A stretch of 64,000 nt of DNA from Posidonia oceanica (taxonomy: Eukaryota > Streptophyta > Magnoliopsida > Alismatales > Posidoniaceae), in assembly GCA_037176725.1 (NCBI GenBank), contig JAZBRS010000049.1:33844001-33908000 (forward strand). The letters run 5' to 3'. Position numbers and translations under genes: made by a program. Below, in pieces: positions 1 through 64,000 of this stretch. Every line of letters starts with the position of its first letter. Position 1 is the first letter of the stretch. The notes under the pieces were generated by a model. It did not search any database. It saw nothing but the letters and a program-made list of their open reading frames with translations, and was not told the origin of the DNA.

Positions 1-2724
1 GTAAGCATCATGGTCCTAAATGTAGATGCGAGCGATAAAACAAAACGGTAGGAAAACCAAACAATGCGAGCGACATGCAAGCAATAAAGTAAAATAGGCA
101 CAGAAAATGGTGTAAAGATGTGGAAAACCATGCCAGGCACGGGAAACAATGCAGAGGGCAGAAAGCAATGCGAAGGGGAGCAGAAAATCATGCAAAGGAG
201 CGGAAAAGCGATGCAAAACAAGGAAAACGAGGTAAAGTGCGCAAAACGAGGCAAAGCGAGGTGCGAAATTAAAACAAAGGGGTGGGTAACATGCATTGGG
301 GTTGCAGCAAGCCAAAGAAGCGATAAAATGCAAGAAATGGCGAACAAAACAAAATCTACGCTTTAAAACGGTTATCAGCCATCTGCAAGCATTGGACGCT
401 GGAAACACCAGCGTCCAACGTTGGACGCTTGGAGAGCCCGCGTCCAACACCCACTACAGACAGACAGCGTGCATATTTTGAAAATCCATGCATTCTAACT
501 ATATGGATGCATAACAAATGCAAATATGCAACTAAATGGATGCTAGACATGCAAATCTAACCTAACAGAAGATTAGAGGAAGAATCAGAACAAGGAGCAT
601 GCCAAAATTAAAGATCCAAGCATGCAGGTTGTTGGACGCCTGTAGGCTGGGCGTCCAATGTTAAACGCCAGAGAGGCTGGCGTCCAACAAGAACAGAAGG
701 CAGAGAGGAGAAAAGATGCATACAAGTGATAGAGGAGAGTTGGGATCATGCATTTGGGTCACTGGGGTTGAGCATGGATCAAGCAAGCAAGCATGGGAGG
801 CAAAAAATAGGCAATCAAACCTCACCTGTGCTGAGTGCCAGGCCAAAGGCACAACCAGGGCATTGGACACGAGCTAGGTCGACGTCCAACGTTGGATCCC
901 AACACCAGCAGCATACAACGCTCTGGGAGGCACAACACACAAAAAGCATGCATATACAAGCAAAATAATTCAAAGAAAATAAATAACAGATGCTACTGAA
1001 GCTAAACATGCATAAGAACATAGGGAATAAGCAAATAAGCAAGATCAGGAAGGCATGCAAGCATTAAACAAACGCATGAGAAGCCAAAACGTTGGACGCT
1101 AGAGCCAGCAGCGTCCAACGTAGGACGCTGAAAGCTCTGGCGTCGAACGACCCAGACCAGCAGACTTACCTGTTCTAAAGGGGGAGCTCAGCTCTAGCCC
1201 ACCTAGATGCATGCAAATACTTTAAAGGCATGTCAGAGCAAACTAAACATCCACAGCAAACATGGCAAGCATTTGATCCAAGAAGACAAGATGAAAAGAA
1301 GCATGCATGAAAGAATAGGCTTTAAACTTGTAAAAGGAAATAGATGGCTTAAAGAAATTCTAGCAAACCTAAGCATGGTTGCCTTAAGGGCCAGGCATCT
1401 CTAACTAGGCATGGATCACAAAATAATACTCAAAACATGCATAGAGCAGGCATGGCAGCAAAGCAAAGCAAGCAGACACGTTGGACGCAGCTCACTCTAG
1501 CGTCCAACACAGGCAGGAGACAAACTGATCATTAAGCATGCAAAAAGCAATCAAACATGCATGGAAGAAGTTTAAAACATGGTATAACATCAGAGAGAAT
1601 TAAAAGGAGGCAAATAGCATATACTTGCAAAGAAGCATGCAAAGGAAAAGCATGGGAAGCACTCAAACAAGGGTGTGGTGCGTCCAACACACTGAACTTC
1701 CTTTTGGATGTGAATCACATCCAAAAGGAGCTAAAATCTTGCAACAAAGGCATAGATACGTACTATCATGCATGCATGACTCTACGGGATAGAGAACTGA
1801 CCTTTGGAAGCTCTGGAACGGTGGCTCCACCAAGTTCACCGGAGTTGCAGGTGTGTGCACGGCAGCGACTTCGGCGAAGTTTCCTGAGCAGCTCGGAGCG
1901 CCGAAGGAGCTTGCAGCTGGTTGCAGACGAAGATGGGAGTCCCTTCTTGCTCTCGAAAGTTGAAGCTCTCTCGTAGGCCTTGCGTGGTGTGTGTGGCAAT
2001 GGCATGAACTTGCTGGTTTTGTGCAAAATGCTGCATGGGTTCTTGTGTTGGCAGAGGTTTGCAGGCCGAATTCAGGCATTGGCAGGTCGTGGCAGGTGCG
2101 GGTGTGAGTGCGAGGTCCATGTGGGATGTCAGAGGAAGGCGTGGGCATTGGTAGGAGGGCGGCGAAGGCAAGGCGGTGGCTGACATGGCCGGTGGAAGGC
2201 AGGCCTATCAGTGAGAGGTGTGAGGGCGGATTTCGGCTGAAATAGAGTAGAGATGGGTAGTAAGTGATGCTTGGAAGGTAGTGGATGGCGTGGAGTGGAG
2301 GAAGGGACGGGTAGTAAGTGTGGGGCGGTGGTGGATTGGACGGGCGGTGAGCTGGAGGGGGCGGAGCAACCGTTACTGTCCTCGAGTCGTTGGACGCCAG
2401 ACTAGAGCACGTCCAACGTTGGACGCCAGACTAGAGCACGTCCAACGTTGGACGCTAGCACAGGCCGCGTCCAATGTTGGACGCTGCCTATTCCAACGTC
2501 CAACACACTCAGGTGGCATAAGCTGCAAATAGGCTTAAGTTTGGGCCTAGAAGTGTTGTAGAAATTGCAGGAAGGCTTGGTAAAGGCTTCTAGGGTTTAG
2601 GTGAGGTTTTGGGTTTGGAAATGGGCTAGAAAATGAGTTAGAAAAGGGAATGCCAATCCAGAGACCACACGAGCCTGCAAAAGAGAACAAACAACTTCCA
2701 GGCTGTCAGAATGGGCTGTCTACA
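1..2724 (-). repeat. E1 3' LTR, truncated by window start
   Basis: Positions 1-2724 are nearly identical to the part of 47458-50675 beginning near 47908. The inner edge is TGTAGACAGCCC on the minus strand, next to the polypurine tract at 2725. The LTR contains many pairs of TTGGACGC and GCGTCCAA that form short hairpins (for example 392-418, 1481-1507, 2390-2500). It differs from the other LTR by scattered transitions, an 11-nt loop replacement at 1489-1499 and the absence of one hairpin unit present near 49583-49637. Small open frames inside it are not shared with coding genes. Confidence 0.92.
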
Positions 2725-2790
2725 GATGCCCCTCCTTGTGCGAGGTCAAGCAGAGCGAGACCACTGCTCAGGGTAGACAAGACACCCTAC
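2725..2790 (-). other. E1 polypurine tract and pre-LTR hairpin
   Basis: On the minus strand the sequence directly before the 3' LTR is AAGGAGGGGCATC followed by TGTAGACA, the expected place and make-up of a plus-strand primer. About 45 nt farther inside (near 2770-2785) lies GTAGACAAGACACCC on the plus strand, an inverted copy of the LTR end. The tract therefore sits in the loop of a possible hairpin. The same layout occurs in E2 at 19875-19956. Confidence 0.75.
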
Positions 2791-3229
2791 CTGACACCGG
2801 CGAGAGCGCAAAACACTGTAGGCGCGGGTCATTCGTCCCGTGGATGCACCGAAAGACATGGCCCAAAGCCACAATGCAGATGTAGATGCGAATGCGGATG
2901 CTGATGCCATGCGTGCAATGTGATGTGTGCTGATGCAGGAGTTAGTGTAGAGGTTATGTTTGATGTTAGTGCAGATGTAATGCATGCTGATGCAGTTATT
3001 TACCATGCGATGCTGTTAGTGCAAGGATGCGATGCTGATGCAGAAGAGATGCAAGTAAAGCTGTATTGCAATGCGTGAGTTCGGGGGTTAGTCCGTCCTC
3101 ACAGGAGAAATGCTTGACAAGGCTGACGGGCTTGGCATCTGAGCAGTTAGGGCTGCTAGCCCAGAAAGCAGAGGGGGAGACAATTGGACGGCTATCGACT
3201 GAGCAGTTGGGGCTGCCAGCCCGCAGGGG
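2791..3229 (-). other. E1 3' UTR, LTR-proximal spacer
   Basis: This non-coding spacer lies between the polypurine tract and the hairpin array. It is rich in the plus-strand words gatgc and tgatgc (2880-3060), which also occur in the matching spacer of E2 (20040-20200). Two copies of a GAGCAGTTNGGGNTGCNAGCCC block start near 3139 and 3199; the block recurs at 5178 and throughout the 428-bp repeats of E2. No coding signal is seen. Confidence 0.7.
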
Positions 3230-5045
3230 AAACAAGAGTAGCTTGTCCTCGCCTGAGGAGACAAGCAAGAAAAGAAAGGGGGTTGGCAAGCGTGGGCATC
3301 GTCCGCACGAAACGAGGCCACGCAAGGGCTGATCCTCGCACGAGGATACAGGGCAGGACTCCGAGCATACGGGGTCTAAGAAGAGCTTGTCCTCGCCCAA
3401 GGAGCAAGCAAGAAAAGAAAGGAGGTTGGCAAGCACAGGCATCGTCCGCACGGAGCGAGGCCACGCAAGGGCTGATCCTCGTAAGAGGATACAAGGCAGG
3501 ACTCCGAGCATACGGGGTCCGAGAAGAGCTTGTCCTCGCCCGAGGAAGCAAGCGGGAGATTCCACGCGGACGGAATCAAAAGGGGGGCTTGTCCTCGCCC
3601 GAGGAAACAAGCAGCAGTCTGACCCGAGCCCCGAGGGTTAGACAGGGGGCTTGTCCCCGGCTAGGGAAACGAGCAGGAGGGAAAGAAGAAAGAAGCTTGT
3701 CCTCACCCAAGGAAGCAAGCGCGCGGGACCCCGTCCGCACAGAGGGAAGTCACGCAGAAAAGGAAAAAGGCTTATCCTCGCATGAGGACAAGCTGGAGAG
3801 GCAGAAGAAAGAAGCTTGTCCCCGCCTAGGGAAGCAAGCACGCGGGACCCTGTCCGCACGGAGAGAAGTCACGTAGAAAAGGAAAAAGGCTTATCCTCGC
3901 ACGAGGACAAGCAGGAGAGGCAGAAGAAAGAAGCTTGTCCCCACCTGGGGAAGCAAGCGCGCGGGACCCCGTCCGCATGGAGCGGAGCCACGCAAAATGG
4001 AAAAAGGCTTGTCCTCGCACGAGGACAAGCAAGAAAGACAAAAGACTTATCCTCGCATGAGGATAAGCAGGAAGGGAAAGGGGGAGGGCAAGCGTGGGCA
4101 TCGTCCGCACGGAGTGAAGCCACGCAAGGACTGATCCTTGCATGAGGATACAGGGCAGGACACCGAGCATACGGAGTCCAAGAAGAGCTTGTCCTCGCTC
4201 GAGGAGCATGCAGGGGGTGCGCATACGCTTATCCTTGGCCGAGGAGTAAGCGGGCCTGATCCTTGCCCGAGGAATAGGAAAACTCCATCCGCGTGGAGCT
4301 GCGCAAAGCTTGTCCTCGCCCGAGGAAGCAAGCAAAAAGGAAAAAAGGGCTTGTCCTCGCCCGAGGAAGTAAGCAGGAGGGACAGAAGAAAGAAGCTTGT
4401 CCTCGCCCAAGGAAGCAAGCGCGCGGGACCCCATCCGCACGGAGGGAAGTCACGCAGAAAAGGAAAAAGGCTTATCCTCGCACGAGGACAAGCAGGAGAG
4501 GCAGAGGAAAGAAGCTTGTCCCCACCCAGGGAAGCAAGCACACGGGACCCCGTCTACACGGAGGGAAGTCACGTAGAAAAGGAAAAAGGGCTTGTCCTCG
4601 CACGAGGAATAAGCAGGAGGGGCAAAAGAAAGAAGCTTGCCCCTGCCCGGGGAAGTAAGCGCGTGGGACCCCGTCCGCACGGAGGGAAGTCACGCAGAAA
4701 AGGAAAAAGAGCTTGTCCTCGCACTAGGAACAAGCAGGAGGGGCAGAAGAAAGAAGCTTGTCCCCTCCTAGGGAAGCAAGCACGCGGGACCCCGTCCGCA
4801 CGGAGGGAAGTCACGCAGAAAAGGAAAAAGAGCTTGTCCTCGCATGAGGACAAGCAAGAAAGACAAAAGACTTATCCTCGCATGAGGATAAGCAGGAAGA
4901 GAAAGGGGGCAGGCAAGCATGGACATCGTCCGCACGGAGCGAAGCCACGCAAGGGCTGATCCTCGCATGAGGATACAGGGCAGGACACCGAGCATACGGA
5001 GTCCGAGAAGAGCTTGTCCTCGCCTGAGGAGCAAGCAGGGAAGGA
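3230..5045 (-). repeat. E1 3' UTR tandem hairpin array
   Basis: About 30 short hairpins follow one another here. The core unit on the plus strand is CTTGTCCTCG-CA-CGAGGACAAG or a variant such as CTTATCCTC-GCAT-GAGGATAAG, CTTGTCCCC...GGGG and CTGATCCTCG...CGAGGATACAG. Substitutions in one arm are usually matched in the other. Around 3720-4860 the hairpins form a higher-order unit of roughly 120 bp that includes a GGGACCCCGTCCGCACGG block and an A-rich block. Tandem repeats in the 3' UTR are known for Tat/Ogre elements and can seed satellites. The many overlapping frames here are by-products of the repeats. Confidence 0.88.
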
Positions 5046-5789
5046 AAAAAGGGAAAGCGATACCAGAGAGCAGCCTAAAAAGATGCCCCTGTATCAAGGA
5101 TGATACCAGGGGACAGTCGAGGCGCCCTTAGTACCAAAAGAAAGAAAAAAGCGGACAAAACTAACGCGTTTGCCAAGCGAGCAGTTAGGGGTGCCAGCCC
5201 AGAGCAAACTGGGCAAGTGGTAGCGGCGATGCATGGATCAGCAGGGTTCTTTGAGTGCATGTTGACTGCAGAGGGTTCTACTACAACTCTCCTGCCGAGG
5301 TTGCTGATTGCATGATGCTTGCAGGGGGAACTGTTCTGAGACTTTTTGCGGGGTTGCTTCAGGTTGTCTGCATGGGTTAGTGCTCTGAGGTGCTTGATGC
5401 AGGTCCTGTAACATCTTGATAGGAATAGATATGCACATAGGCAAGGCATGCAACACAAACAAATGGCGTGAAACGTCTTTGTATTGAGTGAATCTCTAGT
5501 TACATGCCTCTGATAGGCCAAAAGATACAGCATGATTCAAGCAAAAAGCTATACAAGCAGATAGCTGCATAAACGCTTAGTTGTGCCGGGCCTTCTTTGT
5601 TGGACGGGAGTCAAAAAATTGAGGGGCGGCAGGAGGAATCTCACTGAGGGGCCAGAGTTCCTGCACCTCGGAGACGTACTCAGAAGTACATCCCGAACCC
5701 TTCACAGCTGCAATATCAGTGGATTTTACCCCGTGCCGCATCAGGTTTGCTAGCACTGTTGTAGATGCTGTTGTGCTAAAGGGGTATGG
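5046..5789 (-). other. E1 3' UTR, ORF-proximal part with conserved hairpin
   Basis: This is non-coding sequence between the array and the DUF7745-like stop. At 5086-5112 the plus strand reads CCCCTGTATCA, a short loop, then TGATACCAGGGG, a hairpin that recurs four times in the 3' UTR of E2. A GAGCAGTTAGGGGTGCCAGCCC block lies near 5178. The remainder (5240-5789) shows no repeat or coding signal beyond the last codons of the 3' ORF family, which are partly recognisable at 5580-5790 but out of frame with the main ORF. Confidence 0.65.
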
Positions 5790-6779
5790 CTACATGAGTC
5801 TGGGCGCGGTGCTATCAATGAATGCGCCTTGCCGGTAGCCAAACTGCCGCATAACCCGGATAGGGTGGTACTCCACACCCCTGGTGAATCCTGGCAGTAC
5901 TATGAGCCGCGTATCGCGAGCATCAAAGAACACAGTGAAGGGCTCTACTGTAGATGGGATGATTCGCCAAGTTACTGCATCATCTGTCAGCTCAGATAGT
6001 TTCTGATACTCTTCCGGCACGGTCTTTATAGTTCTTGCATGACCACTACTGCAGTATGTTTCAATAGCATGCCTCTGAGGGCGCAGGAGGTCCATCTCCA
6101 GGTGTGCAGCTAGCCAGATCTGCACAAGCACTCCGTAGCCGTGGAACTGACGGCAGCGGTGCACAACACGGTCCAGCCTGCGGTACGTTTCTACGAGGAC
6201 GACTAGTGCCAGGTCAATGTGTGGGGTCACCACTGCAAGTGCAATCTCAGCAATCTCGATTGCAACCGTCATCCTGCCATGCGTGAAGATCAGCTCGCCT
6301 AGGAAGCGGACGACGAATCCCTGAAGCCACAGCTTGTCTCCAAGTTCAGCACGCTTCTCCATAACAGCATCAAAGTACTCTAGGCGGAGCAGGGGCGTGG
6401 GCCCGCTGGTGCAGATAAGTTTTTGCTGGACGCGCCTAACAGAGAGTCCAGTCAGTTGGCTCAGGACCGCAGTATATCCATCGTGCCTCATAAAGATTGG
6501 GGGTCCCATAATTGCAGAGAAGCCGCAGATCCGGTGCACCTTCTCAAGCGTGGGAGTCAGCACCGTCCTGCCGAAGCTGAAGACGTGATGTGTTGGCTTC
6601 CAAAATCTTGCTGCAGCGCATAGGAGGTGCCGGCTCACTTCAACAACTACTGTTTTCAGAAGCTTAGAGGGAATCCCCCAAGTGCGCAGCCTCTCGCGAT
6701 CAGCTTTAGTGAGTTTGCCAACCCACTCTCGCAAGGTATCTGAACAGTGCATGCGAGTGACCAAAGTCAGGTAGCCCAT
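5790..6779 (-). CDS. E1 DUF7745-like 3' ORF (accessory protein)
   Basis: This 329-codon ORF starts at an ATG at 6777-6779, matched by the ATG at 25402-25404 in E2; an in-frame TGA lies just upstream here, which fixes the start. The protein is soluble-looking, with no signal peptide or membrane segment. The N-terminal block SRHLLCAAARFWKPTHHVF, then FGRTVLTPTLEKVHRICGF, matches my recollection of plant DUF7745 proteins (an FW..SHH.F.FG...L.PT.EE pattern), which resemble the plant mobile domain. A conserved middle block carries EIALAVVTPHIDLALVVLVET. Compared with E2 it ends about 70 codons early, near the SIDSTAPRLM equivalent, so the C-terminus is lost or frameshifted. Its role is unknown. 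It lies after integrase in element order, where Tat-lineage elements may carry extra ORFs. Confidence 0.78.
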   Translation of the reverse strand: MGYLTLVTRMHCSDTLREWVGKLTKADRERLRTWGIPSKLLKTVVVEVSRHLLCAAARFWKPTHHVFSFGRTVLTPTLEKVHRICGFSAIMGPPIFMRHDGYTAVLSQLTGLSVRRVQQKLICTSGPTPLLRLEYFDAVMEKRAELGDKLWLQGFVVRFLGELIFTHGRMTVAIEIAEIALAVVTPHIDLALVVLVETYRRLDRVVHRCRQFHGYGVLVQIWLAAHLEMDLLRPQRHAIETYCSSGHARTIKTVPEEYQKLSELTDDAVTWRIIPSTVEPFTVFFDARDTRLIVLPGFTRGVEYHPIRVMRQFGYRQGAFIDSTAPRLM

Positions 6780-8288
6780 TGCGCAGGAGTGTGAGTGCAG
6801 GCCGCTGGTGCAGAAAGCTCAGGGTACCTGTAATCAGAGTTGCAGTTCATCAGTTCAGGTATAAGCATACGACACTTGGCAGGTAAAGGGCATTATTTCA
6901 AAATTAACACAGCAGTTGTATCAAGCTCAGCAGATAGCATTCAGAGTGCAGATATAAAGCATATTTAGACTAGGGGCAGCTCTACTAGGGCAAGTGGTTG
7001 GTCGGAGCTCTGGACCAGTGTAGCTGGGAGGCGGTCGGCGCATGCCGGATAGAAGTACTGCCTCAACGCCGGGCCAAGTTTCGTAGAGCAGGGAGATAGA
7101 AGAAAAAGGAAGGACTTATGCTATGCATGCATGCAGGGTTTATGCTGAGTATGCGGAGAGATGTGCATGACTTGGAATAGATGCTATGGATGGGTGCAAT
7201 GACTTATCTTATATGTTGTAGCCCTCAGCATAAGGAGTGCTTGGTGCCTGCTGTAGAGGAAGAGAGGAGTCCCTGACTCACTGGACTCTACTCAAGCTCT
7301 TAACTTGTTGGTGGCACTCAGGAGGGGGTTATTTGCAGTGCGGGGGTGGTAGGTGGTGAGGACGGGCTCCAGACCAAACTCCCAAGGATCTACACCTACT
7401 CTTTTGCATCGTTTTGGCTCCCTCATAGGCATGTAGGTTTCCTCTATCCCTAACTTGGAGGCAGTAGGCACCTAGCTGGAGTTGGGGAGCTGCTTGCTAG
7501 GCCTTGCTAAGTTTTAAAGGCTTCGCAGGGTTTGCAGATTCCCCAGGCACAAACTGTTCATCTCTAAGGCAGGTAAGGGATGGGATTGCGCTGCTTGCTT
7601 TTTTTCTTTTTGGAGTTGCTTTTTTGCTTCTTTTCTTTTTGCTTTCTCTTTTTTTGCTTTTTGCTTTGCTTTTTCTTTTCTTCTTTTTTTTTGCAAGCTT
7701 CCGCTATCCCAGGCTTAGAGGTAATGGGCGCTGGGGTTTTGAAGTGGATTCGGGGCTCCCAGGTGCTAAGTGATGAACTACCTCTGAAGTAGTTCGGAGG
7801 GCAGGATTATGCTACACGCCTCTATCTCTAGGGCCTGCTTCTGCCTTCGCCTTCTGTTGCTTTTTCTTCTATGCCCAAGCTCAGACATATTCTTTTACGC
7901 TCACATTTGCTCACGCCCTAGCATTTTATCTCCCTCGGGAGGTCCAAGTCCTAAGGGGTTTGTTTGTTTCGCCTGTTTTCATTTGAAAGGTGGCTCCCTC
8001 ACTAGCTAAGACGCCTAAGTAGTGTCAGGTGAGGTAGGGTAGACTCCTTCCAAAGCAGGCAGCACGTCCGATTTCATCATCGGGCCAAATGCAATGCGTG
8101 GTTTTTGCAGGAATTTTTTTTTTTTTTGATTTTTGCTGGAGGTATGCAGGAAGAGACAGAGAATGCAAGGCTATATGCAGAGAATGCGAGAATGCAAGGG
8201 ACGAGATCGGGATGCAGGGAGAATGTACAAGGAAGAGAAGATGCAAAGGGTAGGATGAAAGGAAATGCTCTGCAAGGTTGGGGCCAGG
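6780..8288 (-). other. E1 spacer between integrase and 3' ORF, with purine-rich tract
   Basis: This stretch separates integrase from the 3' ORF. At 7585-7695 the plus strand is almost pure T/C, so the element RNA carries a purine-rich tract of about 110 nt. E2 has a comparable tract in the same place (26220-26360), with shared flanks such as GCTATCCC. A shorter T-run is at 8107-8119. No intact reading frame is supported. The spacer probably carries the signals for expressing the 3' ORF, but none is proven. Confidence 0.6.
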
Positions 8289-10520
8289 CTATTGATAGTA
8301 TTTCTTGAGGTAGCATGCATTGATCGGCTCTGACTGCCCAGTCTGATCCATGTCCTCAAGAATCGCTGCGCCGCTTGAGAATGCCTGCTTGACCACAAAG
8401 GGGCCACGCCAGTTGGGTCGGAATTTGTCTCGACCGTCTGGCAAGTGGATGGCTCGCAGAACAAGGTCTCCTGGCTGGAAGCTCCTGGGTTGCACCTTCT
8501 TTAGGTATGCCCTTGCCATCCGCTTCTGGTAGCAACGTGCATTATGCATTGCTTGCAATCTGCGCTCGTCAATCAGGTTAAGCTGGGCACAGCGGTCCTC
8601 GACCCATTCTGCCTTTTCCAGCTCCGCTTCTCGTAGGATTCGCAGTGAAGGGATCTCCACTTCGACAGGCAGCACTGCTTCCATGCCATATGCCAGCGAA
8701 TAAGGGGTAGCTCTTGTAGAGGTCCGCACTGATCTTCTGTACGCCCAGAGTGCATACGGGAGCTTATCGTGCCAGTCTCTGTGGGTTTCTGCCATCTTCT
8801 TCATTATCTTCACAATGTTTTTGTTGGCAGACTCCACTGCTCCATTCATCTGCGGCTGATAGGGTGAGGATCTATGATGCTTGATCTGATGCTTCTACAG
8901 GTATTCCTCGATCGTTTTTGCAATAAAATTCAGGCCATTGTCAGAGATGACTGCATGCGGGACCTCATATCGGGTGACGATGTTACTTCTGATAAACTTT
9001 TCTGTCACCGCAGCTGTGACTGCCTTGTAGGAGGCTGCTTCCACTCACTTAGTGAAATAATATATCGCTACCAGGATGAAGCGATGACCATTCGATGCTG
9101 CAGGGTGTATGGCGCCAATGACATCCATCCCCCAGGTGGAGAAGGGCCACAGCGAGGACATGCTGTGCAATTCCTAGGGGGGTACGTGCATAAGATTACC
9201 ATGGATCTGGCAGTTGTGGCATCTACGCACAAACTGGCAGCAATCTGCCTCCATGGTTGACCAGAAGTAGCCTTGCAACATTATCTTCTTGGCCAGCAGC
9301 ACTCCATTCATATGCGGACCACAAGTCCCTGCATGGACTTGGAGCATAAGCGTGTCGGCCTCTGACTTGCTTAAGCAGCGCAGGAGCATCTGGCTGTATG
9401 ACCTTCTGTATAGCTACCCTGCCCCTAACACATACTTTGATGCCATACGCGCCAAAGTTCTTCTATCTGCCACTAAGGTGCCAGGCAGGTGGCTGCCAGA
9501 CTCAAGGAATGCTTTGATATCACAGTACCAAGGCTGCTCTTCTGCTAAATCTGCCTCTTCTATGCTCATGCAATGCGCAGGCTGCTCCATGCACGTAACT
9601 GATACATCTACTGCTTGATCCTCAGGTATACTGAGCTAGGATGCCAAGGTTGCCAACGCATCTGCATATGCGTTCCTTGCTCTGTTCATATACGAGAAGC
9701 GGACGCTTGCAAATTGCTCTATCAGCTTCAGTAGGTGTTTGTGATATGGCACTAACTTTGGATCTTTTGTTCTCCAATTGCTATTCACTTAGGAAATCAC
9801 CAGCATGGCATCGCCGTGCACATGCAGCTTCTGTGCCTCGTGCTCGAGCGCAACCTTCAACCCTAGAATGCATGCTTCATATTCTGCTTCGTTATTAGTG
9901 CATTTGAAGGTCAGCTTCCTTGCAAAGGGGATTATCTGCCCCTGCGGTGTGGTCAGCACCGCGCCTATGCCTCGGCCCTTCTTGTTGACAGCGCCATCAA
10001 AGTAGAGCTGCCAATGCTCTAAGTCTTCAGAGTCCTCCTCAGCGTCTTGCATTGCAAATAGGATGTCCTCATCCGGGAACTACGTCTGGAGAGGTTGGTA
10101 TTCAGGCAAAGGAAAGTCTGCAAGGTGATCTGCCATGGCTTGGCCCTTCATGGCGCGCTGCGTGACAAAGGTGATGTCGTACTGAGACAACAACACTTGC
10201 CACTTGACGCATCTGCCTACCATTGCTGGCTTTTGGAAGAGGAACTTGATGGGGTCATGTTGGCATAAGAGTTGGACTGGGTACACCATCATGTAGTGCC
10301 TCAGCTTCTATGCAGCCCAGAAAAGGGATAAGCAGGTCTTCTCCATTGTGCTATACCTGGCTTCACAGTCATTGAATTTCTTGCTCAGGTAATAAATTGT
10401 GTGCTCCTTTCTACCAGATTCATCGTACTGGCCCAAGACGGTGCCCATGGAATGCTGGGTGGTAGAGAGGTAGAGAAGCAGAGGTCTCCTAGGCGTGGGA
10501 GGGACCAACACAGGAGGCTT
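8289..10520 (-). pseudogene. pol: E1 RNase H-archaeal RNase H-integrase, disrupted
   Basis: Pieces match E2's intact segment 26935-29037 in the same order. Gypsy RNase H is at about 10308-10511 (LLLYLSTTQHSMGTVLG, then YYLSKKFNDCEARYSTMEK). A connector is at 10080-10292. Archaeal-type RNase H is at 9789-10052 (LYFDGAVNKKGRGIGAV, NNEAEYEACILGLK, HGDAMLVIS). The integrase zinc-binding region is at 9174-9389 (HAGTCGPHMNG, CHNCQIHG). The C-terminal integrase at 8289-8849 keeps the third catalytic acid in AVESANK, the NWRGPFVV module and the terminal YLKKYYQ. Stops and frameshifts separate the pieces, and the core with the first two catalytic aspartates lies in the broken part (8850-9170). No chromodomain is present. 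It is non-functional. Confidence 0.9.
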
Positions 10521-12033
10521 GGTCAGAAGCTGCTTGATTTTGTCTAAGGCGGCCTGGCACTCTTCGCTCCAGCTGATCTGTGCATTCTTCTTCAGGAGCT
10601 TGAAGATCGGTTCGCATATAGGCGTGAGCTGCGCAATGAACCGACTAATGTACTGCAGGCGTCTGAGCAGGCCTCGGACTTCTTTCTCTGTGCTGGGGGG
10701 GCATATCCATGATGGCTTTTGCTTTCATCGGGTCCACTTCAATCCCCCTCTGGCTAATGATGTAGCCTAGGAGCTTGCCAGAAGATACCCCAAATACGCA
10801 TTTGTTGGGGTTAAGGCACAGTTTGTACTTTCGCAAGCGGTCAAAGAGCTTCCTTAAGCAGGTAAGATAATCCTCAGGCTCTTTGGTCTTGGCAATCATA
10901 TCGTCCACGTATACCTCAACTTCTTGATGCATGAGGTCGTGGAAAAGTACAGTCATGGCCCTCTGATAGGTTGCGCCAGCATTCTTCAGCCCAAATGGCA
11001 TAACTTGATAGCAGAAGACACCCCAAGGGATGATGAATGATGTTTTCTCCATATCCTCTTTTGCCATTCTAATCTGATTATAGCCAGAGAAGCCGTCCAT
11101 GAAAGAGAGCATCTTGTGCCCTGCAGTGTTATCGACCAGGATGTCAATGTGCGGTAGTGGAAAATCATCCTTGGGACTCGCCTTGTTCAGGTCCCGATAG
11201 TCGATGCACATGCGGACTCGTCCGTCTTTTTTGGGCACTGGGATGACATTTGCAAGTCACTCAGGGTAAAGGACGACCTTGAGGAAGTTAACACCGTGCT
11301 GCTTCATGATCTCTTCTTTGATCATAAGTAGCCACTACGGTCGCCATCGCCTTAGCTTCTGCTTTACTGGCCTTGCATCTGGGTCTAGAGGCAAGTTGTG
11401 CACAACTATTTCAATGTCAAGGCCCACCATATCCTCGTAGCTCCAGGCAAAGACATCTGCATACTCCTTCAAGAATGCGATGAATTCTGCTCTAGCGTGG
11501 GGTGACAGAAGGGCGCTGATGCGGACCTCTCTGATTTCTTCTGCTGTACCAATGCTGACAACCTCTGTCTCATCTTCGACATGGAGGTTGGGGCCTTCTA
11601 GATCGTCGTCGTGGGGCCGGAACTCAGGCGATGGTTCGTCATTCTCATCTTCACCTGTATCGTCCTCCTCTCCATATGCAATAAGTTCTGAGAGGATCTC
11701 CTTCTCAAAGGTGGGATCTGAGATATCGAAGGAGTGCAAGTGTTCCGCTGCTTGGCCCTGGTGACGCTTCAGGATGGTCACGCATACCTGAGTGTTTTTA
11801 TACCCTCGGCGCGCAACCTCTGTCCTGGCAAGCTCCTCAGCTGTTTCTGCTTGCTCTAACTCTGCTGATTCTGTTAACTCTGCTGCTGCTGACCGTACTG
11901 CTGGTGACTGCTGCGCTGCATATTGTGCCGCTACCGATACATGCTGTACTGCCGCCACTTGTGCATATTGCTTTGCTACTATTGCATGCTGTTCTACTAA
12001 TATAGGTGGATGTTGCTCTACTGCTATTGCATG
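10521..12033 (-). pseudogene. pol: E1 reverse transcriptase, disrupted
   Basis: The RT core at 10645-11238 carries KKDGRVRMCIDYRDLNKAS, LSFMDGFSGYNQI (motif A aspartate), GVFCYQVMPFGLKNAG and YVDD (10900-10911), all typical of Ty3/gypsy RT. Upstream, 11335-11958 holds the region leading into RT (DVFAWSYEDMVGLD, VHNLPLDPDARPVKQKLRRW). A stop near 11334 and a frame change near 10690 break the chain. The catalytic motifs are intact but the copy cannot give a full polyprotein. Confidence 0.92.
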
Positions 12034-12912
12034 TCACTCTATATCTACTGCATGGTGCTCTGCTTCTACTGCATGGGACGCTACTTCCACTGCATGGTGC
12101 TCTACATCTACTACATGGGACTCTGCATGGGGCTCTACATGGGACTCTGCATGGGGCTCTGCATGGGACTCTCCTCCTTCTGCATGGGGCTCTGCATGGG
12201 ACTCTGCATGGGACTCTGCATGGTGCTCTGCATGGGACTCTACTACTGGTGCATCTTGCTCTACTACTGCTGCTTTGCCTTTATGTGGCATGCGCTGCAC
12301 AAACCATCGAGACCCACCCCCTGGCTGCAGGGTGATCAGCTCATCTGGTCTGATGGATGCCTCGAGCGCTAGATCCTCCTCTAGGACCATGATAGAGGGA
12401 TCTGTAGCCACAGCCTTCCCCTTCTTTTGCGCAGTGTCATGTTCTGCCACATCCTGCGCTAGGGACGGGAGCTGCTCCTGGAATAACTGCTCCAAGTCTC
12501 CCATAGAGAAGTCAATCTGAGCATCAGCAGCCGCTCTTGCCTCCTCATCCGAGGGTGAGTCGACGTAGTAAGCGACTGCCGGGCTTGCGGCCGGCCCTAG
12601 CTCGACTGCTGGGCTTTCTATTGCTTGGGGTACCTGCTTGGCTGCTGCTAGATATGCTACCAGGATTACTGTTGGTGCTAGCGGGGAGGCACAACCGCTC
12701 TTCTGAGGGGCCGATGGTTGGGCCACCATGCTTGGGGATGAAACGTCGGTGCCCGTGGGTGACAGTGGTGGTCTCTTGGTAGCGGCGGCGAGAATCTTCC
12801 GCATAGCAAGATTTGTTGAGGCTGACAGTGGTGTGCCTGACTGAGCCGCCCGGCTTGCTTGTGGCGCTGTCAATGATGCAGGCTGAGTCACGCTGTCGCC
12901 TAATTTGGCTGA
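12034..12912 (-). pseudogene. E1 protease-RT linker with His-Ala-Glu repeats
   Basis: This reading frame links protease to RT. Its middle holds YYVDSPSDEEARAAADAQ, shared with E2 (YYVDSPSDEE). The part near RT (about 12040-12270) is a tandem array of a 12-bp unit coding for Ser/Pro-His-Ala-Glu, giving a long histidine- and glutamate-rich stretch that E2 lacks; E2 has an Ala/Ser/Glu-rich linker instead. An in-frame TAG at 12913-12915 separates it from the protease frame. It is probably an unstructured spacer. Confidence 0.7.
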
Positions 12913-13960
12913 CTATGCCGCCTGAGAAAGTAATTTCCAAGTTGGTGCAGCTGCAGCCATAGGCTGACTGCCAGGCAACGCCGGAGGGTGTGCTTCTGGT
13001 TCTGGTGCTGTAGCTACGATTGTCGGCAACTTTGGTGACACTGCAAGAAGAAGGGAAGCTGTCAGCCTTGTCCCAGGGTTTGCCAATTCTGCTGCTTCTT
13101 TGGTAAGTGCTAAGCAAACTGACCGGGACGCAGTCGCACTGAGCTGGTCCTTGCTACTGGTTGGGGCTGCCTCAACTATACCAGACTCTTCCTCATCTGA
13201 GTAATAGTCCTCGATGTAGACCCATTCTTCTTCTGGCAGCTGGGAATTTGGGCATAGCGCCTGCTGCACTGAGGCTTCACTACTACCTGATTCCAGGATA
13301 CCTACACTAGTGAAGTTAGTGAGGTCCTGTGGAATAGCCATCCTCTGATCCTTGAGCAGCATGCATCTGTCTTTGCTGGACTGCAGATCGTATCCAAGGC
13401 CTTCAGACTCTCTTCGCTCTGCTGCTCGGACTGGCTCAGTGATTCCCTGGCCATACCGCCCGAGCAGCGCTCCTTTGACATAGCCCCACCTGTGACAGAC
13501 ATTTTCGACCATCTGGAAGGGGTTGCTGTGAACGGCCAAGGAGTTGACGTGTTCAAGATCAGGTACAAAGCTAACCGACTCGCATCGATTAACTCGATAC
13601 AAAGCAGCTGAAAGTTCAGGGTCAAAAGGGATTGTATGCGAAGAGATGGGTGCAACCGCCTCGATCCGCTCCTTCTCGAAGTTTTCCACCATTACAACGA
13701 TAACATCATCGCCGTGGCGAAACTTGATCATGCGGTGGAGGGTCGAGGGGATGACCTGATGCTTGTGAAGCCAAGGGTGCCCAAGTAGGAAATTAAAGTT
13801 AGGCTCCAAGTCAACAATGTAGAACTCCACATCGAAAGTGACCGGGCCAATAATCAAAGGAATAATCAAATCCCTAGAGCGTCATGGTGCATATTATCAA
13901 AAGCTATCATTCCCTTTATCGCTGGAGTGATATCTTCGGCTTTGAATCCGAGCCTGATTG
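12913..13960 (-). pseudogene. E1 protease C-terminal part and G-patch region
   Basis: This is the continuation of the E1 protease that is split by E2. It reads on from the strand segment FDVEFYIVDLEPNFNFLLGHPWLHKH and PSTLHRMIKF, the conserved tail of plant gypsy proteases. It is followed by NPFQMVENVCHRWGYVKGALLGRYGQGI and SEGLGYDL, which resemble a G-patch. The active-site half is on the other side of E2 at 42952-43180. The frame is open to the TAG at 12913. Confidence 0.85.
13956..13960. repeat. Target site duplication of E2, left copy
   Basis: GATTG directly precedes the TGTAGCGATC end of the E2 LTR and is repeated at 42947-42951, just after the other LTR. Five bases is the usual duplication size for Ty3/gypsy integrases. 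Removing E2 and one copy joins E1 protease sequence that matches the uninterrupted protease of E2. Confidence 0.96.
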
Positions 13961-14584
13961 TGTAGCGATCCCGATCGGAACCAGGCTCGCTATTTAGCGG
14001 CGATTGAGATCCGAGGAAGAGGCTCAACTCGAAAAACACTTAAAATCGAGGAGAAAAAGGAAAAGATAAGACAAATCAGAGTCGCCACCACGTCTATTAA
14101 CGGAAGACGAGGAAAACCGGGGTAATGCGTGAATTAACGCGCAAAACCGAGCGATAAATGCAAAGCAAAGCAATGCAAAGGGAAACAAATGCAAACAAAT
14201 GCAAATGAGATGACTCTAGCCTAGGATAAGGGCGGTACGGTCATTGCGGGCCAAAAGACAGGGTAAGGACTCCTGTTACGTGCGGGGAAGGTATTAGGCA
14301 CCCCCGACACGCCCGAAAATCGGTCTTTCTAGGCTTACGCTCGCATACGCAGAAAGATGCAGGATTGAATGCCTATGTGCCTATGAATGCCTAAATGAAT
14401 GCTCAAGGAGTGCTCTAAGTGGGAAGAAACGATGCAAGTAAGTAAACGTGCTCTCTAAGTGCTCAGCTGCGCTGTCTGTGTTCCGAACCAAGCGTAACCT
14501 AGCTCGTGAGAACTCCAGGCAGTAAGCATCACAGCCCTATATGCAAATGCAAGCGAGGAAACAAAACAGCGTGAAAACCATGCA

Positions 14585-14930
14585 ATGGGATCGACATGCA
14601 AGAGAAAACGGCGCGAAACACGCAAAACGAGGCGGGAAGCAAACAACGCACGCAAAACGATGCAAAAGAGCGAAATCGTCACGCAAAACGAGCGGAAAAC
14701 AAGGCAGCGCGCAAAACGAGACAAGAGAGCAAGAAGGTACGCAAAACAGGACGAGAAAACAGAATGGTACGCAAAACGGGGCGAAGGAATAAAATCGGCA
14801 CGCAAAACGAACGAGAAGGCAAGACAGTGCGCAAAACGAGACAAGAAAACAGATGGGCACGCAAAACGGAGCGAAAACGAGGGCGGGCACGCGAAACGGT
14901 GCCAAAACAGCGAAGCAAAAACCTCGAAAA
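14585..14930 (-). repeat. LTR minisatellite built on CGTTTTGCGT (E2 3' LTR)
   Basis: Irregular tandem units of about 30-40 bp centre on ACGCAAAACGA(G) on the plus strand. The same motif forms arrays at the matching place in E2's other LTR (37645-37990), in E3 (51740-51950) and in E4 (59030-59660), and in weaker form in E1 (48000-48170). The long frames over these arrays (repeats of FACPLVFLLR type) reflect the repeat and are not proteins. Confidence 0.8.
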
Positions 14931-17900
14931 AGCCATGCAAATGCGAGGATGCAGAAAGAGATTAAAAGGGGTCGAAAGGGAGGCAAGACAACGTGTGTAT
15001 AAGAACAAACGCTGTTTAGGACCACTCAGAGTAGGTGTGAAGACCTACTGAGGGGAGAAGGGGCAAATGGAGGGATTACCACCTCTTTGCGACTATTTCC
15101 CACTAAACCATTCCACGGTGTGTCTCGCATGCTGCCCAAAGCTCGCGATGCGATCGGATCGTGGAAAAAGGGGAAGAAAGTCACATAAAGTGGCAAATCC
15201 AGGGAGAACGCAACACGAGACACACAGGGAAACGCGAAACGAGGATTTGAATAGACAAGCAGAAGGGGGAAGTCCTATTCTACATGCTTAAAGAGACAGA
15301 AAGCGAAAACAGGGAAAACTGTGCAAATGCCATGCAAATGAATGCAATGCAGGGGTTCAGGAGGACATACCAGGAAATCCGGGAGCCTGATCTGAAATCT
15401 GTCTGGTCTATGCTGAAGAGCGCTTCGCTGCGGTCGCTTGGGCAGCTCACTTGAGAAGATCCAACGGCCGGATTGGAAGATATCGCAGCTCCAAGGCAGA
15501 AGGGCCAGAACAGGGGAGAAGAACAGATCTAGGTGTTCAGGAGGTCCTAGGGATGTGAAAAAGGGTCCTCCCAAGTGAAAGGGAGCTAGGAGTGCTTAGT
15601 GTGTGCAAAGGGGATGCTGAAATGCAAGACTAAATGGATGCAGAATGCATGCAAAAGCAAGAAAAAGTAAAGAAAAGAAGCTGGGAAAAAACTAGGATTT
15701 CAGAAAGTATTTTGAAAAAGAAGAGGGGCTAAAAAATGCAAATTTCCCAGAAAACAGGGTTCCACAGGAGAGGATTTTGAAAACAGGGGAAGACAAGGGT
15801 CTATTTGGCAAAAAACTAGGCTCAGAAAGGTGTTTTGAAAAGAAGGTATGCTTTGAAAGAGATTTTGAAACCAAAAGGGGTCAGAGTGCAATTTTAAAAA
15901 AATCTAGGGTCTAAGATGCAAATTTTCCAGAAAACAAGGTCCTGGGGAGTCTGGGGGTACTAGTGGAAGGTCTGTATGAAATTTGGTAGGCATAGGGGCT
16001 AAAATGCAACCTAGGGGCAAAATGGTCTTTTCACATGATTTTTAAAGCATGCAGGGACCTAAGTGTGGTTTTGAAAACATGCAGGGGTTGAAAATGCAAT
16101 TTAGTATGGAAAATATACTCTGAGAATTAAATGACAGGACCACAGTGCAATTTCTGGAAAATATGGGGTTAAAAATGCAATGCAGTAAGTTAAAATGCAT
16201 GCAGCACAGTTACTGTCCATTTAAAATGGACCTAACTGCAAATATGATAAAGTAGAGGGGCTAATATGCAATGCATCAACCAAAAATAAAAATCAGAACC
16301 TAAGTTTCTACAGTGCATGTACTTAAATGCAAAAACAGAAAAATGCAGGGACTTGGAATGCAATGCAGTATGCAAAAATAAAAAATAATCCTAAGTTCTA
16401 ACAGTGCATGGGACTTAAATGCAAAAATAAAAACATGCAAGGGGCCAGGATGCAATGCAGTATGGTAAAATATAAGTAAATAAATGAACTGACTTGGTAC
16501 AGGACTTAAGTGCAAAAAAAGAAAACAGGAGGACTAAACTACAAAATATTAAAGCAGCACAACACAGTAGATGGATCAACTTGCAAATACTGAAAACTAT
16601 AAACAGATTATGCAATTTAGCATAGTATTTAATTAAAAACCAAGCAGAATAAATGAAATAAGGACTGGAATGCAAAAATGAGGAAACTTAGGACAGACAT
16701 GCAATATTTACCCTAAAACTATATAAACTGAAAAATAAGTAAACAGTGCTGATCGTCGACGGCGACGAGCACTGTAGCACGAAGCTTCCAGAGCTCGTGC
16801 CGTCGACAGGGGAGGCTGAGGATGCGCGGGAAGGCGGAGAGCAACGTCGGCGATCGTCCGGAGCTCCGGGGGTCGACTGGAACTCACTCTGCTGGTCGGA
16901 GTGTCCGGAGGAAAAGCAGCCGGCGCCGGAGAAGGAGGACTGTCCGGCGAGCTGAAGACGGAGCAGGAGGTCCGGAAAGCCTATTCTAAAGGCTGGGGAA
17001 GCAAGAGAAGAAGGAGAGGAAGCTAGGGGAAGCAGTGATTACCTTTTCCCGCGCTTGAGTCGTTCCCCCGACGTCAGTGACTTCAGCTGTCGCCGGTGGA
17101 GGCCGTCTGGTTGCTGCAGACGTTGCCGGCTGCTCGCGGAGGTTGGAATCACTTCAGAACGTCCCTCCGGTGCTTCCTGATCGACCGGACCGAAGTTCTG
17201 CAGCTCAGGTAACGTTTTGGCTTTTCTGGGTTCAGAGGATGCTGCCGGAGGTCGAGGGAGGTGTCCGCTGCTCGTCGGCTTGGATGGAGCGTTCTGGGAG
17301 ATTGCTGGAGGTGCGGGGAGTGGTTCTGGGCGGTTGAATTGTTTTTTGGGAGGCTGTAGGTGGAGATTGGAAGTCGGCTGGTTTTCTGATCAGTGGGTGG
17401 CGTAAGTGTTTGTGGTGGAGTTTGGAAGCTGTGGTGAGCGGTTGGGTTTGAGGCCGGGGGCTTTAGAAAGGTGGAGGCCTGGTGAGTGACTGGGTGAAGT
17501 TTGGGGGGGAGTTGCGGGCTGGAGTGATGGGAATTGTGAGAGAATGGAGCTGGGTTGCAGGTCTGGTGATCAGGGTGTCTCTGGGTGGTTTTAGGTGGTT
17601 TCAGTGGGTGGAATGGCCGGAGAATGAGGCTGGGAAATGGCTGGGTTTTGGGTGAATTTGGGGGAGCAATGGGGAGAAGTGTGGAGGCTTGGAGTGGTAT
17701 TGGGGGATTGGAAAAGAAAGAAGGATGCTTTGCTGATATTTTCAGAGAAGAAAAGAAGAGGACTGGATGGGGGGGATCGGGCTCTGATGAGGGCTTCTCT
17801 CCGGGATGCCCAGAACTCACAAACACTCTCTTTTCCACTCTCTTTTCACTCCGGAATTGGAAGAGGATCAGGGGAGAAGGAAGATCGCACAGAAAGGAAG

Positions 17901-18001
17901 GAAAATTCGGATTTTGGTCTCTGGTTTGCTGGTGGTCTCTCGTTGCTTGCTTGCTCACTGACGGTTTTCTGATGATCCTCTAGTTGAAGGAAAGGACGGG
18001 A

Positions 18002-18011
18002 GGCTTATATC
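18002..18011 (-). promoter_or_regulatory. TATA box in E2 3' LTR
   Basis: On the minus strand the sequence is GATATAAGCC, set between a GC-rich upstream part and a C/T-rich downstream part. It is the only good TATA box in the GC-rich part of the LTR. Transcription would begin about 30 nt downstream, near 17975. In this copy it would drive transcription out of the element into E1; the copy at 41061-41070 would drive E2 itself. Confidence 0.6.
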
Positions 18012-19890
18012 TGGGGAGGGGAGGCTGCTGGCGCGCTGGGAGTTTTTGAAATCCACCGGCGGCCACTGCAGCAGAGAAGACCGGTGTCGTCTGACTCCGG
18101 AAAAACCGCTGAGACGAGGGAGAGGCGGCGAGCTGCTGTAGATTGACACGATGGAGGACTCAAATTCGAATGGAGGAGGGAATCCTGTTGCCACAGCTTC
18201 GCGGGAGAATCGGCCGGAAAAAAAAAAATGCAGAGGAAGATTGAGGAAGAAGAAGGGTGGGGAAGGCCGGACTGTGGGCCGAGAAAAAAAAACGAAGAAA
18301 TAAAAGAAAAAAGGAAACGGGCTGGATTGAGCCCAGTAAAGAAAAGAAAGAATAAAAAAGAAAAGTAAGAGAGAAGGAGAGGGTAGAATGGGGAAATAAG
18401 ATAGGTAAAAATAAACTAAAAATAAATAAAAATATTAGAAGAGTTGTGCTGTAGATTAGGATTTTAATTAAGATTTTTAATGGTTATTTTGAGTTGATTA
18501 ATGTGTTTTGGGCTTGATTAGGGTTTTAGGGCTTTGGTTTTGTTCTTAATTGGTTTTCACTTGATTAAATGTTTGTTAAACCTTTTTTAAATTGTTTTAA
18601 AAATTGTATTTCCCTTGTTGGACACTTAGGATATTAATTAGGATTTTTCAGGATTTATTTCGCATCATTTTAGGGTTGGTTTTAGATTTTAAAGTTGTAG
18701 TCTTCTTAGGTTTTTTCTTTCTTAAGTCTTTTAAGTTATGTCTTGATTTTTTATTTAAGGATTTTTCTTGAAGTTTTTAGTTGGATTTTTTTAGTTTGAT
18801 AGGGTGTTTTTAAGCTTTTCAGATGTGTTTTCTTTTTTTCTTTTTTTTTAATTAAGTTTTTACTTGTTTTTCTTATGTTTGTTAGGTTAAGTCTTTTGCC
18901 TTTCTTAATTACTTGTTCTAGTATTTGATTTTTTAATTCTTCTTTTTGGGTTTGTTTTTTAATTCCTCTGATGGGTTTTTACCTTTGGTGGTTCTTGATT
19001 TTATTTTAGCTTTTTCTTTGATTTTTCAGTGTTTTCTTTTGATTTGTTTTGCATTTTTTAGTTTGCATGCTTGGTTTTCTTTTTAGCTTGCTTAAGTTAA
19101 GTTTAAGTTGTTGATTGCTTGTTTAACATTTTTAATTGTTTTTCTTAGTGCACTGATTTGTTTGTTTTATGTTTTGAGATTTTACAGATTTTTATGGGTT
19201 TTTGTGGATTTTTGCAAAAGGGAGAAAAGGAAAAGAGAAGGAGGGAAGAAATGGAATAAAGGAAAAAGGATAGATTGGAGGAAAACGATTTTTAAAAATT
19301 CAGAAAAAGTGTTAAAAATAAAGTAAAAATCAGGATAAAATAGAGGAGGGATAGAAGCACAGAGGGGGCCCACAGTCAGACCCAAAAAAGGATGAGAAGG
19401 GGGGAAAAAGGGAGATGATAATCAGGAGAGAGAGAGAGGAGAGAGAAAATGATAATCCCGGAGAGAGAAAAGGATAATTTGAGTGAAAGAGGGTCTTAAT
19501 GGTCTTGGAATGGGGTGAAAATTGGTGGGTGGGTAGTCTAAGTTTTGAAGTCTTGGGTCTGAAATTTTGGTTTGATTTTAAGGAGGTTTTGGAGGGGTTT
19601 CAAGGTGTAGGAAAAGGACAGTTTCACCTAAGTTTTCTAGGGTTTTTGGGAATGGGTCAGGCTTGGAAATTCCTAGGTTTTTGGGTAGGTTTGTTGAGTG
19701 GATAGTGGTGGGTTTTCCTATGAATTTTGGTTAGGTTTTGAGGTTGGGAAGGGGGGTAGAGGTTTAGGCCAAAATGGGCTGATTTTGAAGGGTTGAGAGG
19801 AGGGTTAGGGTTAGGGTTTGGTTGGGGTTTGATCCAGCAACCAACAAGAGGGCTCCAAAGGTCTAGGCCTGCCAAGATGGGGTGTCAACA

Positions 19891-19960
19891 GATGCCCCTC
19901 CCTGAGCGAGGGCAAGCGGAGCGCGGCCGCTGCTCAGGGTTGACAAGACACCCCATCTGA
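19891..19960 (-). other. E2 polypurine tract and pre-LTR hairpin
   Basis: On the minus strand AGGGAGGGGCATC ends exactly where the 3' LTR begins with TGTTGACA. Inside it, GCTCAGGG pairs with CCCTGAGC 30 nt away (19903-19910 and 19929-19936). Farther in, GTTGACAAGACACCCCATCT (plus strand, 19937-19956) is an inverted copy of the LTR end AGATGGGGTGTCAAC (19875-19889). The primer would therefore be presented in a stem-loop that uses the first bases of the LTR. Confidence 0.78.
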
Positions 19961-20429
19961 CCGGCGGGAGCAGCGGGTTGCTATGGGCGTGAGCTACTTA
20001 TTCGGCGGATGCACCGAAGATCGTAGCCCGTTGCCGCAATGCAAAATGCCAGTGCAGATGGATGCTGTGCTGTGTGTGATATGCTAAATGCAATGCAAGA
20101 GTTAGTATAAAAGTTAGTGCAGCTATAAGAAAATGCTGATGCTGTGCAAGTGATACTGATGATGCTAAAATGACATGCAGTGCTAGCTAAGAAAGTGCAG
20201 AGATGATGTAAGAAAATGGTAAAAAGGCGCGATGTGGTGCAAATGTCTGGCAGGGAGGGCAGACTTGCACGACAAAGCGAAGGAAAACAGGGTGCAGCTG
20301 GTCCCCGCCCGGGGAGCAAGCTAGCAGGAAAGAAGGGCGCGAGGGGAGAGAGGCCAACTCTCCCATCGCAGAAAGGGGGTGCGTGATCTCGTCTTCCTGG
20401 GACAAGGTCACGCCGAAAAGGAGAAAAAA
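19961..20429 (-). other. E2 3' UTR, LTR-proximal spacer
   Basis: This non-coding spacer between polypurine tract and hairpin arrays is rich in plus-strand gatgc and gtgatgctg words. It contains a short inverted pair around CCCCGCCCGGGGAGCAAG near 20305, similar to the hairpins of E1. No reading frame is supported. Confidence 0.65.
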
Positions 20430-21480
20430 ACGATAAGGTGACGGGCTTATCGTCCGGATAGTTTACGGTCCTATCAACCGGGAGCGACAGTTTACGGTCC
20501 TGTCAACCGGAGCAGTTGTGAGTGATAGTTACTGGATATCAGCCGTATAACATGGTTGTGGGTGATAGTTTAGGAGTATCAGCCTAACGACAGTTTATGG
20601 TCCTGTCAACCGGTGGATAGTTTACAGACCTATCAACTGGAGGATAGTTTACAGACCTATCAACTGGAACCCACCAACCATGAGTGATAGTTACTGGATA
20701 TCAGCCGTATAACGCAATGCCGGATAGTTTACAGTCTATCATCTGGAACGACAGTTTACGGTCCTGTCAACCGGCGGATAGTTTACAGTCCTATCAACTG
20801 GTGGATAGTTTACAGTCCTATCAACTGGAAACAGCATTGCGAGGGACAGTTACTGGATGTCAGCCGTATAACATCATTGCGCGTGGTAGTTTACAGTCCT
20901 ACCAACTGGTGGATAGTTTACAGACCTATCAACTGGAGCGACAGTTTACGGTCCTGTCAACCGGCGGATAGTTTACAGACCTATCAACTGGAAACGCGCA
21001 ATGATGAGGGATAGTTACTGGATATCAGCCGTATAATGCAATTGCGGGTGATAGTTTAGGAGTATCAGCCTAACGACAGTTTACGGTCCTGTCAACCGGT
21101 GAATAGTTTACAGACCTATCAACTGGAGGATAGTTTACAGTCCTATCAACTGGAAACCGCAATTGCAAGGGACAGTTACTGGATGTCAGCCGTATAACGT
21201 AATTGCACGCGGTAGTTTACAGTCCTACCAACTGGAGCGACAGTTTACGGTCCTGTCAACCGGTGGATAGTTTACAGACCTATCAACTGGAAAAGTGCAA
21301 TTACGAGGGACAGTTACTGGATGTCAGCCGTATAACACAACTGCGGGCCAACCATGGATCGGCCAGAAGATAGTTTAGGTTATCAGCCTGAGAGTGATTG
21401 ATTGTTGATAGTTTCGGATATCAGCCTAGCACGAGTTTGATAGATTGATAGTTTCGGATATCAGCCTAGCACGAGTGATT
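20430..21480 (-). repeat. E2 3' UTR array A: branched hairpin repeats
   Basis: About 30 hairpins of 20-25 nt lie here, of the forms GATAG..CTATC, GACAG..CTGTC and GGTAG..CTACC around TTTACRG[AT]C, and GATA..TATC or GACA..TGTC around GTTACTGGA. Between 20512 and 21344 they have a higher order. GCAGTTGTG (20512-20520) pairs with CACAACTGC (21336-21344). Inside are five arms closed by their own stems at 20551/20682, 20713/20841, 20872/21006, 21037/21167 and 21198/21305, separated by six linkers of exactly 30 nt. After 21360 three simpler hairpins follow. It lies in the 3' UTR of the genomic RNA. Confidence 0.9.
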
Positions 21481-21945
21481 GATTGATCGATAAGAGGGGG
21501 CAAGATCATGATGAGAAATTAAGCTAAAGAGGGGATGAGATCATGATGAGAAATTAATCTAAAGAGGGAGATGAGATCATGATGAGAAATTAAGCTAAAG
21601 AGGGGGGGTGAGATCATGATGAGAAATTAGGCTAAAGAGGGGGGTGAGATCGTGATGAGAAATTAAGCTAAAGAGGGGAGATGAGATCATGATGAGAAAT
21701 TAAGCTAAAGAGGGGATGAGATAATGATGAGAAATTAATCTAAAGAGGGGATGAGATCATGATGAGAAATTAATCTAAAGAGGGGATGAGATCATGATGA
21801 GAAATTAAGCTAAAGAGGGGATGAGATCATGATGAGAAATTAATCTAAAGAGGGGATGAGATCATGATGAGAAATTAAGCTAAAGAGGGGATGAGATCAT
21901 GATGAGAAATTAAGCTAAAGAGGGGACGAGATCATGATAAGAATG
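21481..21945 (-). repeat. E2 3' UTR array B: about 35-bp tandem repeat
   Basis: Twelve full copies and one partial copy of a 34-36 bp unit occur, built from GAGATCATGATGAGAAATTA and AGCTAAAGAGGGG (or ATCTAAAGAGGGG). The ATCATGAT core is self-complementary. Copies differ by one to three bases and by the number of Gs, which indicates recent amplification. It has no coding role. Confidence 0.9.
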
Positions 21946-22225
21946 ATAAGATATCGGACTTATCGGTCGGCAAAGAAGGGGTAAGGGAATGATGAGAATG
22001 ATAAGATATCGGACTTATCGGCCGGCAAAGAAGGGGTAAGGGAATGATGAGAATGATAAGATATCGGACTTATCGGCCGGCAAAGAAGGGGTAAGGGAAT
22101 GATGAGAATGATAAGATATCGGACTTATCGGCCGGCAAAGAAGGGGTAAGGGAATGATGAGAATGATAAGATATCGGACTTATCGGCCGGCAAAGAAGGG
22201 GTAAGGGAATGATGAGAAGAAACCA
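21946..22225 (-). repeat. E2 3' UTR array C: 55-bp tandem repeat, five copies
   Basis: The unit is 55 bp long (ATATCGGACT at 21951, 22006, 22061 and so on). Each copy has the hairpin GATAAG-ATATCGGA-CTTATC, then CGGCCGGC and a purine-rich tail. The copies are nearly identical; the first has GGTCGG in place of GGCCGG. A related hairpin (CGATAAG..CTTATCG) lies at 20433-20454. Confidence 0.9.
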
Positions 22226-22394
22226 TCCCTATGACGCCAGGAATGTCATAGGGGAAAGGGGGAGAGAATGATACCGTGGGGCGATCAAAAGATGCCCCTG
22301 GTGTCGGGATGACACCAGGGGTTGGCCAGCGCGTCCATGGTATCGAAAGCAGAGAGTGATGACAAGAGTGTCGTGCTTGTCAGACGAGTAGTTT
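22226..22394 (-). other. E2 3' UTR: conserved hairpin outside the 428-bp array
   Basis: At 22295-22321 the plus strand reads CCCCTGGTGTC, five bases, GACACCAGGGG, an 11-bp stem. It is preceded by AAAAGATG as in the copies at 22818, 23246 and 23674, but with a compensated base pair (GTGTC/GACAC for GTATC/GATAC). On the element strand each copy ends in AGGGGCATC, as the polypurine tract does. Confidence 0.75.
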
Positions 22395-23940
22395 GGGGTA
22401 CCAGCCCGCAAGGGATTCAGCTGAGGGCGATCAGCTGGGGACTCAGCTGGGGTGACCAGCCGAGAAGAGTGTTAGGTTGACGGACCTTTCGCCGAGCAGT
22501 TTGGGGTGCCAGCCCACGAGGGACTCAGCTGAGGATGAACAGCTGAGGAGGATAACAGGTTGACGGACCTTTCGCCGGGCAGTTTGGGGTGCCAGCCCGC
22601 AAGGGATTCAGCTAGGGGCGATCAGCTGGGGACTCAGCTGGGGTGACCAGCCGAGAAGAGTGTTAGGTTGACGGACCTTTCGCCGAGCAGTTTGGGGTGC
22701 CAGCCCGTAGAGGATGGTGGTCCAGCTGGGGGCGACCAACTGGGGATGACCAACCGAGAAGAGGACTCAGCTGGGGATGATCAGCTGGGGATGATACCAC
22801 CGGGCGACCAAAAGATGCCCCGGGTATCAGGATGATACCAGGGGATGGTCGGTACGCCCCTGGCATCAGGATGCAAGGACAGATAGGCGAGTGGATGGAT
22901 GATAGGTTGACGGACCCATCGCCGAGCAGTTTGGGGTGCCAGCCCACGAGGGACTCAGCTAAGGATGAACAGCTGAGGAGGATAACAGGTTGACGGACCT
23001 TTCGCCGGGCAGTTTGGGGTGCCAGCCCGCAAGGGATTCAGCTGAGGGCGATCAGCTGGGGACTTAGCTGGGGTGACCAGCCGAGAAGAGTGTTAGGTTG
23101 ACGGACCTTTCGCCGAGCAGTTTGGGGTGCCAGCCCACGGGGATGATGATCCAGCTGGGGCGACCAACTGGGGACGACCAACCGAGAAGGGGACTCAGCT
23201 GGGGATGATCAGCTGGGGATGATACCACCGGGCGACCAAAAGATGCCCCTGGTATCAGGATGATACCAGGGGATGGTCGGTACGCCCCTGGCATCAGGAT
23301 GCAAGGACAGATAGGCGAGTGGATGGATGATAGGTTGACGGACCCATCGCCGAGCAGTTTGGGGTGCCAGCCCACGAGGGACTCAGCTGAGGATGAACAG
23401 CTGAGGAGGATAACAGGTTGACGGACCTTTCGCCGGGCAGTTTGGGGTGCCAGCCCGCAAGGGATTCAGCTGAGGGCGATCAGCTGGGGACTCAGCTGGG
23501 GTGACCAGCCGAGAAGAGTGTTAGGTTGACGGACCTTTCGCCGAGCAGTTTGGGGTGCCAGCCCACGGGGATGATGATCCAGCTGGGGCGACCAACTGGG
23601 GACGACCAACCGAGAAGGGGACTCAGCTGGGGATGATCAGCTGGGGATGATACCACCGGGCGACCAAAAGATGCCCCTGGTATCAGGATGATACCAGGGG
23701 ATGGTCGGTACGCCCCTGGCATCAGGATGCAAGGACAGATAGGCGAGTGGATGGATGATAGGTTGACGGACCCATCGCCGAGCAGTTTGGGGTGCCAGCC
23801 CACGAGGGACTCAGCTGAGGATGAACAGCTGAGGAGGATAACAGGTTGACGGACCTTTCGCCGGGCAGTTTGGGGTGCCAGCCCGCAAGGGATTCAGCTG
23901 AGGGCGATCAGCTGGGGACTCAGCTGGGGTGACCAACTGG
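22395..23940 (-). repeat. E2 3' UTR array D: 428-bp tandem repeat, about 3.6 copies
   Basis: The period is 428 bp, measured from the palindromes at 22818, 23246 and 23674. Each unit has GAGCAGTTTGGGGTGCCAGCCC blocks, several CAGCTG-centred hairpins, and the CCCCTGGTATC..GATACCAGGGG stem. Open frames of about 100 codons recur with the same period, but their sequence is dictated by the repeat and they have no other sign of coding. Long near-identical units like this are candidates for spread as satellite DNA. Confidence 0.92.
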
Positions 23941-24201
23941 GGATGAGTGTCGCGGGCCTGCAGATGCTCTGGGCTCCGGATTGGGTGCTGAGGACTTCGC
24001 CGCGCTGGGATGTCTGCAAGTCTGATTAGAGGGCCCAAGATAATGATGATGATGATATGCAATGCAGCAAAGAGTCTTGATGTGCAAGCAGAAAGCAGAA
24101 ACAGTTTTTATTGATATGATCTTGATAAGTACAATGCCTGAGGCAGGCCAGAAAAGCACAGCACAAATTGAAAGAAGACCACATGATGGTCGCACAAGGG
24201 C
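23941..24201 (-). other. E2 3' UTR start, after the 3' ORF stop
   Basis: This short unrepeated piece lies between array D and the stop of the DUF7745-like ORF, with a small GATGATGAT microsatellite at 24041-24056. Sequence near 24090-24200 (GCAAGCAGAAAGC and onward) is similar to E1 around 5450-5580, so it belongs to the conserved 3' UTR start. Confidence 0.6.
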
Positions 24202-25404
24202 CTAGTCAACCCGGGCCTTCTTCGGCTGCCTGGAGTCGGGGAACAAGGGGCCGCCTGGCAGGACTTCAGTGATTGGCCAGAGCTGTCGGACTTCCGCTTC
24301 ATAATCAGAAGTGCATCCAGTACCTCTCACGGCTGCAACGTCTGTAGATTGGACCCCATGCTGCATCAGACTAGCAAGCTTCTTGGTTGGGGCAGTGGTG
24401 CTGAGAGGATAAGTCTGTAGAAGCTCGGGCGCTGTACTGTCGATGAAGGCGCCCTGCTGGAAGCCGAACTGGCGCATGACCCTGATTGGATGGTACTCTA
24501 CGCCTGCTGTGAAGCCTGGAAGAATGATCAGCCGCGTGTCACGCGCGCTGAAGAAGATTGTGAATGGCTCTGCTGCAGAGGGAATGATGCGCCAGATCAC
24601 AGCGTCGTCAGTCAATGCTGACAGCCTCTCGTATTCGTCTTTGACGCTCTTGTCTGTTCTGGTACGGGCGCTACTGCAGTAGGCTTCGAAGGCGTGCACT
24701 TGAGGGCGCAGGAAGTCCATTTCTAAGTGCGCGATCAGCCAGACTTGTATAAGTGCTCCGCAACCGTGGAAGTGGCGGCAGCGATGAGAAATGCGGTCCA
24801 GCCCGCGATAAGTCTCTGCCAAGACAACTGGTGCCAGGTCTATATGCTGGGTCACCACAGCTAGTGCAATCTCTGCGACCTCGATGGCCACTGTCAGTCG
24901 GCCATGAGTAAAGATTAGTTCGCCCAGAAAGCGGATGACGAATCCTCGGAGCCACAGCTCATCTCCGAGGTCAGCACGCTTGTTCAAGATTTCATCAAAG
25001 TGTGCAAGGCGAAGCATAGGCTCTTGTCCACTGGTGCAGATTAGCTTTTGTTGGCAGGCTTGAGTGGAGAGTCCAGTCAGTTGGTTCAGGACTCGGAGAT
25101 ATCCGTCGCGCCTCATGAAGACAGGCGGCCCCAAGATCTTTGAAAAGCCGCAGATCCGACGCACCTCTTCCAGTGTAGGTGTCAGCTCAGTCTTGTTGAA
25201 ACGGAAGACATGATGCACCGGCTTCCAGAATCTCGCGGCGGCACACAGAAGGTGGCGGCTGACCTCCACATCAGCAGCCTTTAGCAGCTTAGTTGGTATG
25301 CCCCATAGGTGCAACTTTTCACAGTCTTGTAGAGTGAGCCTGCTGATCCATTCTCGCAGGGTTTCCGAGCAGTGTGCGGGAGTCAACAGAGTAGGAAAAC
25401 CCAT
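24202..25404 (-). CDS. E2 DUF7745-like 3' ORF (accessory protein)
   Basis: This intact ORF has 400 codons from the conserved ATG at 25402-25404; an in-frame ATG at 25537-25539 would add 45 residues that E1 cannot encode. The N-terminal part has ETLREWISRLT, SRHLLCAAARFWKPVHHVF, then FNKTELTPTLEEVRRICGF, in which a folded helical core with the PT.EEV motif fits the DUF7745/plant-mobile-domain pattern as I remember it. A middle part has LGDELWLRGFVIRFLGELIF and EIALAVVTQHIDLAPVVLAETYRGL. A C-terminal part has TDDAVIWRIIPSAAEPF and GVEYHPIRVMRQFG, ending in a basic tail (QPKKARVD) that could be a nuclear signal. There is no catalytic motif I can name. It follows integrase by about 1.5 kb and would need its own mRNA or splicing. 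Its function is unknown. Confidence 0.82.
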   Translation of the reverse strand: MGFPTLLTPAHCSETLREWISRLTLQDCEKLHLWGIPTKLLKAADVEVSRHLLCAAARFWKPVHHVFRFNKTELTPTLEEVRRICGFSKILGPPVFMRRDGYLRVLNQLTGLSTQACQQKLICTSGQEPMLRLAHFDEILNKRADLGDELWLRGFVIRFLGELIFTHGRLTVAIEVAEIALAVVTQHIDLAPVVLAETYRGLDRISHRCRHFHGCGALIQVWLIAHLEMDFLRPQVHAFEAYCSSARTRTDKSVKDEYERLSALTDDAVIWRIIPSAAEPFTIFFSARDTRLIILPGFTAGVEYHPIRVMRQFGFQQGAFIDSTAPELLQTYPLSTTAPTKKLASLMQHGVQSTDVAAVRGTGCTSDYEAEVRQLWPITEVLPGGPLFPDSRQPKKARVD

Positions 25405-26934
25405 TGCACTGGTTGCAGAAGACAGGCTGATTGCTGCAAGGCTTGAGGTACCTGCTATCAATAAACAGTCAGATCTCGCAGGCATATATTCTTTGACGAC
25501 AAGCAGAAGCTGAGACTGAAAGTGTAGTTCCATATGCATTCAGCAGTTGATAACAGAACATAGTAGTTAAGCACAAGTGAATAAAGGGAATTGGCAGCAG
25601 TCCGGTGAAAAGCGGGGGCGAGGGCCGGCAGGGGATGTGGACTGGCGCAGCTTGAGTGTCGCCGATGTGCCTCTGCTGGGGAAGAGTACTGTCTCAGGGC
25701 CTGAGCGTGTTGCAGAGCGGAGGGATTGGCGGAAGGGGAAAGGAAAGAAGGAAGATGCATGAATGCAAGATGCTAGTGATATGCTTATGTGGATGAATAT
25801 TATTGGATGACTAAGTATGTTTGGATGGATGGATATGCTTGGGTGGATGCTTGAATGCCCTCAGCGTACGGAGTGCTTTGGTGCCTGCTGCAGAGGAAGG
25901 GAGTGGTCCTTGACTCACTGGGCCCTACTTAGACTCTTGGCTTATTGGTGGCGCTCCGGAACAGGTCGTTGGCATTATACAGGTGGTGATGTGGTGAGGA
26001 CAGGCTACTGGCTGCATTCTCAGGACCTACACCTATTCTTTCGGCTCTCTCTCTTTTTTTTTTGAAAGGTTTCTCCCTCATAGGTATGCAGTCTTTCTCT
26101 GCCCCTAGCTGGGAGAAGGTATGTGTTTGCTCTTGGGAGGATGTGGTAGACCCCTTTTTCAGGCTCGACATGCTGGGGATCTCCAATAAAGTATGGGGGA
26201 TAACGGTGCCTGTGTGTTTTTTGGGGCTACCTTTGCCTTTTTCTCTTTTTTTTTGTTTGTTTCGCTTGCTTTTCTCCTTTTTTTTTTGTTTTTGTTTTTG
26301 CTCTATCCCTTTTTTTTTTATCTTTTCTTTTTCTCCTTTTTCTCTTTTTTTTTCAGGCTTTTGCTATCCCCATTCTGGTGGCAAAAGAAGGGTGCTTGAA
26401 AATGTAATGGATTCAGATTTTGGGTTTGCTGTGTGATGGGTGGAAGGAGCAGGGTTAGACTGCACACCCCTATCTCTAGGGCCGGCTTCTGTCTTCGTCT
26501 TCTGTCCCTTTGAGGAGCCCAAATCTAGATGTCTATTCTCACTTTTTTTTTTCAAGCTCACATCCTAACATTTTTTCTCCCTCAGAGGTGTATGTCCTTG
26601 TGAGATTGGGCAGTTCGCCCGTCCTAATTGGTGGTGGCTCCCTCACTTGCTAAGTCATCTAAGTAGTGCCGGGTGAGGCAGGGTGACCCTTTCCAGAGCA
26701 GGCGAGCACTTCCGGTTGTCATCACCGGGCTCAAGATGCAATGCTTGAGAGAATGACGATGATGATTTGAATAGGGATGCAAGAGTTGAAAGGATGACGA
26801 TGATGATTTGAAACAGAGAGTCGCAAGAGTTGAAAGAATGACGATTATGATTTGAAAGGAGATGAAGCAAGAAGGCGAGAATGAAAATGCAAGTGTAGGT
26901 GGGAGAAGGGCATCTGCAACGGGGCCGCTTTCGG
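25405..26934 (-). other. E2 spacer between integrase and 3' ORF, with purine-rich tract
   Basis: This non-coding spacer has a plus-strand T/C run at 26220-26360, so the RNA has a purine-rich tract, as in E1 at 7585-7695. A TGACGATGATGATTTGAA unit is repeated three times at 26754-26860. An N-terminal extension of the 3' ORF is open to 25539. A splice acceptor upstream of the ORF is plausible (TCTTCTGCAACCAG on the minus strand near 25415), but it is not proven. Confidence 0.6.
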
Positions 26935-29037
26935 CTACTGATAGTACTTCTTCAGATAGCAGAGGTTGACGGGCTCAGACTGCTCGACCTGGTCCATATC
27001 TTCAAGGGTTACAGCGCCTCCCGAAAAGATCTGCTTGACCACAAAGGGGCCACGCCAATTGGGTCGGAATTTCCCTCGACCGTCCGGCAAGTGAATGGCG
27101 CGCAAGACAAGGTCCCCTGGCTGGAAGCTTCTGGGCTGGACCTTCTTCAAGAATGCTCTGGCCATCCGCTTCTGATAGCAGTGAGCGTTGTGCATGGCTT
27201 GCAATCTGCGCTCATCAATCAAGTTCAGTTGGATGCAGCGGTCTTCGACCCATTCTGCTTCTTCCAACTCAGCTTCCCGCAGGATCCGCAGAGAGGGGAT
27301 CTCCACTTCAACAGGTAACACCGCTTCCATGCCGTACACCAGAGAGTACGGGGTGGCTCCTGTAGAGGTCCGGATTGATGTCCTGTACGCCCAGAGCGCG
27401 TACGGGAGCTTGTCGTGCCAATCCTTGTGGATTTCTGCCATTTTCTTCAGGATCTTGACAATGTTCTTGTTTGCAGACTCCACTGCCTCGTTCATCTGAG
27501 GCCGATAAGGCGAGGATCGATGGTGCTTGATTCTGAGACCTTGCAGGTATTCTTCGATCCTTTTGGCAATGAAGTTTGAGCCGTTATCAGAGATGACAGA
27601 GTACGGGACCCCATATCGGGCAACAATATTGTTTCTGATAAATTTTTCAGTTGCCGCGGCGGTGACTGTCTTGTAAGAGGCTGCTTCCACCCACTTGGTA
27701 AAGTAATCGATCGCTACTAGAATGTAACGATGACCATTTGAAGCAGCAGGGTGGATGGCGCCGATGACATCGATCCCCCAGGTGGAGAAAGGCCATGGCG
27801 AAGACATGTTGTGCAGCTGATGTGGAGGGGCCTTGATGAAGTTACCATGAATCTGACAGTTGTGGCATCTACGCACGAACCGGCAGCAGTCGGCTTCCAT
27901 GGTCTGCCAGAAATAACCTTGCAGCATGATCTTCTTGGCTAGGAGAACGCCGTTCATGTGCGGGCCACAGGTCCCCGCATGCACTTGAAGCATCAGCGTG
28001 TCAGCCTCTGATTTGTTCAGGCAGCGCAGTAGCATCTGATTGTATGACCTTCTGTACAGCTGCCCGGCCCCTAACACATACTTTGACGCCAGACGCGCCA
28101 AAGTTCTCTTGTCTGCTGCCGTGGTATCAGGAGGAAAGTTACCAGACTCCAGGAAAGATTTTATGTCTTGATACCAGGGCTGTCCCTCTGCGGGATCTGC
28201 TTCTTCTATGCTCATGCAGTATGCAGGCTGTTCAATGCGAGTGACTGATACATCCACACTGCTGTCTTCAGAAATGGTGAGCCAGGATGCCAGAGTTGCT
28301 AGTGCGTCTGCATACGCGTTCTTTGCTCTGTTCAGGTATGTGAAGCGGATGCTCTTGAATTCTTTCATCAACCTCAGCAGGTGTTCGTGATACGGCACAA
28401 GCTTGGGATCTTTTGTCTTCCATTCGCCGTTCACTTGAGAAATTACCAGCATGGCATCGCCGTGCACATGCAGCTTCTGCGCCTCATGCTCGAGGGCGAC
28501 TTTCAACCCCAGGATGCATGCTTCGTACTCTGCTTCGTTGTTTGTGCAGGTGAAAGTCAGCTTCCTCGCGAAAGGAGTCATCTGTCCTTGGGGCGTGGTC
28601 AGCACTGCGCCTACGCCCCGGCCCTTCTTGCTGACTGCACCATCAAAGTAGAGCTGCCATTCCCTTGCTTCTTCAGGATTTTTCTGCTCAGAGTCCTCCA
28701 TTGCAAAGAGAATGTCTTCATCAGGGAACTGCGTCTGGAGGGGTTGGTATTCAGGCAGAGGGAGGTCAGCAAGATGGTCTGCCATTGCTTGACCCTTCAT
28801 GGATTTCTGTGTGACGAAGGTGATGTCGTACTGAGACAATAACACCTGCCACTTAGCACATCTGCCCACCATGGCCGGCTTCTGGAAGAGGAATTTGATA
28901 GGATCATGCCGGCATAAGAGCTGCACAGGGTATGCCATCATGTAGTGTCTCAGCTTCTGTGCAGCCCAGACAAGTGACAAGCAAGTCTTCTCTAGTGTTG
29001 TGTACCTGGCTTCGCATTCATTAAATTTCTTGCTCAG
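26935..29037 (-). CDS. pol: E2 RNase H, archaeal-type RNase H and integrase
   Basis: This is the C-terminal part of the polyprotein, in the same frame as the upstream segments after a TAA at 29038-29040. It begins inside gypsy RNase H (LSLVWAAQKLRHYM). The second, archaeal-type RNase H at about 28660-28260 has its acids in LYFDGAVSKKG, NNEAEYEA, HGDAMLVI and NAYADALA. Integrase follows: zinc-binding HAGTCGPHMNG and CHNCQIHG; the DDE core with GIDVIGAIH, SDNGSNF and AVESANK; and a C-terminal NWRGPFVV module ending in YLKKYYQ, with no chromodomain. All catalytic residues are present. It would degrade the RNA template and insert the cDNA in the nucleus. The two-RNase-H order assigns the element to the Tat lineage. 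Confidence 0.96.
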   Translation of the reverse strand: MSKKFNECEARYTTLEKTCLSLVWAAQKLRHYMMAYPVQLLCRHDPIKFLFQKPAMVGRCAKWQVLLSQYDITFVTQKSMKGQAMADHLADLPLPEYQPLQTQFPDEDILFAMEDSEQKNPEEAREWQLYFDGAVSKKGRGVGAVLTTPQGQMTPFARKLTFTCTNNEAEYEACILGLKVALEHEAQKLHVHGDAMLVISQVNGEWKTKDPKLVPYHEHLLRLMKEFKSIRFTYLNRAKNAYADALATLASWLTISEDSSVDVSVTRIEQPAYCMSIEEADPAEGQPWYQDIKSFLESGNFPPDTTAADKRTLARLASKYVLGAGQLYRRSYNQMLLRCLNKSEADTLMLQVHAGTCGPHMNGVLLAKKIMLQGYFWQTMEADCCRFVRRCHNCQIHGNFIKAPPHQLHNMSSPWPFSTWGIDVIGAIHPAASNGHRYILVAIDYFTKWVEAASYKTVTAAATEKFIRNNIVARYGVPYSVISDNGSNFIAKRIEEYLQGLRIKHHRSSPYRPQMNEAVESANKNIVKILKKMAEIHKDWHDKLPYALWAYRTSIRTSTGATPYSLVYGMEAVLPVEVEIPSLRILREAELEEAEWVEDRCIQLNLIDERRLQAMHNAHCYQKRMARAFLKKVQPRSFQPGDLVLRAIHLPDGRGKFRPNWRGPFVVKQIFSGGAVTLEDMDQVEQSEPVNLCYLKKYYQ

Positions 29038-29040
29038 TTA

Positions 29041-31086
29041 GTAGATGGCGCGCTCCTTCCTACCAGATTCGTCATGTTGGCCCAAGACGGCGCCCATGGA
29101 ATGTTGCGTGGTAGAAAGGTAGAGAAGTAAAGGTCTCCCCGGCGTAGGCGGGACCAGGACAGGAGGCTTGATCAACAGCTGCTTGATCTTGGCAAATGCA
29201 GCCTGACACTCCTCGCTCCAGTGAATCTGCGCATTCTTCTTTAAGAGCTTGAATATGGGTTCGCAGATGGGCGTAAGCTGTGCAATGAAGCGACTGATAA
29301 ATTGTAAACGCCCAAGCAGACTTCTGACTTCTTTTTCAGTTCTAGGGGGTGGCATGTCCACGATGGCTTGTGCTTTCAACGGGTCCACCTCAATCTCCCT
29401 TTGGCTAACAATGTAGCCGAGCAATTTGCCAGAAGACACCCCGAATACGCACTTCTTGGGATTCAGGCGCAGCTTGTACTTCCGTAGACGGTCAAAGAGC
29501 TTTCTGAGACAGGCAAGATGATCCTCGGGCTCTTTGGTTTTGGCGATCATATCGTCTACGTAGACCTCCACTTCTTGGTGCATGAGGTCGTGGAATAATG
29601 CAGTCATGGCCCTCTGATAGGTTGCACCAGCATTTTTCAGGCCGAACGGCATGACTTGGTAGCAGAAGACTCCCCAAGGGGTGATGAATGAGGTCTTTTC
29701 CATGTCCTCTTCTGCCATTTTGATCTGATTGTATCCAGAAAAGCCGTCCATGAAGGAGAGCATTTTGTGGCCCGCTGTATTGTCGACTAGGACGTCAATG
29801 TAGGGCAATGGAAAGTCGTCCTTGGGACTTGCCTTGTTCAGGTCCCTATAGTCGATGCAGATTTGGATTCGGCCATCTTTCTTGGGCACAGGTACAATGT
29901 TTGCCAGCCATTCAGGATAAAGAACGACCTTTAGAAAGTTGACTCCAAGCTGCTTCATTATCTCTTCTTTGATCATGAGCAGCCACTGCGGTCGCCATCT
30001 TCTCAATTTCTGCTTTACTGGCTTGGCATCCGGATTTAAGGGCAGATTGTGCACCACTATCTCTACGTCAAGGCCGACCATATCTTCATAACTCCAGGCG
30101 AAGACATCCGCATATTCTTTCAGGAATGCGATGAATTCTGCTCGAACCTGGGTGGACAGCTGGGCACTGATGCAAACTTCTCTGACTTCCTCAGCTGTGC
30201 CGATATTGACAACCTCCGTTTCTTCTTCGACATGGAGGTTGGGGCCTTCTGGGTCGTCGTCATAGGGCCGGAACTCGGGCAAAGGTTCGGCAGTCTCATC
30301 TACGCCCGTATCATCCTCTTCTCCATAAGCAACAAGTTCTGAGAGGATCTCTTTCTCGAAAGAAGGACTTGCAATGCTGAAAGAGTGTATGTGTTCTGCT
30401 GCTTGGCCCTGGCGACGCTTCAGGATGGTCACGCTTACTCGAGTATTCTTGTAGCCTCGGTGCGCGACCTCCGTCCCAGCGATTCTTTCTGCTGTTTGCT
30501 CTGGCCTGACTGACTCTGCTGAGTGCTTTGCTGATTCTGCTGCCGATACTGTTGACTGCTCTACTGACTGTGCTGCTGAGGCTGCTGAGGCATTCTGCTC
30601 TGCTGCTGCTGCATTTACTGCTGATGCTCTCCCCTCTGGGTCTTCTAGTGTGCTTGTGGAGGATATGCCGGACTGGCAGCTGATCTGGTCACTACCGCTC
30701 GATGCATTGCTCAAGTGAGGCATGGGTTGCACAAACCACCTAGACCCGCCTTCTGGTTGAAAAGTGATGAGCTCATCTGGTCTAGCGGAGTCCGGCATTG
30801 CTGAGTCTTCTAGGACCATGATAGAGGCATGGTCCTCCTGCAGAGGAGGATCCGTAACTACGGCTTTTCCTTTCCTTTCTGCAGCTTGATGCTCTGCCAG
30901 GTCTTCTGCTATTGACTGGAGTTGTTCTTGATAAAGCAACTCTAAGTCGGACATCCAAGAATCGACCTGGGCTTCTATCGCCACTCCTTCTTCTTCGTCT
31001 GAGGGGGAGTCGACGTAGTAGGCGCCGGGGGCCTGCGGCACTGGCCCGGCTGCAAGATGGATCGCCGCCCTTAGGGTCTGCATGAT
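29041..31086 (-). CDS. pol: E2 linker and reverse transcriptase
   Basis: The segment is 682 codons between a TAG (31087-31089) and a TAA (29038-29040), both in frame. The first third is an acidic, low-complexity linker with YYVDSPSDEE and an Ala/Ser/Glu-rich part. RT follows: DVFAWSYEDMVGLD, KKDGRIQICIDYRDLNKAS, LSFMDGFSGYNQI, GVFCYQVMPFGLKNAGATYQ and the catalytic YVDD at 29551-29562. The start of RNase H (LLLYLSTTQHSMGAVLGQ) is reached before the TAA, which stands where related copies have a tyrosine codon (YYLSKKFN). Motifs are intact, so one base change seems to have inactivated a recently working gene. Confidence 0.95.
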
Positions 31087-31089
31087 CTA

Positions 31090-34000
31090 GTTCACGGGCG
31101 CGTCTGATGGTGGCAACTCTGATGTAGATGGCCCAAATAGACAAGCTAGCGGTGCTACTGATGGATAAGCTTCCAGGGTCACTGCTGGAGAATAAGCAGG
31201 GGTGCTCCTTGGGGGGCTCAAGGGCCCGGAGAGTGTAGTGCTCAGTTGGCCTTTTGTATCGGGCCGTAACTGAGAGAGCGCAGCCTCTGACGCCATAGGG
31301 TCTTGCCACGAGAGCTGCTGCGGGTCGTCAGGAGAATGCGGAGCGGACTGGGCCAACTGCATTCCTGAAGATGATGCTGAGGGAGCGGGCTGGGCCACGC
31401 TGCCGACTGAGTTGATGGACTGCCCCTCCAGAGATGGGGGCAGTGGCACTGATGTTGCAGTGACCGCTGGTAGCATGCTTGGTTCTGCCAAGAGGAGTGT
31501 CTCTGACTCCTGCACTGCTGCTGACTGTTCTTGAGAAGCTGGTGTGGCTGGAAAAGGATGAGAACTTGCTTTTGCCACAGGGCCTGCTGAACTGCCTGCT
31601 GTTTCTGCCAGAGGGAGAGCTGAATAAACTGACTGTGGGGCCTCTGCTCTGACCACTGTTTCTGCTGAACTGATTGGGACTGCCTCTGTTGCATCAGACT
31701 GCTCCTCATCCGAGTAGTAGTCCTCAACACACACCCAATCCTCAGTCGGCGCTGCGGCTTGGTAGTCAGTTGATCCCAGAATTCCTGCACTGGTAAAGTT
31801 AGTGAGGTCTCTGGGAATGGCTGGTGCACGATCCTTGAGCTGGAAGCAGTGATCTTCGTCGAGCTTTGGTTCGTAGCCGAGACCTTCAGACTTCCTTCGC
31901 TCCACTGCTATGATCGGCTCCGCGATCCCTTGGCCGTGACGCCCGAGTGGCGTACCCTTTGTGTAACCCCACCTGTGACATACATTCTCGACCATTCGAA
32001 AGGGGTTACTGTGAACGGCCAAAGAGTTGACACGTTCAAGATCAGGAACGAAGTTAACTGGCTCGCACCGGTTAACGCGATAGAGGGCTTCAGAAGTCTC
32101 AGGGTCAAATGGGATGGATTGCGAAGACACGGGAGAAACTGCTTCAATCCTCTCCTTCTCAAAGTTTTCCGCCATGACGACAATGACATCATCGCCACGA
32201 CGGTACTTTATCATTCGATGGAGGGTCGAAGGAAGGACCTGATGCTTGTGAAGCCAAGGGCGCTCAAGCAGAAGATTGAAGTTAGGCTTCAAGTCGACGA
32301 CATAGAATTCTACGTCGAAGACGACCGGGCCGATAGCCAGAGGGATAATCAGAATCCCTAGAGCGTCATGGTGAGTGTTGTCAAAAGCAGTCATTCCCTT
32401 CACGGCTGGCGTGATATCCTCGGCTTTGAATCCGAGCTTGGTTGCTGTACGCAAGGGGCAGACGTTAAGGCCTGACCCGTTATCAACCAGTGTCAGGGGA
32501 ATGCGAAAGTTTTTGAACTGCACCGTGACGAATAAGGGCTGGTTGTGATTAATCCCTGCCGGAGGTAGCTCATCACTCGTAAAAGAGATGACCTGGGGCT
32601 CCGCGATTAACCCAACCATGCTCTCCAAGGCAGAAGGCTCAATGGACTGGGACACACGAGCAGCCTGGAACACACGAAGAAAAGCCTCGCGATGTTCGGC
32701 AGAAGTGTGGATCAAATCCCAGATGGAGATGTCGGCTTTAACCTTCTTAAGCTGGGAGGTTAGGTCTGCTCTAGGTTGGTCTCTCCTAACAGCTGGAGGG
32801 GTGATTCTAGCAGGTTCTACAGGGGTAGTGGCAGGAAGCTGGGTTACTACAGGCCGGCTAGGGGCTTGGCTAACTACAGGCTGATCTGGGGCTGGATTTG
32901 CTGAGGGTTGGCCTGAGGATGGGGGTATAACAGGTCTGGGATGAGTTGGCCTAGTTGCCGGTGCTGGGGGCCTGTAAATCCTCCCCGATCGCGTTACTTC
33001 CGCGCACATTTCTGTGGCGTAGCTGTAAGGGACGCGATGGGTGTCCATGGTCAAGTTAATGACGACTGGAGCATGTGCTGCGAGCACAGGAGGGGTTACA
33101 GGGGGACCTACAGGATACTGAGGTCTGTCTAAAGGATATGGTTGTTGGGGTGGGAAGGCTGGGGCAGGTTGAGGTCTGCCTAGAAGGTGTGGTTGAGGTC
33201 GCCCTAGAAGGTGAATGGGAGAACTAGGCTGGGCTCTGGCTAAAAGGTGTACGGGAGATTGAGCCTGAGGGAGCACGGTGGGAGACGCGCGAGGGCGCTC
33301 CGGCCTGGCACGCGGTCGGATCAAATGGATTCCCGACTCGGAGCCGGCAACTGCCGCCAAATAGAGACTGACTGGGAAAGGCTCAGAGAGGTCAGAGATA
33401 AGATCAGAAGGGTCCACTACAGAGGTAGCAGGCCCAGAGGGAAAGACAGAGTGGACGCCTGAGGTTCCCGCCCTTCCCGGATAAGAGTGCTCCGGTAAAG
33501 GTTGGCGGACGATGCCAGAATGCGGGGGAACAGCTGGAGATGCAGATGCATGGGTGCGTGCTTGAGTGGAAGCCTCGTGCGTGTCGATCACAATCGTTCC
33601 CGATTCGATCAGGTCCTGAATTGCGTTCCGCAGGGAGAAGCAATTATCCGTCGAATGCCCGACGCTTCGATGGAAATTGCAGAAGAGGTCCGGCCTAAAC
33701 CAATGCGGCAGAGGGCTTGGCGGCGGACGAACCTCCGGGAACTTCAGGAGCGATGCCACCTTTGGCAAGATGACCGTGAGTGGTTCCACCAGTGGGGTGA
33801 AATTCCGCCTCTCAGCGGGTGGTCTTCTTTGCCTTGGGCCTTGCTGAACCGGTGCGGCAGGATAGACCGGTCTAGCGGTGGTTGTGATGTGCGGTGTGTG
33901 CAGGATCCTAGGTGCAGGAGCGTACACCACCTGAGCTGGGGCAGGCCGTGACGGCAAGCGAACAGGCACAGCAGGAGAATCGACGAATGCAACAGCGGGT

Positions 34001-34224
34001 TTCGGCGAGTCCTTCCTCTTCGGGCGGTTGTTGTTGCTGCCGCTGTTGTTGTTGTTGGAGGTGCTGCTGTTGGCACTGTTGCTGCTTATCACTGCCTGCT
34101 TAGCGAACGCAGAGAGAGCTGGGAAGTTGCCACTCCGCAAAGAACTCTCCACGCGCGCTCCAGCTCTGATGAGTGCCGCAAAAGTAGTGACTGGTTGAAT
34201 GCTAAGCAAAGCTCCGAGAGACGG
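31090..34224 (-). CDS. gag-pro: E2 gag C-terminal part, zinc knuckle, protease and G-patch
   Basis: This is in frame with gag after a TAG at 34225-34227. In order it has: LSIQPVTTFAALIRAG (end of the gag core); an Asn/Ser-rich stretch with a basic RPKRKDSPKP; a zinc knuckle FCNFHRSVGHSTDNC (C-x2-H-x4-H-x4-C, the variant usual in Tat/Athila gags); a Pro-rich region; a pepsin-like protease with active site VDNGSGLNV near 32463-32492 and the tail LLLERPWLHKH/PSTLHR; then a G-patch-like WGYTKGTPLGRHGQGI and a Ser/Gln-rich end. The protease would process the polyprotein. DNG-S replaces the more common D-[ST]-G; E1 has the same, so it is a family trait. Confidence 0.92.
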
Positions 34225-34227
34225 CTA

Positions 34228-35685
34228 CGCCCCTTTGATAACGATCTCGATAGATTCCTCGTCAGAGGGTCTATCCCGAACCTGAGAGGCAAGGGCGCGC
34301 CAGCGGCCGACGTACTCCCCGAACGGCTCGCCAGAGTTCTGCTTGATGGCGATCAAGTCCGCCCTCTTTGGGACAAGATCGAGGTTGAAGGAGTATTGCT
34401 CCAGGAACGCCTGACTGAGGTCGTTCCAAGTCTTGATGGCTGACATATCGAGTGATGTGAACCACTTGAGCGCCGGCCCGGTCAAACTCTTCTGGAACAA
34501 GCGGATCAGCAACCTCTCGTCAGCCTGAAGCTGAGCGAGATCACCGCAATACGCCTTCAGGTGTGCTACAGGGCAGCCCCTACCATTATACTTCTCGAAG
34601 TCCGGGATTTTGAACTTCGGAGGGAGTACCGCCTCTGGAAAGCAACAGAGGTCTCGGAATTGGTAGGTCTGGTGCTCAGTACCCTGCACTAGTCGTAGTG
34701 CCTTCTCCAAGATGTCCATCCGGTTGTTGATGGGGTCTGGAATTGCTGCTGTAGGAGAGGGATCAGCAGGAGTAGCGAGCACATACGCCGAATGGGTCGC
34801 ACCTAAGTGCTCCTCCGGATCTACCATAGCGTCGCCTGGTGGAGCAACGGGATGGCCGGCGTATCCGTGCTGGGGGATAGTGTATGCAGGAGTGTATGCA
34901 GGATGCTGGACTTGAGGGAGAGGAGAAGAATAAATGCCATGCTGTGCTGGGACAGGGGTAGGATGGCGGAGCACCAGTTGCTGTGCAGGCGGGGTGCCAG
35001 ACAGCGAGCCAGTGAGGTACTGGGCTCCAGCCGACCCAAAGGGTTGACCACCAGAAGAAAGTGGAGCATGCTGTGCCAAGTGTTGTGCAGGAGGCGGTAA
35101 GCGAGCCCCCATCGTCGGAACCGTGAGCAGTTGCGACGATGGTCGAGGCGGAGGTGTAGAGGTCGATGCGAGGAATGCAGGAACTGGCCTTGGAGGAACC
35201 TCAGGAACGATAGAGATAGAAGGAGGACGAACTGACAGAGCCATGCCCTGCAGTCTCTGGGCAAGCTCCATCAGGTGCTGGTACTGCGCCTCGGGCGTCT
35301 CACCAGTGGGGACGCTGAAGTGCAGTGCCGGCGGCGGCTGAGAAGCAAGAGGCACAGACACAGATGGTCCGGGAAGGAGGGGATCTACAGAAAAAGTCGC
35401 AGCAACGGTGGAAGGGATGTCGAAAGCGACGTATCCCTGGGACGGAGGGGGTAGTGGCGTCTCCGGAGCGCGAGTAACGGCCGTCAAGATAGACTCGGCG
35501 ACCGGATCCGGAGGAAGGGAGGCTTGCCACTGTCCCGGGGTGTACTGAGAACCTAGAGACGCTAGAGGAGGAAACCCTGGCGTCGGAGGGGGAACAAGTG
35601 GGACAGAAAGAGCAACCGGGGGGGCCAGAATGGAAACACCCTCCGTGACAGGAGTAAAAGAAGGCTCACTAACGTACTGGGCCAT
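34228..35685 (-). CDS. gag: E2 gag N-terminal part and capsid-like core
   Basis: The first ATG is at 35683-35685 (MAQ), matched by the ATG at 61690 in E4. The frame is open upstream to 35844 and stays similar to E4 there, so translation may start earlier. The first 300 residues are Pro/Ala-rich and probably disordered. The retrotransposon gag core spans about 34225-34640: CPVAHLKAYCGDLAQLQADE, FQKSLTGPALKWFTSLD, TWNDLSQAFLEQYSFNLD and EPFGEYVGRWRALASQVRD. It would build the cytoplasmic particle. A TAG at 34225-34227 follows IEIVIKGA; E4 has the same stop and E1 has CAG. Confidence 0.93.
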
Positions 35686-37000
35686 TGCTGACCTGGAGCG
35701 TGTGAGAACTGGGCTGCGACGGGTATTCAAGCGATGCTTCCTAAGAGGAGCTATCGTCGCAAGTGCGGATAGCTCGGAAGGGGAATGGTCGCGAACTAAG
35801 TCGCAAAAGGGGGTCAACGAGGGTCGGTACTCAAGCTCTGGCAAAGGGAACTCGCTTACCGATCACGCTGACACAACAGAAGGAAATTAGGGTTAGAAAC
35901 TAGAGGATGAATGCAAATGAGTTAGTTAAGTGGCGTGAATGATATGCATGCTTTCTAGTATGCCCCCCTTACCTAACTAGTGTTTCCTAGCAAGGCTGTC
36001 TACTCCGGGTATCCCTGGGTGTACGGGTCACCGACTCAGGTCAGAAAAAGTAGGTCCCCTGTCTAACTCCCGGCCCAAAGCTCAGGTAATGACAGGGTGG
36101 TGCGTTAGTGGCCTCTACCCCGCCAAAGCGTGGGTGGTACCCTCTACTAACACCGACACGACCCCCGGACAAGGAGGGGACGGACCGACCAACTTATGCC
36201 ACGCCCAAAGCAGTGGAACAAGAGGCCGGAATCGTCCTTCGCAGACTAGTAGGTGGACTCAGAGGAGAAGAATGCATGCCCTATATGATGCTTATGCAAA
36301 TGATTAGAGTTTTTTATCTTGCACATTTTATTAACCAAAAAGGGAGTGAAGGATTGTTTGTAGTCTCTAGTTGCCCCTAGAAGTTCTTTTTACTTGCATT
36401 TTTTAGTTAACCATGGGGGAAGCAGACAGGTCTCTACTATCCTAAGCATGGCATGTGCAAAAGGGAAGAAAATCAATCCAAATGGCAAGCAACCATCATA
36501 CAACACAACAAAAGGCATGTTCATGGCATGTGCGAGTGTTTGTGAATATGATGGTGAAAAAGAAGCATTCATCAAGTCAAAAGGCATGTAAGCATAGTAT
36601 GTGCGTGTGTAGTGGCATAGCAAGGGTGTAAAAGAAGCATTCAACATCCAAAAAGCATGTATTTTAGCCAAACAAAGTATGTAGACATACAATGTGCAAG
36701 AATTAAAGCAATAATAAGCAAGTAAGGCAAAACAAGGTAAAAGTAAGCAGACTGTAAAAGAAATAGGAGTATAAGCAAGACCATAAGTAAATAAACAAGC
36801 AAATAAGCGAAGCCAGGTAAAAGAAAGCGCAAACCGAGGCGAAAGAGGTGCAAAACCCAAGCAAAGTAGCCACGAAGCGACTTGCTAGGAGTTTGCACAA
36901 AAAGGCGAGCAAAACAGGCAAGGAAGGCACACAAGGTAGACAAAACTACAAAACAAGCGAGCGAAAAGCCGAGAACGAAAGCCGGAGTCTAGTCTGATCA
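35686..37000 (-). other. E2 untranslated leader
   Basis: This is the leader between the PBS and the gag ATG, about 1.3 kb. The LTR part of the 5' UTR is longer still. A pyrimidine-rich stretch ending in GTTGTGTCAG (AG at 35868-35869) resembles a 3' splice site and recurs in E1 (46313) and E4 (61508). A second PBS-like block lies at 36855-36872. A block around 36000-36300 is shared with E1 and E4. No gene is seen. Confidence 0.7.
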
Positions 37001-37018
37001 TCCCCAGCAGAGTCGCCA
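37001..37018 (-). other. E2 primer binding site (tRNA-Arg)
   Basis: On the minus strand TGGCGACTCTGCTGGGGA begins one base after the LTR end (CTACA). It is complementary to a tRNA 3' end TCCCCAGCAGAGTCGCCA, which fits plant tRNA-Arg (..CCCCAGYGGAGTCG-CCA) as I recall it, with one mismatch. tRNA-Arg is the primer reported for Ogre elements. Confidence 0.85.
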
Positions 37019-37019
37019 C

Positions 37020-40000
37020 TGTAGCGATCCCGATCGGAACCAGGCTCGCTATTTAGCAGCGATTGAGATCCGAGGAAGAGGCTCAACTCGAAAAACACTT
37101 AAAATCGAGGAGAAAAAGGAAAAGATAAGACAAATCAGAGTCGCCACCACGTCTATTAACGGAAGACGAGGAAAACCGGGGTAATGCGTGAATTAACGCG
37201 CAAAACCGAGCGATAAATGCAAAGCAAAGCAATGCAAAGGGAAACAAATGCAAACAAATGCAAATGAGATGACTCTAGCCTAGGATAAGGGCGGTACGGT
37301 CATTGCGGGCCAAAAGACAGGGTAAGGACTCCTGTTACGTGCGGGGAAGGTATTAGGCACCCCCGACACGCCCGAAAATCGGTCTTTCTAGGCTTACGCT
37401 CGCATACGCAGAAAGATACAGGATTGAATGCCTATGTGCCTATGAATGCCTAAATGAATGCTCAAGGAGTGCTCTAAGTGGGAAGAAACGATGCAAGGAA
37501 GTAAACGTGCTCTCTAAGTGCTCAGCTGCGCTGTCTGTGTTCCGAACCAGGCGTAACCTAGCTCGTGAGAACTCCAGGCAGTAAGCATCACAGCCCTATA
37601 TGCAAATGCAAGCGAGGAAACAAAACAGCGTGAAAACCATGTAATGGGATCGACATGCAAGAGAAAACGGCGCGAAACACGCAAAACGAGGCAGGAAGCA
37701 AACAACGCACGCAAAACGATGCAAAAAAGCGAAATCGTCACGCAAAACGAGCGGAAAACAAGGCAGCACGTAAAACGAGACAAGAGAGCAAGAAGGTACG
37801 CAAAACAGGACGAGAAAACAGAATGGTACGCAAAACGGGGCGAAGGAATAAAATCGGCACGCAAAACGAACGAGAAGGCAAGACAGTGCGCAAAACGAGA
37901 CAAGAAAACAGATGGGCACGCAAAACGGAGCGAAAACGAGGGCGGGCACGCGAAACGGTGCCAAAACAGCGAAGCAAAAACCTCGAAAAAGCCATGCAAA
38001 TGCGAGGATGCAGAAAGAGATTAAAAGGGGTCGAAAGGGAGGCAAGACAACGTGTGTATAAGAACAAACGCTGTTTAGGACCACTCAGAGTAGGTGTGAA
38101 GACCTACTGAGGGGAGAAGGGGCAAATGGAGGGATTACCACCTCTTTGCGACTATTTCCCACTAAACCGTTCCACGGTGTGTCTCGCATGCCGCCCAAAG
38201 CTCGCGATGCGATCGGATCGTGGAAAAAGGGGAAGAAAGTCACATAAAGTGGCAAATCCAGGGAGAACGCAACACGAGACACACAGGGAAACGCGAAACG
38301 AGAATTTGAATAGACAAGCAGAAGGGGGAAGTCCTATTCTACATGCTTAAAGAGACAGAAAGCGAAAACAGGGAAAACTGTGCAAATGCCATGCAAATGA
38401 ATGCATTGCAGGGGTTCAGGAGGACATACCAGGAAATCCGGGAGCCTGATCTGAAATCTGTCTGGTCTATGCTGAAGAGCGCTTCGCTGCGGTCGCTTAG
38501 GCAGCTCACTTGAGAAGATCCAACGGCCGGATTGGAAGATATCGCAGCTCCAAGGCAGAAGGGCCAGAACAGGGGAGAAGAACAGATCTAGGTGTTCAGG
38601 AGGTCCTAGGGATGTGAAAAAGGGTCCTCCCAAGTGAAAGGGAGCTAGGAGTGCTTAGTGTGTGCAAAGGGGATGCTGAAATGCAAGACTAAATGGATGC
38701 AGAATGCATGCAAAAGCAAGAAAAAGTAAAGAAAAGAAGCTGGGAAAAAACTAGGATTTCAGAAAGTATTTTGAAAAAGAAGAGGGGCTAAAAAATGCAA
38801 ATTTCCCAGAAAACAGGGTTCCACAGGAGAGGATTTTGAAAACAGGGGAAGACAAGGGTCTATTTGGCAAAAAACTAGGCTCAGAAAGGTGTTTTGAAAA
38901 GAAGGTATGCTTTGAAAGAGATTTTGAAACCAAAAGGGGTCAGAGTGCAATTTTAAAAAAATCTAGGGTCTAAGATGCAAATTTTCCAGAAAACAAGGTC
39001 CTGGGGAGTCTGGGGGTACTAGTGGAAGGTCTGTATGAAATTTGGTAGGCATAGGGGCTAAAATGCAACCTAGGGGCAAAATGGTCTTTTCACATGATTT
39101 TTAAAGCATGCAGGGACCTAAGTGTGGTTTTGAAAACATGCAGGGGTTGAAAATGCAATTTAGTATGGAAAATATACTCTGAGAATTAAATGACAGGACC
39201 ACAGTGCAATTTCTGGAAAATATGGGGTTAAAAATGCAATGCAGTAAGTTAAAATGCATGCAGCACAGTTACTGTCCATTTAAAATGGACCTAACTGCAA
39301 ATATGATAAAGTAGAGGGGCTAATATGCAATGCATCAACCAAAAATAAAAATCAGAACCTAAGTTTCTACAGTGCATGTACTTAAATGCAAAAACAGAAA
39401 AATGCAGGGACTTGGAATGCAATGCAGTATGCAAAAATAAAAAATAATCCTAAGTTCTAACAGTGCATGGGACTTAAATGCAAAAATAAAAACATGCAAG
39501 GGGCCAGGATGCAATGCAGTATGGTAAAATATAAGTAAATAAATGAACTGACTTGGTACAGGACTTAAGTGCAAAAAAAGAAAACAGGAGGACTAAACTA
39601 CAAAATATTAAAGCAGCACAACACAGTAGATGGATCAACTTGCAAATACTGAAAACTATAAACAGATTATGCAATTTAGCATAGTATTTAATTAAAAACC
39701 AAGCAGAATAAATGAAATAAGGACTGGAATGCAAAAATGAGGAAACTTAGGACAGACATGCAATATTTACCCTAAAACTATATAAACTGAAAAATAAGTA
39801 AACAGTGCTGATCGTCGACGGCGACGAGCACTGTAGCACGAAGCTTCCAGAGCTCGTGCCGTCGACAGGGGAGGCTGAGGATGCGCGGGAAGGCGGAGAG
39901 CAACGTCGGCGATCGTCCGGAGCTCCGGGGGTCGACTAGAACTCACTCTGCTGGTCGGAGTGTCCGAAGGAAAAGCAGCCGGCGCCGGAGAAGGAGGACT

Positions 40001-42946
40001 GTCCGGCGAGCTGAAGACGGAGCAGGAGGTCCGGAAAGCCTATTCTAAAGGCTGGGGAAGCAAGAGAAGAAGGAGAGGAAGCTAGGGGAAGCAGTGATTA
40101 CCTTTTCCCGCGCTTGAGTCGTTCCCCCGACGTCAGTGACTTCAGCTGTCGCCGGTGGAGGCCGTCTGGTTGCTGCAGACGTTGCCGGCTGCTCGCGGAG
40201 GTTGGAATCACTTCAGAACGTCCCTCCGGTGCTTCCTGATCGACCGGACCGAAGTTCTGCAGCTCAGGTAACGTTTTGGCTTTTCTGGGTTCAGAGGATG
40301 CTGCCGGAGGTCGAGGGAGGTGTCCGCTGCTCGTCGGCTTGGATGGAGCGTTCTGGGAGATTGCTGGAGGTGCGGGGAGTGGTTCTGGGCGGTTGAATTG
40401 TTTTTTGGGAGGCTGTAGGTGGAGATTGGAAGTCGGCTGGTTTTCTGATCAGTGGGTGGCGTAAGTGTTTGTGGTGGAGTTTGGAAGCTGTGGTGAGCGG
40501 TTGGGTTTGAGGCCGGGGGCTTTAGAAAGGTGGAGGCCTGGTGAGTGACTGGGTGAAGTTTGGGGGGGAGTTGCGGGCTGGAGTGATGGGAATTGTGAGA
40601 GAATGGAGCTGGGTTGCAGGTCTGGTGATCAGGGTGTCTCTGGGTGGTTTTAGGTGGTTTCAGTGGGTGGAATGGCCGGAGAATGAGGCTGGGAAATGGC
40701 TGGGTTTTGGGTGAATTTGGGGGAGCAATGGGGAGAAGTGTGGAGGCTTGGAGTGGTATTGGGGGATTGGAAAAGAAAGAAGGATGCTTTGCTGATATTT
40801 TCAGAGAAGAAAAGAAGAGGACTGGATGGGGGGGATCGGGCTCTGATGAGGGCTTCTCTCCGGGATGCCCAGAACTCACAAACACTCTCTTTTCCACTCT
40901 CTTTTCACTCCGGAATTGGAAGAGGATCAGGGGAGAAGGAAGATCGCACAGAAAGGAAGGAAAATTCGGATTTTGGTCTCTGGTTTGCTGGTGGTCTCTC
41001 GTTGCTTGCTTGCTCACTGACGGTTTTCTGATGATCCTCTAGTTGAAGGAAAGGACGGGAGGCTTATATCTGGGGAGGGGAGGCTGCTGGCGCGCTGGGA
41101 GTTTTTGAAATCCACCGGCGGCCACTGCAGCAGAGAAGACCGGTGTCGTCTGACTCCGGAAAAACCGCTGAGACGAGGGAGAGGCGGCGAGCTGCTGTAG
41201 ATTGACACGATGGAGGACTCAAATTCGAATGGAGGAGGGAATCCTGTTGCCACAGCTTCGCGGGAGAATCGGCCGGAAAAAAAAAATGCAGAGGAAGATT
41301 GAGGAAGAAGAAGGGTGGGGAAGGCCGGACTGTGGGCCGAGAAAAAAAAACGAAGAAATAAAAGAAAAAAGGAAACGGGCTGGATTGAGCCCAGTAAAGA
41401 AAAGAAAGAATAAAAAAGAAAAGTAAGAGAGAAGGAGAGGGTAGAATGGGGAAATAAGATAGGTAAAAATAAACTAAAAATAAATAAAAATATTAGAAGA
41501 GTTGTGCTGTAGATTAGGATTTTAATTAAGATTTTTAATGGTTATTTTGAGTTGATTAATGTGTTTTGGGCTTGATTAGGGTTTTAGGGCTTTGGTTTTG
41601 TTCTTAATTGGTTTTCACTTGATTAAATGTTTGTTAAACCTTTTTTAAATTGTTTTAAAAATTGTATTTCCCTTGTTGGACACTTAGGATATTAATTAGG
41701 ATTTTTCAGGATTTATTTCGCATCATTTTAGGGTTGGTTTTAGATTTTAAAGTTGTAGTCTTCTTAGGTTTTTTCTTTCTTAAGTCTTTTAAGTTATGTC
41801 TTGATTTTTTATTTAAGGATTTTTCTTGAAGTTTTTAGTTGGATTTTTTTGGTTTGATAGGGTGTTTTTAAGCTTTTCAGATGTGTTTTCTTTTTTTCTT
41901 TTTTTTTAATTAAGTTTTTACTTGTTTTTCTTATGTTTGTTAGGTTAAGTCTTTTGCCTTTCTTAATTACTTGTTCTAGTATTTGATTTTTTAATTCTTC
42001 TTTTTGGGTTTGTTTTTTAATTCCTCTGATGGGTTTTTACCTTTGGTGGTTCTTGATTTTATTTTAGCTTTTTCTTTGATTTTTCAGTGTTTTCTTTTGA
42101 TTTGTTTTGCATTTTTTAGTTTGCATGCTTGGTTTTCTTTTTAGCTTGCTTAAGTTAAGTTTAAGTTGTTGATTGCTTGTTTAACATTTTTAATTGTTTT
42201 TCTTAGTGCACTGATTTGTTTGTTTTATGTTTTGAGATTTTACAGATTTTTATGGGTTTTTGTGGATTTTTGCAAAAGGGAGAAAAGGAAAAGAGAAGGA
42301 GGGAAGAAATGGAATAAAGGAAAAAGGATAGATTGGAGGAAAACGATTTTTAAAAATTCAGAAAAAGTGTTAAAAATAAAGTAAAAATCAGGATAAAATA
42401 GAGGAGGGATAGAAGCACAGAGGGGGCCCACAGCCAGACCCAAAAAAGGATGAGAAGGGCGGAAAAAGGGAGATGATAATCAGGAGAGAGAGAGGAGAGA
42501 GAAAATGATAATCTCGGAGAGAGAAAAGGATAATTTGAGTGAAAGAGGGTCTTAATGGTCTTGGAATGGGGTGAAAATTGGTGGGTGGGTAGTCTAAGTT
42601 TTGAAGTCTTGGGTCTGAAATTTTGGTTTGATTTTAAGGAGGTTTTGGAGGGGTTTCAAGGTGTAGGAAAAGGACAGTTTCACCTAAGTTTTCTAGGGTT
42701 TTTGGGAATGGGTCAGGCTTGGAAATTCCTAGGTTTTTGGGTAGGTTTGTTGAGTGGATAGTGGTGGGTTTTCCTATGAATTTTGGTTAGGTTTTGAGGT
42801 TGGGAAGGGGGGTAGAGGTTTAGGCCAAAATGGGCTGATTTTGAAGGGTTGAGAGGAGGGTTAGGGTTAGGGTTTGGTTGGGGTTTGATCCAGCAACCAA
42901 CAAGAGGGCTCCAAAGGTCTAGGCCTGCCAAGATGGGGTGTCAACA
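37020..42946 (-). repeat. E2 5' LTR (5927 bp)
   Basis: This is the promoter copy. It is flanked on the right by the GATTG duplication and on the left by the PBS. Structure is as in the 3' LTR: AT-rich upstream half, TATA box (41061-41070), GC-rich segment (about 39800-41250), U-rich stretch, minisatellite (37645-37990) and conserved block (37329-37395). From the likely start site near 41035 to the gag ATG there would be about 5.35 kb of leader, which suggests that splicing removes part of it. A GGTATGT at 38424-38430 (minus strand) is a possible splice donor. Confidence 0.96.
41061..41070 (-). promoter_or_regulatory. TATA box of the E2 5' LTR
   Basis: GATATAAGCC on the minus strand is identical to the copy in the 3' LTR. 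It is preceded by GC-rich sequence and followed by C/T-rich sequence about 25-35 nt on, the usual setting of a plant core promoter. It is the best candidate for the start of the genomic RNA of E2. Confidence 0.62.
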
Positions 42947-42951
42947 GATTG
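42947..42951. repeat. Target site duplication of E2, right copy
   Basis: GATTG follows the LTR end GGTGTCAACA and matches 13956-13960. E1 protease sequence resumes immediately. Confidence 0.96.
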
Positions 42952-43864
42952 CAGTGCGCAACGGACAGACATTAAGGCCTGACCCGTTATCAACCAGTGA
43001 TAGGGGAATGCGAAAGTTTTTGTATTGCACCATGACAAACAAGGGTTGGTTGTGATTAATCACGGCCGGAGGCAGCTCATCGCTTGTGAAAGAGATGATC
43101 TGCGGCTCCACGATAACGCCAACCATGCTCTTCAAGGCTGCAGGCTCTATGGCTTGGGACACTCGGGTAGCTTGGAACACTCGGAGAAAAGCCTCACGGT
43201 ATCAGCTTTAACCCTCCTAAGCTGGGAAGTGATGTCTGTTTTGTGGTGCGGCTTTCTGGCAGTAGGAGGGGGGCTCTGGGAGTTGGCTCTACCGGGCTAG
43301 GTGCGGGGGGTTGGCTTGATGCTGGGGGTGCTGCGGGCTGGCTAACAGGCAGGGGCGCTGCTGGCTGGCTTGCCGGTGGAGGTGCAGTGGGTGCTGGACG
43401 GTTGGGCCTTACCACCGGTGCTGCGGGCTAGTATACCCTCCCCGATCGTGTGACTTCTACACACGTTTCTGTGGCGTAGTCATAAGGTATGCGATGGGGG
43501 TCCCAGGTTAAGTCAATAACCGTAGAGGCCCATGCTTCGAGCACAAGAGGGGCTATCAAAGGGTTGGCTAGGTAATAGGGCAGGGGTTGCTGGTACTGGT
43601 AGGTTGCAGGAGGCCCTGGCTGGGACCAGGCTAACAGGCTGACTGGGGGCCTACCTAGATAGGAGGCTGGGGTCTGGGCCTGAGGTCTGGCTTGAAGGTA
43701 TACAGGGGCAGGGGCCTAAGGATGCATGGTAGGGTGAGCAGCGGGGCGCCCCGACCTGGCATGCGGTCGGATCATATGGACTCCCGACTCGGAGCCGGCA
43801 ACGGTGGCACGATAAAGAGCAAGAGGGAAGGGCTCCAAGACATCATGAATGAGCTCGGAGGGGT
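42952..43864 (-). pseudogene. E1 protease active-site part and gag C-terminal linker
   Basis: 42952-43180 holds IPLSLVDNGSGLNVCPLRTA, the protease active site, with the upstream MFQATRVSQAIEPAALKSMV equivalent of E2. About 36 bp present in E2 (near 32690-32725) are deleted at about 43198. Farther on, 43194-43864 carries the Pro-rich linker (repeated PAPLPVSQPAAP-type stretches) and the GSESGVHMIRPHARSGRP segment in a shifted frame. It is not translatable as one piece. Confidence 0.85.
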
Positions 43865-46129
43865 CTACCACTGACGTAGCAGGCCCAGAGGGAGAGAGAG
43901 AGAGTAGATTCTCGAGGTCCCCGCGCCTCTCGGATTGGGATGCTCCGGAAGGGGCTGGTGGACAATGCTGGGATGAGGGGGTGCTAATGCTGATGCAGGG
44001 GCTGATGCTGATGGGGGGACAGAAGAAGGTGCCTCGTGCGTGTGGATCGAGATCATTCCCGACTCGATCAGATTTTGGATGGTGTCCCGCGGAGTGAGGC
44101 AACTATTCGTCGAGTGCCCGGGGGCTCGATGAAAGTCGCAGAAAAGGTGCATCTTATGCCAATGCAGAAGTGGATTTGGCAAAGGGCGCGCCTCGGGAAA
44201 CCTCAGAAATGTCGCAACCTTGGGGAGGATGGCGGTTAGCGGTTCCACCAGTAGGGTGAATTGACACCGTGGCCGCCTTGGCCCTTGGGGTTGCACTTGC
44301 CAGACCAGTGCGGTAGGATACACTGGTTGGGTGGTGGTGGTGATTTGTGGTGTGGGGGGTGCTCTAGGTGTTGGTGCATAGACTACTTGATGCGGGGGAG
44401 GCCGAACCGTCAACTGAACAGGCACAGGCGCAGGGTCGACGTAGGCAACAACAGGCTTCGGTGAGTCCTTCTTCTTAGGCCAACTGCTGGTACCACTGCT
44501 GTTGCTGCTAGTGTTGCCGTTGGAGTTGTTGCTGTTGCTGCTGGCGGCGGCCTGCTTGGCAAACGCTGAGAGCGCCGGGAAGTTGCCACTCCGTAGCGAA
44601 CTCTCCACGCGGGTGCTAGCCCGGATCAGTGCAGAGAAGGTTGTGACAGGTTGAATGCTGAGCAGAGCCCTGACAGCAGGCTGCGCACCCCCGATCACAA
44701 TCTCGAGGGACTCCTCGTCAGAGGGTCCGTCTCGAGCCTGCGAAGCGAGTGCGCGCCAGCGGTCGACATACTCCCCGAATGGCTCGCCGGGATTCTGCTT
44801 TAATGTGACATGGTCCGCGCGCTTAGGGACCAGGTCCAAGTTGAAGGAGTATTGTCCCAGGAATGCCTGGCTGAGGTCATTCCATGTCTTAATGCTGGCC
44901 ATATCAAGTGAGGTGAACCACTTGAGTGCAAGGCCACTCAGACTTTTCTGGAACAAGCAGATTAGCAACCTCTCGTCAGCCTGGAGCTGAGCGAGATCTC
45001 TGTAGTACGCCTTCAGGTGTGCAATTGGGCAGCCTCTACCATTGTATTTTTCAAATACCAGGATGCAGAACTTCGGGGGGAGTACTGCCTCTGCGAAATA
45101 ACAGAGGTCCTGGAATTGGCAAGGCTGGTGGTCCGTACCCTGCACTTGTCGAAGTGCTTTCTCCAGAACAGCGAGCCTGTTGTCGCTGGAGTTTGGAGCT
45201 GCTGCCAACTGAGGTGGTACAGCAAGGGCAGGGGCCACATACACCGCATAAGATGCACCGAGGTGCTCCTCTCGGTCAACCATCACCTCGCCTGGTGGAG
45301 CCATGGGATGGGCGGCGTATCCATGTGGATGTGTAGTGTGTGTAGGCATGTATGCTGGGGTAGGGTATTGCTGATGCAAGGGGTATGTATAACTAGCATG
45401 CTGAGTAGTAGGTGATGCAGTGTGCTGGAGCATCAGCTGCTGCACCGGCACGGTGCCAGGCTGCGGGCTAGTGGGATGCTGCACTCCGATCAGTCCTATG
45501 GACTGACCACTAGGTGCCAGAGGAGGATGCTATGCTTGGTGTTGTGCAAATGCAGGAGGCGGAAGCTGGGCCCCCATCGTCTGAGCAATGAGTAGCTGAG
45601 GCGGTGGTTTGGGCAGGGGAGTAGAAGGGAATGCCTACGACGCGAGAGCAGGTCGCAGCGGAGCCTCGGGAGCAGCAGGAACAAATGCAGGGCAGAGAGA
45701 TAGAGCCATGCCCTACAGTCTCTGGGCAGTCTCCATCAGCTGTTGGTACTGCATCTCAGGGGACCCAGCAGTAGGTATGCTGAGTTGCAAGACTGGCGGA
45801 GGACCAGAATCAAGCGGCTGGGACACAGATTGTCCAAGAGGCGGAGGTCCTAGGGCATAATTCGCCGCAGCAGGGTGAGCGTCAAAAGTGACGTTACCCT
45901 GAGGAGGGGGAGTCAGTGGTGCCTCTGGAGCGCGGGCGGCGGTTACCAAGACAGTCTTGGCAACCGGGTCCGGCGGAGCTTGCCACTGCCCAACAGAATA
46001 AGAAGGCAGCAGCTGTACCAGAGAAGGAGACGCTGGCACAGGGGGAGTGTATGTGGGAGCCGAAGGGACCGAAAGAGGGGCCACCTCCGGGGCAATAGGG
46101 ACCTAGGAGTCACCAACAAACTAGACCAT
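43865..46129 (-). pseudogene. gag: E1 gag, disrupted
   Basis: An ATG at 46127-46129 is homologous to the gag start but is followed two codons on by TAG. The long open part 43865-45484 includes the core CPIAHLKAYYRDLAQLQADE, WFTSLDMASIKTWNDLSQAF and EPFGEYVDRWRALASQARD, and reads straight through the place where E2 and E4 have TAG (here CAG, IGGAQPAVRALLS). It also has the knuckle FCDFHRAPGHSTNSC. Near 43894-43912 a GAGAGA microsatellite has expanded and the frame shifts: the matching downstream peptide (SGPATSVVDPSELI) continues in another frame. Confidence 0.9.
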
Positions 46130-47438
46130 CGTTGACCGAGAACGGGTGATCACAGGGCTACGAGCAGGAGCAAGAGGGCAAATCCTAGGAGGAGCTATGT
46201 TCGCTAAAGCGATGTAGCTTGGAAGGGAGGATGATCAGAAGCAGGGGTCGCAGCAGGGGCGTCAGCAAGAGAGGACACTCAAGCTCCAGCTAAGGAACTC
46301 GCTGATAGATCTCTGCGCGAAGAGCAAACAAAATCAAGGGATTAGAACCCGAAAGTAAAAGCAAATGCATTAATGCATGATATGAATGCAGATGTATGCT
46401 TTCTAGCATGCTCTCCTTCGCCAATCTAGGGTGTCCTAGTAGGCAATCTACTTCGGACGCTTAGGGGTGTACGGGTCGCTGACTCAGGCTAGAAAAGGCA
46501 GGTCCCATGTCTTAAACCTGGCCCAAAGCTCAGGTGGTGACGTAGTGGTGCGTAGGTGGCCTTGACCCTACCAGAAGCATGGGTGGTACCCTCTACTAAC
46601 ACCGACGCGACCCCCTGACAAGGGGGGACAGACCGATCTACTTGCTCCACACCAAAGCATTGGACGCAAGAGACCGGGACTATCCTTCTCAGACTGTAGG
46701 CGGACTCAGATGAGAAGAATGCATGCCCTATATGATGCTTTATGCAAATGCTTCGCGTTTTATCTTGCGTTTTTTATTAACTCAAGGGGGTGCAGGTGAG
46801 TTTGCAGTCTCTAGTTGCTCCTAGAAATTCTTTTTACTTGCTGTTTTTAGTTAGCCTTGGGGGAAGCAATCAGTCTCTAATTGTCCTTAGGCTTAAATGC
46901 AAAAAGGGAAAGAAAATCATCCAAATATTGGCAAGCAGACAGCACACATCACAGCAAAAGGCATGGGCACGGCATGTGCATGTGTGTGTGAGCATGATAG
47001 TGAAAGAAATAACACTTATCATTGCAAAAAGCAGGTATGCATAGCATGTGCAGGTGCAGTGGCATTGCATTGGTGTAAAAGGAAGCATTCATCATTAAAA
47101 AGGCATGCATGGTGTGCCAAGCAAGTATTTAGACATGTGATGCAAGCAAAATGAAGCAGCGCAGGCAGTCATGGCATAAAGCAGGTAAATAAACAAGCAA
47201 GCAGGTAAGCAGGTAAAGCAGGCAGACGCAAAAGACAAGCAAAACACCCAAGCAATAGTCGAGAAGGCCAAGGCGAAACCTGGAGTACTGCTCCCCAGCG
47301 AAGTCGCCACTGTGCGACTCTGCTAGGAGCCGACACAGGCAAGCAGGCACACAAACAAGGCAAGCAGGGGCACGAGGCAAGCAAAGGAATGCAAAATGCA
47401 AGCGGCGAGAAAGCCAGAGCGAAAGCCAGAGTCTGTTA
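46130..47438 (-). other. E1 untranslated leader
   Basis: This leader is similar in length and in several blocks to E2 (35686-37000) and E4 (60385-61689). A pyrimidine stretch ending in CTTCGCGCAG (AG at 46313-46314) corresponds to the acceptor-like sites of E2 and E4. A second PBS-like block is at 47292-47309. No gene is seen. Confidence 0.68.
47292..47309 (-). other. Second PBS-like site in the E1 leader
   Basis: On the minus strand this reads TGGCGACTTCGCTGGGGA, closer to the tRNA-Arg complement (TGGCGACTCCGCTGGGGA) than many real sites, yet it lies 129 nt downstream of the true PBS. E2 (36855-36872) and E4 (60512-60529) have degenerate versions at almost the same distance. Confidence 0.6.
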
Positions 47439-47456
47439 TCCCCAGTGGAGTCGCCA
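47439..47456 (-). other. E1 primer binding site (tRNA-Arg)
   Basis: TGGCGACTCCACTGGGGA on the minus strand lies one base from the LTR end at 47458. It matches the 3' end of tRNA-Arg as I recall it (..CCCCAGTGGAGTCG-CCA). Confidence 0.85.
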
Positions 47457-47457
47457 C

Positions 47458-50400
47458 TATAGTAATCTTGAATTTTAATCGTCCATGCACATTACCAAAG
47501 CTTGTGTGCACTGATCAAAATAGGCTCACTATATGCGGCTAGATCCAAGGGAACAACTCGACTTGGAAACGCTGGCAAAAGAAAAGAAAAGGAATGATAA
47601 GACAATTCGGAGTCGCCACCGGGTCTATTGAATTGGAAGACAAGGAAAACCAGGGGGTAAAGCATGAAAAGACATGCTGAACTGGATGCAAGGAGGGGCA
47701 AAGAGATGCAAGGATAAGCTAAGCTATGCTATGCTATTATGCTATGCTATGACTCAGGAGTAGGATAAGGGAAAGGTCGATGCGAGCCAAGAGAAAGGGC
47801 AAGGACTCCTGTTACGCACGGGGAAGGTGTTAGGCACCCCGATACGTCCGAGAGTCGGTCTTTCTTAGGCAAGCTCGCATCTGCACTGCCTAATGCCTAA
47901 TGCTTACCCTATATGCAGATGCGAGCGATAAAACAAAACGACGGGAAAACCAAGCAATGCGAGCGACATGCAAGCAATAAAGTAAAACAGGCACGGAAAA
48001 CGGTGTAAAGATGCGAAAAACCATGCCAGGCGTGGGAAACAATGTAAAGGGCAGAAAGCAATGCGAAGGGGTGCAGAAAATCATGCAAAGGAGCAGAAAA
48101 GCGATGCAAAACACGAAAAATGAGGTAAAGTGCGCAAAACGAGGCAAAGTGGGGTGCAAAATCAAAACAAAGGGGTGGGTAACATGCATTGGGGTTGCAG
48201 CAAGCCAAAGAAGCGATAAAATGCGAGAAACGGCGAACAAAACAATATCTGCGCTTTAAAACGGTTATCAACCATCTGCAAGCATTGGACGCTGGAAACA
48301 CCAGCGTCCAACGTTGGACGCTTGGAGAGCCCGCGTCCAACACCCACTACAGACAGACAGCATGCATATTGTGAAAATCCATGCATTCTAACTATATGGA
48401 TGCATAACAAATGCAAATATGCAACTAAATGGATGCTAGACATGCAAATCTAACCTAATAGAAGATTAGAGGAAGAATCAGAACAAGGAGCATGCCAAAA
48501 TTAAAGATCCAAGCATGCAGGTTGTTGGACGCCTGTAGGCTGGGCATCCAATGTTAAACGCCAGAGAGGCTGGCGTCCAACAAGAACAGAAGGTAGAGAG
48601 GAGAAAAGATGCATACAAGTGATAGAGGAGAGTTGGGATCATGCATTTGGGTCACTGGGGTTGAGCATGGATCAAGCAAGCAAGCATGGGAGGCAAAAAA
48701 TAGGCAATCAAACCTCACCTGTGCTGAGTGCCAGGCCAAAGGCACAACCAGGGCATTGGACGCGAGCTAGGTCGGCATCCAACGTTGGATGCCAACACCA
48801 GCAGCATACAACACTCTGGGAGGCACAACACACAAAAAGCATGCATATACAAGCAAAATAATTCAAAGAAAATAAATAACAGATGCTACTGAAGCTAAAC
48901 ATGCATAAGAACATAGGGAATAAGCAAATAAACAAGATCAGGAAGGCATGCAAGCATTAAACAAACGCATGAGAAGCCAAAACGTTGGACGCTAGAGCCA
49001 GCAGCGTCCAACGTAGGACGCTGAAAGCTCTGGCGTCGAACGACCCAGACCAGTAGACTTACCTGTTCTAAAGGGGGAGCTCAGCTCTAGCCCACCTAGA
49101 TGCATGCAAATACTTTAAAGGCATGTCAGAGCAAAATAAACATCCACAACAAACATGGCAAGCATTTGATCCAAGAAGACAAGATGAAAAGAAGCATGCA
49201 TGAAAGAATAGGCTTTAAACTTGCAAAAGGAAATAGATGGCTTAAAGAAATTCTAGCAAACCTAAGCATGGTTGCCTTAAGGGCCAGGCATCTCTAACTA
49301 GGCATGGATCACAAAATAATACTCAAAACATGCATAGAGCAGGCATGGCAGCAAAGCAAAGCAAGCAGACACGTTGGACGCTAGGTGAACCAGCGTCCAA
49401 CACAGGCAGGAGACAAACTGATCATTAAGCATGCAAAAAGCAATCAAACATGCATGGAAGAAGTTAAAAACATGGTATAACATTAGAGAGAATTAAAAGG
49501 AGGCAAATAGCATATACTTGCAAAGAAGCATGCAAAGGAAAAGCATGGGAAGCACTCAAACAAGGGTGAAGCAAAGCAGGCCATTGGACGCTGGCCTATG
49601 CGGCGTCCAACGTTGGACGCACCAGTTGGTGTGTCCAACACACTGAACTTCCTTTTGGATGTGAATCACATCCAAAAGGAGCTAAAATCTTGCAACAAAG
49701 GCATAGATACGTACTATCATGCATGCATGACTCTACGGGATAGAGAACTGACCTTTGGAAGCTCTGGAACGGTGGCTCCACCAAGTTCGCCGGAGTTGCA
49801 GGTGTGTGCACGGCAGCGACTTCAGCGAAGTCTCCTGAGCAGCTCGAAGCGCCGAAGGAGCTTGCAGCTGGTTGCAGACGAAGATGGGAGTCTCTTCTTG
49901 CTCTCGGAAGTTGAAGCTCTCTCGTAGGCCTTGTGTGGTGTGTGTGGCAATGGCATGAACTTGCTGGTTTTGTGCAAAATGCTACATGGGTTCTTGTGTT
50001 GGCAGAGGTTTGCAGGCCAAATTCAGGCATTGGCAGGTCGTGGCAGGTGCGGGTGTGAGTGCGAGGTCCATGTGGGATGTCAGAGGAAGGCGTGGGCATT
50101 GGTAGGAGGGCGGCGGAGGCAAGGCGGTGGCTGACACGACCGGTGGAAGGCAGGCCTGTTAGTGAGAGGTGTGAGGGTGGATTTCGGCTGAAATAGAGTA
50201 GTGATGGGTAGTAAGTGATGCTTGGAAGGTAGTGGATGGCGTGGAGTGGAGGAAGGGACGGGTAGTAAGTGTGGGGCGGTGGTGGATTGGACGGGCGGTG
50301 AGCTGGAGGGGGCAGAGCAACCGCTGCTATCCTCGAGTCGTTGGATGCCAGACCAGAGCGCCTCCAACGTTGGACGCCAGACTAGAGCACGTCCAACGTT

Positions 50401-50675
50401 GGATGCTAGCACAGGCCGCGTCCAACGTTGGACGCTGCCTGTTCCAGCGTCCAACACACTCAGGTGGCATAAGCTGCAAATAGGCTTAGGTTTGGGACTA
50501 GAAGTGTTGTAGAAATTGCAAGAAGGCTTGGTAAAGGCTTCTAGGGTTTAGGTGAGGTTTTGGGTTTGGAAATGGGCTAGAAAATGGGTTAGAAAAGGGA
50601 ATGCCAATCCAGAGACCACACGAGCCTGCAAAAGAGAACAAACAACTTCCAGGCTGTCAGAATGGGGTGTCTACA
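47458..50675 (-). repeat. E1 5' LTR (3218 bp)
   Basis: This is homologous to 1-2724 plus sequence beyond the window edge. Minus-strand ends are TGTAGACACCCC (50675) and TTACTATA (47458; the last base pair region is mutated from the usual TACTACA). It holds the TTGGACGC/GCGTCCAA hairpin family (48285-48311, 49374-49400, 49583-49637, 50340-50455) and the conserved block (47806-47868). Compared with E2 and E3 it seems to lack roughly 200 bp around 47905; the left LTR keeps at least the end of that piece (GTAAGCATCATGG at position 1). Confidence 0.92.
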
Positions 50676-51086
50676 ACAACATCAAGCAGCTTCTGATCAA
50701 GCCTCCTGTCCTGGTCCCTCCTACGCTAGGGAGACCTCTGATTCTCTACCTTTCTACCACGCAGCATTCCATGGATGCTGTCTTGGGCCAACATGATGAA
50801 ACAGGTAGAAAGGAGTGGGCCATCTACTACCTGAGCAAGAAATTCAATGATTGCGAAGCCAGGTACAACACTATAGAGAAAAGCTACCTGTCTCTTGTCT
50901 AGTCCGCGCAGAAGCTATGGCACTACATGATGGCGCACCCGGTCTAGCTCTTATGCCGGCATGACCACATCAAGTTCCTTTTTCGGAAGCTGGCCATGGT
51001 AAGTCGATGCGTCAAGTGGCAGGTGCTATTGTCCCAATAGGACATCACCTTCGTCACACAGAAATCCATGAAGGGGCAGGCTATGG
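50676..51086 (+). pseudogene. pol: E0: pol fragment (RT-RNase H junction) of an older element
   Basis: A plus-strand fragment, starting within IKQLLIKPPVLVPPTLGRP, covers LYLSTTQHSMDAVLGQ, YYLSKKFNDCEARYNTIEK and a connector (DITFVTQKSMKGQAM). It carries in-frame stops after SLV, MAHPV and LLSQ. On its left it is cut by E1 and on its right by E3, so it is the oldest layer here. Its orientation is opposite to E1, E2 and E3. Confidence 0.9.
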
Positions 51087-54000
51087 TGTAGTAATCCTGA
51101 AATATCGAATCGTCCATGCACGATGCCAAAGCTCGCGTGCATCGATCGACATTAGGTTCACTATATGCAGTAGAATTCGAGGAAGGAAACTTGACTCGGA
51201 AACGCTGGCAAAAAGAGGAAAAAGAAATGATAAGACAAATCAGAGTCGCCACCATGTCTATTAAGTTGGGAGACAAGGAAAACCGAGGGTAATGCATGAA
51301 AAGACATGCAAAACCAGATGCAAAGAGGATGCAAAGAGATGCGATGCAATGCAATGCAATGCCATGCTACGCTATGCTATGACTTGTGCTTAGGATGAAG
51401 GAAATGGTCATTGCGAGCCAAGAGAAAGGGCAAGGACTCCTGTTACGCACGGGGAAGGTGTTAGGCACCCCTGATATGTCCGAGAATCGGTCTTTCTTAG
51501 GCTATCTCACTCGCAATCACAGGAAGATGCTTTCCTAATGCCTAAATGCAATGCTTGTCTGAATGCATGCTCTAATGTGTACTCTAAGTGCTAATATGCG
51601 TGTAGGGAATTAAATGTGCAAGCTATGTGCTCAGCAACGTTGCTAGTGTTCCGAATGGGCAAGCCCTGGTTCGTGAGAACTCCTAGGCAGTAAGCATCAT
51701 TGCCCTAATGCAAATGCAAGCGATAAAACAAAACAACGGTGAAAACCATGCAATGCGAAGCAACATGCAGAAGAAAACGAAAATGGGTGTGCAAAACGGT
51801 GCAATGTAGACAGTATGCAAAGGAAAACAAAGGCGGGTGCACAAAACGATGCAAACGCAAGCGAAAACGGATGCGGGCATGCAAAACGATGCAAATGCAA
51901 GCGAAAACGAATGCGGGCACGCAAAACGATGCATGCAATGCAAATGAGGAAGCAATGAGTGATGTGTTGTGATTCAGATGGACTTATCTTAAGGATCTGA
52001 GGCCTAATCTAAGATAACTTTGGTTAGAATGGAAGATCATTCAATCAGGAAGACTTGGACAGTTAGATCGTGGAAATCCAACGGTCCGATCAAAAGTTAT
52101 TCAGGTTTCAAGTCAAAAGGCTCAAGTGCCGGAAAAAGTGATCTAAGTAGGGACCTATGTGCAAATTACCCCTAAGTGTGTGTAAAACAGGGTGTGTGCA
52201 TGCAAAAGTGCTGAGGATGCTTGAATGGATGCAAGAATGCAATGTGCAATGACATGAGAGTGCAAATGCATGCAAAAATGCGATGTAAGGACCTAAGTGT
52301 AATTTAGGAAAACTACAGGGTCCTACATGCAAAATGTCCCTATGTGGGTGCAAAACAGGTCTAATGCATGCAAAAATGATAATGCAACAATGCATATGCT
52401 GAATGTAAAGCTAATTGGGAGGTATGCATGCAAAAATGCAAGAAAAGGACCTAAATGCAGTTTTAAAAATATGTAGGACCTAAATGCAATGCCAAGAAAG
52501 CATGCAAACATGCAAAAGTTAAAAACAAGGACTGACATGCAATTTCAGAAAACAGTGGGGCCTTAAAAACCATGTAATGTGGTTTAAAAATGCAATTTAA
52601 GTGATGCATGCATATGCAAAGGACTTAAATGCATTAAACATAAGTTGCAGGACTTTATTGCAATGTAATAAAGTTTATTATCACATTTAAATCACAGTTA
52701 TAAGAAAACTGGACCTAAATGCAATAATGGAAAACCACAGAACTTTATTACAATGTAATAAGGTTTAAAATTGCATATTAAATCACAATTATAAGAAAAC
52801 TGGATCTAAATGCAATAATTGAAACTTGCTGGGCTTTATTGCAATGTAATAAGGTTTAAAATCCACATTTAAATCAAATTTGGAACCAAATTGGACTTTA
52901 ATGCAAATATTAAAACCCTGTGGGCTTTATTACAATGCAATAAGGTTAAAAAATCACATTTAAATCACAGATGATATGTGACTGGACCAAAATGCAATTA
53001 AAATATATTTTTGGGTTTTTTAATAATGCAATATAGTTTAAATGCAGATTTAAATGAAATGGATGAACTGATTGAGGACTGGAATGCAATTAAACTATGT
53101 TTTTGGATTTTTAGCAATGCAATATAGTTTAAATGCAAATTAAATGACATTTCAATTGATGCAAGGACTGAAAAGTAAATCTGGAAACATGAAGCACTTT
53201 ATTTCAATGCAATATGATTTTAAATGTTATTTAAATGAAATGCAAACCAACTGGTGGACTGGAATGCAAATATGAAAGCATGCTGTATTTTAATGCAATA
53301 CAATATGGTTTTAATGCAACATTAAATGATTTATCAACTGATGAAGGACTGATTTGCAATTTTTGTGAAATCATGGACTAAAATGCAATGTGTGCATTAG
53401 CTCACATTCAGATGCATTTTAAATAACTGTTTGAAGGACCTGCATGCCAATAGAATGAAACAAAGGGCCAGACTGCAATGCAATATAGTTTTAATTAAAA
53501 TTTAAATGAAACTCAAACCATCATAGGACCTAGATGCAAATAAAACAAACTAACACAAGAAATAATAATGCAACAAATGAATGTTAAATAAAAACTAAAC
53601 GTTGCTACAGTGCTACAGCGTCTCTTGACACTACAGCACTGCAGTTGGGGAAGACGGGCGATGCAGCGGCGGCCGACGAGCGATGGCCTGGGGTGAGGTG
53701 TCCGGAGGCTGGAGCTGGCTCTCCTAGTGGTGAAGGTGGTCTCGGCGGCACAGATGGCGGCCGGAGGCGGTCTGGCGACGTGGTGGCTTTCTGCAGATGC
53801 TGTCGGAGAAGACGACCAAAGCTGGGAGTTGCTGCGGAGCTCAAGCGGAGCTGGGGAAGCGTCCCGGAGGTCAGGCGAGGGTCAGGGAACTGGTCTGGAG
53901 GCCGGAGGAAGCTCGGCGTACTTTGGCGACCTCAGAGCCTTCTGTAGAGATGGCGACGAACGGTGGGGCCTCTGGAGCACACGGCGAGGCCTAGAGAGAA

Positions 54001-54321
54001 GCGGAGGAGCATCCTAGAGGTCCGGAGGAGGTCTGGAAGGAGTTTGGAGCGATCTGGTGCACTGTGGCGCGTGGAGGCAAGCGGCGGAGCTCCGGCGGAG
54101 CAGAGGAGCGCACGGGCGGAGGAAAGCCTGGAACGGCACGTAGAGGGGCAGAGGAGCTTGTTGGCGACTTGGCGAAGCTCGGGGGACAGTCCGGAGCACC
54201 GACGGAGCTTCAGAGCAGCGGGACGACATCGGCGGAGCCGCGGAGGCTCGCCGGGGAAGACGACCACGCGGCGGAGCTCAAAAACTGATCTAGGCTTCTA
54301 ATCCTAAAACTAATTAACTAG
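51087..54321 (-). repeat. E3: partial LTR (3' LTR or solo LTR), interrupted by E4
   Basis: The left edge TGTAGTAATCC directly follows E0 coding sequence (candidate duplication TATGG at 51082-51086), so this is the outer end of a minus-strand LTR. It resembles the LTRs of E1 and E2: a terminal hairpin (51117-51141), the conserved block (51428-51505), a CGTTTTGCGT minisatellite (51740-51950), a U-rich stretch in element sense (52100-53600), an inverted repeat CAGTGCT/AGCACTG (53608-53641) and a GC-rich segment (53640-54290). It ends at 54321 where E4 begins. The rest lies beyond E4, outside the window. Frames in the GC-rich part are not conserved with E2. Confidence 0.85.
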
Positions 54322-57300
54322 TGTAGACACCCCATTTTGACAGGCCGGATCGATTGGAACCTTCTGGTGGCTGCTGAACCCTAATCTAGACCCAAACCTA
54401 CACCTTTCTCTTCCCCTTTTCCCTCAAAACAAGCCCAAACTCAACCTAGGATTACCCCCCTTTCTTGAACCTGAAAACTGACCAAAATCCACAGGAAAAC
54501 TCACCCCTGATGACTTAGCAAACCCACCAAAAAGCCTGCAAAATTTCAAATCAGAACCCCTCCCAAAAACCCTAGGAAACTTAGGCAAAACTACCTTTTT
54601 CTACACCTTGAAACCCCTCTAAAACCTTCTCAGAATCAAACCAAAACTTCAGAGCCAGGACTAGAAACCGTAGACCCCGCACTTGCCAAGTTTCATCCCT
54701 TTCCGAGACCTCTAAGCCCCCCTTTTGGCCAAATTATCGTTTTCTCTCTCCAGGATTATCGTTTTCTCTCTCCTCTCTCTCTCCTGATTATCGTCTCTCT
54801 TTTCATCCCCTTCTTGCCCTTTTTCTGGCTTGGCCGTGGCCCCCCTTTGTACTTCTATCCCTTCTTTATCTTATTCCTATTTTTATTTTATTTTTAGTAT
54901 TTTCCCTGAATTTTAAAAATCATTTCCCTCAAACCTATCTCTTTTCCCTCTATTTCCCTCCTTTTTCCATTTCCTCCCTTCTTCTCTTTTCCTTTTCTTC
55001 CTTTTGCTAAAATCCATAAAAAAGCCTAAAAATCTCTAAAACTCTAAAACATAAGAGAAACAAACCAGAACTCTAAGAAAAATAATTTAAAAACATAAAA
55101 CAAACAATTAAAAACTTAAACCCAATTAAACCAAGCTAAAAAGAAAATCAAGCATGCAAACTAAAAGATGCAAAACAAACTAAAAGAAAATATTGTAAAA
55201 TCAAAGAAAAAAACTGAAATAAAATCAAAAGCAACCTAAAGTGAAAACTCTATCAAAAGAATTTAAAAAAACGAACCCTAAAAAGAAGTAAAACAATCAA
55301 AAACATTAGGATAAATAATTAATGAAAGAAAAAGCCTAACTTAACAAACCTAAAAAAAAAACAACCTAAGAACTTGATTAAAAAGAAAATGAAAAACACG
55401 CCAAAAGATTTAAAAATGCTCCACCAAACCAGAGAAGCCCAATTAAAAAACATCGAGAAAATCCACAAATAAAAATCAAAACATAATTCAAAAGACTTAA
55501 GAAAAGAAAACCTTAAAAGATTAAAACCAAAAGCCAAAACCCACTCTAATTAATATAAAAATAAATCCTAAAAATCCTAATTAACATCCTAAAATACTTA
55601 ACAAGAAAACACAATTTTAAAAACAATTTAAAAGATTTAACAAACACTTAATCAAGTGGAAAACAAATTAAAAACAAAAGAAAGCCCTAAAACCCTAATC
55701 AAGCCCAAAACACATTAATTAACCCCAAAACAGTCATTAAAAAATCTAATTGAAACCCTAACCCACAACACAACCTTTCTAGTATATTTATTTATTTTTA
55801 ATTTATTTTTTCTAATTTTATTTCCTTTCTTTTCCCTCTCTTTCTTTCTTTCTTCCTTTTTATTTTTCTTTTCTTCCTTACTGGGCCCATCAGCCCGTTT
55901 TCCTTTTTTCCTTCTTTTTTTTCAAATTTCCAGGCCCGGCCCGCATCCACAGTGCGTCTTCCTCCTTCCCTCCTTCCGCACAGTACCGGGCCGGTACAGT
56001 GTCTGCAGCCTCTGCGCGCCGCCTGCCATTTCCAGCCCTTGCCATGGCCAGGCCTGCGCTCGCACGCTCTCTGCCAGGACCGGACCGGCGTGCGCTGCTT
56101 CGCGTCCGTGCTCCTGCCACCGTTTCCTCGGCAATCAATGGCCGCAGTTCCGCAGTCCTGCAACGAAGAAAGGAGCGGTCCATAGAGCCGTAACGGGAAG
56201 AAAGGGAGAAGAGAAAGAGGATCCAGAATTGATCCCGGAGACCAGAGGAAGACCCCTGTGCGATCCCCAGCGAGAGAGAGAGCCGAATTCCCTCTGGAAT
56301 TCACCCAGAAAACCAGTAGCTCCCCCTCTTGACTCCACTGCGAATCAAAGGCCAAAACCCCCCTAGAATCCATCGGAATTCATCCCCCAATCTCGCCCGA
56401 ACTCCCTGGAACGCAACCTTCGATTCCACAGCAAAATCACCCCCTTAATCACCTAACTTTCCAACTGTAAACCAACCAGAACCCATTCCGCAATTCCCTC
56501 CTCCAAAGCTCACCGCACCCTACCAAATTCCTCCCAGATACTCACCTGAACCCCATCTTCTCAGTCCACCCATCCTTTAGCCGGACAGCTCACCACATCT
56601 CCGACAGTCCACAACAAACACCTACGCTGTTTTCTGCCCAAAATCTGACCCACCAGCAACCTCTCAACGCAGCGTCCCTCAGGCTAATCCAGGCCTCCCA
56701 CGACCTTCGCCCGACCTCCAGCAAGCCCCAGGAGGCCGCCGCTCGATTCGGAGAGCGACACATCGTCCCCCCTACCTCAGGCGACGTCTCCTGCACCCAT
56801 TTCAGCCGCTTGTTCCTCCGATCAACAAACCTCCGTTCCAGGCATTCAGAAAGCCCCGGAGGGTCGCGTGGAGCCGATCCCAACGCCCGCGAGCCGCGGA
56901 CGACGCCCGCACGCTCCGGACGGTCACCTCCGGCAACTGCAGAATCCACCTAAGTCGGGAGGGCACCTCAGCCGCCCAAACAGGTAACTCCATGCATCCT
57001 TGGCTCCCTCTCCCTCCTCTGAAGCTTTTCCGTCGACCAGAACCAGCTCTCCGGCCCTCCTGCTCCGACTGCGTCTCGCCGGTCAGTCCTTCGTCTCCGG
57101 CGCCGGCCACTTGCCTCCCGGATGCTCCAGCCACTAGAACGTTGCTCCGACACTCTCCAGAGCTCCGCACGGTCGCCGGCAGTCCCCTCCGCCTTCCTGT
57201 GCGTCCGCAAGCGCCCTGGGCCGGCGTTGCTGACCTCCGATGGTCCCTGCTACAGTACCTCCCCACCGCCGGCAGTCACTGTAGCGTTATTTTTTCAGTC

Positions 57301-60300
57301 ATATAGTTTTGATGCAAGTATTACATTACTGCCTTAAGTTTTTTATATTTTTGCGTTCTGGTCCTTAGCTTATTTAAGTTGCTTAGTTTCTGATTTAATA
57401 TCATGCTAAATTGCTCATTTTATTTCTGTTTTTCAGTATTTACATTTTGGTCCTGTTACTGTGCTGTGTAGTTGTAATTTTTTTATGTTTTAGTCCCTCT
57501 GTCTCTAATTTTTGCATTTAGGTCCTATTTTAAATCAGATCATTTAATTGCATGCATTTTGCCATATCATATTGCATCCTGTGTCCCCATGCTTTACTGA
57601 TTTTGCATTCAGGCCCATGCACTGTAGGAACTTAGGTTTTATTTTTAATTTTTGCATACTGCATTGCATACTTTGCCTTCTGGTTTTGCATTTTTGCATT
57701 TAGATCCATTTTAAATAGACAGTAACTGTTTTCCATGCATCTTTGCTTATTACATTGCATTTTGGCCCCTGTTTTTTTAAAAAATTGCATATCAGTCCTG
57801 TCTTCTGATTTCAGAGCATATTTACCATACAAAATTGCATATTTGACCCCTGCATGATTCAAAAATCACACATAGGTGCTTGCATCCTTTAAAAACCATG
57901 TAAAAAGACTGTTTTGCCCCTAAAGTTGCATCTTAGCTCCTATGCTTACAAAATTGCATGTAGACCCTCCACCTGCATTCCCGGACTCCCCAGAACCCTG
58001 TTTCCTGGAAAATTTGCACTTTAGACCCCAGTTCTTTTTTTAAAATTGCATTCTGACCTCCTTTTGTTTTCAAAACTTCTTCTGATGCATACCCTCTTTT
58101 CAAAATAGCTTTCTCAACCCAGTCTTTTGCAAAATAACCCTCCGCCTTCTCCTGTTTTCAAAACCCTCTTCTGTGGACCCCATCCTTTGTGAAAACTTGC
58201 ATTTAGCCCCTTTTCTTTTTCAAAATGCTTTTGAACTCCTGTCTTTTCCAATTTTCTCCCCCTTATTTCCTCTTGCTTTTGCATGCATTCTGCATCCATT
58301 TAGTCTTGCATTTTAGCATCCTTTTGCACCCACTGAGCACCTTTAGCTCCCCTTCACTTGGGAGGACCTTTTGCACATCCCTAGGACCTCCTGAACACTT
58401 AGATCTGTTCTTCTCCCCTGTTCTAGCCCTCCTGCCATGAAGCTGCGATATCTTCCGATCCGGCCGTTGGATCTTCTTAAGTAAGCTGCCCAGGCGACCG
58501 CAGCGAAGCGCTCTTCACCATGGACCAAGCAGATCTCAGATCAGGCTCCCGGATTTCCAGGTATGTCCTCCTGAACCCCTACATTGCATTCATTTGCATG
58601 CCATTTGCATAGTTTTCCTTGTTTTCGATTTCTGTCTCTTTAAGCATGTAGAATAGGGCCTCCTCTTCTTGTCTACCAACTCAGATCCCTGTTTCGCGTA
58701 CTCTTGGGCGTTTTGTGTTGAGTTTTCCTTGGATTCACCACTTAATGTGACTTTCTTCCCCCTTTTCCACGATCCGATCGCATCGCGAGCTTTGGGCAAC
58801 GTGCGAGACACACCGTGGAACGGTTTAGTGGGAAATGGTCGCAGGAGAGGTGGTAATCCCCCCGTTTACTCACTCTCCCCTTTGTAGGTCTTCACACCTA
58901 CTCTGTGTGGCCCCGAACAGCGCCTGTTCTCACACATGCATTGTTCTACCTCCCTTTTACAGCTCCTAATCTTTTCCTTGCATTTGCATCTGCACGGCTT
59001 TTTCCGTGGTTTTATCTCGCCGTTTTGGCACCGTTTTGCGTGCCCTTTAGTTTTCTTGCTCCGTTTTGCGTGTCCTTTGGTTTTCTTGCTCCGTTTTGCG
59101 CACAGCTTCGTTTTCTCGCAGTTTTTGGCACCATTTTGCGTGCCCTCCCGTTTTCTCGCTCCGTTTTGCGTGTCCTTTGGTTTTCTTGCTCTGTTTTGCA
59201 CGTAGTTCTGTTTTCTCGCACCGTTTTGCGTGCCGCTTCTTTGTCTTGCACCGTTTTGCGTGCCCTTTAGTTTTTTTGCTCCGTTTTGCATGTCCTTTGG
59301 TTTTCTTGCTCCGTTTTGCACGTAGTTCCGTTTTCTCGCACCGTTTTGCGTGCCGCTTCTTTGTCTTGCACCGTTTTGCGTGCCCTCCCGTTTTCTCGCT
59401 CCTTTTTGCGTGTCCTTTGGTCTTCTTGCTCCGTTTTGCGCGCTGCTTCGTTTTCTCGCTCCGTTTTGCGTGCCGCTTCTTTGACTTGCACCGTTTTGCG
59501 TGCCCTCTCGTTTTCTCGCCCCGTTTTGCGTGCCACTTTGTTTTCTTGCTCTGTTTTGCGCCCCTTTTCGTTTTCCCGCACTGTTTCGCGTTCTTGTTCC
59601 GTTTCGCGTGTCGGCCTCGCTCCTGGCATCGTTTTACGTTCTTGCCTCGTTTTGCGTGTTTTACGCCGTTTTCTCTGCATGACGCTTGCCTTGCCTGTTT
59701 TCCCCGCTGTTTTGTTTTATCGCCCGCATTTGCATATAGGGCAGTGATGCTTACTGCCTGGAGTTCTCACGAGCTAGGTTGCGCCCGGTTCGGAACTCAG
59801 ACAGCGTTGCTGAGCGCTTAGATTGCACGTTTACTTTCCTGCACTGCGTTCCCTCACTTAGAGCACACCTTTGAGCATCTAGATAAGCATTCATTGGCAC
59901 TTAGGCATCTAAAGTTTGCATTTCCCTACGTATGCGAGCGTAAGCCTAGAAAGACCAATTTTCGGGCGTGTCGGGGGTGCCTAACACCTTCCCCGCGCGT
60001 AACAGGAGTCCTTACCCTCTCTTGGCCCGCAATGACCATATTGCCCTTATCCTAGGCACGAGTCACATCATTTGCATTCATTTGCATCTTATTTCTTCTG
60101 CATCGCCTTGCGTTGCATCTTTTGCTTGGTTTTGCGTGATTATTCACGCATTTCCCCGGTTTTCCTTGTCTCCCGATTTAATAGACTTGGTGGCGACTCC
60201 GATTTTGTCTTATCTTCTTCTTTTCTTTCCCTTTTTCTCTCTTTTAAATGTTTTCGAGTTAGGTTTTCCTTCTCGGACATAGCCGCTTATAGTGAGCCTG

Positions 60301-60365
60301 ATTCCGATCGGTGCACGCGAGCTTTGGCAACGTGCATGGACGATCTGAACACCGGGATTACTACA
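54322..60365 (+). repeat. E4 5' LTR (6044 bp)
   Basis: It begins TGTAGACACCCC and ends GGATTACTACA, right before the PBS. In order it has: an AT-rich part (54800-55900); a GC-rich part (55930-57290); an inverted repeat GCTACAGT/ACTGTAGC (57249-57285); a U-rich stretch (57300-58330); a donor-like CAG|GTATGT (58561); a CGTTTTGCGT minisatellite (59030-59660); the conserved block (59940-60030); and a terminal hairpin TGCACG/CGTGCA (60312-60336). A second donor-like site, CAG|GTAACT, is at 56984. The 251-codon frame over the minisatellite is an artefact of the repeat. Confidence 0.94.
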
Positions 60366-60366
60366 G

Positions 60367-60384
60367 TGGCGACTCTGCTGGGGA
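60367..60384 (+). other. E4 primer binding site (tRNA-Arg)
   Basis: TGGCGACTCTGCTGGGGA lies one base after the LTR end and is identical to the site in E2. Confidence 0.87.
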
Positions 60385-61689
60385 TATCAACTAGACTCCG
60401 GCTTTTGCCTTCGCTTTCGCTCGCTTGGGATTTGCTTTCTTTGTTTGCCTTTTGTGCCTTCTTTGCCTGTTTTGCTCGCTTTTCTGTGCAAGCTCCTAAC
60501 AAGTCGCTTCGTCGCTACTTCGCTTAGGTTTTGCACCTCTTTCGCCTCGGTTTGCGCTCTCTTTTGCTCGGCTCTGCTTCTCTGCTTGTTTATTTGCCTA
60601 TTGTCTTGCTTATGCTCGTACTTCCTCTACAGCTTACTTGTCTTTACTTTCCTTGCCTTACGTACTTTTATTGCTTTATTTCCCGCATAATGCATGACTA
60701 CATACTTGTTTGGCAACAATACATGCCTTTTGAATGATGAATGTTTGCTTTTGCACGTTTGCTATGTCACTACACACGCACATGCTCTGTATATATGCAT
60801 TTTGTCCTGATGAATGCTTTCCCTTCACCATCATACTCACAAACACTCGCACATGCCATGCACCTGCCTTTTGCTTCGTTGTATGTTGATTGCTTGCCAT
60901 GATTGATTGATTTTCTTCCCTTTCGCACAATGCCATGCCTAGGATAGTAGAGACTGATTGCTTTTTCTGTGGTTAATTAAAAACGGCAAGTAAAAATAAG
61001 ATCTAAGGTAACTAGAGCCATCAACACACTTCCACCCTCTTGGAGCTAATAAAATACGCAAGATAAAAAACTTTAAGCATTTGCATAAGCATCATATAGG
61101 GCATGCATCTTCTCATCTGAGTCCACCTATCAGTTTGCGAAGGATGGTCCCGGCCTCTCACCCCGATGCTTTGGCATGGTGTGAGTCGGTCAGTCTGTCC
61201 CCCCTTGTCCGGGGTCATGTCGGTGTTAGTGGAGGGTACTTCCTACGCTTAGGCGAGGTTGAGGCCACCAACGCACCACCCTGTCATTACCTGAGCTTTG
61301 GGCCGGGAGTTAGACAGGGGGCCTACTTTTCTGACTTGAGTCGGTGACCCGTACACTTGTGGATATCCGGAGTAGACTACCAGCTAGGGAACACCAGATT
61401 GGTGAGAGAGAGAGCATGCTAGAAAGCATACATGTCATTCATGCCATAACTTAATGCATTTTTGCATTTCTTCTTTTTTAACCCTAGTTTCCTGTTGTGT
61501 CTTTAACAGAGTTCAGTAAGCGATCTCCTTAGCCGGAGCTCAGGTTCCCCCCCTTGCTGACATCTCTGCTGAGACACCCGTGCTTGACCATCTCTTTCTG
61601 AGCTACTCGTCTTTGCGAGCATAGCTCCTCGTAGAGCCCGTCCCCTTTTCCCTCGTCGCAGCCCCATTTTGACTCGCTCTCGGTCAGCA
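60385..61689 (+). other. E4 untranslated leader
   Basis: This is the 1.3-kb leader with blocks shared with E1 and E2: a degenerate second PBS-like block (60512-60529), a conserved region at 61090-61380 and an acceptor-like TTGTGTCTTTAACAG ending at 61509. No gene is seen. The frame just before the gag ATG (SELLVFASIAPRR, then RRSPILTRSRSA) stays similar to E2. Confidence 0.7.
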
Positions 61690-64000
61690 ATGGCCCAGCG
61701 CACAGTCGAACCCCCCCTTGCCCTTGCCTCGGAGGTGGTTTCCGCTCCGGCCCCTCCGGCTCCCGTTTCTAACCCTTCTGTGCCCTCTGTGACGCTAGGA
61801 TTTTCCCTTCTGTCGTCTGGGGCACCCCAGTTTGCTGTGGGACAGTGGCAGACACTCGCTCCTCCTGATCCGGTCGCCGAGTCTATCTTGATGGCCACTT
61901 CTCGTGTTCTGGAGGCACCACTGACCCCACCTTCTCAGGGATTTGTCACTTTTGACCCCCTTCTGCTGCGGCGACTCTCGCCCTAGGACTCCAATCTCCT
62001 GGACAGTCCGGATCTCTTGGCTCTGGCTCCTCGCCAGCACTGCAATTCAGTGTTCCCACCGACGGGACACCTGAAGAGCAGTACCAGCAACTGATGGACA
62101 CTATCCAGCGGCTGCAGGGTATAGCTCTATCAGTCCGCCCTCCTTCCCCTCCTGTTGTTCCTGAGGTTCCTGTGCGGCCTGCTCTCGCACATCTTGCATT
62201 GCACTCTACACTTCCGCCTAGGCCATCGTCCCAACTGCTCACGGTTCCGACGATGGGGGCACGTATCCCGCCTCTGGCATCTGCACCACATCACACACAG
62301 CATGCACCTCCGCCACCTGGTGGCCAGTCATTCGGACTGGTGGGAGCACAGTATCTCGCAGGCCCGACCCCCGGCACCGCCCCGGTACGGCCGCTGATGC
62401 TCCATCATCCTGCACCCACCACACAGCATACCATCTATCCTCCCCCCTTGCATCAGGCTCAGAATTCCACATGCATCCCTCCTTGCACTCTGCCACAACA
62501 CGGGTATGCCGGCCATCACCTTGCGTCACCAGGCGACGTGATGGTAGATCCGGAGGAGCACCTCGGTGCGACCCAATCGGCATACGTGGTCCCTGGCCCC
62601 GCTGCCCCATCACCTGTAGCAGCTATTCCAGACCCCATCAACAACAGGATGGATGTTCTGGAGAAGGCACTGCGTCTAGTGCAAGGCACGGACCACTAGA
62701 CCTACCAGTTCCGAGACCTCTGCTGTTTCCCAGAGGCGGTACTCCCCCCAAAGTTCAAAATACCGGACTTTGAGAAGTATGATGGTAGGGGCTGCCCCAT
62801 AGCCCATCTGAAGGCGTACTGCGGTGATCTCGCCCAACTCCAGGCGGACGAGAGGTTGCTGATCCGCCTGTTCCAGAAAAGTTTGTCTGGTCCGGCCCTC
62901 AAGTGGTTTACCTCGCTTGACATGGCTACGATCAAGACTTGGAACGACCTAAGCCAGGCGTTCTTGGAACAGTACTCCTTCAACCTCGATCTGGTCCCGA
63001 AGCGCGCAGACTTGATCGCAACCAAGCAGAATCCAGGTGAGCCGTTCGGCGAGTACATCGGCCGCTGGCGTGCCCTTGCCTCGCAAGTTCGAGATAGGCC
63101 CTCCGACGAGGAGTCTATCGAGATCATCATAAAAGGGGCATAGCCGTCTACCGGAGCTTTGCTTAGCATCCAACCTGTCACAACCTTCACTGCTTTGATC
63201 CGAGCTGGCACTCGCGTAGAGAGTTCGTTGCGGAGTGGCAACTTCCCCGCACTCTCTGTGCTTGCCAAGCAGGCCCCCGCCAGCAGCAGCAGCACCATCA
63301 ACAACAACAGCAGCCTCAACAACAATCGTCCCAAGAGGAAGGATTCGCCGAAGCCCGTTGTCGCATACGTCGACTTCCCTGCTGCGCCCGTTCATCTGGC
63401 GTCCCGGCCTGCCCCTCCTCAGATCTATTACGCACCTGCACCTAGGGCACACCCCACACCACAGATCACTACCACCGCTCGACCGGTCTATCCTGCCGCA
63501 CTGGTTCAGCAAGGACAATTCCAGAGGCCGAGACGGCCACCCACGGAGAAGCGGAAATTCGCCCCACTGGTGGAACCGCTCACTGCCGTCCTCCCGAAGG
63601 TTGCGTCGCTCCTGAAGTTTCCGGAGGTTCGCCCGCCACCAAACCCACTACCGCATTGGTTTAAGGCGAACCTTTTCTGCGATTTTCATCGAAGCGTCGG
63701 GCATTCGACTGATAATTGCTTCACTCTCCGGAATGCTATCCAGGATCTGATCGAATCGGGAACGATTGTGATCGACACGCACGAGGCATCCACTTCTGCA
63801 CCATCTCATGCACCTGCATCAGCATCTATCCCAGCTAATGTTGTCCGCCGACCCCTGCCAGAGCACTCCTTTTCAGGAGGCGCAGGGGCCTCAGGAATCC
63901 ACTCTTTGTTTCCTTCCGGATCTCTCACGTCTGTGGTAGATCCTTCCGAGCTTATCCATGATGTTTCTACTCCCTTTCCAGTCTCTCTCTATCTTGTAGC
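61690..64000 (+). pseudogene. gag: E4 gag, partial, with frameshift and stops
   Basis: It starts with ATG at 61690 (MAQ, as in E2). A one-base change in a C-run near 61955 shifts the frame; the homologous peptide continues in another frame from about 61960. A TAG at 62697-62699 replaces the CAG of E2 in the EHQTYQFRDL region. The core (AHLKAYCGDLAQLQADE, FQKSLSGPALKWFTSLD, EPFGEYIGRWRALASQ) is intact and followed by TAG at 63141-63143, the same place as in E2. Beyond lie an Asn/Ser-rich stretch, RPKRKDSPKP and the knuckle FCDFHRSVGHSTDNC; the frame is open to the window end. Confidence 0.92.

Follow-up and report, generated by a model that had tools for sequence, protein, structure and literature searches.

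The RNA of a branched array in the 3' UTR of an LTR retrotransposon from Posidonia oceanica is predicted to fold as about 25 H-type pseudoknots mounted on a five-armed frame, and we consider it fairly likely that selection has kept this fold. The array lies within the window (the whole stretch of 64,000 nucleotides that was analysed), and is self-complementary at three nested levels. Loops that stay constant while their stems change, stems that interleave, a geometry that suits one strand only, and a module shared by two elements together point to selection on the RNA.

Host element and its neighbours

The window holds nested Ty3 LTR retrotransposons: the element that carries the array, E2, sits inside a relative, E1. 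The LTRs of E2 (13961-19893 and 37020-42949) are 99.6% identical, and the TSD GATTG stands on either side of the element (flanks TGATTG/TGTAGC and CAACA/GATTG); the LTRs of E1 are more diverged (96.8-96.9% identity). RT, RH, a second RNase H, integrase and a plant mobile domain (PMD) are all encoded on the minus strand, the sense strand of E2. The ORF at 26935-28980 contains the domains RT_RNaseH (2-51), RVT_3 (112-230) and rve (397-494), and we read RVT_3, situated between RH and INT, as an aRH. According to the available part of PMC6317226, a second RNase H (aRH) in this place is a mark of Ogre and Retand, and an extra ORF with a plant mobile domain occurs in 57% of Ogre elements; since E2 has both, its domain set fits the Ogre lineage (Ty3, Tat clade) by the criteria of that source. 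The features that frame the array are:

13961-42946, minus strand: host element E2, a Ty3 LTR retrotransposon fitting the Ogre lineage (LTR pair, TSD, domains)
24202-25539, minus strand: plant mobile domain ORF, directly upstream of the 3' UTR (PF10536, E 4.9e-21)
19891-24201, minus strand: 3' UTR of E2, from the PMD stop to the PPT/LTR junction, with many tandem repeats

A polypurine tract (AGGGAGGGG) precedes the 3' LTR of E2, the PPT/LTR junction being AGGGAGGGGCATC/TGTTGACACC. The 5' LTR is followed by TGGCGACTCTGCTGGGG, which we take to resemble an Ogre PBS (putative).

Several further observations concern the relatives of E2. In E1, whose 3' UTR lies at about 2725-5600, a PMD ORF is likewise found in sense orientation downstream of pol (5677-6645, corresponding to 24202-25539 in E2). 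Homologues of the PMD numbered 11 proteins among 7999 scored candidates: ten are encoded on short ENA contigs (52-85% identity over 20-87% of the query), and the eleventh is a Nicotiana tomentosiformis protein (24% identity). An ORF between gag and RT carries a G-patch domain (31087-34209 in E2, with its counterpart in E1 at 12913-13869). On the plus strand a third related element, E3, extends over 53000-64000; it has sequence resembling LTRs and gag, and its 3' UTR falls beyond the window. The PPT/LTR junction sequence of E1 and E2, AGGGGCATCT (2724-2733 and 19890-19899), recurs inside the 3' UTRs at 5081-5090, 22290-22299, 23241-23250 and 23669-23678, and these internal repeats are possibly internal PPT copies. 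In E2 the hairpin CCCCTGGTATC..GATACCAGGGG precedes AGGGGCATCT; near 22300 its stem reads GTGTC/GACAC, a matched variant.

The branched frame and its small units

An earlier note on this DNA, made from the letters alone, had described an outer stem enclosing six linkers of exactly 30 nt that alternate with five arms. All of this holds at the positions it gave, and the parts are as follows:

20512-21344, minus strand: branched array, 833 nt, with outer stem, six linkers, five arms and 25 predicted pseudoknot units
20512-20520, minus strand: outer stem, side 1, 9 bp, exact complement of 21336-21344 (pairing probability on the sense strand 0.99)
21336-21344, minus strand: outer stem, side 2, partner of 20512-20520
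20551-20682, minus strand: arm 1, 132 nt, closing stem (probability 0.93) and four units (20588, 20613, 20640, 20667)
20713-20841, minus strand: arm 2, 129 nt, closing stem (0.99) and four units (20747, 20774, 20801, 20828), one of them with a 1-nt deletion
20872-21006, minus strand: arm 3, 135 nt, closing stem (0.98) and four units (20909, 20936, 20964, 20991)
21037-21167, minus strand: arm 4, 131 nt, closing stem (0.99) and four units (21074, 21099, 21126, 21153)
21198-21305, minus strand: arm 5, 108 nt, closing stem (1.00) and three units (21235, 21263, 21290)
20521-20550, 20683-20712, 20842-20871, 21007-21036, 21168-21197 and 21306-21335, minus strand: linkers 1 to 6, 30 nt each
20456-20510, minus strand: two further predicted class-A pseudoknot units, outside the outer stem
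21369-21470, minus strand: three degraded relatives of the linker/TTAGG unit

The outer stem GCAGTTGTG/CACAACTGC matches exactly, and the arms 1 to 5 are closed by CATGGTTG with TGGGT (one bulged base), CGCAATGC, CATCATTGCGCGT, TGCAATTGCGG and CGTAATTGCAC, respectively. These six stems resemble diverged copies of a single stem in which 9 of 11 columns vary. At least ten changes are two-sided, and all 65 pairs are Watson-Crick (64 of 64 once a pair that overlaps a neighbouring unit is dropped); among the 64 counted pairs there is neither a mismatch nor a G-U pair, and the bulge in arm 1 is the one irregularity. That the arm stems differ from arm to arm and pair within each arm was borne out by permuting their partners: with each stem on its own partner the six score 63, the second-best of the 720 permutations scores 54, and the best score with no stem on its own partner is 27. 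The count of three or four small repeats per arm also proved right (4, 4, 4, 4 and 3), as did the switch of the linkers from GATA/TATC to GACA/TGTC: there are three of each, linker 1 being of the GATA/TATC type, and in the stems TACGG/CC(a)GTA plus GATA/TATC or GACA/TGTC all 54 counted pairs of the six linkers are Watson-Crick. The bulged pairing of the first linker stem has a rival in the simpler hairpin GCUG/CAGU, and the matched switch is confined to the second stem.

The matched arms bear directly on the plainest explanation, an ordinary hypervariable 3' UTR minisatellite with palindromic monomers, in which a chance palindrome was recently duplicated. Tat elements commonly carry tandem arrays between pol and the 3' LTR according to the available parts of PMC7004042 and PMC11963269, and E2 is young by the identity of its LTRs. 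Duplication, however, copies stems unchanged and cannot make arms that are mutually different yet internally matched; the arm scores (63 against at most 27) thus disfavour a minisatellite of this kind, as do the matched changes in a module common to E1 and E2 (see below), and we regard it as very improbable.

The earlier note had proposed to compare the fold energy with that of dinucleotide-shuffled controls, and the sense strand lies below all 100 of them (-255.0 against -224.6 +/- 8.1; lowest shuffle -241.5). Without constraints each of the six closing stems reaches a pairing probability of 0.93-1.00 on the minus strand, and likewise in the context 20300-21600. The plus strand is also stable (-271.3, z -4.65 against shuffles), and on it arms 2 and 4 lose their closing stems (probabilities of 0.24 and 0.22). 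The small interleaved stems described next behave differently in nested folding: stem 1 has a probability of 0.04 and stem 2 of 0.23, other nested pairings being preferred inside the arms, and the nested parts that can be named, taken alone, are less stable than the unconstrained fold of -255.0 (-190.8 for the arms plus stem 2, -138.5 for the arms plus stem 1). The folding program excludes pseudoknots, so that the two inner stems cannot be tested together by this means.

The class-A unit reads, on the minus strand, C-CAGT-T-GATAG-G-ACTG-TAAA-CTATC, in which two stems are interleaved, CAGT/ACTG and GATAG/CTATC. Judged from its letters, the small unit is better described as an H-type pseudoknot than as a hairpin. 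Its connectors on the minus strand, 1 nt and 4 nt (TAAA), are constant in 18 of 18 class-A units and have the lengths of the classical H-type arrangement under the groove-crossing rule. Read on the plus strand, the same unit would leave 1 nt to cross a 5-bp stem; the geometry therefore suits the sense strand only. Both stems are possible in every class-A unit: stem 1 with 4 bp (11 units) or 3 bp (7 units), and stem 2 with 5 bp in all 18, once including a G-U pair. Unit variants combine CGGT/ACCG with GACAG/CTGTC or GATAG/CTATC, CAGT/ACTG with GGTAG/CTACC, and TTAGG/CCTAA with TGATA/TATCA. The 25 predicted units inside the outer stem are 16 of class A, one of class A with a deletion, two of the TTAGG type and the six linkers; 19 thus stand in arms, and the linkers have a weaker, bulged first stem. 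Of the central loop with eleven branches that the earlier note envisaged, the branched frame stands, and the small units as simple hairpins give way to predicted pseudoknots. That note had overlooked the second interleaved stem, the units at 20456-20510, and the degraded relatives at 21369-21470 (one with a 3-bp first stem, two with a mismatched one).

A scan for bulge-free knot geometry at a looser threshold gave 25 matches on the minus strand of 20430-21480: 22 units (18 inside the outer stem and 4 outside) and three other overlaps; the linkers and the deletion unit, which such a scan does not list, were identified by eye. At a threshold of -10 the array has 24 knot-like matches on the minus strand against a shuffle mean of 5.6 (30 shuffles, largest 11), whereas the LTR (17 against 14.3), pol (20 against 24) and gag (29 against 27; 6 shuffles each) stay near their shuffles, and the 35-bp array shows no excess on that strand (0 against 0.3). 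The plus-strand counts (array 17, pol 40, gag 41) all exceed the minus-strand shuffle means, and given the excess in pol (40 against 24) and gag (41 against 27), the knot scan by itself proves little.

An alternative use of the same letters would be a switch, in which each unit forms two mutually exclusive hairpins at different times, for example on protein binding. Taken singly, units can indeed favour either hairpin in nested folding: with ViennaRNA the optimum has stem 1 in the CAGU unit (-4.1) and stem 2 in the CGGU unit (-6.4). The connector lengths, on the other hand, let both stems coexist on the sense strand, and a switch has no need for 1-nt and 4-nt A-rich connectors kept in all class-A units, so that we hold this reading to be quite unlikely.

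Covariation was scored on 18 class-A units of the one E2 copy (16 inside the array and 2 beside it), which form eight distinct rows. All six loop columns are invariant in all 18. Matched changes replace A-U by G-C in stem 1 (7 of 18 units), and in stem 2 U-A by C-G (6 of 18) and A-U by G-C (2 of 18). The covariation score is 0.337 against 0.183 +/- 0.032, a value reached by none of 500 shuffles, and slid partners give at most 0.133; two of the five measures are unremarkable, namely the number of pairs changed on both sides (3, equalled or exceeded in 81 of 500 shuffles) and of further pair types (4, equalled or exceeded in all 500). The stems also pair best within their own unit: 65 of 72 pairs for stem 1, which no random partnering among 20000 equalled, and 89 of 90 for stem 2, equalled by one in 20000. 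The network of the eight types has three branches with one fully compensated pair each, an outcome reached in 3 of 400000 random placements. Six of the 12 inferred substitutions make up these three compensated pairs, three are one-sided changes in stems (U-U in 6 of 18 units, C-A in 1, G-U in 1), and three fall in a spacer column. The departures amount to six U-U and one C-A among 77 stem-1 pairs, with one G-U among 95 stem-2 pairs, that is, one G-U in 172. As an argument for strand the G-U count in the array is weak, one G-U standing against one C-A. The units are young tandem copies, and the compensated events may therefore be as few as three.

Predicted knots and hairpins elsewhere in the two elements

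Other repeats of the two 3' UTRs contain further types of predicted knots:

21934-22218, minus strand: 55-bp repeats, four copies of the predicted pseudoknot CGG-CC-GATAAG-T-CCG-ATAT-CTTATC
22388-23884, minus strand: 428-bp repeats with 12 copies of the PK1-PK2 module
3143-3162, 3203-3222 and 5181-5200, minus strand: PK1 module in the 3' UTR of E1, three copies

In a fifth 55-bp repeat the first stem is changed. The PK1-PK2 module consists of PK1, GGG-CT-GGCA-C-CCC-AAAC-TGCT, and a second predicted knot, PK2; its 12 copies in E2 and 3 in E1 all lie on the minus strand, and 100 shuffles gave none. Matched changes in PK1 across E1 and E2 include GGCA/TGCT, GGTA/TACT, and A-U or G-C in place of a G-U end, and in the first stem of PK2 the third pair is G-C, U-A or C-G. 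Over nine rows the covariation score of the module is 0.157 against 0.067 +/- 0.020 (1 of 500 shuffles as high); these rows are 9 of the 15 copies, the six omitted being E2 copies whose PK1 is identical to an included row. The pairing has its gaps: among the nine rows, the three-pair first stem of PK2 is broken at two pairs in E1 3222 and at one in E1 3162, and the innermost pair of the first PK1 stem forms in two. In stem 2 of PK1, all 60 cells of the 15 copies are standard pairs on the minus strand, 10 of them G-U. These ten would be A-C on the plus strand, and it is on PK1 that the G-U argument for strand rests.

The main repeats of E1 are long hairpins, not knots. They form a different family at 3233-5021 of its 3' UTR (GCTTGTCCTCG/CGAGGACAAGC and relatives, 31 counted), and some differ by matched changes (TTATCC/GGATAA and TTGTCC/GGACAA). 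Their 310 pairs comprise 276 Watson-Crick, 14 G-U, 9 A-C and 11 other. A reading of the CTTG/CAAG repeats of E1 as knots was dropped, since their changes track the long hairpin, and the scan excess found there (38 against 21.5) was not used as evidence.

The LTRs of E1 hold hairpins of another kind: twelve of 27 bp, TTGGACGC-11 nt-GCGTCCAA, spread across both (392-2474 and 48285-50454). Their loops have several sequences and are always 11 nt, though 5-20 nt were allowed, and 100 shuffles gave none. The hairpins TTGGACGC/GCGTCCAA at 1481 and 49374 differ almost completely in the loop and agree in the stem and in 30 nt on either side. The 5' LTR of E1 also has some 58 bp (49569-49626) without counterpart in the 3' LTR, and one of the hairpins (49584-49610) lies within them.

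Selection, copying and known systems

The earlier note had left the matter at either a selected fold or a hairpin-copying mechanism; selection on the fold is in our judgement the best reading, and copying stays a real rival, albeit on balance an unlikely one. Template switching during reverse transcription or DNA replication copies one side of a hairpin from the other and repairs mismatches in one step; on this view the matching in arms and units would be a side effect of mutation, with no selected function of the RNA. Template switching has been proposed as a way in which perfect RNA stems arise and persist (PMC8794818, available part), and the near-absence of G-U intermediates in the frame and units (0 of 64; 1 of 172) fits copying at the DNA level at least as well. 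It is further favoured by the E1 LTR hairpin at 1481 and 49374, in which a cluster of nine mismatches is confined to the 11-nt loop; with the loop swapped and the flanks identical, it shows that a hairpin of this lineage has had its loop replaced. Template switching, however, places no demand on loops, and yet the six loop columns of the class-A units are invariant, where inverted or altered loops would be its mark. It works on single hairpins, and alone it accounts neither for two interleaved stems with pseudoknot spacing nor for the G-U pairs of PK1 that suit the sense strand. The published cases differ likewise. The template-switch-maintained hairpins of PMC8794818 share perfect stems and compensatory changes with our array, but are those of microRNA and rRNA genes, and in the main text of that source, as available, the word pseudoknot occurs 0 times; its available passages have no nested array in a retrotransposon either. 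In quasipalindrome correction the arms of an inverted repeat are kept alike by template switching, the spacers sometimes being inverted (PMC8604942, available part), but such correction would predict neither interleaved stems nor conserved loops. The two processes may also act jointly, copying supplying the matched changes and selection retaining the knots.

If selection on RNA shape is accepted as the preferred reading, the array would serve the genomic RNA as a compact cis-acting structure shielding the 3' end, and it may support translation or packaging. It would have grown by tandem duplication, its copies drifting through changes that preserve pairs. In the tobamovirus upstream pseudoknot domain there are only a few knots, followed downstream by a tRNA-like structure. 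Our array has some 25 predicted knots on a five-armed frame, and belongs to an LTR retrotransposon instead of an RNA virus. Rfam returned no family at the gathering cut-off anywhere in the window, and no tRNA-like structure of that kind with it. What the two have in common are pseudoknots in the 3' UTR of a plant RNA (PMC4683447, available part), here consecutive predicted ones at 20456-21344 between the PMD stop and the 3' LTR. The tobamovirus domain stimulates translation and is replaceable by poly(A), according to the available part of PMC5382211. Both its location, 3' of the last ORF and before the end of the RNA, and its type of structure lead us to liken the array to this domain, and by that analogy our leading guess is that it helps to stabilize, translate or package the genomic RNA.

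Searches for the knots themselves gave little. In viral contigs the unit pattern had 0 exact matches, the PK1 patterns 0 and 1, and PK2 0; the single PK1 match (contig L001) is taken as due to chance, no repeat array being present in the 400 of its 4493 bases that were read. In genome contigs the unit pattern had one match, in Lachnospiraceae (L002), about the chance expectation by our own estimate. These misses say little, since the contig collections hold no plant genomes. To our knowledge, about 25 knots in one array would be an unusually long run for a natural RNA. Among the matches listed in a search of titles and abstract openings of open-licence literature, none concerned pseudoknot arrays in the 3' UTRs of LTR retrotransposons.

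Like 3' UTRs of the Tat lineage (Ogre, Retand), that of E2 carries tandem arrays specific to the family in the interval from pol to the 3' LTR. Such repeats are termed hypervariable and seed plant satellites (PMC7004042), and a survey of 2025 calls the origin and function of those of Retand unknown (PMC11963269). The available text of PMC7004042, PMC11963269 and PMC3305785, searched by term, has no mention of hairpins or RNA secondary structure, and that of the latter two none of pseudoknots. A selected RNA fold, if true, would give the Tat 3' UTR repeats a role, and in the arms selection and template-switch copying can be compared cleanly, in a natural setting, as sources of compensatory changes. 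As a tentative and at present rather doubtful generalization, the 'hypervariable' 3' UTR of Ogre may be a pseudoknot polymer, whose sequence is rewritten between families while the sense-strand knots are kept, multiplied and mounted on branched frames. If so, the tandem repeats, and the plant satellites descended from them, would exist through selection for serial knots, not for sequence.
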